NCBI GenBank assembly: GCA_013042835.1
Contig: JABDPJ010000137.1
Span: 1-32,923, forward strand
Source: Lysobacterales bacterium
GTDB taxonomy: Bacteria; Pseudomonadota; Gammaproteobacteria; Xanthomonadales; SZUA-36
Length of the DNA stretch: 32,923 nucleotides
Reading direction: 5' to 3'
Shown: positions 1 through 32,923 of the stretch, piece by piece
How the letters are laid out: each line of letters begins with the position of its first letter
Position numbering within the stretch: the first letter of the stretch is position 1
The notes under the pieces: model-generated
What the model was told of the DNA's origin: nothing
Seen by the model: the letters and a program-made list of their open reading frames with translations, nothing else
The model's database searches: none
Position numbers and translations under genes: made by a program

Positions 1-1183
1 GCAGAACGGTGATCAACGCCATGGCTGCAAACACCACCACGTCAAGCCTGAGCCCGGTGAGAAAGCCCAGTCCGGATGCAAGGCGTTCGGCAAGGCCTGA
101 ATCCACCACGGCTGAACCCAGCGACAAGCCCCCGGCCACCAGCATTAGCGTATCCCACGGCAGACCACGAACGTGCGCCGCGCCCATGACCTGGGTCATC
201 GTCAGGCCAACAATGGGAACCAGGGAAATGGCGACCACGTGAATGCCGTGCAACGGTGTGGTCATCCACAGGGCAATGGTAGCCAGCGATAGCATCGTGA
301 CGATGATCCGGTCACGTTTTTCCGGCAGTGCCGGCTCTTCCATGGCACTCATGTCGAGCTTGATTTCCATCGCTTTGGCCGGGTATCTCCGCAACAGGAA
401 ATACCAGCCAATGACCACCAGCAGCAGCGCCACCGGCACACCCAGAAGCATCCACTCGATAAAGTCGATGGTATGGCCAGCCTCGGCCGCTGCGCCTGCT
501 GCAATGGCGTTAGGCGCGCTGCCGATAATCGTGCCCATACCTCCAACCGAAGCAGCCAGCGGAATGGCGATCAGCAGGGCCTTGCCGAAAGGCTCCTGAT
601 GCCCCATCTGGCGCACAAGTGGCAAGACAGCGCCGACCATCAGCACGGCGGTGGACGTGTTCGAGATGAACATCGAGGCGACGGCGCTGACCAACATGAT
701 GGCCAGCAACACGCGTTCCGGCCGTCTACCGGCCGGTTTGATTGCCAGGGCGAACAGCCGCCGGTCAAGCCCGGTCCGCGACAGGCCCTGCGCCATGAAA
801 AAGCCACCGAGCATCAACCAGATGACAGGGCTTGACCAGGTGTTCAGGTAAGGCGAGGTGTCCCAGGGCTCGGTCATAATCAGCGGAGTTCCTAGTGCGA
901 ACACCAGGTAACCCATGATGAGCAGACCCACGGCAAATGCCGGCACCGCCTCCGTGATCCAGAGGCCGACAGCCACGAGGAAAATGAACAATACCGCACG
1001 TTCCTCCGGAGGCAGTGAAACGGTGAGGGTATTCCAGATGGCGACCGCCGCGATGGTGACCAGGATAAAAAGCAGGAACCGTCTTAACGCGTACCTCTTG
1101 CCTGGTTGCAGAATTCGGAAGGCAGCGCGACGGCTATCGCGATAACCGATCTTGGTGGACAGGTTTTTATCCTGTTGCGTCAT
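1..1183 (-). CDS. SLC13/DASS-family (divalent) anion:Na+ symporter, 3' end beyond window
   Basis: Own translation of the minus strand from the ATG at 1183 stays open to the window edge: MTQQDKNLSTKIGYRDSRRAAFRILQ...VGLWITEAVPAFAVGLLIMGYLVF...MFISNTSTAVLMVGAVLPLVRQ...GTIIGSAPNAIAAGAA. The SNTSTA and GxxPNAI motifs and repeated hydrophobic segments fit DASS transporters. Not in the ORF track because it has no stop inside the window. Confidence 0.88.
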   Translation of the reverse strand, partial: MTQQDKNLSTKIGYRDSRRAAFRILQPGKRYALRRFLLFILVTIAAVAIWNTLTVSLPPEERAVLFIFLVAVGLWITEAVPAFAVGLLIMGYLVFALGTPLIMTEPWDTSPYLNTWSSPVIWLMLGGFFMAQGLSRTGLDRRLFALAIKPAGRRPERVLLAIMLVSAVASMFISNTSTAVLMVGAVLPLVRQMGHQEPFGKALLIAIPLAASVGGMGTIIGSAPNAIAAGAAAEAGHTIDFIEWMLLGVPVALLLVVIGWYFLLRRYPAKAMEIKLDMSAMEEPALPEKRDRIIVTMLSLATIALWMTTPLHGIHVVAISLVPIVGLTMTQVMGAAHVRGLPWDTLMLVAGGLSLGSAVVDSGLAERLASGLGFLTGLRLDVVVFAAMALITVL

Positions 1184-1217
1184 TGCTCAGTCCTTGCTCA
1201 AGCCTCGGCCGTGGCGA

Positions 1218-3704
1218 TCAATTGCCAATGGGTGAACCCGGAGGCGCGGACTGCACCTTGCCTGGCGGTACCCTGGACGGGTCATTTTTCAGTGTAGCAA
1301 TGTTCAGGCGTGCAAACCTGTAATGTGCGGCCCACTCAGCTTCCAGGCGGTCTGGCTTCTGCTTTGCCAGGAACGCATCCAGTTTCTGTATCGAATGGTA
1401 TGCCTGTGCACGTAGTTCGGGGGCAGCATCGGCGTCACTGGTGAGCTTCAGCAGGCGTTGCAGAAACTGGTTGCCCGCAAGGCGCTGAATGGCTCCGTTG
1501 ATACCGGACTGTCTTGCATCGAACCAGCATGATTGCGCCATTGCATCGAGCACTTCAGGGAATCCCGGCATTGACGCGTCGCTGGCATGAAAGGCGTTCA
1601 TGCGCGCAGCGCGATGCGGGTTGATCAAGACATCCAGAGTCAGGCTGATTGCACTGGCAGCGGGCGACAGAGGGTCAAATACGGTGCCGGTATCGCGGCT
1701 GAATGACTCGCGTCCCAGGCCATGTCCGGGCGGTCGCGGTGGGATGCTGTCCAGCAGAGACTGCGGCAGCGCAAGCAAATCAGGTTCCAGCGTGTTGACC
1801 AGCATATCAATGGCCGCCTCTTGCCTTGCGGCGTCGACCGTCACCGGTGTTGCCTGACCGTCAGCCCGCATACCGTAGGTGAAGTACTGTCCGCCGATAA
1901 GTTTGCCGACCGCTTGAATCTGGAACCTGTGTAACAGGTATATGGGCACCAGCGACTCTTCGATGCTGGCCAGCGGTCTGCCCGGCCGGATGTTGCGTTC
2001 GCCAAAGTTGGCCAGCGCCACAGAGCGTACCTTGAGCAGGTGCTCGAGTTCTGCCATTGCATCCTTGCCGTTGTCCCAGAGGTTACCGAACGGGTGGGCG
2101 CTGCCAGAGTCGCGGGAATGTTCATCAGCGACGTAGAGCAGACCAGAGGCAATGGTCTCTTCGATGATCCTCTTTCTTTCGGCGTCCTCGTCAAACGACT
2201 CCGGAAAGTCCTGGTAGGCATACAGAACTGTGCGCTTGTCCCATGCCCCGATACCCGTGCTATAGGCGTCGGAAAGGTCCAGGCCGCCTTCGCCGTCAAA
2301 ACGGATCAGCGGGAACGGGTAGTCCATCACCGACGAGCGGTCGTCGACGCTGGCGGCGAAATTGTGTTCCATGCCGAGCGTATGACCCACCTCGTGTGCG
2401 GACAGCTGGCGGATACGCGCCAGGGACATTTCCAGCATTGTGTCCGGCAACTGGCCGTCCGTGTACGGCGCCAGCAAGCCTTCTGCAATCAAGTAGTCCT
2501 GACGCACGCGCAGTGAGCCGAGGCTGACATGTCCCTTCAATATTTCACCGCTGCGCGGATCCACCACGGATGATCCATAGGACCAGCCCCGCGTGGAGCG
2601 GTGTACCCATTGGATCACGTTGTAGCGAACGTCCATGGGGTCGGCTCCCTCAGGCAACAGCCTGACCTGGAAAGCGTCGCGGTAACCGGCGGCCTCAAAG
2701 GCCTGGTTCCACCAGCTTGCACCCTCCAACAGCGCCGAGCGGATCGGCTCCGGCGCACCCGGGTCGAGGTAATAGACGATGGGCTCGACGGCTGCGGAGA
2801 TATCCGCCTGCGGATCCTGTTTTTCAAGTCGATGGCGTCGACCATAAAGTACCTGTACCGGTTCACCGACCGGTACGGCGTAGTCCGTAAAACCGTTGCC
2901 GCCTGGCGAGCCTATGATGCCGGCCCGGGGGTCAAAGGGCAGTGGTGTGTAGTTATCATCCGGCAGGCGGATGAACGAGTGGTGCAGGTGCACGGTAACT
3001 GAGGTCGCGTCCGGAACGACGGTCGACAAAATGTCGCTGACCACTTTACCGTCGTCATTGTATTTTCTCTCGCCGGAATAGCTGACGATGGCTTCCACCT
3101 CGGTGTTGTCAGGAAATGCCATGGTGCGCGGCAGGAAAATGGCTGAACGTGTCGGATCAGGCTGGTAACTTCCCTGTTGTGCGCGGTTGAGCCGCGTGGA
3201 AATGCCATGTGCATCACGCAGGAAAAAATCCGTGGCATCGACAAGCACCGAGCCGTTGGATTCAGCCACCCGTTCAAAGCCCCAGACCACTGAACGGGCG
3301 AATGAACTGTCGACCGCCATCAGTTCAGCGGCGTCATCGGAACTGGCCCGGTATCGGGTGTTATTTTCGATCAATAAAACTTTCGGTCCGGAACGGAAAA
3401 ACTCTACCAGGCGTGTGGCCCCCAGTTGCCCCCGGTCCAAACCAAGGTCATTGGAACCAACCCCGCGCGCCATGGAGGATTGGTAGATAATCTCCTGTCC
3501 CATGTTGTCGATCCGCAGCAGGAGGCGACCTTGTCTCTCGTCCCAGTAAAGATCCAGAAACCCCGGCATATGAACAAGGCCACTGGTTTTTTCCTTGATG
3601 CTGACAGCTTGTTCCCCGACGTCGCCGGTTTGTTTGGCAAACGCAAATTGAGAACCCATCAAGAGAACAAAACAGGCGGTGAGCAGGTTTCTGGCGAGGT
3701 GCAT
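1218..3704 (-). CDS. secreted zinc-dependent metalloprotease (HEVGHTLGMEHNF; DUF5117/DUF4953-type)
   Basis: 852-aa ORF 1218..3776; the internal Met at 3704 gives a signal peptide (MHLARNLLTACFVLLMGSQFAFA). Metzincin-like HExxHxxGxxHN motif in LSAHEVGHTLGMEHNFAASVDDRSSVMDY. Confidence 0.85.
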   Translation of the reverse strand: MHLARNLLTACFVLLMGSQFAFAKQTGDVGEQAVSIKEKTSGLVHMPGFLDLYWDERQGRLLLRIDNMGQEIIYQSSMARGVGSNDLGLDRGQLGATRLVEFFRSGPKVLLIENNTRYRASSDDAAELMAVDSSFARSVVWGFERVAESNGSVLVDATDFFLRDAHGISTRLNRAQQGSYQPDPTRSAIFLPRTMAFPDNTEVEAIVSYSGERKYNDDGKVVSDILSTVVPDATSVTVHLHHSFIRLPDDNYTPLPFDPRAGIIGSPGGNGFTDYAVPVGEPVQVLYGRRHRLEKQDPQADISAAVEPIVYYLDPGAPEPIRSALLEGASWWNQAFEAAGYRDAFQVRLLPEGADPMDVRYNVIQWVHRSTRGWSYGSSVVDPRSGEILKGHVSLGSLRVRQDYLIAEGLLAPYTDGQLPDTMLEMSLARIRQLSAHEVGHTLGMEHNFAASVDDRSSVMDYPFPLIRFDGEGGLDLSDAYSTGIGAWDKRTVLYAYQDFPESFDEDAERKRIIEETIASGLLYVADEHSRDSGSAHPFGNLWDNGKDAMAELEHLLKVRSVALANFGERNIRPGRPLASIEESLVPIYLLHRFQIQAVGKLIGGQYFTYGMRADGQATPVTVDAARQEAAIDMLVNTLEPDLLALPQSLLDSIPPRPPGHGLGRESFSRDTGTVFDPLSPAASAISLTLDVLINPHRAARMNAFHASDASMPGFPEVLDAMAQSCWFDARQSGINGAIQRLAGNQFLQRLLKLTSDADAAPELRAQAYHSIQKLDAFLAKQKPDRLEAEWAAHYRFARLNIATLKNDPSRVPPGKVQSAPPGSPIGN

Positions 3705-4031
3705 GGTTATCCAGCCGTATAGTCGTTTTACAAGGTGGCATATCTTAGCCGAAAGTTGGCTTGCAGGCTTGATCAATTGGCCAGAACAGGCAGTCAGATG
3801 GCATTTTCGTGGAACTAAACCCAGCGCTTCCCGGTCGCAACTTGTAAGGGGTGAATACAGGTTCGACCTGAAACTGAAAAGTGATAAAATTCAGTTTGTG
3901 GGATTGTTGCCTGCAGCCATTTACCCAGGGTGACCGCCATGATCGGATTAACGCCTTTCTCCAGCCTTTCGGATTTCTTTTTTGTTACAAAACCGCACCA
4001 TCCTGCCGGTTTGTTCAATCACCGCCTGCAC

Positions 4032-5705
4032 ATGTTTACACTCGCGGCCATCAGCTTGTTGATGATTTCCGTCCCGGTATTGGCCCAGGATCAGCTTGGC
4101 AATGACATCCTCGGTGAGGCGGCCTATGACGCGCTTGGCAGTTCGGTGTCGCTGTCGGCCGATGGCAAGCGCCTGGCAACCGGCGCGCCAGGTAGTGACT
4201 CCACGGGTTTTGATGCCGGCCAGGTTCTTCTCTACCAATGGTCAGGGACGGATTGGAACCGGATGGGCGGGGATATCGGGGGTGAAACGGCATATGACCA
4301 GTCAGGCAGTTCTCTGTCCCTGTCGATGGATGGTGAGCGGGTGGCCATCGGTGCACCGGGCAATGATGGCAATGGATTCGATTCCGGAAGCGTGCGCGTT
4401 TTCGAGTGGACGGGGACCGACTGGACTCAGCTTGGCGGCGATATCCGCGGCGAAGCAGCTAATGATGAATCAGGCGCATCGGTCGCGTTGTCCGCAGATG
4501 GCTTGCGACTGGCTGTTGGCGCCCCCAAAAATGACGGCAACGGCATTGACTCCGGTCACGTCCGCATCTACGAGTGGTCCGACGGCAGTTGGGAACAGTT
4601 AGGTGATGATATTGACGGTGAGACATTCGGGGATGAATCCGGCTGGTCGGTAGCACTGTCTTCAAATGGTAACCTGATCGCTATTGGTGCAATGAAAAAT
4701 GACGGTGGTGGAATTGAAGCGGGTCATGCGCGCGTCTACCAGTGGTCAGGTTCTGAATGGGAACAACTCGGCGGCGACATTGACGGCGAAGCTATCGCGG
4801 ATGAATCAGGCTCTTCGGTGTCGTTGTCATCACGGGGCGACTACCTTGCCGTCGGTGCACACAAGAATGACGGTAATGGAATTGACGCCGGCCATGTGCG
4901 TATCTACCAATGGTCGGGTAACGCCTGGAATCAGCTTGGTTCCGATATTGACGGTGAAGCGTTTGGTGACAATTCCGGCTGGTCGATCTCCCTGTCCGCG
5001 GATGCAAAAAACCTCGCCATCGGAGCGCCCAACTATAACGGCAACGGTATAGACTCGGGACACGCGCGATTGTATCAATGGTCGGATATGACCTGGACAA
5101 AGACCGGCGCCGACATCGATGGCGCTGCCTTTGGTGACAAGGCGGGTTGGTCCGTGGCGCTCTCCACCTACGCCAACAGGCTGGCCGTCGGATCGCCATT
5201 GAATATTAACGATAATGGCATCGAGGCGGGTGAGTTGCGTGTTTTCGATATCAGCACGTTCAACCCATTCAGTATGAATCCCGGTCTCAACGACGCCTGG
5301 TACAACCCGGTAACCAGTGGGCAGGGTTTCTTTATCAATGTATTTCCGGACCTCGGTGTGGTTTCGCTGGCATGGTTCACCTACGACACCGAACTCCCGC
5401 CCCCGGATGCGGTTGCCAACCTCGGTGACCCGGGCCACCGCTGGCTGACGGCCCTGGGTCCGTTATCCGGCAGGCAGGCCACCATGCAGATCGAGATGAC
5501 ATCGGAGGGGCTGTTCGATACGGCGACAGACATTATACGCACGGATCCACCTGGTTCTGACGGCACGATTGTGCTGACTTTCTATGGCTGTAACGCCGCT
5601 ACCGCTGAATACGATATACCGTCGATCAACCGCAAGGATACGGTTTACCTGCAGCGCGTCGCCAATGACAATATCGTGCTGTGCGAGGCTTTGAGCGCAG
5701 ACTGA
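4032..5705 (+). CDS. secreted seven-repeat beta-propeller-like protein with distinct C-terminal domain
   Basis: ORF 3930..5705; the Met at 4032 gives a signal peptide (MFTLAAISLLMISVPVLAQ). Seven consecutive 56-aa units of the form DIxGEaxxDxSGxSvsLSxdgxxlAiGAPxNDGNGidsGhvRvYqWsgxxWxqlGg, then a ~150-aa non-repeat C-terminus. Confidence 0.85.
   Translation: MFTLAAISLLMISVPVLAQDQLGNDILGEAAYDALGSSVSLSADGKRLATGAPGSDSTGFDAGQVLLYQWSGTDWNRMGGDIGGETAYDQSGSSLSLSMDGERVAIGAPGNDGNGFDSGSVRVFEWTGTDWTQLGGDIRGEAANDESGASVALSADGLRLAVGAPKNDGNGIDSGHVRIYEWSDGSWEQLGDDIDGETFGDESGWSVALSSNGNLIAIGAMKNDGGGIEAGHARVYQWSGSEWEQLGGDIDGEAIADESGSSVSLSSRGDYLAVGAHKNDGNGIDAGHVRIYQWSGNAWNQLGSDIDGEAFGDNSGWSISLSADAKNLAIGAPNYNGNGIDSGHARLYQWSDMTWTKTGADIDGAAFGDKAGWSVALSTYANRLAVGSPLNINDNGIEAGELRVFDISTFNPFSMNPGLNDAWYNPVTSGQGFFINVFPDLGVVSLAWFTYDTELPPPDAVANLGDPGHRWLTALGPLSGRQATMQIEMTSEGLFDTATDIIRTDPPGSDGTIVLTFYGCNAATAEYDIPSINRKDTVYLQRVANDNIVLCEALSAD
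4104..5252 (+). repeat. seven in-frame protein-coding tandem repeats, 168 nt period (last unit shortened)
   Basis: Units begin at 4104, 4272, 4440, 4608, 4776, 4944 and 5112, each starting GAY-AT(C/T) (Asp-Ile), six of them 56 codons long. Confidence 0.9.
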
Positions 5706-5738
5706 CAACGCCTGGCAGGGTGCCGCAACAACTCCTGC

Positions 5739-6497
5739 TCACAAAACTGTCAACGGGAACGTTTCGTTGGTGGCCATTGGAATTGTTTTGCAGGCGCTCA
5801 AGTCGATATCGACACCTGCCGCGTTAAGCGCCAGCGCTACCTTGTAACGCCGGTTTACGGCCACCCGCCAGAATTTCCAGCTGCCGGCATCGTCGTCCAA
5901 ATCCGCGTGCACCTGGAAGCCATCGAGCCTGTCGTCTCTGAACAAAAAGGTGAACTTGTCCAGCGGTATGGCAAGGCCGAGGCCGCGCGCCTTGATATAG
6001 GATTCCTTCAGCGTCCAATAATCGAAAAACCGTTGCTTTTGCCTGGCTGCCGGCAAGTTGCGAATTTCATCGATCTCCTGCGGGGAAAAATAGCTGGCAA
6101 GACTGTCCATATCCGTACGCGTGGACCTCTCCGTGTCCTCCGTGTCCACACCGATGTCGTAACCCCGCACGATGGCGCAGACGATCAATCCCCGCGTGTG
6201 GGAGATGTTGAACCTGACCGGGACTTCCACCTCCGGATGTTCAATATCCGGCTTGCCATAAGCGCTGGCAGTGAATTTCCAGGTGACCGGATCAACGGGG
6301 AAAAATGTCGACAGGCTGCTGCGAATCAATGCGCGGGTCACCAGGTACTGATGACGATGGCCTGCATAATAAAAACGGGCCATTTGCGCTGACTCGGCTT
6401 CGCTCAACAGGGATTCGTAACGCCGCAGCAATTTCCGGTCTGATATTTGTTCGGGAAAGGAAAAAAAGAGATGAACCCGGTGGCTGGTCAGTTCCAT
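5739..6497 (-). CDS. Sfp-type 4'-phosphopantetheinyl transferase
   Basis: 252 aa; FNISHTRGLIVCAIVRGYDIGVDTED and FFDYWTLKESYIKARGLGLAIPLDKFTF are hallmark PPTase motifs. Confidence 0.9.
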   Translation of the reverse strand: MELTSHRVHLFFSFPEQISDRKLLRRYESLLSEAESAQMARFYYAGHRHQYLVTRALIRSSLSTFFPVDPVTWKFTASAYGKPDIEHPEVEVPVRFNISHTRGLIVCAIVRGYDIGVDTEDTERSTRTDMDSLASYFSPQEIDEIRNLPAARQKQRFFDYWTLKESYIKARGLGLAIPLDKFTFLFRDDRLDGFQVHADLDDDAGSWKFWRVAVNRRYKVALALNAAGVDIDLSACKTIPMATNETFPLTVL

Positions 6498-6573
6498 TTC
6501 AGCACCTGAAGGGCTTCAATGCCTGAGGCAAGGCTCTGCCTACACCGCATCCTGTATGTGCCGGACGCAAAAA

Positions 6574-7491
6574 TCAGCCCCAGCGGCGATGCATCCAAAG
6601 CCATTGCTCAGGATATTCCCGCACCCAGTCTTCGATCACGCTGGTGATGAGTTCCGTGGCGCCCCGAATGTCGATGTCGCCATCTTCATCGCGGGGCAAA
6701 ACGAGTTCGTCGGTGATTTCAAGACGGTAACGGCCGTTGGGCAAGCGAATGCTGCGGGCGCCGTGAACAGGGCAGTTGTAACGCCGCGCCAGCTTGGCCA
6801 GCAGGGTATTGGTGGGTGCATCGTGGCCAAAGAATGGCACCTTGATGCCGCGGCGAAACTTCTGATCGACGAGCAATCCCACGTGCTCATTGTTTTCAAG
6901 AGCCCTCACCAACTGGAACGAAGCCCCGGGACCCGATGCGATCAGGTTGGTTTCAAGTTGCTGACGCGCCTTGGCAACGTGCTTCGCAGCATATTTGTTG
7001 TTGGGCTTTCTGAATAACGATTTGACCTCGAGGCCATACTTGGCAGCGACCATGGGCAGTAATTCAAAATTGGCGATATGACCGGTGAAAAGCAATGCAG
7101 GCAAGCCATCATCGCGCAGTTTTAAGAATTGCCCGGCGTTCACGATTTCAAAACGATCGGAGGTTTCGAGGTCTCCCGCCAGGTCGAAAATTTCATCGGC
7201 GTAGACATACTCAGTCAACGATCTGGCCATTTGCGCCCAGTTTTCGCTGGCGAGTTGCTGGCGCTCCTCGAGGCTCTTCTCGGGAAAGGCAAGCGCCAGG
7301 TTGTCCATGACGATCCTGTGACGCCAGATTTTAGGCCCCAACCAGCGAGCAAAACGCTCGAACAGCCTGGCCGCACGCTCCATCGGAATAAGCCGCAGCA
7401 TTTTCAGGGACAGGAAAACAAACTGGGCGGAAAACCAGTCGCGAACCGCCAGGATGAATTGCAGGAACCGGTAACGCAGCGGCAATTTCAT
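6574..7491 (-). CDS. lpxXL: LpxL/HtrB-family lipid A acyltransferase, LpxXL-like
   Basis: 305 aa; HIANFE (HX4E) motif in LLFTGHIANFELLPMVAAKYG, and GLLVDQKFRRGIKVPFFGHDAPTNTLLAKLA. The symbol is based on operon context. Confidence 0.8.
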   Translation of the reverse strand: MKLPLRYRFLQFILAVRDWFSAQFVFLSLKMLRLIPMERAARLFERFARWLGPKIWRHRIVMDNLALAFPEKSLEERQQLASENWAQMARSLTEYVYADEIFDLAGDLETSDRFEIVNAGQFLKLRDDGLPALLFTGHIANFELLPMVAAKYGLEVKSLFRKPNNKYAAKHVAKARQQLETNLIASGPGASFQLVRALENNEHVGLLVDQKFRRGIKVPFFGHDAPTNTLLAKLARRYNCPVHGARSIRLPNGRYRLEITDELVLPRDEDGDIDIRGATELITSVIEDWVREYPEQWLWMHRRWG

Positions 7492-7537
7492 TCAGGTGAC
7501 CCCGGATTTGCGGGTGCCTGCCAGAGTACAATCATGG

Positions 7538-8563
7538 TCAAAGCGTAACGATAATTTTGCCGAATACCTGGCGGTTTTCGAGCCTTTCGAGCCCTTCACC
7601 GATCTTTTCCATGGGAATTTCCAGGTCGATCACCGGCTTGACGGTTCCATTGGCGAGTTTTTCAAGTGCGTTGTGGATGTTGCGCATGGTGCAGCCGAAA
7701 CTACCGATCAGGCGCAACTGCCGTTGAAACAGCTGGAACAGGTTGATTTCAGCTTTGATACCCGTGGTTGAACCACAGGTGACCAGCCGTCCGCCGATTT
7801 TCAGTGAAAACATGCTGCCCTCAAAGGTATCGACGCCAACGTGTTCAAAGACCACGTCCACACCCTGCTTTTTGGTCAGTTTACGCAGGCGGCCTTCGAA
7901 ACGGTCGGTGTTGTAGTTGATGGCGTGATCGGCGCCGAGGTCCAGCGCCTGTTGGGCCTTTTCATCATTGCCCACCGTGGTATAGACCGTGCAATCGATG
8001 GCTTTGGCAAGTTGGATAGCGGCAGTGCCGATACCGCTGCCACCGGCCTGGACGAGGATACTCTCGCCGTGCTGGAGTTTCGCGTTATCGAACAGCATGT
8101 GTTCAACCGTGCCGAAGGTTATCGGTGTGAGTGCTGCGGCAACCGGGTCGAGGTCCTGCGGCGCTGTTACGAAAAGGCGGGCTGGAAAATTCATCATTTC
8201 CTGGGCGAAACCGTCGATATGAAATCCGAAGACGCCGTTGACGTTTTCACACAGGTTGTCACGGCCCTCAATACAGGGCTTGCAGGTGCCGCAGGTGTTG
8301 GCCCCATAAAGCGCGCCGACCTGGCCGACATGCAAATCTTTGACGTTTTTGCCGACCGCAACGATTTCGCCGGATGCTTCCGCGCCGACGGTTATGGGCA
8401 GTTCGCGCTTGGCAAAAGCCATGCCGCGCCAGCCCCATACATCGATATGATTGAGCGCGACCGCGCAAATCCGGACCTGTATTTCATCATCACCCGGAGG
8501 GGGAGGGGCGTCCACCTCGGTAATCCTCAGGTCACGTTCTCCGAAATTTCGTAATGCTCGCAT
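7538..8563 (-). CDS. zinc-containing alcohol dehydrogenase (MDR superfamily), Adh2XL-like
   Basis: 341 aa; structural zinc lobe CGTCKPCIEGRDNLC, cofactor-binding VQAGGSGIGTAAIQLAKA. Confidence 0.88.
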   Translation of the reverse strand: MRALRNFGERDLRITEVDAPPPPGDDEIQVRICAVALNHIDVWGWRGMAFAKRELPITVGAEASGEIVAVGKNVKDLHVGQVGALYGANTCGTCKPCIEGRDNLCENVNGVFGFHIDGFAQEMMNFPARLFVTAPQDLDPVAAALTPITFGTVEHMLFDNAKLQHGESILVQAGGSGIGTAAIQLAKAIDCTVYTTVGNDEKAQQALDLGADHAINYNTDRFEGRLRKLTKKQGVDVVFEHVGVDTFEGSMFSLKIGGRLVTCGSTTGIKAEINLFQLFQRQLRLIGSFGCTMRNIHNALEKLANGTVKPVIDLEIPMEKIGEGLERLENRQVFGKIIVTL

Positions 8564-8595
8564 GGTCAGTTCACCGCCAGGTCTAAGAAGGGTTG

Positions 8596-9369
8596 TCAGC
8601 GCTGTATCAGCAATCCGGCCGTCAGTCCGCCGTCGATCGGAATGATGCTGCCGGTGATGTAGCCCGCCAGGGGTGAAAACAGGAAGCGCGTCACGGCGCC
8701 GACTTCTTCCGGCCGGGCAAAACGCCTCAGCGGAATCTGTTTCTCAAGTTTTTCCCGGTAGGATGCGTAAGGCGCCAGCAGGTCGGTATCGACGTAACCC
8801 GGCGCAATATAGTTGGCGGTTACGCCTTTACGCGCCATTTCCACCGCCAGCGTTCTGATATAACTCAGCATGGCGCCCTTGCTGGCGGAATAAATTGCGT
8901 TGCCGGAAACCGCGAGTTGGGATGTCACCGAACCGATCGCAACGATACGGCCGCCCCTGGCGCGCATCAATGGCCGCGCGGCAGCACCGGCCAGCCGTGT
9001 CATTGCCCAGAAATTGAGTTGGAAAAGCGCTTCGGCTTTGTCCTGGTCAGCAAGCACCGCCAAGGTGTCGTAAGATCCGCCGGCATTGTAGACGAGGCCG
9101 TACAGCGACTCTGACTCACCGATCAGCCGGGCAAATTCATCCACCTGTTCGCGCTCTGACAGATCAACCTGGTGGCTGGTGATGGATTGTGACGGGTAAC
9201 CGGCCTGCAGGTCTGCGCACAGTTGCGCCGCTTCATCGGCCGAACCGCGGTACGAAAACGTCACGTCGTAACCTTCCTCGGCGAGCGCGGTGACGATGCC
9301 CTTGCCAATACCCTTGGCTCCGCCTGCAACGAAAACTGTTTTCCCACTGGCCTGGTTGTTCACGTGCAA
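8596..9369 (-). CDS. SDR-family 3-oxoacyl-ACP reductase (FabG-like)
   Basis: 257 aa; GGAKGIGKGI nucleotide-binding motif, YSASKGAMLSYIRTLAVEMARKGVTANYIAPGYVDTDL. Confidence 0.9.
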   Translation of the reverse strand: MHVNNQASGKTVFVAGGAKGIGKGIVTALAEEGYDVTFSYRGSADEAAQLCADLQAGYPSQSITSHQVDLSEREQVDEFARLIGESESLYGLVYNAGGSYDTLAVLADQDKAEALFQLNFWAMTRLAGAAARPLMRARGGRIVAIGSVTSQLAVSGNAIYSASKGAMLSYIRTLAVEMARKGVTANYIAPGYVDTDLLAPYASYREKLEKQIPLRRFARPEEVGAVTRFLFSPLAGYITGSIIPIDGGLTAGLLIQR

Positions 9370-9374
9370 GGCTC

Positions 9375-10658
9375 CTAGGCGGGTTCAGCCGAAAATATCA
9401 GGCAGACGTTCTGGCCGCCAAAACCAAATGAATTGGACATGACCGTATTGACGCTTTGCACGCGGCTTTCATTCGGCACCACATCCATCGGGATATTCGG
9501 GTCCTGCTCGTTACAATTGATGGTGGGCGGCATAACGCCTGCCTGGATGGTCAATAACGAGATTGCGGCTTCGATAGCGCCGGCTGCGCTCAGGGTATGC
9601 CCGATCATGGACTTATTGGAACTGATGGGCGTGTTGGCCAACTCGTCGCCGAGTGCCGCGGACAGCGCCAGGTATTCCATCTTGTCGTTTTCCGGCGTAC
9701 TCGTGCCGTGGGCATTGATATAGTCGATATCCCCGGGTGTCATACCTGCATCGGCCATCGCGCGGGTAATGCAATCGATAATGGCGGAGCCGTCAGGCTT
9801 GGAGCGCGTGCGGTGAAATGTGTCGGCGCGCTCACCGGCGCTGCGCACGACCCCCAGTATTTTTGCACCTCTTGCCCTGGCTGCCTCGTAAGACTCCAGT
9901 ACCAGCGTGGCTGATCCTTCGGCCATAACGAAGCCATCACGGCCTTTCGAAAATGGTTTTGAGGCCCCTTGCGGGTCGTCATTTTGTGTTGAGAGTGCCG
10001 ACAGGAGGTTAAAGCGAACCACCATTTCCTCACAAATCTCGCCATCCGTGCCGATGCAAAGCGCGGCATCGGTTTCTCCACGGCGAATGGCTTCGGCGCC
10101 GAGTTGTACGGAGGTTGCGCCCGACGCGCAAGCGGTTGTCAGTGAAATTGGTTGACCTCGCGTACCGAACTCATCAGCGAGCGTATCCGCGATGCTGGCG
10201 AACTGGAAAAGCCGGAAATAGCGCAAATAATCGCCCGCTGCCGCGTTTTTAACCAGGCGCTCGTAACCCCTGAGGCCCTTGCCGGCTTCATCGCCGTATA
10301 CGGTCATGCGTTGATCCCAGTTGGTCTCAGCCGGGGAATTTGCGACGAACAGGGGCCCGGGAAATGAACCCCGGGAGCCGATTGACGCCTGTTCAATGGC
10401 CTCGGTGGCAGACTGTTGCGCGAGATTGATCGAGTGCCGGGGCGCACAGTAGCGCTCATCGCTGTTCCAATCGACGATGCCGGCAATCTGTGTGCGCAGC
10501 CCTTCGGTCGGGAAACGGGTGATTCTGCGTATACCGGATACGCCGGCCAACAGGTTACGCCAGTTATCCTCTTTACCCTGTCCCAGTGAGGTCACGATGC
10601 CGATACCGGTTACCACGACGATCGGGCGGCCCCGGTGATCTCTTACAGCTTGGCTCAT
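9375..10658 (-). CDS. beta-ketoacyl-ACP synthase II (FabF family), FabF1XL-like
   Basis: ORF 9375..10715, likely Met at 10658 (MSQAVRDHRGRPIVVVTGIGIVTSLGQG). Intact Cys-His-His: TTACASGATS, NAHGTSTPEN, NKSMIGHTLSAAGAIEA. Confidence 0.9.
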   Translation of the reverse strand: MSQAVRDHRGRPIVVVTGIGIVTSLGQGKEDNWRNLLAGVSGIRRITRFPTEGLRTQIAGIVDWNSDERYCAPRHSINLAQQSATEAIEQASIGSRGSFPGPLFVANSPAETNWDQRMTVYGDEAGKGLRGYERLVKNAAAGDYLRYFRLFQFASIADTLADEFGTRGQPISLTTACASGATSVQLGAEAIRRGETDAALCIGTDGEICEEMVVRFNLLSALSTQNDDPQGASKPFSKGRDGFVMAEGSATLVLESYEAARARGAKILGVVRSAGERADTFHRTRSKPDGSAIIDCITRAMADAGMTPGDIDYINAHGTSTPENDKMEYLALSAALGDELANTPISSNKSMIGHTLSAAGAIEAAISLLTIQAGVMPPTINCNEQDPNIPMDVVPNESRVQSVNTVMSNSFGFGGQNVCLIFSAEPA

Positions 10659-10659
10659 A

Positions 10660-11898
10660 TCATTCACCTCCACGCAATGGCACATCGGGCTTGCCGATAA
10701 GGGCCAGGCACTCACCGCGCCAGTGCCCCCATGTGCTCAGCAACACGTGCTCAGGAATATCGGTAAATTCTTTTTCAAAGCCGGACTCGTCAAACGGGTC
10801 AAGGAACTTACCCCGGGAGATGGCCAAAGAAGCGAGCGCAAAGCTGACCGGGAGTTGAGCTTCAAGGGTGTTACCGAAGATCGTTGTAACGCCGCGGACA
10901 GCCGCATCGATGCCATGCTCGTTGAGGCTTTTGAGAAATTCGTATTCTTCGCTTAATTGTGGCTGCACGCCGCAACAGCCCGACAACACGGGCAAGGGTC
11001 CCACGGGGATTTCATTGCTCAGCTGTCCGAACAGCTTATCTGCATTTTTTCTGGCGGCGCCGGGTTGCCTGGTACACCTGTCTGAGACTATCCCATCGAC
11101 TTTGGCATAGGGTTTCACGCCCCGGGATTCGGCATGCTGGCGCGATTCAAGGATCAGGAACGCACCGGCGCTGCCCATGATCATACCCCCATCAGTGCTT
11201 TCGCGATTCCAGACCGATTCATGTTCGCCCTGCCACAGCGTATGGCCAAACTCCATCAGCATGGTCATGTCGGCGCGCTCGGCGATATAGGCGCCCCCGA
11301 CCAGGAAAAGATCGCCCTGACCATGACGTATCTGGGCTACGGCTGTTTCCAGTGCCGTGACACCGGCCGACTCCTCACCCATGAAAGTACGGGACGAATC
11401 GGTCACGCCGTGCACGATGGATATATTTCCGGCCATCAGGTTGGAAAGCTGTGCCAGGAACAGCGTGGGGCGCAATTCACTGTTGAGCGCTTCGTTGAGT
11501 ATTGGCCCGAAATCTTCCACACCTGCGATTTTCTCCATGATGTCTGCATCGACTTCCAGGTCGCGCTCCCCACCACCGGCAGCGACAATCATATTGGTCG
11601 CAGCCAGCAGGTCCGGGTTGTGTGAGATACCGGCATCGTCGAGTGCCAATCCCGCCGCATATGTGCCCAGGTGCTGCCATTTGCCCATCTGCCGCTGGTC
11701 GCTACGCTTGGGAATTTGCGCCGCAATGTCAAAATCGATGATGGGATGGACCGGGTAGGGGGCCTGGTCTTCGGTGTCGACCGATGCTGCAGGCGTATTG
11801 CCGGTGGCCAGTTGCGACCAGTGATCGTCAAGGCCTTCACCCAGGGAACTGACCAGTCCGATCCCCGTGATCCAGACTTCTGATTGCTTAGTATTCAT
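10660..11898 (-). CDS. degenerate beta-ketoacyl-ACP synthase (chain-length-factor-like), FabF2XL-like
   Basis: ORF 10660..11919, likely Met at 11898 (MNTKQSEVWITGIGLVSSLGEGLDDHW). Thiolase/KS fold signatures, but the positions matching the catalytic Cys and His residues are substituted by hand alignment to the neighbouring KS. Confidence 0.85.
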   Translation of the reverse strand: MNTKQSEVWITGIGLVSSLGEGLDDHWSQLATGNTPAASVDTEDQAPYPVHPIIDFDIAAQIPKRSDQRQMGKWQHLGTYAAGLALDDAGISHNPDLLAATNMIVAAGGGERDLEVDADIMEKIAGVEDFGPILNEALNSELRPTLFLAQLSNLMAGNISIVHGVTDSSRTFMGEESAGVTALETAVAQIRHGQGDLFLVGGAYIAERADMTMLMEFGHTLWQGEHESVWNRESTDGGMIMGSAGAFLILESRQHAESRGVKPYAKVDGIVSDRCTRQPGAARKNADKLFGQLSNEIPVGPLPVLSGCCGVQPQLSEEYEFLKSLNEHGIDAAVRGVTTIFGNTLEAQLPVSFALASLAISRGKFLDPFDESGFEKEFTDIPEHVLLSTWGHWRGECLALIGKPDVPLRGGE

Positions 11899-11902
11899 TC
11901 TG

Positions 11903-12364
11903 TCACCCAGCCGAGGCACGGCTTATCTCGCCATACCGGTCGAGCATGTTGTTTTTCAAAGTATCATTTGGAAACGGCATGATCCGGAACATCAATTTGC
12001 TGTCACAGATTTTCTTTCCATCGCGGAAGATACGGGCTTTAGTCGCTGCAAAACCGGAACCGTCATGTTCCAGTTCCGCTTCCACCCGCAAGACTTCGTC
12101 GGGCTCGACAAAGGTACGCATTTTTGCGCTGGTAACGTTAGCCAGAAACGGCATTTTTTCAAAACTGAGCCGGGCTAAAAGCATGAATCCAGAGGCCTGC
12201 GCCATCGTTTCTATCAACAGTACCCCCGGCACCAGCGGTGAGCCGGGGAAGTGCCCCTCGAATACCGTGCTTTCTCTCGGAACATCCGCCCGCGCCACGA
12301 TGCTGCCCTTAGCGGTATCAAGTGACTCGACAGCGTCGATCATCTGGAAATATTCTAGCAGCAT
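11903..12364 (-). CDS. 3-hydroxyacyl-ACP dehydratase (FabZ family), FabZXL-like
   Basis: 153 aa; VFEGHFPGSPLVPGVLLIETMAQASGFMLLARL hot-dog dehydratase signature. Confidence 0.9.
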   Translation of the reverse strand: MLLEYFQMIDAVESLDTAKGSIVARADVPRESTVFEGHFPGSPLVPGVLLIETMAQASGFMLLARLSFEKMPFLANVTSAKMRTFVEPDEVLRVEAELEHDGSGFAATKARIFRDGKKICDSKLMFRIMPFPNDTLKNNMLDRYGEISRASAG

Positions 12365-12377
12365 GAGAAACCGGGTT

Positions 12378-12659
12378 TCAGGCGTCTTTGGCAGCTATGA
12401 GTTCGTCGATCCGGTCACAAAGCTTGCCGAGGATAAAATAATCATCGACGTCCGCCTTGTTCTCGTTCAGTTCCTCAGTCCACTGTTCCAGCGGAATCTT
12501 GATGCCGAAATGTTTGTCAATGGCGAAAGCAATATCGAGGAAGTCGAGGCTGTCTATGCCGAGATCCGTAAAGGCGTTCTTTTCCGGCGTGATTTCCTCA
12601 AGGGGGATGTCGCTGGTGTCAGAGATGATCTCCGCAACAGCTTCAAAAGTCGTGGACAT
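12378..12659 (-). CDS. acpXL: acyl carrier protein AcpXL (specialised for very-long-chain fatty acids)
   Basis: 93 aa with the phosphopantetheine serine in [56 protein letters not shown]. From memory this closely resembles rhizobial AcpXL over its length, including the IKIPLExWTxE(L/V)N segment absent from housekeeping AcpP. Confidence 0.85.
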
Positions 12660-12868
12660 AAAAGTACCTATTTAAGTGATAAATTTTCGGGTGCCATGAT
12701 AACGTGGCGTCTGCTACCAGTTCAACGGTTCAATTGCCTTGTTGACAGGTGGCGTCTGGACGGTAAATTTGGCGCAATGGCTATTGTAGTATATTGCTCT
12801 TAGCGGGTGTCAGATATTCACTTAACAGCGCGGACCGGAATGGTTTCGGGTGATTGCAGGAGGTTTCA

Positions 12869-13321
12869 ATGTCAAGTATCGATCTAAAGTCCGGCCTGGC
12901 AGCTTTCTTCGAGCAGGACCACCGTGATTGTGACGCCCGTTGGGTCGATGTTGAGGAACTCCTCGATACAGAAGATATCGAAAGCGCGCGTCCCGCCTGG
13001 ACAAAATTTGAGGCCAGCCTCAGAAGACACATCGCAATGGAGGAAGAGGTCATGTTTCCTGCCTATGAGGCCGCCTCCGCTGCGGGAGACGGTCCGACTG
13101 CGCCACTGAGAATGGAGCATCAGCAGATCATCCGACTGCTCGGAAAGATCGGTAAGGCTGTGGATGCTGGCCAAGCACGAGATGCGCTGGGTGCCGGTGA
13201 CACATTGCTGATGTTATTGCAGCAACATAATGCCACTGAAGAAGACGTGCTTTATCCAATGGCTGAAAAGGTTCTCGGTCCTGACTGGGCCAAGCTGGCC
13301 GCCAGGCTCGAAGAGTACTGA
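12869..13321 (+). CDS. hemerythrin HHE cation-binding domain protein
   Basis: ORF 12854..13321; the ATG at 12869 follows an AGGAGG-like RBS. HDR/HxxxEE pattern: FEQDHRDCD, RRHIAMEEEVMFPAYE, MEHQQI, QQHNATEEDVLYPMAEK. Confidence 0.82.
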   Translation: MSSIDLKSGLAAFFEQDHRDCDARWVDVEELLDTEDIESARPAWTKFEASLRRHIAMEEEVMFPAYEAASAAGDGPTAPLRMEHQQIIRLLGKIGKAVDAGQARDALGAGDTLLMLLQQHNATEEDVLYPMAEKVLGPDWAKLAARLEEY

Positions 13322-13453
13322 AAGCACGCGGGTGATTTACGCTACCCCGACGCACCTAAAACGGCGTGCTGAGAGCTATTCAATGAAAGCCGTTGGATGG
13401 TTTTAATCCAATAAAATACATTAAATATAATCAATAAGCATCTGAATAAAATA

Positions 13454-14959
13454 ATGAATAATCTATGCGTAGTGTTTCTTTTTATCTTTCTTGCGAGTTT
13501 TCCGGGGCCGGCCGTTGCGGACTTTGACGGCGATGCCCTGGCGGACTTTACCGAGCGGGGCATGGCGCTTTGGCACGTACCCGGCATGTCGGTGGCGGTT
13601 GTCACGCAGGATGACATCCTGTTTCAAAGGGGGTTTGGCCGGACCGCAGCGGATGGTCAGGCAGTGGATGAGCACACACTGTTTGCAATTGCCTCTACGA
13701 CAAAGGCCATGGTCACCGCCGGCATCCTGATGTTGGTGGATGAGGGCAAGCTGTCACTCGATGACCCGGTCAGCAAACATATCCCCGAGTTGCACTTTGC
13801 CAATCCGCTGCTGACGGAGCAGTTGAATGTACGCGATTTGCTGGCGCACCGTACCGGCTTGCCTTCGACCGACTACTGGTCGTTTTTCCAGGCCATGCCG
13901 CTGGATGAACAGATCCGGCGATTGCAGGTGGTAGAGCCAGCGGCCCCCGTCCGGACCCGCCTTATCTATCAGAACACCATGTTCGAGATTGCAGGGTTGC
14001 TGCTCGAACGGCTCAGCGGCCAGCGTTGGCACCACTTTCTGACTGAACGCCTGTGGCGGCCCATCGGCATGCTGGAAACCTATGGAACGCGGGCTGAGAT
14101 AGGTGCCGAACAGGTGCATGTGACACCTCATTTCTACCGTGACGGACAGTTAACCGTATCCGCCTGGGATTTTTCCGCTGACTACGCGGACGCGGCGGGG
14201 TCAGTCTGGTCCTCAATCCATGACATGAGCCTTTGGGCCCAGTTCCTGCTTCGCGGCGGTGTGACCTCAAACACCGAACGGCTTATTTCCGAAACAGCCA
14301 TGCAAGAAATGTTTGAGCCGCACCAACTGGCCAGCGCGGGGGACTTCTACCCGACGGTTGAACTCACACAACCCAACTGGAGGAGCTATGGGCTGGCGTG
14401 GTTTCAGCAGGACTTCCAGGGTAAAAAGATTGATTTTCATACCGGCAGCCTGTCCGGCCTGGTTGCAATTATCGGGCTGGACCGGGCCGCTGGCAAAGCG
14501 ATAGTCGTGCTGGGCAACCGGGACCATGCGGAAATGCGTCATGCCCTGTTGTGGGAAGTGATGGACGACAGCAGCGGTGAGGCCAGGCGGGACTGGAACC
14601 AGGAGATATTCGACTTATACGCCAGGCAGGCGGATGAAGCGGCCGGAAAGTGGCGGGAAATGGAACAGGATCGCCTGCAGGGCACGAAACCGAGCCTGCC
14701 GCTGACCGATTTTGCCGGCACTTACCAGAATGATGTCATCGGTGATGTCGTGATTGAGCTCACCGGCCGGGACATGACGCTTAAAACCAGCCTGGTTGAT
14801 TTCGAGATGTCTCACTGGCATGTCAATACGTTCCTGGTGGAATTCAAGGCGTGGGAAATGCGGGAATTTCTGAGCTTCAATGTTGACCCGGACGGGACTG
14901 CAGGTTCATTTGAATTATTCGGCGAGACCTTCAATCGCCTCGAATCCACTGACAACTGA
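13454..14959 (+). CDS. serine hydrolase, class C beta-lactamase/esterase family
   Basis: 501 aa; N-terminal signal peptide, SxxK in FAIASTTKAMVTAGILMLVDEGKLSLDDPVSKHIPEL, YxN in LIYQNTMFEIAG. Confidence 0.85.
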   Translation: MNNLCVVFLFIFLASFPGPAVADFDGDALADFTERGMALWHVPGMSVAVVTQDDILFQRGFGRTAADGQAVDEHTLFAIASTTKAMVTAGILMLVDEGKLSLDDPVSKHIPELHFANPLLTEQLNVRDLLAHRTGLPSTDYWSFFQAMPLDEQIRRLQVVEPAAPVRTRLIYQNTMFEIAGLLLERLSGQRWHHFLTERLWRPIGMLETYGTRAEIGAEQVHVTPHFYRDGQLTVSAWDFSADYADAAGSVWSSIHDMSLWAQFLLRGGVTSNTERLISETAMQEMFEPHQLASAGDFYPTVELTQPNWRSYGLAWFQQDFQGKKIDFHTGSLSGLVAIIGLDRAAGKAIVVLGNRDHAEMRHALLWEVMDDSSGEARRDWNQEIFDLYARQADEAAGKWREMEQDRLQGTKPSLPLTDFAGTYQNDVIGDVVIELTGRDMTLKTSLVDFEMSHWHVNTFLVEFKAWEMREFLSFNVDPDGTAGSFELFGETFNRLESTDN

Positions 14960-15035
14960 CCGGTTTCAGGCGAACGGAAATCCGCATTGCCGGCAATTTT
15001 TCAGCCCCAGGATAGTGACGTCTCGACGATGCTGT

Positions 15036-16217
15036 CTAAGCCAGGCCGGGCAGAAGGTCGTTCTTGATGTCTTCGATATCTTCCAGTCCGACCGCTATAC
15101 GCACCAGGCCGTCAGTGATGCCTGCCTGCTGTAACTGTTCCTTCGTCAGACGGCCGTGGGTAGTGGTCGCCGGGTGAGTAATGGTGGATTTCGCGTCACC
15201 CAGGTTGGCTGTGATTGAAATGACCCGGGTGGCATCCACCATTTTCCAGGCTGCTTCCCTGCCGCCGTGGAGTTCAAATGACAACAAACCGCCAAAGCCC
15301 GTTTGCTGCTTTTTTGCCAGCTGGTGCTGGGCGTGGCTTTCGAGACCGGGGTAATAAACACGCTTGACGGCTGTCTGCGCCTCAAGCCAGCGGGCCAGTG
15401 CCAGGGTATTCTCACTGTGTGCATGCATGCGCAGATTCAGTGTCTCAAGGCCCTTCAGGAAGACCCATGCATTGAATGGGCTCATTGCCGGGCCGGCAGT
15501 TCTGAGGAAGCCATAAACCTGCTCACCGACAACATCCTTGCCGCCCACGACCGCTCCGCCAACGCAACGGCCCTGGCCATCCAGGAACTTGGTGGCTGAA
15601 TGGATGACGATATCCGCACCGAGCGTAATCGGACGTTGCAGGGCAGGGGTACAGAAACAGTTATCCACCGCCAGCAGGATTGAATGCTGCTGCGCGAGAT
15701 CCGCCAACTGCCGAATGTCTGCCAGTTCTGTCAGCGGGTTGGACGGCGTTTCCATGAAGAGCAGCCTGGTTTCCGGGCGAATCGCGGCGGCCCATTCATC
15801 GATCTCGGTCAGGTCGACGAAGCTGGTCACAATGCCCAACTTTTCAAGGAAATTGGTGAACAGCATGGTCGTGGATCCGAAAATACTGCGGGAGGAAACG
15901 ATATGATCACCGCTTTTCAGCAGCGCAAGGCACAACGAGAGTATGGCCGACATCCCGGAAGCCGTTGCCACGCAGGACTCCGCGCCCTCAAGCGCGGCAA
16001 GGCGCTGTTCAAATGTTCTCACCGTCGGGTTGGTGAAGCGTGAGTAGATGTTTCCCGGCAGATCACCCGAAAAGCGCGCGGCTGCCTCGGCGGCTGATTC
16101 AAACACGTAGCTTGACGTGGTAAATATGGGCTCGGCATTTTCCCCTTCGGGCGTCCGGACCTGGCCAGCCCTAACGGCGAGGGTGTCAAAACGATGCTTA
16201 TCTTTCTTGTCGGGCAT
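15036..16217 (-). CDS. metZ: O-succinylhomoserine sulfhydrylase (PLP-dependent Cys/Met metabolism family)
   Basis: 393 aa; [10 protein letters not shown] start, [21 protein letters not shown] lysine in [24 protein letters not shown]. Confidence 0.85.
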
Positions 16218-16322
16218 GAACAGGGCCTCAAGGCTTGATTGATCCGGTTTAACTGTCTAAATAAACGCCGTCACCATACAATATGTTTCAACTATTTGCA
16301 TGAGTGCAAGGAACAATCAGCC

Positions 16323-16601
16323 ATGAAGATCGTCGCAGACTTGAGTCTCTATCCGCTAAAGCACGGGCCAGTGCCCGATATCATTGAATTCATCAGGGGT
16401 TTGCAGGTGCAGGAGGGTATCGAGATCGTCAGCAACCAGCTGACTACCCAACTGCGGGGTGATTTCGAAGCGGTGACCGGGGCTATCAACCGTTGCATGC
16501 ATAAGGCAATGATGGCGTCGAACACCGTTGTGTTGGTGGTGAAATATTTGAATATTGACGTCGATATTGAAAAGCAACCCAGTCTCACACCTGAGTCCTG
16601 A
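16323..16601 (+). CDS. small YkoF/MTH1187-like (thiamine-binding-like) protein
   Basis: Met at 16323: MKIVADLSLYPLKHGPVPDIIEFIRGLQVQEGIEIVSNQLTTQLRGDFEAVTGAINRCMHKAM, which resembles the ferredoxin-like YkoF/MTH1187 family. Confidence 0.6.
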   Translation: MKIVADLSLYPLKHGPVPDIIEFIRGLQVQEGIEIVSNQLTTQLRGDFEAVTGAINRCMHKAMMASNTVVLVVKYLNIDVDIEKQPSLTPES

Positions 16602-16603
16602 AG

Positions 16604-18052
16604 GTGGCTGTCGTGAATTCTCCAACCCCGTTCCGTAAGACCAAGATCATAGCCACCGTGGGGCCTGCCTGCGATGATGTGCCGACCCTGACCCGGATGA
16701 TCGAAAGCGGCATGAACGTGGCTCGGCTAAACCTTTCCCACGGCAACTTTGCAGAGCATGCTGCGCGAGTGCAGCGAATCCGGGAAGCGGCGGACCGAAC
16801 CGGTAACCGCGTGGCTATAATGATCGATACACGTGGCATAGAAATTCGTACCGGTTCACTCATAAGCAGCTATGTCGATCTCAATCGTGGCATGGACTTC
16901 AGCCTCTGGACCGATGGCCGTCCCGGTGACGAAACCGGCGTATCGGTCTCCTACGCGGGTCTGCCTGCCGAAGTTTCCGCCGGCGATGTCATCCTGCTCG
17001 ATGATGGCGCCATTGAACTCAGGGTGGTATCCAGTAGCGCCAGTGACATCAGTTGCCGGGTCGTCCATGGCGGCATACTGGGTAAAACCAAGGGCGTTAA
17101 CCTGCCTGGAATCGCGCTCTCGATGACCGCTGTGGGTCCGGAAATACGCGCGGATTTTGTCCGGGAAGTTGAATTCGCCGCTGCCAATGACGTCGATTAC
17201 ATCGCCGCATCGTTCATCCAGAGCGGTGAAGACATTCAACGCATGCGTGAGATCCTGGCGGAATTGAAAATCGATACGCCGATCATCGCCAAGATAGAAA
17301 ACAAGACCGGCGTTGACAACATGGAAGACATCATCGCAGCCGCGGACGGCATGATGGTGGCCCGGGGGGACCTCGGGGTTGAACTGCCATTTGGCGAAGT
17401 GCCCGGAACCCAGAAAAAAATGATCCGCAACACCGTCATGGCCGGCAAGCCGGTCATTACGGCGACCCAGATGCTGGCGTCCATGGAGCGCAACCCGAGG
17501 CCGACGCGGGCTGAGGCCAGTGACGTGGCCAACGCGATCCTTGACGGCAGCTCCGCCATCATGCTCTCCGGTGAAACCGCGGCTGGCAAGTATCCGGTGG
17601 AGGCGGTGAGAGCCATGCACTCACTGGCGCTGACGACGGAATCCTGTCTGAATGAGTTTGGCTTTCTGCAGAAAATACCGTTTCATTCCACCAATGTGGT
17701 GACAGAAGCTATCAGCGGCGCAGCGACGGGCATGGCAAAAGACCTTGGCGCAGCGGCCATTATCAGCCTGAGCGAAACCGGATTCACCTCCAGGCTGATT
17801 TCCAAGCACCGCCCCGAGTGTCCTATTCTGACCATCACCAGCACGGAGAGCGTGGCGCGCCGGCTCGCGATGAACTGGGGTGTTACGGCGGTCCTGTATA
17901 CCGGTGAGCCGGGTGACCGGGCGAAAATTGAATTTGCAACGGAATGCGTTCAAAAACTTGGCTATGCACAACCTGGAGATGCTGTGATCGTAACCGCCGG
18001 ACACACCCAGCTGAGTGGTGGCACGGATATGATCCGAATCATAAATCTCTGA
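16604..18052 (+). CDS. pyk: pyruvate kinase
   Basis: 482 aa (GTG start at 16604 or 16613); KTKIIATVGPACDD, GMNVARLNLSHG, IIAKIENKTGVDNMEDIIAAADGMMVARGDLGVE, VITATQMLASMERNPRPTRAEASDVANAILDGSSAIMLSGETAAGKYPVEAV. Confidence 0.95.
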   Translation: MAVVNSPTPFRKTKIIATVGPACDDVPTLTRMIESGMNVARLNLSHGNFAEHAARVQRIREAADRTGNRVAIMIDTRGIEIRTGSLISSYVDLNRGMDFSLWTDGRPGDETGVSVSYAGLPAEVSAGDVILLDDGAIELRVVSSSASDISCRVVHGGILGKTKGVNLPGIALSMTAVGPEIRADFVREVEFAAANDVDYIAASFIQSGEDIQRMREILAELKIDTPIIAKIENKTGVDNMEDIIAAADGMMVARGDLGVELPFGEVPGTQKKMIRNTVMAGKPVITATQMLASMERNPRPTRAEASDVANAILDGSSAIMLSGETAAGKYPVEAVRAMHSLALTTESCLNEFGFLQKIPFHSTNVVTEAISGAATGMAKDLGAAAIISLSETGFTSRLISKHRPECPILTITSTESVARRLAMNWGVTAVLYTGEPGDRAKIEFATECVQKLGYAQPGDAVIVTAGHTQLSGGTDMIRIINL

Positions 18053-18274
18053 ATATCAGTTAAATTCTGTAATTTTCTACCGTAGCCAGGCTGCCACGGC
18101 TGATGCACATCAGACACAGTTGCCCTGGGATTTGAAAAGCAGGGGAGTTCGGGTCATCAAAACGTTCCTGGCACCAGGTTACAGGATCAGACCACGACTG
18201 GTATTGAGCAGGAACCATCACCTGGACACCTTAGGTCCGTGCGTTGAGAGGATTCTCCGGGGCCGGTTACAAAA

Positions 18275-18339
18275 CCGGAACCAACATGCAACTACAAACT
18301 GGGGGGGGGATAGTTGCAGCTTAACGCGGTTGGTTCCGG
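18275..18339. other. bipartite inverted repeat / predicted stem-loop with G9 tract in apical loop
   Basis: Perfect 11-bp outer arms ccggaaccaac (18275-18285) / gttggttccgg (18329-18339), and perfect 8-bp inner arms tgcaacta (18287-18294) / tagttgca (18311-18318). The loop contains nine consecutive G (18301-18309). Confidence 0.75.
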
Positions 18340-18513
18340 GCATTTTCAACGCCTCATTAAATTAATGAGTAATTGCAAGATGCGGTCATGATTGTTACAC
18401 AGATACCGCCCGGCGCATGCTGTGAAAAGTGACAGTATCGTTGCCGGGCGTTCACGTGTCGGGTTGCCAAGTGCTATCCGGACCGGTTTCAGTCCTGGAA
18501 CTGTTGGCGCTGA

Positions 18514-19146
18514 TCAGGATAAAAAACCGTGCTTGATTGCGTACTGGATCAACTCTGAATTGTTCTTGATGTTGAGGTCTTCCATGATCTGGTATTTATG
18601 AAAAGCCACGGTCCTGGGCGTTATGTTCAAGTCGGCCGCCACCTCCTTCATGGTTTTGCCTTCGGCCAGTAGCTGCAGGACCTCGCGCTGGCGAAGTGTC
18701 AGGCTGCCATGAACTTTCTGGGTGGAGGGGTCTCGGACGAAGGCGTCCGTCAGGCTCTGATCGATCTTGGGCGAAACGTAGTGCCTGGAACCCAGCACCG
18801 CTTCAATGGCCTGAAACAGTTCGGCAGATGCCGAACTCTTCAGGAGATAACCGTCGGCACCGATCCTGAGGGCCTCTTTTACCATTTCCGGATCTTCGTT
18901 CACGGTCAGAAATATGAGCTTGATGTCAGGTAGCCTCTTCTTAAGTTTCTCGCCGGCCTCGAAGCCATTCAGATTGGGCATGGCAATGTCCATGAGCACT
19001 ACGTCGGGCATTAATTTTGACACCTGGGTCAGCATCAGGCGACCGTCAGTCGCGGTACCAACCACTTCATACTTTGGCTCGAGCAGGTTGCTGAAGGCTT
19101 CCAGCAGCAACGAGTGATCATCAGCAAGAAAGATGCGGGTTCGCAT
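18514..19146 (-). CDS. NarL/FixJ-type response regulator (REC + LuxR HTH)
   Basis: ORF 18514..19176, likely Met near 19146 (MRTRIFLADDHSLLLEAF). VVLMDIAMPNLNGFEAG phosphoacceptor region; C-terminal LTLRQREVLQLLAEGKTMKEVAADLNITPRTVAFHKYQIMEDLNI. Confidence 0.93.
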   Translation of the reverse strand: MRTRIFLADDHSLLLEAFSNLLEPKYEVVGTATDGRLMLTQVSKLMPDVVLMDIAMPNLNGFEAGEKLKKRLPDIKLIFLTVNEDPEMVKEALRIGADGYLLKSSASAELFQAIEAVLGSRHYVSPKIDQSLTDAFVRDPSTQKVHGSLTLRQREVLQLLAEGKTMKEVAADLNITPRTVAFHKYQIMEDLNIKNNSELIQYAIKHGFLS

Positions 19147-19289
19147 CATGTACAATCCCTGTATTCCCCAAATCAAAATACACTATGCCATTTTGTGCCA
19201 ATTTCTGCACTATTAATTATCGAGGCTGGTGAGCGCCAGGCAGGCCTGCTAAATTAGAGGCTCCGGGCCCTTGATTTTTTCAATTTCAG

Positions 19290-20063
19290 ATGGCCCACGA
19301 TCATTTACAGGAAACTCCAGTGACGATATCCAGCGATGCCAAAGACCTGACCGAAACCTTTATCCTGGTGGCTGATGATGATCCCATCGCGCAAATGGTT
19401 ACCACCAATATACTCGAGAGCGCGGGTTACAGGACGGATTCTGCGAAGGACGGCCGGGAAGCAGTTGAGGCGTTAGAATTAAAGGACTATGACCTGGTGC
19501 TGATGGATTGCCTGATGCCGAATATGGATGGGTTTGAAGCCACCCACATCATAAGAAACTCAGGGTCCGACTTGATCAATTCAAAGGTTCCGGTCATCGC
19601 GCTCACCGGGCTTGAAGCAAAAGATGAACGCACCCGCTGTCTGAATGCGGGTATGGATCACCTGTTGAGCAAACCGGTAACCCCGGACAAGTTGATTACC
19701 GTTGTAGCACAGGCCCTGGGGCAGCCCAAACCGGTACTGCCAACTGCGCAGCAGGATGATTCGGACGCAGGTTCGGGTCTCGACGATGACTTCCTGGGTT
19801 CAATTATTGAAAAATTTTTGGCGGAGGTACCTGGGGTTGTCGATGAATTGCAACAGGCTGTTGCCAGTGAAGACGTGATCAAACTTCGCAACATCGGACA
19901 CCGGATGCGGGGTATAAGCAACATACTCGAGGTATCGAGCCTGTCAGCACGGTCGCGGGAATTGGAGCAGGCGGGGGATTCCGAGAATATGGAGCTTGCT
20001 GGCGAACTCGCCGCAAAGCTCATTGAAGATCTGCGCAAGCTGGAAGCAGCTTTGTCAGCGTAA
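19290..20063 (+). CDS. REC-Hpt two-domain protein (response regulator receiver + histidine phosphotransfer domain)
   Basis: 257 aa; ILVADDDPIAQM, LVLMDCLMPNMDGFEATHII, VIALTG; C-terminal Hpt-like LRNIGHRMRGISNILEVSSLSARSRELE. Confidence 0.85.
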   Translation: MAHDHLQETPVTISSDAKDLTETFILVADDDPIAQMVTTNILESAGYRTDSAKDGREAVEALELKDYDLVLMDCLMPNMDGFEATHIIRNSGSDLINSKVPVIALTGLEAKDERTRCLNAGMDHLLSKPVTPDKLITVVAQALGQPKPVLPTAQQDDSDAGSGLDDDFLGSIIEKFLAEVPGVVDELQQAVASEDVIKLRNIGHRMRGISNILEVSSLSARSRELEQAGDSENMELAGELAAKLIEDLRKLEAALSA

Positions 20064-20093
20064 GCGGGCCGGCCCGGTTGACCCGGGTTTGCT

Positions 20094-20765
20094 TCACTCC
20101 CTGTTGATGTAGCGTCTTGCCTGTTTCACCAGGAATCTTGCTATAAATGGAAAAGTGGCGAGCAGGGTCAGGGCAAGGATCAGGCCGGGAGTAAAAATAG
20201 CTGAAACACTGAACCTGTCTATATCCCCCAGTTCGCTGCCGGTATAGGCCAGGATAAAGACCACGGGCACCATGCCGGTCAGGGTCGCCAGCATGAATAC
20301 GGATACCCGCATGCTTGTAAGGCCGATGACAAGGTTGAGTAGCCAGAACGGAATCACCGGAATCATTCTCAGGCCAAACAGGAAAAACGCGCCCTCGTTT
20401 TCAAGGCCTTTGTTAACCACGGCAAGCTGCCCCGTGAATCGCCTTTTGATTAAATCGCGCAGCAGGTAGCGGGTGCTGAGCAGTGCAACTGTTCCGCCCA
20501 GCGTCGAGGCAAGCAGCGAGACGACAAGGCCGGTCAGCGCACCAAAAACGATGCCACTGGCCAGCGACAGGGCACCGGTGACGGGCAGGGAGCAAGCCGT
20601 CGCGACGAGGAAGACCACAAAGAACACTCCCAGGGTTGCCAGCGGTGAGTGTTCGAAAAGGTCCTGGTACAGCTGAATACTCAGGTATTTTTCACCTCCA
20701 CCGATAAAATAGAGCAGGACCACGGCTGCAATGAACAGGGCCAGTGCGAGTTTCTTGACCGGCAT
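20094..20765 (-). CDS. TVP38/TMEM64 (VTT domain) family membrane protein
   Basis: 223 aa; several hydrophobic helices, SGIVFGALTGLVVSLLASTLGGTVALLSTRYLLRD and FFLFGLRMIPVIPFWLLNLVIGLTSM. Confidence 0.85.
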   Translation of the reverse strand: MPVKKLALALFIAAVVLLYFIGGGEKYLSIQLYQDLFEHSPLATLGVFFVVFLVATACSLPVTGALSLASGIVFGALTGLVVSLLASTLGGTVALLSTRYLLRDLIKRRFTGQLAVVNKGLENEGAFFLFGLRMIPVIPFWLLNLVIGLTSMRVSVFMLATLTGMVPVVFILAYTGSELGDIDRFSVSAIFTPGLILALTLLATFPFIARFLVKQARRYINRE

Positions 20766-20806
20766 CGGTTAACCTAAAATGCTGCCATGGTGTCCACTCC
20801 GGACAT

Positions 20807-23539
20807 TCAGCGCACCGGGCGCGCGTGGGCCGATCCGCGCATGATCGCATTCATGAAAATGGTGTTCAGGCCGTCAAGATAAGCCCTCACATTGGGGTCC
20901 TGGGTAAACCCGATCACGTAACCCCGGCCACTTCGCTGAGCGACGACGAAAGGCTTAAAAGCCAGTTGCTTGCGATTTTGTTCCCAGATGTAGCCGCTGT
21001 TGAGAAGTTCATCTGCCGCGCTGAATACCGCGACATTGACGCCCTTATCCATTTTGATGGGCGTGTAAATATCTGAACCCCTGACCAGCACGTTTAGTCG
21101 AGGGGCGACACCCGCACCGAGCCAGTGGTCCGGGTCGACACTGGCCTGGGCCAGCACGCCGGCGACAGAATCAGGGTTGTCTTTCACTGGAGTTATAGCC
21201 TGCTCATAGTCCTCAGCGCTGGTCAGGTATTGACCCTCGACAGTAGCGTCCTGTGGCTTGTCGCTGTTCTTCTTGCCGTTCCCAGCGGGAGACTCACTGT
21301 TGTTATCCGCTTCAATCACGGCATTCTCCCTGCGAATGGAAAGCAGGTCGATGTCAGGATCGGTAAGGTAGCGATTGGCGTTGCCGATGGCGATCAGGAC
21401 TCCGCCTTTACTGACCCAGTCCTTCAGGTTTTCCGCTCCTTTCTTGCCCAGCACGTCGGCATAGCCGGGCCCCCACCCGGTAGCAGGCAGAATCAGAACC
21501 TGGTAGCGACTCAGGTCCACGCGTCCAAGACGGTCGCCGCGGATAGCCGTTACGGGGTAATCGAATTGCCGTTCGATGACAAAACGGGTGTTACCGGCGC
21601 TGTATGAAGAGGTTGGCTCATCCCAGGCAATGGCCACTTTAGGCGGGTTGAACCTGACCACGTTTTCACTACCGAAATTTGGCCCATCGCTGACCCAGCT
21701 ATTGTCGACGGATACCACGTTGGCTCCGGTCATCGTAGAAATTTCAGTGACGATATCCCGCAGGTCGCCAGGATTGTCCGCGGTATCGATGATTAGCGTT
21801 CCGGCGGGGTAGCGCTGGCCCGCATGGGTGAAAGCCTTGTCTGAACTCTTGGTGTCGAGACCCTGTCGCAAAGCATGACTCAAGAAGCGAACGGCCGGCG
21901 CGGTTCCCCACGGAACGAGGTAGGCGACCGAACCGGCGCCTTCCGAAACGCTTCCTGCCTGTGCCAGGTCCGGTCCCACCGGGGTGGATTCAACTTTAAC
22001 CGTCCGGTTGCAGCGGTCGGCGCGGATGTTCATCATCTTTGGCAGCGACCACCCGGTGACATCGTAAATCTGGTCACGCATGTTTTTGGCGCGCCGGCGC
22101 TCCTGTTCGGCGATAAAATCATCATCCATTGGCACATCGGCATCCATCAGTGTGCGGATAAAGCGCTTGGCTGGCTGCGCCAGGTCGATGACATAGCTGC
22201 CGGCCGGATAGGAATTGCCACAGGCGGTGAATGAGCTGCCGGCACGTCCCACTTCGACTCCCTGGACTGTCAACAGACCAGCCAGTTTGGCAGCGCCTGC
22301 CTGGTCTGCCTGGGTGGGTAGTATGTAGGCACGGACGTTTTCACTTTTCCCTTCTTCAATGGCGCTTTCCTGGTAATTATAGAATTCGCCAAGAAACTTT
22401 TCCCGGTTCGCAGCGGTGGTCTCCGCTGTCGCCAGCGAAGTGACGAAGTGGTTGCGAATGGTGTAGGCAAAGGTCAGTTCATTGCCGTCGTACTGGCGCA
22501 CCACGAGTCCCCGTGCCGACGCCTGCTCATATGTCATTGCGATGCTGCCGAAGTAGGATGGCCAGCTGGCGCCGTAGCCCGGGTAAAACGCGTCAAATAC
22601 CTCCCGCGTGTAATAGTCCAGGCCGAATGTATCAAACCAGCGGGCGTTGTTTTTACCGAACAACGCGAGGCTTGCGCGTTGGTCAGCTGCCAGGTGGGGG
22701 TTGTATGGAACGGCCTCGGGCGCGAAATAATAAGTGCTGTCGGAGCCCATCTCGTGGGCGTCCACGAAAGCCACGGGAAACCACTCACGCAGAATCCTGA
22801 CGCGTCCCCGGGTTTCCGGTTGGGTCATCATGAACCAGTCGCGATTCAGGTCGAAAAGGTAATGGTTGGTGCGGCCGCCTGGCCAGGGTTCATCGTGCTC
22901 AGCGGAAATCCTGTCAGCATCGGGCAGCAAGCCTTCGGCAGTTTCAAAGTGGTGAATGAAGCGGTCACGCCCGTCGGGATTCTGCATCGGGTCGATGACC
23001 ACCACCGTATCACGCATGATGTTCGCGACGCGCTCATCGCCACGAGAGGCCAGCAGGTGGTAGGCGGTGAGCATGGCCGCTTCCGTGGACGATATCTCAT
23101 TGCCATGAACACCGTAGGACAGCCAGGTCACGGCCGGCTGGGTTTTGATAATTTCGCGCGCCTCGGCGGGTGAGGTTCGGCGAGGGTCTGCAAGCCGTTG
23201 CATGCCCGACTTGATGACCTCGATGTTAGCGAGGTTTTCAGCTGATGTCACCACGGCGTAAATGAGTTCCCGGCCTTCCCAGCTGCTCGCATAGGGTTTG
23301 ACTGAAAGTCGCTCGGGTGCAGCCTTGGCGAGCGCTTCAAAATAGCGGACGGCGTCGCCGTGCCAGGTGATCCGTTCACCGGGGTTGTATCCCAGCACAT
23401 CTTCAAATGTGGGAATGGCCGGGTCGTAATCTGCATTCGGCCAGAAAACAAAGTCATCCCCGGCGTGTGCGTGGACTGAAAAAAAAGCGATTAGCAGAAC
23501 AACGGCTGTCAGGGCTTTGCGTCGCAGGTCGGGTTTCAT
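20807..23539 (-). CDS. secreted M14-family zinc carboxypeptidase-like metallopeptidase
   Basis: ORF 20807..23584, likely Met at 23539 with signal peptide (MKPDLRRKALTAVVLLIAFFSVHAHA). YGVHGNEISSTEAAMLTAYHLL (HxxE), NPDGRDRFIHHFE, FDLNRDWFMMTQPETRGRV, PVAFVDAHEMGSDSTYYFAP. Confidence 0.85.
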   Translation of the reverse strand: MKPDLRRKALTAVVLLIAFFSVHAHAGDDFVFWPNADYDPAIPTFEDVLGYNPGERITWHGDAVRYFEALAKAAPERLSVKPYASSWEGRELIYAVVTSAENLANIEVIKSGMQRLADPRRTSPAEAREIIKTQPAVTWLSYGVHGNEISSTEAAMLTAYHLLASRGDERVANIMRDTVVVIDPMQNPDGRDRFIHHFETAEGLLPDADRISAEHDEPWPGGRTNHYLFDLNRDWFMMTQPETRGRVRILREWFPVAFVDAHEMGSDSTYYFAPEAVPYNPHLAADQRASLALFGKNNARWFDTFGLDYYTREVFDAFYPGYGASWPSYFGSIAMTYEQASARGLVVRQYDGNELTFAYTIRNHFVTSLATAETTAANREKFLGEFYNYQESAIEEGKSENVRAYILPTQADQAGAAKLAGLLTVQGVEVGRAGSSFTACGNSYPAGSYVIDLAQPAKRFIRTLMDADVPMDDDFIAEQERRRAKNMRDQIYDVTGWSLPKMMNIRADRCNRTVKVESTPVGPDLAQAGSVSEGAGSVAYLVPWGTAPAVRFLSHALRQGLDTKSSDKAFTHAGQRYPAGTLIIDTADNPGDLRDIVTEISTMTGANVVSVDNSWVSDGPNFGSENVVRFNPPKVAIAWDEPTSSYSAGNTRFVIERQFDYPVTAIRGDRLGRVDLSRYQVLILPATGWGPGYADVLGKKGAENLKDWVSKGGVLIAIGNANRYLTDPDIDLLSIRRENAVIEADNNSESPAGNGKKNSDKPQDATVEGQYLTSAEDYEQAITPVKDNPDSVAGVLAQASVDPDHWLGAGVAPRLNVLVRGSDIYTPIKMDKGVNVAVFSAADELLNSGYIWEQNRKQLAFKPFVVAQRSGRGYVIGFTQDPNVRAYLDGLNTIFMNAIMRGSAHARPVR

Positions 23540-23842
23540 GGGTTCTCCAGTTAATGATGATTTGCGTGCGCCAGGGAACCTCATTGACCGATTTTATCGG
23601 TACCGTTTCACGGCAACAACAGCGGGTTTCCTGGGGGTGTTTATCACCGCATCACAACGCGTGAGGGTAACATGATGGCAAGCTGTTTTCCTTTAGTTTC
23701 AAGTTGCCGGCTGTGCCCGATGACCGTCCTCCGGTCGAGGCTCACCCGGGAATAAATTATCAACACTGCTATCGCATGTTGCAGTTGCCGGTCGTAAAAT
23801 TGAACCCGGTGAATGTGGGCCGGATTTTGAATCCGGTAATGA

Positions 23843-24181
23843 GCGGCATGTAACCCGGCTCTTGACCCCAAAGCGGTGGAGGGCATGCTCGCCGAGATGG
23901 CCAGGCGCGATATCGTTACCCACCTTGGTCACAAGATGAAGGCTTTCGAGGCCAACAAGGTGATAACCGAGGGTGGTGAATTCGAAGCAGACCTGATCAT
24001 GTTCATGCCCGGGATGACGGGCAACCTGTGGTTCGATAATTCGGATTTGCCGCGTTCGGCCGGCGGGCTCATCAAAGCCAATGACCGCTGCCAGGTAGAG
24101 GCGATGGACAAGGTTTATGTCGCCGGAGATTCCGGTAGCTATCCCGGGCCGGAGTGGATGTATTTGCGAAAATACCGTTGA
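23843..24181 (+). pseudogene. remnant of an FAD/NAD(P)-dependent oxidoreductase (sulfide:quinone oxidoreductase / flavocytochrome c-like), truncated at both ends
   Basis: In-frame translation after the stop at 23840-23842: CNPALDPKAVEGMLAEMARRDIVTHLGHKMKAFEANKVITEGGEFEADLIMFMPGMTGNLWFDNSDLPRSAGGLIKANDRCQVEAMDKVYVAGDSGSYPGPEWMYLRKYR*. Keeps the C-terminal FAD-binding VYVAGDSG motif but has no N-terminal Rossmann domain, no start context, and stops right after GPEWM. Confidence 0.65.
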
Positions 24182-24241
24182 GGGGGCATACGGGGGTCAG
24201 GAATATCTGAGGTATGCCGACCGGCCCAGGCATTGCGGACT

Positions 24242-24655
24242 TCATTCCAGGGGCTTACTGCGCAGCTTCTTCAACTCGCTGCGTTTTCTCTTCGTGTCCA
24301 TGCGGCGTTTTCGGGCAGCCCGGCCGGGCCGTGTAGGGATCCTTTTGCGTGGTGCACGGAGCGCAGATTGAATAAGCTCCACCAGTCTTGACAGCGCCTC
24401 GGTGCGATTTTTTTCTTGCGTTCGAAAATTTTGCGCCTTGATGATTACCACGCCATCGGCCGTGATGCGCTGGTCCTGTTTCTGCCGCAAGCGTTGTTTG
24501 ACAGACTCGGGAAGGGACGACGCCCGAATGTCAAAGCGCAGGTGGATCGCGGAAGACACTTTGTTGACATTCTGGCCACCCGCACCCTGCGCGCGTATCG
24601 CCGTAATCTCAATCTCATCGTCCGCCAGGCTGACGTTTTTGCTGATTTCGAGCAT
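24242..24655 (-). CDS. arfB: peptidyl-tRNA hydrolase ArfB (YaeJ; GGQ ribosome rescue factor)
   Basis: ORF 24242..24841 with Met at 24655: MLEISKNVSLADDEIEITAIRAQGAGGQNVNKVSSAIHLRFDI...; basic C-terminal tail RKRRMDTKRKRSELKKLRSKPLE. Confidence 0.93.
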   Translation of the reverse strand: MLEISKNVSLADDEIEITAIRAQGAGGQNVNKVSSAIHLRFDIRASSLPESVKQRLRQKQDQRITADGVVIIKAQNFRTQEKNRTEALSRLVELIQSALRAPRKRIPTRPGRAARKRRMDTKRKRSELKKLRSKPLE

Positions 24656-24841
24656 AAGCCATTGTAGAGCATAAACCAGGCGGGCAGGGCGCCTGCGGCG
24701 CCGGAATTCCGATTCCAGTTGGCCCCCGGAGTTGCCCGCGTCGCCCGGACCGGGGCCCGCGGAATTCAATTGGCTCGGGGAGTTGCAGTAAATTGGCGGA
24801 GGAAACCGGGTAAATCGCTGCTGCAGGTTGAATGTATTCAA

Positions 24842-25309
24842 CTAGGCATGAGCTGCCCAGGGCGGTTCTTCCACCAGGTATTCATAGGCCCTGGCAAGGT
24901 TTTCACCGGCAGCGCTGCTCATTTCTTTCCCCAGCCCGAATTTATAGGCCCTTATGGTGAGCAGGTAGGCGGGCGGTGGTTCGCGCCGGTAGATTTGTTG
25001 GTAGACCGACAGTACGGATGCCGGACTCATGGCGTGGGTTGTAAAGCTGTCATCTTTTCGGGCAGACAAGCGCTGTAATTCGAAAGGTTCTTCGCAATTG
25101 ATCCCGGCATCAACGAACAGCACATACTCACGCTCCCTGAGATCCGTCGCGTGTTCGATCTGCAGCTGAAAATCGGTCAGCAGGTCAACGTTCAGTGGCG
25201 GATTTTTCTCCAGCAGATCATACATGGCCGTGCCCAGCGCATCGTCCCCGCGCGATGGGTTGCCGTAAGTCAGCACCAGGACGGGCGCAACTGCAGCTCC
25301 ATGGTTCAT
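24842..25309 (-). CDS. hoxW: [NiFe] hydrogenase maturation endopeptidase
   Basis: ORF 24842..25366, Met at 25309 (MNHGAAVAPVLVLTYGNPSRGDDALGTAMYDLLE); VLFVDAGIN. Directly downstream of hoxH. Confidence 0.85.
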   Translation of the reverse strand: MNHGAAVAPVLVLTYGNPSRGDDALGTAMYDLLEKNPPLNVDLLTDFQLQIEHATDLREREYVLFVDAGINCEEPFELQRLSARKDDSFTTHAMSPASVLSVYQQIYRREPPPAYLLTIRAYKFGLGKEMSSAAGENLARAYEYLVEEPPWAAHA

Positions 25310-25316
25310 CTGTTGC

Positions 25317-26807
25317 CTAGATGGTCCTGTCAATCTGACCTGTTGTTCGCTTTTCAAGCCGGTCAACTAGTTGTCCGCCTGCATCTACCAGGTTCAACTC
25401 CATCGGCATTTTGCCGATCGCGTGGGTGGCGCAAGACAGGCATGGGTCGTAAGCCCTGATGGCGACCTCGACCTGGTTGAGCAGTGCTTCACTCAGCCGC
25501 TTGCCGTCGAGGTACTGGTTGGCCACTTTGCGGATCGATTCATTCATGGCCTGGTTGTTGTTGGTGGTCGAAACGATCAGGCTGGCTTTGCTGACGATGC
25601 CGTCGCCATCAATCTCATAGTGATGGAAGAGGGTGCCTCTCGGCGCTTCGATGACGCCGGTGCCGACAGATTGCAACTCGCCCTTGGTGCGCAGGTCTTT
25701 GCCCATCAAGTCGGGGTCTTCCAACAGCTCGGCGATAGCTTCTGCACAGTGCAGAGTCTCAATTAATCTCGCCCAGTGATACGCCATGGTGGACTGCACC
25801 GGCAGGCCGTCGCCCAGGCTCTTGAATTCCTGCCTCTGCGCTTCGGCCAATGGCGTGGAGAAGAAATCACAGTTATTGACGCGGGCCAGCGGGCCAACCC
25901 GGTACCAGCCCTCTTCTTCGCCGCGTGCCTTGATGAACGGGAACTTCATGTAGCTCCAGTCCTTGACGCTCTCACGCAGGTATTCGGTGTAGTTGGTGTA
26001 ATCGATGTGATCGAAAATCTCTTTACCCAAACTATCCCGGGCGCGCAGGCCACCATGGTAGAGTTCAAACGAACCATCATCGTTGACCATGCTCATCATG
26101 CTGGTATCGATGCGTGCAAAATCCATGTGGTAGTCGAGCTCTTCGTAAAAGACTTTCTTGACCAACTCAACCGCGGTTTGCGCCCAGCTAAGGTTCTGGG
26201 CGATGTCCTTGCGCAGGTAATCGACTTCTTCCCTGCTCAGTCCTTTGTTGATGCCTCCGGGTATTGCGCCGGTCCCATGCACCCGTTTGCCGGATGTCAC
26301 GCGGATGATTTCCTGGCCGTACTTACGCATCATCACGCCCTGCGTGGCGATCTCGGGGCTGTCTTCGATGACCCCAACGATATTGCGGTGGCGGACTTCA
26401 TCATCAAAACCGAATAACAGGTCCGGAGAGCACAGGTGGAAGAAATGCAGCGCATGCGACTGTAGTGTCTGGCCGTAGTGCATCAGGCGCCGGATCTTTT
26501 CGGCGGTCGGTGTCAGTTCGGTCGCACCGACGATCATATCCGTTGCTTTGGCGGCGGCCAGGTGATGACTGACGGGGCAGATGCCACACAACCTCTGGAC
26601 CAGCACAGGCAGTTCCCAGTAAGGCCTTCCCTGGATAAATTTTTCAAACCCGCGGAACTCCGTGATATGCAGACGGGCCTGCCTGATATTGCGGTTCTTG
26701 CCCTGTAACAGGGTGACCTTGCCATGCCCTTCGACCCGTGTTAATGGTTCAATAACGATGCGTTTCAGGCTCTCGGGGTTTTCGGCTGTTTCCAGTGCAG
26801 ATGTCAT
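25317..26807 (-). CDS. hoxH: NAD-reducing bidirectional [NiFe] hydrogenase, large (catalytic) subunit
   Basis: 496 aa; IEPLTRVEGHGKVTL, proximal CxxC in RLCGICPVSHHLAAAKATD, distal DPCLSCATH followed by a C-terminal extension for processing. Confidence 0.95.
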   Translation of the reverse strand: MTSALETAENPESLKRIVIEPLTRVEGHGKVTLLQGKNRNIRQARLHITEFRGFEKFIQGRPYWELPVLVQRLCGICPVSHHLAAAKATDMIVGATELTPTAEKIRRLMHYGQTLQSHALHFFHLCSPDLLFGFDDEVRHRNIVGVIEDSPEIATQGVMMRKYGQEIIRVTSGKRVHGTGAIPGGINKGLSREEVDYLRKDIAQNLSWAQTAVELVKKVFYEELDYHMDFARIDTSMMSMVNDDGSFELYHGGLRARDSLGKEIFDHIDYTNYTEYLRESVKDWSYMKFPFIKARGEEEGWYRVGPLARVNNCDFFSTPLAEAQRQEFKSLGDGLPVQSTMAYHWARLIETLHCAEAIAELLEDPDLMGKDLRTKGELQSVGTGVIEAPRGTLFHHYEIDGDGIVSKASLIVSTTNNNQAMNESIRKVANQYLDGKRLSEALLNQVEVAIRAYDPCLSCATHAIGKMPMELNLVDAGGQLVDRLEKRTTGQIDRTI

Positions 26808-26835
26808 TTTCTTTCTCGCTGCCAGTCCTCGCAGA

Positions 26836-27417
26836 CTAGTCGTAATGAATAAGGGAATAAGGAAAGTCGATGGTGTTACCGTTGATGAGGTCGGTCAGGA
26901 ATTTCCAGAAGGTGTCGGCCGAAGGCGGACAGCCGGGCAGGAAATAATCCACCCGTACCACTTCGTGTATGGGGTGGACCTTATCGAGCAACAGCGGAAT
27001 CTCAACGTCATTTGGAACGTGCGGGTTCTCAATGCCTATGCCGAGGATATATGCCTCTTCAAGGCACTCCTTGATATCGAACTGATTGCGCATCGCCGGC
27101 ACGCCACCGTTCACCGCGCAGGCCCCGACGGCCACCAGGATATCGCAGTTGTTGCGGAATTCGCGCAGATCCTCAACGTTATGTACATTGGCTACACCAC
27201 CCTCTATCAGGCCAATATCGCACTTTCCAATGTCCTTGATATCGGTGATCGGTGAGCGGTCAAACTCTACCAATTCCACCAGTTGCAAGATGCGTTCGTC
27301 GATATCCAGCAGGGACATGTGACAACCAAAACAACCGCATAAAGGCGCCGTGGCCACGATCAGTTTTTCTTTGCTGCCGTATTCGTTTACCAGTGGTTTA
27401 TTCATGGCTTTTATCAC
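26836..27417 (-). CDS. hoxY: NAD-reducing hydrogenase, small subunit
   Basis: 193 aa; APLCGCFGCHMSLLDIDE, VAVGACAVNGGVPAMRN, FLPGCPPSADTFWKFLTDLI cluster-binding motifs. Confidence 0.94.
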   Translation of the reverse strand: MIKAMNKPLVNEYGSKEKLIVATAPLCGCFGCHMSLLDIDERILQLVELVEFDRSPITDIKDIGKCDIGLIEGGVANVHNVEDLREFRNNCDILVAVGACAVNGGVPAMRNQFDIKECLEEAYILGIGIENPHVPNDVEIPLLLDKVHPIHEVVRVDYFLPGCPPSADTFWKFLTDLINGNTIDFPYSLIHYD

Positions 27418-28150
27418 TTATAAATGGTTTTTCCGGTTTGGAATGCGCGGCCACATCACCGACAACGCTGATGGGCTTGGTGTCGTAGAGACGCTGGCCG
27501 ACCGGGGTTTCATAACCGAGGTGCTTGGGCATGATGGCGCCGACCGGACATACCTCTACCGCTTTGTCAGTAAACTCCAACTCGCTTCCGCCGAGTTTGC
27601 CGTCGGGTGAATTGAATACCAGTTTGCTGTCGATGCCGCGGCCGGATATGGCAAAGACCGACTTGCGGTCGACCTGTTCGCTGGCACGCACACACAAGCC
27701 GCACAGGATGCAGCGGTTGTGGTAGAAAACGATATCCGGGTGTGACGCATCGATGGAGCGCTTGGGGAAAAAGTGCGTCAAATGCGGACTCAGCATGCCA
27801 ATGTAATAAGCTACGGCCTGCAGTTGGCAGGCACCGCTCTTCTCGCAGGCAGGGCAGGTATGGTTGCCTTCAACGAACAACATTTGCAGCAGCAATTCAC
27901 GCCTTTGCCTGATTGCATCAGAGCTGTTGTCCACTTCCATGCCGGCTTCGGCCGGGAGTGTGCAGGAAGCCTGGTGACGCCCATTGACATCCACGACGCA
28001 CAGGCGACAGCTGCCGTGCGGTTTGAACTCCGGGTTATGGCACAGGTGCGGAATATATTCACCGGCCCTGAGCGCCGCGTCCATGATGGTGTCACCCTTC
28101 TTGAAAGGGATATCCTTGCCGTCCAGTCTGAAGGTATTTTCAGTATTCAT
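27398..28150 (-). CDS. hoxU: NAD-reducing hydrogenase, Fe-S subunit
   Basis: ORF 27398..28183, Met at 28150 (MNTENTFRLDGKDIPFKKGDTIMDAALRAG); [2Fe-2S] CHNPEFKPHGSCRLC, HTCPACEKSGACQLQ, CILCGLC...CPVGAI. Confidence 0.94.
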   Translation of the reverse strand: MNTENTFRLDGKDIPFKKGDTIMDAALRAGEYIPHLCHNPEFKPHGSCRLCVVDVNGRHQASCTLPAEAGMEVDNSSDAIRQRRELLLQMLFVEGNHTCPACEKSGACQLQAVAYYIGMLSPHLTHFFPKRSIDASHPDIVFYHNRCILCGLCVRASEQVDRKSVFAISGRGIDSKLVFNSPDGKLGGSELEFTDKAVEVCPVGAIMPKHLGYETPVGQRLYDTKPISVVGDVAAHSKPEKPFISDKSHE

Positions 28151-29942
28151 CTGTTCGCTCCACGTAAGCGCCTTCATCTTCACGCCCGGTCAAAAGCCTG
28201 GAAACATCCAGCGCCTTGGTCATATCGAAAGCGGGTGTGTGACTCGTGTTGTGCAGGCGTGTTGCATAGATACCCGGGAACTTCGCCAGCGTATCGAGTA
28301 TCGGGTTGGGTGCGGTTGAACCGAGGCCACAATGCGCAGTCTTCTTCATGACCTGGCCGATACGTTCCATTTCCTTTAGGTCGTAGCGGGTGGCATAGCC
28401 AACCATGACTTTCTCAACCAGGTCGTTCAGCAGCCTTCCGCCAACACGGCATGGGGTGCAGAACCCACAACTTTCATGGGTGAAAAACCGGGCGAAGTTC
28501 AGCACCATTTTCAGCAGATCGCGCTGCTGGTTGAAAATCATGAACGAACCGCCGGAGGAGACGTCCTCAAATGCGATCTTGCGGTAGAACTCCTGCGGTG
28601 GGATCGTGCTTCCGGCAGCACCGGAAACCTGGACGGCCTGCGTGTCGCTGGCACCACAATCGACGAGAATCTGCCTGATTGTAACGCCAAACGGATATTC
28701 GTAGATGCCCGGCCGCTCGCAATCGCCGGAGATGCTCAAGAGCTTGGTGCCACTGGATTGCGAGGTGCCGACGGAGTGATACCAGTCCGCGCCGAAGACG
28801 GCAATCTTTGCCGCCGCAACGAACGTTTCGACGTTGTTGAGCGCCGTGGGCTTGTTCTTATAACCACAGGTGACCGGGAAGGGCGGACGGTCGCGCGGTA
28901 TGCCGCGCTTGCCTTCCAGCGATTCAATCAAGGCTGATTCCTCACCGCATATGTAGGCGCCCGCACCCATGTGAATCTCGATATCGAAATTAAAGCCCTT
29001 GTGGCCGAGAATCTTTTTACCGAGGAGCTTGGCTTCGCGGCGTTCCTGCAGGGTTTTCTCCAGCGCCTCACGCATGTACAGGTATTCTCGCCGGAGATAC
29101 AGCAGGCCCTTTTTCGCACCGACGATGCCGGCGGCAACGGTCATGCCCTCAAACAATTCGTCGGCATAGCTGTTGAGCAGCACCCGGTCCTTGAAGGTGC
29201 CCGGTTCGCCTTCGTCCGCATTGCAGACAACGTAGTGCTTGTCTGCTTCCGTCTCGCGGCATAGGCGCCATTTCAGGCCCGAGCCGAAACCGGCGCCGCC
29301 ACGGCCGCGCAGGCCGGAATTCTCGAGTCTCTCCAGCATGACTTCGCCGCCGGTCGCGGCCAGCGCACCGATGGCGCTGCCCTTGATGATGTCATCGTTC
29401 AACAGCTTGTCTTTGCGCCGGATGTTGTCTTTCACGACAAACAGGGATTTGGGCCAATTTGCTACCGGGATACCTGCCTCGATACGGCCAACCATCTTGT
29501 GAATGCGTTTTTCGGTCAGTTTTGATACCACCAGCCCATTGACCAGCATGGCCGGTCCCTGGTCGCAGATGCCGGTGCAGGAAGTCAGGCTGACGGTGAC
29601 TTTTCCGTCCGCTCTCGGAACATCGGGTTCGACGCCCAGTTTTTTGCACAGGCTTTTGAACAGCAACTGGTTGCCGAGCATGCGGTCGGTGATGTTATCG
29701 CTGAAGCGAATGTCATATTCGCCACGGGCCGTTCTGTGCAGGAAAGAATAGAAGTCGATAACGGCGTTGATTTTCATTGGCGGCGTCTTCAACCGCTCGG
29801 ACAACAGCTGAATGGCTTCCTCGGGGACATGCGAATACTCGTGTTGGATCGCGTGAAGGTACTGCAGCAGAAGATCTGGAGCTTCACCGATTTCAGAAAA
29901 AATATCGCCTATGAATTCTTCAATATTTGGCATGGTGCGCAT
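28140..29942 (-). CDS. hoxF: NAD-reducing hydrogenase, diaphorase subunit (NuoE-NuoF fusion)
   Basis: 600 aa; NuoE-like N-terminus with SCTGICDQGP, then NuoF-like GRGGAGFGSGLKWRLC, NADEGEPGTFKDR, GAGAYICGEESALIESLEGKRGIPR, ESCGFCTPCRVG. Confidence 0.95.
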   Translation of the reverse strand: MRTMPNIEEFIGDIFSEIGEAPDLLLQYLHAIQHEYSHVPEEAIQLLSERLKTPPMKINAVIDFYSFLHRTARGEYDIRFSDNITDRMLGNQLLFKSLCKKLGVEPDVPRADGKVTVSLTSCTGICDQGPAMLVNGLVVSKLTEKRIHKMVGRIEAGIPVANWPKSLFVVKDNIRRKDKLLNDDIIKGSAIGALAATGGEVMLERLENSGLRGRGGAGFGSGLKWRLCRETEADKHYVVCNADEGEPGTFKDRVLLNSYADELFEGMTVAAGIVGAKKGLLYLRREYLYMREALEKTLQERREAKLLGKKILGHKGFNFDIEIHMGAGAYICGEESALIESLEGKRGIPRDRPPFPVTCGYKNKPTALNNVETFVAAAKIAVFGADWYHSVGTSQSSGTKLLSISGDCERPGIYEYPFGVTIRQILVDCGASDTQAVQVSGAAGSTIPPQEFYRKIAFEDVSSGGSFMIFNQQRDLLKMVLNFARFFTHESCGFCTPCRVGGRLLNDLVEKVMVGYATRYDLKEMERIGQVMKKTAHCGLGSTAPNPILDTLAKFPGIYATRLHNTSHTPAFDMTKALDVSRLLTGREDEGAYVERTDEY

Positions 29943-30430
29943 ACTCCCGGACAGAAGAAACGGCGCTTTGACAAGAAATATATTCTCTCATTTCGGCATC
30001 CTTACTGTCGTAATTGATGGCATTTGAATGAATACAATCTAGGTGGAGTTTTACATGTACGGTGGGCACTTTAACTGATCTAAATCAGTATTTATTCCGA
30101 TATTCCAGTGCCGGAAAACAGCCAGTTATGAGGTCTTGGACCTGCCGGTCAAATGGCTGTAAAACGACATATTTAAATTTTGAAAAACAGATAAATGTGT
30201 TAAAATTACAATGCATCTGTGCGGTGTTTCCAACCGTTGGTTGCACCAAACTTTCAGGCTGCCTTAAACCGCTGCTACATATGCAACGGTTGTCCTTCCG
30301 CACGAGCAATAGTTGCCGCTGGCAGCATCTGAGATTGCGTAAGATTGATCCATGTCAGTCAAAGTTGATCTTTTGCCCGTAACGGCCGTGTTTCAATGGT
30401 ATTTACCCGCTCCGGCTGGTCTAATGAAAA

Positions 30431-31906
30431 GTGGTACAAATTCTTTTGTTACGCCCCGTGCGCAAGAAGGAGCTGTCAGCAGTGGGTAAGCTGCGACATG
30501 ATTCAAAACTGATTCGAAAGGCCTGGATTTGTTTCCTGATGGCCACTTTCGTGTCCGCTTTAGCGGTTGCCGCCGATGAACCGCGAAACTCCCAACCCCA
30601 ACAGCCGGATCCTGCTGTCGAAGCCAATGATCGCCAGGCTGTTTTGCTGGATGTGCAGGGCCCGATTGGCCCGGCAACAGCCGAATTTGTGACGGGTTCC
30701 CTGGAAAAGGCGGCCGCGCTGGGCGCCGAACTGGTTATCGTCCGCATGGACACCCCGGGTGGCCTGGACGCTTCGACTCGCGATATCGTCAAAGCCATCC
30801 TCAATTCACCGGTACCGGTGGCAACCTTTGTTAACCCCGGCGGCGCGCGTGCCGCCAGTGCGGGGACTTACATCCTTTATGCCAGCCATATTGCGGCAAT
30901 GAGTCCCGCCACCCATGTTGGCGCGGCAACGCCGGTAGCCATAATCGGCGGTCAACCGTCAGGCGAGCAGGAGGAACCCGCAGAGGGCGAAGATGATTCC
31001 GCAGCCCCTGCATCCCCCGCTGATGCCATGAGCCGCAAAGCCGTCAACGATTCGGTGGCTTATATTCGTGGCCTTGCCGACCGCTACGGGCGCAATGCCG
31101 AGTGGGCGGAACTGGCGGTGCGCGAGGCCGCCAGCATCACCGCTGAAAAGGCACTGGAAATCGGCGTGATAGACCTGATTGCGAACGACGTCGGCGATCT
31201 GCTGGAGCAGGTGAATGGCAGGACCGTCAAGGTAAAGGGCCGGGACCTGGTGCTGCAGACCGGATCCTTGCTGGTCGAGGAACTGGAGCCGGACTGGAAG
31301 AGTGAACTCCTCGCTGTAATCACCAGCCCGACCATCGCCTACCTGCTGCTTTTAATTGGTATCTATGGCCTGATTTTTGAAGGTTATAACCCGGGTGCCG
31401 TGCTACCGGGTGTCATCGGGGCCATCTGCCTGCTACTGGCCCTATACGCATTCCAGATGTTACCGGTCAACTACGCCGGGTTCGCGTTGCTGATACTCGG
31501 GATTATCCTGATGATCGGTGAAGCAGTGGCGCCGAGTTTCGGCGCCCTGGGAATTGGTGGCGTCATCTCGGTGGTGATCGGTTCAATCATTCTTATCGAC
31601 ACCGATGTCCCCGGTTTTGTCGTCTCGAGGCCGCTGATAGGCGCACTGGCGCTGGTCAGTTCGCTCGGACTGATGGCGATCATCGGCGTTGCCATGAAGG
31701 CAAGGCAAAGACCAATGGTTGCCGGCCGTGAAGAACTCATCGGCGCGATGGGCACGGCGCTGACGGATTTCGAGCGCCAGGGCAACGTATTTGTCCACAG
31801 TGAACGCTGGAATGCCATCAGCACATCTCCACTGCAGGCGGGGCAGGAAATAGTGGTCACCGGCATAGACGGGTTAACCCTGCAAGTGCGGCCTGCTGGC
31901 CGCTGA
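30431..31906 (+). CDS. NfeD family membrane-bound ClpP-class serine protease
   Basis: 491 aa; VIVRMDTPGGLDASTRDIVKAILNSPVPVATFVNPGGARAASAGTYI, MSRKAVNDSVAYIRGLA, multiple TM helices, C-terminal OB-like NfeD domain. The exact start is uncertain. Confidence 0.9.
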   Translation: MVQILLLRPVRKKELSAVGKLRHDSKLIRKAWICFLMATFVSALAVAADEPRNSQPQQPDPAVEANDRQAVLLDVQGPIGPATAEFVTGSLEKAAALGAELVIVRMDTPGGLDASTRDIVKAILNSPVPVATFVNPGGARAASAGTYILYASHIAAMSPATHVGAATPVAIIGGQPSGEQEEPAEGEDDSAAPASPADAMSRKAVNDSVAYIRGLADRYGRNAEWAELAVREAASITAEKALEIGVIDLIANDVGDLLEQVNGRTVKVKGRDLVLQTGSLLVEELEPDWKSELLAVITSPTIAYLLLLIGIYGLIFEGYNPGAVLPGVIGAICLLLALYAFQMLPVNYAGFALLILGIILMIGEAVAPSFGALGIGGVISVVIGSIILIDTDVPGFVVSRPLIGALALVSSLGLMAIIGVAMKARQRPMVAGREELIGAMGTALTDFERQGNVFVHSERWNAISTSPLQAGQEIVVTGIDGLTLQVRPAGR

Positions 31907-31937
31907 GCTCGGTTTGATATGAAAAAGGAGAACAGAC

Positions 31938-32687
31938 ATGCTTGATTATTTCTTTGGCATTATTATTTTTGTCCTTCTGAGCATCCTGTTCAGCGCGATC
32001 AAGATTTTGCGCGAATACGAACGCGGCGTGGTGTTTCAACTTGGCCGGTTCTGGAAGGTCAAGGGGCCGGGACTGATTGTCATCATTCCCATCGTCCAAC
32101 AGATGGAGCGCGTTGATCTGCGTGTCATCGTCATGGACGTACCCACCCAGGATGTCATTTCCAGGGACAACGTCTCGGTACACGTCAATGCCGTGGTTTA
32201 TTTTCGCGTGATCGAGCCGGACAAGGCAATTATCCAGGTGGAGAAATACCTTGAAGCTGTCAGCCAGTTGGCGCAGACCACCCTGCGTTCAGTCCTGGGC
32301 CAGCATGAACTGGATGAAATGCTGGCGGAGCGCGATACCCTCAACAAGGATATCCAGGCGGTCCTGGACCGCCAGACCGATGCCTGGGGTATCAAGGTTT
32401 CAAACGTCGAGATCAAGCACGTCGATCTTGACGAAAGCATGATCCGGGCGATCGCTGCACAGGCGGAGGCGGAACGTCAGCGGCGGGCCAAAGTCATCCA
32501 CGCCACCGGTGAGAAACAGGCGGCGACCGAGTTGATGGAAGCTGCGAAGACATTGAGCGCCGAGCCCAATGCCATCCAGTTGCGATATTTGCAGACGCTG
32601 ACGGAAATCGCCGGTGACAAGAGTTCCACCATCGTGTTTCCGCTGGATTTGATTGAAAAAGTCAGGAAAACGATAGGCGATTCCTGA
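31938..32687 (+). CDS. slipin / stomatin-like SPFH domain protein
   Basis: 249 aa; N-terminal [69 protein letters not shown]. Confidence 0.95.
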
Positions 32688-32726
32688 TTCACAATTCCGT
32701 TCGGAACTGTTTAGCAAGGAATTTCT

Positions 32727-32923
32727 ATGGCTGCACGTCTTCAGTTCTTCGGCGCCGCCGGTGAGGTTACCGGTTCCTGCCACATGATCACGGTTGGCGG
32801 TCAACGATTGTTGCTGGATTGTGGCATGATCCAGGGCGGCCGCAAGGATGAGGCGCGCAACCGGAATCCATTTCCCTTTGATCCCGGGGCCATTGACGCC
32901 GTCATTCTTAGTCACGCCCACAT
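32727..32923 (+). CDS. MBL-fold (beta-CASP-type RNA-processing exonuclease-like) hydrolase, 5' part only
   Basis: Own translation from the ATG at 32727: MAARLQFFGAAGEVTGSCHMITVGGQRLLLDCGMIQGGRKDEARNRNPFPFDPGAIDAVILSHAH. LLDCG and the HxH start of the metallo-beta-lactamase motif. Not in the ORF track because it runs off the window. Confidence 0.85.
   Translation, partial: MAARLQFFGAAGEVTGSCHMITVGGQRLLLDCGMIQGGRKDEARNRNPFPFDPGAIDAVILSHAH

Follow-up and report, generated by a model that had tools for sequence, protein, structure and literature searches.

The stretch of DNA analysed here (the window, 32,923 nucleotides) is contig C166 of a Lysobacterales MAG of 3.43 Mb in 329 contigs, which is 89% complete. 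Between positions 5739 and 12659 its minus strand carries eight intact open reading frames with intergenic gaps of only 1-76 bp. In the direction of transcription they are:

12378..12659, minus strand: acpXL, specialised acyl carrier protein of 93 aa (NF005079, PDB 2kw2, tree)
11903..12364, minus strand: fabZXL, hotdog 3-hydroxyacyl-ACP dehydratase (PF07977)
10660..11898, minus strand: fabF2XL, ketosynthase-fold subunit without the catalytic Cys (NF005084)
9375..10658, minus strand: fabF1XL, predicted active ketosynthase (NF005076, residues)
8596..9369, minus strand: SDR, FabG-type ketoreductase (PF13561)
7538..8563, minus strand: MDR (adh2XL), probable enoyl reductase (PF00107/PF08240)
6574..7491, minus strand: lpxXL, lipid A secondary acyltransferase (NF005120, tree, motif)
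5739..6497, minus strand: Sfp-type 4'-phosphopantetheinyl transferase (PPTase) (PF01648)

The spacing between acpXL and fabZXL is 13 bp, and better start codons were found for the two ketosynthase genes, an ATG at 11898 for fabF2XL (KS2) and an ATG at 10658 for fabF1XL (KS1). No hydroxylase gene is present in the cluster of the window. An earlier note on this DNA had described eight closely packed genes here and had named their families by inspection, and the Pfam and NCBIfam profiles used for our family calls returned the same families: a PP-binding ACP, a FabA-like hotdog protein, a SDR, a zinc-type MDR, a lipid A acyltransferase and an ACPS-type protein, together with two ketosynthases, of which KS1 has the complete ketoacyl synthase domain and KS2 its N-domain alone. 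With the curated equivalog cut-offs as thresholds, four of the eight proteins scored above them, namely the ACP on NF005079 (140.1 bits, cut-off 83), KS2 on NF005084 (515, cut-off 320), KS1 on NF005076 (676, cut-off 629) and the acyltransferase on NF005120 (390, cut-off 273). We equate these models with AcpXL, FabF2XL, FabF1XL and LpxXL because the alphaproteobacterial clusters have the published gene order and because the ACP matches 2kw2. Four equivalog matches in the published order are not a product of chance.

In rhizobia and Brucella, a gene set of this kind builds a very long fatty acid and fixes it to the outer membrane. The window holds orthologues of the acpXL-fabZXL-fabF2XL-fabF1XL-adh2XL-lpxXL cluster of Rhizobium, Sinorhizobium and Agrobacterium in the same order and direction, at about 39-66% identity, but adds the SDR between KS1 and the MDR and the PPTase after LpxXL. 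The earlier note had regarded both as extras to the rhizobial order. The order itself and the added PPTase were borne out, whereas the SDR is not an extra, since it belongs to the known Methylobacteriaceae-type order ACP-FabZ-KS2-KS1-SDR-MDR-LpxXL. The clusters of that type (L080, L083 and L084) are arranged as in the window, SDR included, but they lack a PPTase, their SDR and MDR genes stand about 500-650 bp apart, and their LpxXL is only 43-48% identical to ours. The SDR is 70-86% identical among the gammaproteobacterial loci and 52-56% identical to the protein at the same position in Methylobacteriaceae and others. The PPTase, which matches Sfp in the PDB with an E value of 3.5e-19, adjoins the cluster in three gammaproteobacterial genomes or loci (the window, L236 and L120; 56-57% identical) and in none of the alphaproteobacterial loci compared. 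It is thus a gammaproteobacterial addition to the cluster.

The reading of the ACP as AcpXL-like, made before from the letters alone, was strengthened by several observations. The nearest solved structure is the specialised ACP of R. palustris (PDB 2kw2; also 2ll8), a protein from a host of another class with which the window ACP aligns from end to end (E 8.8e-36). In the ACP tree, the window protein falls with alphaproteobacterial AcpXL and apart from AcpP and AcpR. The fabZXL product scores below the cut-offs of the ordinary FabZ models of NCBIfam and is 48-62% identical to the FabZ of alphaproteobacterial acpXL clusters, while the MDR is 56-66% identical to the MDR of such clusters. An enoyl reductase role of the MDR fits the absence of very-long-chain fatty acid (VLCFA) in an A. 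fabrum adh2XL (adhA2XL) mutant (PMC11901934); adh2XL is missing from some members of the cluster family, such as that of Bradyrhizobium ORS278 (PMC5613085).

The tandem ketosynthases are ordered KS2 then KS1, and the contrast between them is sharper than the degenerate and intact pair claimed before. In KS2 the catalytic Cys is replaced by Glu in all 83 aligned gammaproteobacterial and alphaproteobacterial orthologues, and the first His by Gly or Ala in 82 of them, the remaining one having a gap. In KS1, the Cys, both His and the Lys are kept in 63 of 63 sequences from the two classes. The AlphaFold model of FabF2XL (pLDDT 88) has the fold of a KAS II ketosynthase, and a Foldseek search with it matched ketosynthase and chain length factor structures alike, so that the two were not separated. 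In A. fabrum, loss of fabF2XL abolishes VLCFA completely (PMC11901934). The simplest reading of a protein that is needed for VLCFA in A. fabrum yet is unable to condense normally is that FabF2XL is most likely a non-condensing, chain-length-factor-like partner of FabF1XL.

The acyltransferase, described before as an LpxL-type protein in the lpxXL position, was tested by phylogeny against ordinary LpxL and LpxM, and the LpxXL reading was upheld. In a tree with LpxL-type proteins as the outside reference, it lies in the LpxXL clade (100/99), apart from the LpxL-type protein of its own genome and from E. coli LpxL and LpxM. Its HX4E motif (of the HX4D/E type) reads HIANFE at residue 138. The host genome has one further LpxL-type acyltransferase, as well as the Kdo gene KdsC and the LPS export genes LptC, LptA and LptB, each above at least one cut-off. 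In Bradyrhizobium, mutation of lpxXL removes C26:25OH from lipid A (PMC5613085). We considered whether LpxXL strictly replaces a second LpxL-type acyltransferase. In the window genome and three others (G369, G383 and G857), LpxXL is accompanied by the common type A alone, but G852 keeps types A, B and LpxXL, and replacement was therefore rejected as a rule. A remnant of the acyltransferase of the relatives was sought in the window between the M14 and RF-1 genes (23585-24241), and none was found.

The named relatives of the host (Lysobacterales, Xanthomonadales and 'Chromatiaceae') place it in an order of the Gammaproteobacteria, in agreement with the context recognised earlier. The DNA from 12.8 to 32.8 kb is mostly 70-76% identical to that of genomes of the same genus, and the genes of this right-hand flank that are collinear with them reach about 72-75%. 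Gene order is kept there, with hemerythrin, a Cys/Met enzyme, pyruvate kinase, an M14 peptidase and then hydrogenase, which argues that the contig is native to its host. The cluster sits at a border, with this conserved block on one side and a variable flank on the other. Beyond the hemerythrin gene, the relatives differ among themselves and have nothing in common with the left flank of the window, and no clean empty site next to that gene was found in same-genus relatives.

The distribution of the cluster is patchy. Among 369 genomes of the class, only that of the window has LpxXL or AcpXL above cut-off. In the order, KS2 exceeds its cut-off in seven of 349 genomes, six of them in the family of the window, and in none of nine sampled genomes of its genus. 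The cluster was also found in six other MAG loci of the Lysobacterales/Xanthomonadales group, with KS2 70-74% identical, and in another genome of the same genus (G369) a short contig carries the KS1-SDR-MDR-LpxXL-PPTase end. In a sample of the phylum, 35 of 398 genomes have KS2; the named alphaproteobacterial carriers include Bartonella, Brucella, Phyllobacterium, Methylobacterium, Xanthobacteraceae and Crenalkalicoccus.

Gammaproteobacterial LpxXL proteins form one clade (100/99), sister to a Rhizobiaceae-type clade (99/95), and a Methylobacteriaceae/Xanthobacteraceae-type clade lies outside the two. In the KS1 tree, with FabF as outgroup, the gammaproteobacterial clade (100/100) falls within the alphaproteobacterial range, and Crenalkalicoccus and G429 branch further outward; the root is not firm because of a long stem branch. 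A concatenation tree from a quick search with midpoint rooting is compatible with this placement. Because the gammaproteobacterial copies are one clade inside alphaproteobacterial diversity, an old transfer appears likely, and the identity of only about 39-66% to the alphaproteobacterial counterparts for most of the proteins speaks against a recent one. We suggest that an ancestor of the family of the host probably acquired the cluster from an alphaproteobacterium long ago, and that its present patchiness probably came about by later loss or spread in the gammaproteobacterial lineage.

Judged by its sequence, the locus corresponds to the whole rhizobial acpXL-lpxXL cluster, orthologue for orthologue, in a gammaproteobacterium of the Lysobacterales type, and the cut-offs, the gene order and the trees of the ACP and the acyltransferase all support the acpXL/lpxXL reading with which the work began. 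Its products very probably constitute a dedicated VLCFA synthase and an LpxXL that acts on lipid A. In such a pathway, the PPTase would probably load AcpXL with phosphopantetheine, and an acyl primer on AcpXL would then be elongated in repeated rounds, each made up of condensation by FabF1XL, keto reduction by the SDR, dehydration by FabZXL and enoyl reduction by the MDR. FabF2XL, having no catalytic Cys, may take part as the non-condensing subunit of FabF1XL. LpxXL would transfer the finished chain, expected from the orthologues to be C26-C30, from AcpXL to a presumed 3-hydroxyacyl group of lipid A, and it would work beside the ordinary LpxL-type enzyme of the genome.

Lipid A is perhaps not the sole acceptor, because genes of the bacterial ceramide pathway (Spt, AcpR, AasR, CerR and bCerS/YghO) co-occur with the cluster in most carriers. 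The VLCFA might then serve mainly for N-acylation of ceramide, a sphingolipid, or for ceramide and lipid A together, which we regard as rather unlikely. In the host, a Spt homologue 55-57% identical to that of E. coli BL21 is split over contigs C256 and C239, with homologues of CerR and AasR as well as an AcpR-like ORF beside it, and a YghO-like ceramide N-acyltransferase homologue is also encoded; from this gene set we assume that the host probably makes ceramides as well. The YghO-like gene, which codes for a GNAT-type protein, even enters the cluster in two gammaproteobacterial loci from sister genomes, inside or after it: its start overlaps the stop of the MDR gene (ATGA) in L116, and about 30 bp separate it from the PPTase gene ahead of it in L120. 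The protein of L120/L076 is 51% identical to YghO of E. coli BL21, a ceramide N-acyltransferase homologue (PMC9386255), and in the loci with the insert two fatty acid enzymes, a desaturase and a hydroxylase, accompany it. However, the ceramide genes of the window genome are on other contigs and none lies in the cluster of the window, which is not an AcpR-Spt sphingolipid locus, its ACP being AcpXL and not AcpR. Moreover, LpxXL is present in every gammaproteobacterial locus with an assembled downstream region, in L116 after the ceramide-type insert; in L120 the PPTase comes directly after the MDR, and the contig stops short of any LpxXL. Spt (51-58%) is present in the genome of the window, the nine genomes sampled from its genus, G379, G383, G857, G949 and G382, and was not found in G852, G378, G380, G387 or G389, and the YghO-like gene shows the same split in the genomes tested for both. 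Since G852 has the cluster with LpxXL and no Spt, the minimal target is lipid A, to which ceramide may be added as a second. A tentative proposal, which we would not favour at present, is that one AcpXL-bound pool of very-long-chain acyl groups feeds both lipid A, by LpxXL, and ceramide, by a YghO-type enzyme, with the PPTase of the operon separating it from ordinary fatty acid synthesis.

Aryl polyene clusters also hold an ACP, two ketosynthases, a dehydratase, a SDR and an LpxL-family protein, and somewhat similar sets occur in the class (L254-L256). Given this overlap, the locus might be taken for an aryl-polyene-type or other type II polyketide cluster with an LpxL-family acyltransferase there by chance. 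That is very improbable, as the scanned ORFs of the window include neither an ammonia lyase nor a coumarate (aryl-CoA/ACP) ligase, KS1 groups with XL proteins and not with those sets, whose ACPs reach only 51-53 bits on the AcpXL model (cut-off 83), and the ACP and acyltransferase of the window group with AcpXL and LpxXL. An alphaproteobacterial contig binned or assembled into a gammaproteobacterial MAG is a more mundane concern in a genome of 329 contigs and 89% completeness, and a nearly complete genome of the same order (G785) is possibly such a case. We set G785 aside as proof against binning error, because its cluster has disrupted frames, groups with a Rhizobiaceae-type sequence and, like the cluster of A. 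fabrum, has a hemN-like neighbour. For the window, such an artefact can hardly be credited: the contig keeps its gene order with same-genus genomes, one of which also has the KS1-SDR-MDR-LpxXL-PPTase end, and the six other gammaproteobacterial loci form with it one clade apart from all alphaproteobacterial sequences. The dedicated VLCFA synthase with LpxXL acting on lipid A therefore stays our preferred reading.

A very-long-chain lipid A had been called unusual outside the Alphaproteobacteria. The host is indeed unusual, but VLCFA on lipid A has a precedent among gammaproteobacteria, as it has already been reported in Legionella (PMC5613085, PMC11901934), a product of the kind predicted here in a host of the same class. 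Such lipid A has so far been discussed mainly as helping rhizobia, Brucella and Legionella to live inside cells, and the finding of the whole orthologous cluster in Lysobacterales-type bacteria that are uncultured would widen it to environmental bacteria. The PPTase carried by the operon is a ready tool to rebuild the pathway in a laboratory host. Together, the cluster and the ceramide genes raise the question of whether long chains are common to lipid A and sphingolipids; if the pool is shared, these bacteria would combine a membrane-spanning lipid A with very-long-chain ceramides.

Genes like those of the acpXL-lpxXL very-long-chain fatty acid (VLCFA) cluster occur in several other records. 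An order mate of the host, G785, carries such a cluster, of Rhizobiaceae type, on a contig of 4.3 Mb:
L250 (G785), 6993-13940: acpXL cluster of Rhizobiaceae type, adjoining a hemN-like gene, with the frames of the MDR and lpxXL genes broken
This cluster could stem from contamination, from an assembly prone to error or from a separate transfer of recent date. A record titled Bacillus subtilis SK6B4 (L134), which is a mislabelled or contaminated assembly, has a fabF2XL resembling that of Pseudochrobactrum. In other families of the class, three loci (L254, L255 and L256) each hold an LpxL-family acyltransferase together with an ACP and a pair of ketosynthases, joined in two of the three by FabZ-like and SDR genes. 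Their ACPs score 51-53 bits against the AcpXL model (NF005079), below its cut-off of 83 bits, and the sets are perhaps of aryl-polyene type.

Three genomes of the host's genus possess a very divergent LpxL-family acyltransferase, which branches on a separate stem 2.9 changes per site long:
L108, 54-1139: its gene, adjoined by an M14 peptidase gene
L109, 6150-7028: its gene
L223: its gene
The window has no copy of it between the M14 and RF-1 genes (23585-24241).

Elsewhere, the window contains:
1218-3776: Met-zincin (DUF4953/DUF5117) protein
3930-5705: FG-GAP repeat protein
25317-29942: [NiFe] hydrogenase operon, in which the large subunit resembles VhuA and the small one VhuG, with a HoxU-like protein and a NuoE-NuoF fusion
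The first two lie on the cluster side opposite the hemerythrin gene, and neither adjoins that gene in the relatives examined. The operon probably encodes an NAD-linked hydrogenase; its large and small subunits are kept at 81-83% in G376 (L109).

Ceramide-type genes occur inside or after the VLCFA cluster of two gammaproteobacterial loci:
L116, 14358-17232, and L120, 5114-9159: a ceramide N-acyltransferase resembling YghO, together with a fatty acid desaturase and a hydroxylase of the PF04116 family
A homologue of this hydroxylase adjoins AasR-CerR-Spt in G375 (L288). The host itself has sphingolipid genes on contigs C239 and C256:
L290, 1-3554, and L107, 10407-11609: Spt, an AcpR-like ORF, CerR and AasR homologues and a YghO-like gene
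The YghO-like gene sits downstream of kdsC-lptCAB, and the sphingolipid gene set of the host is likely full.
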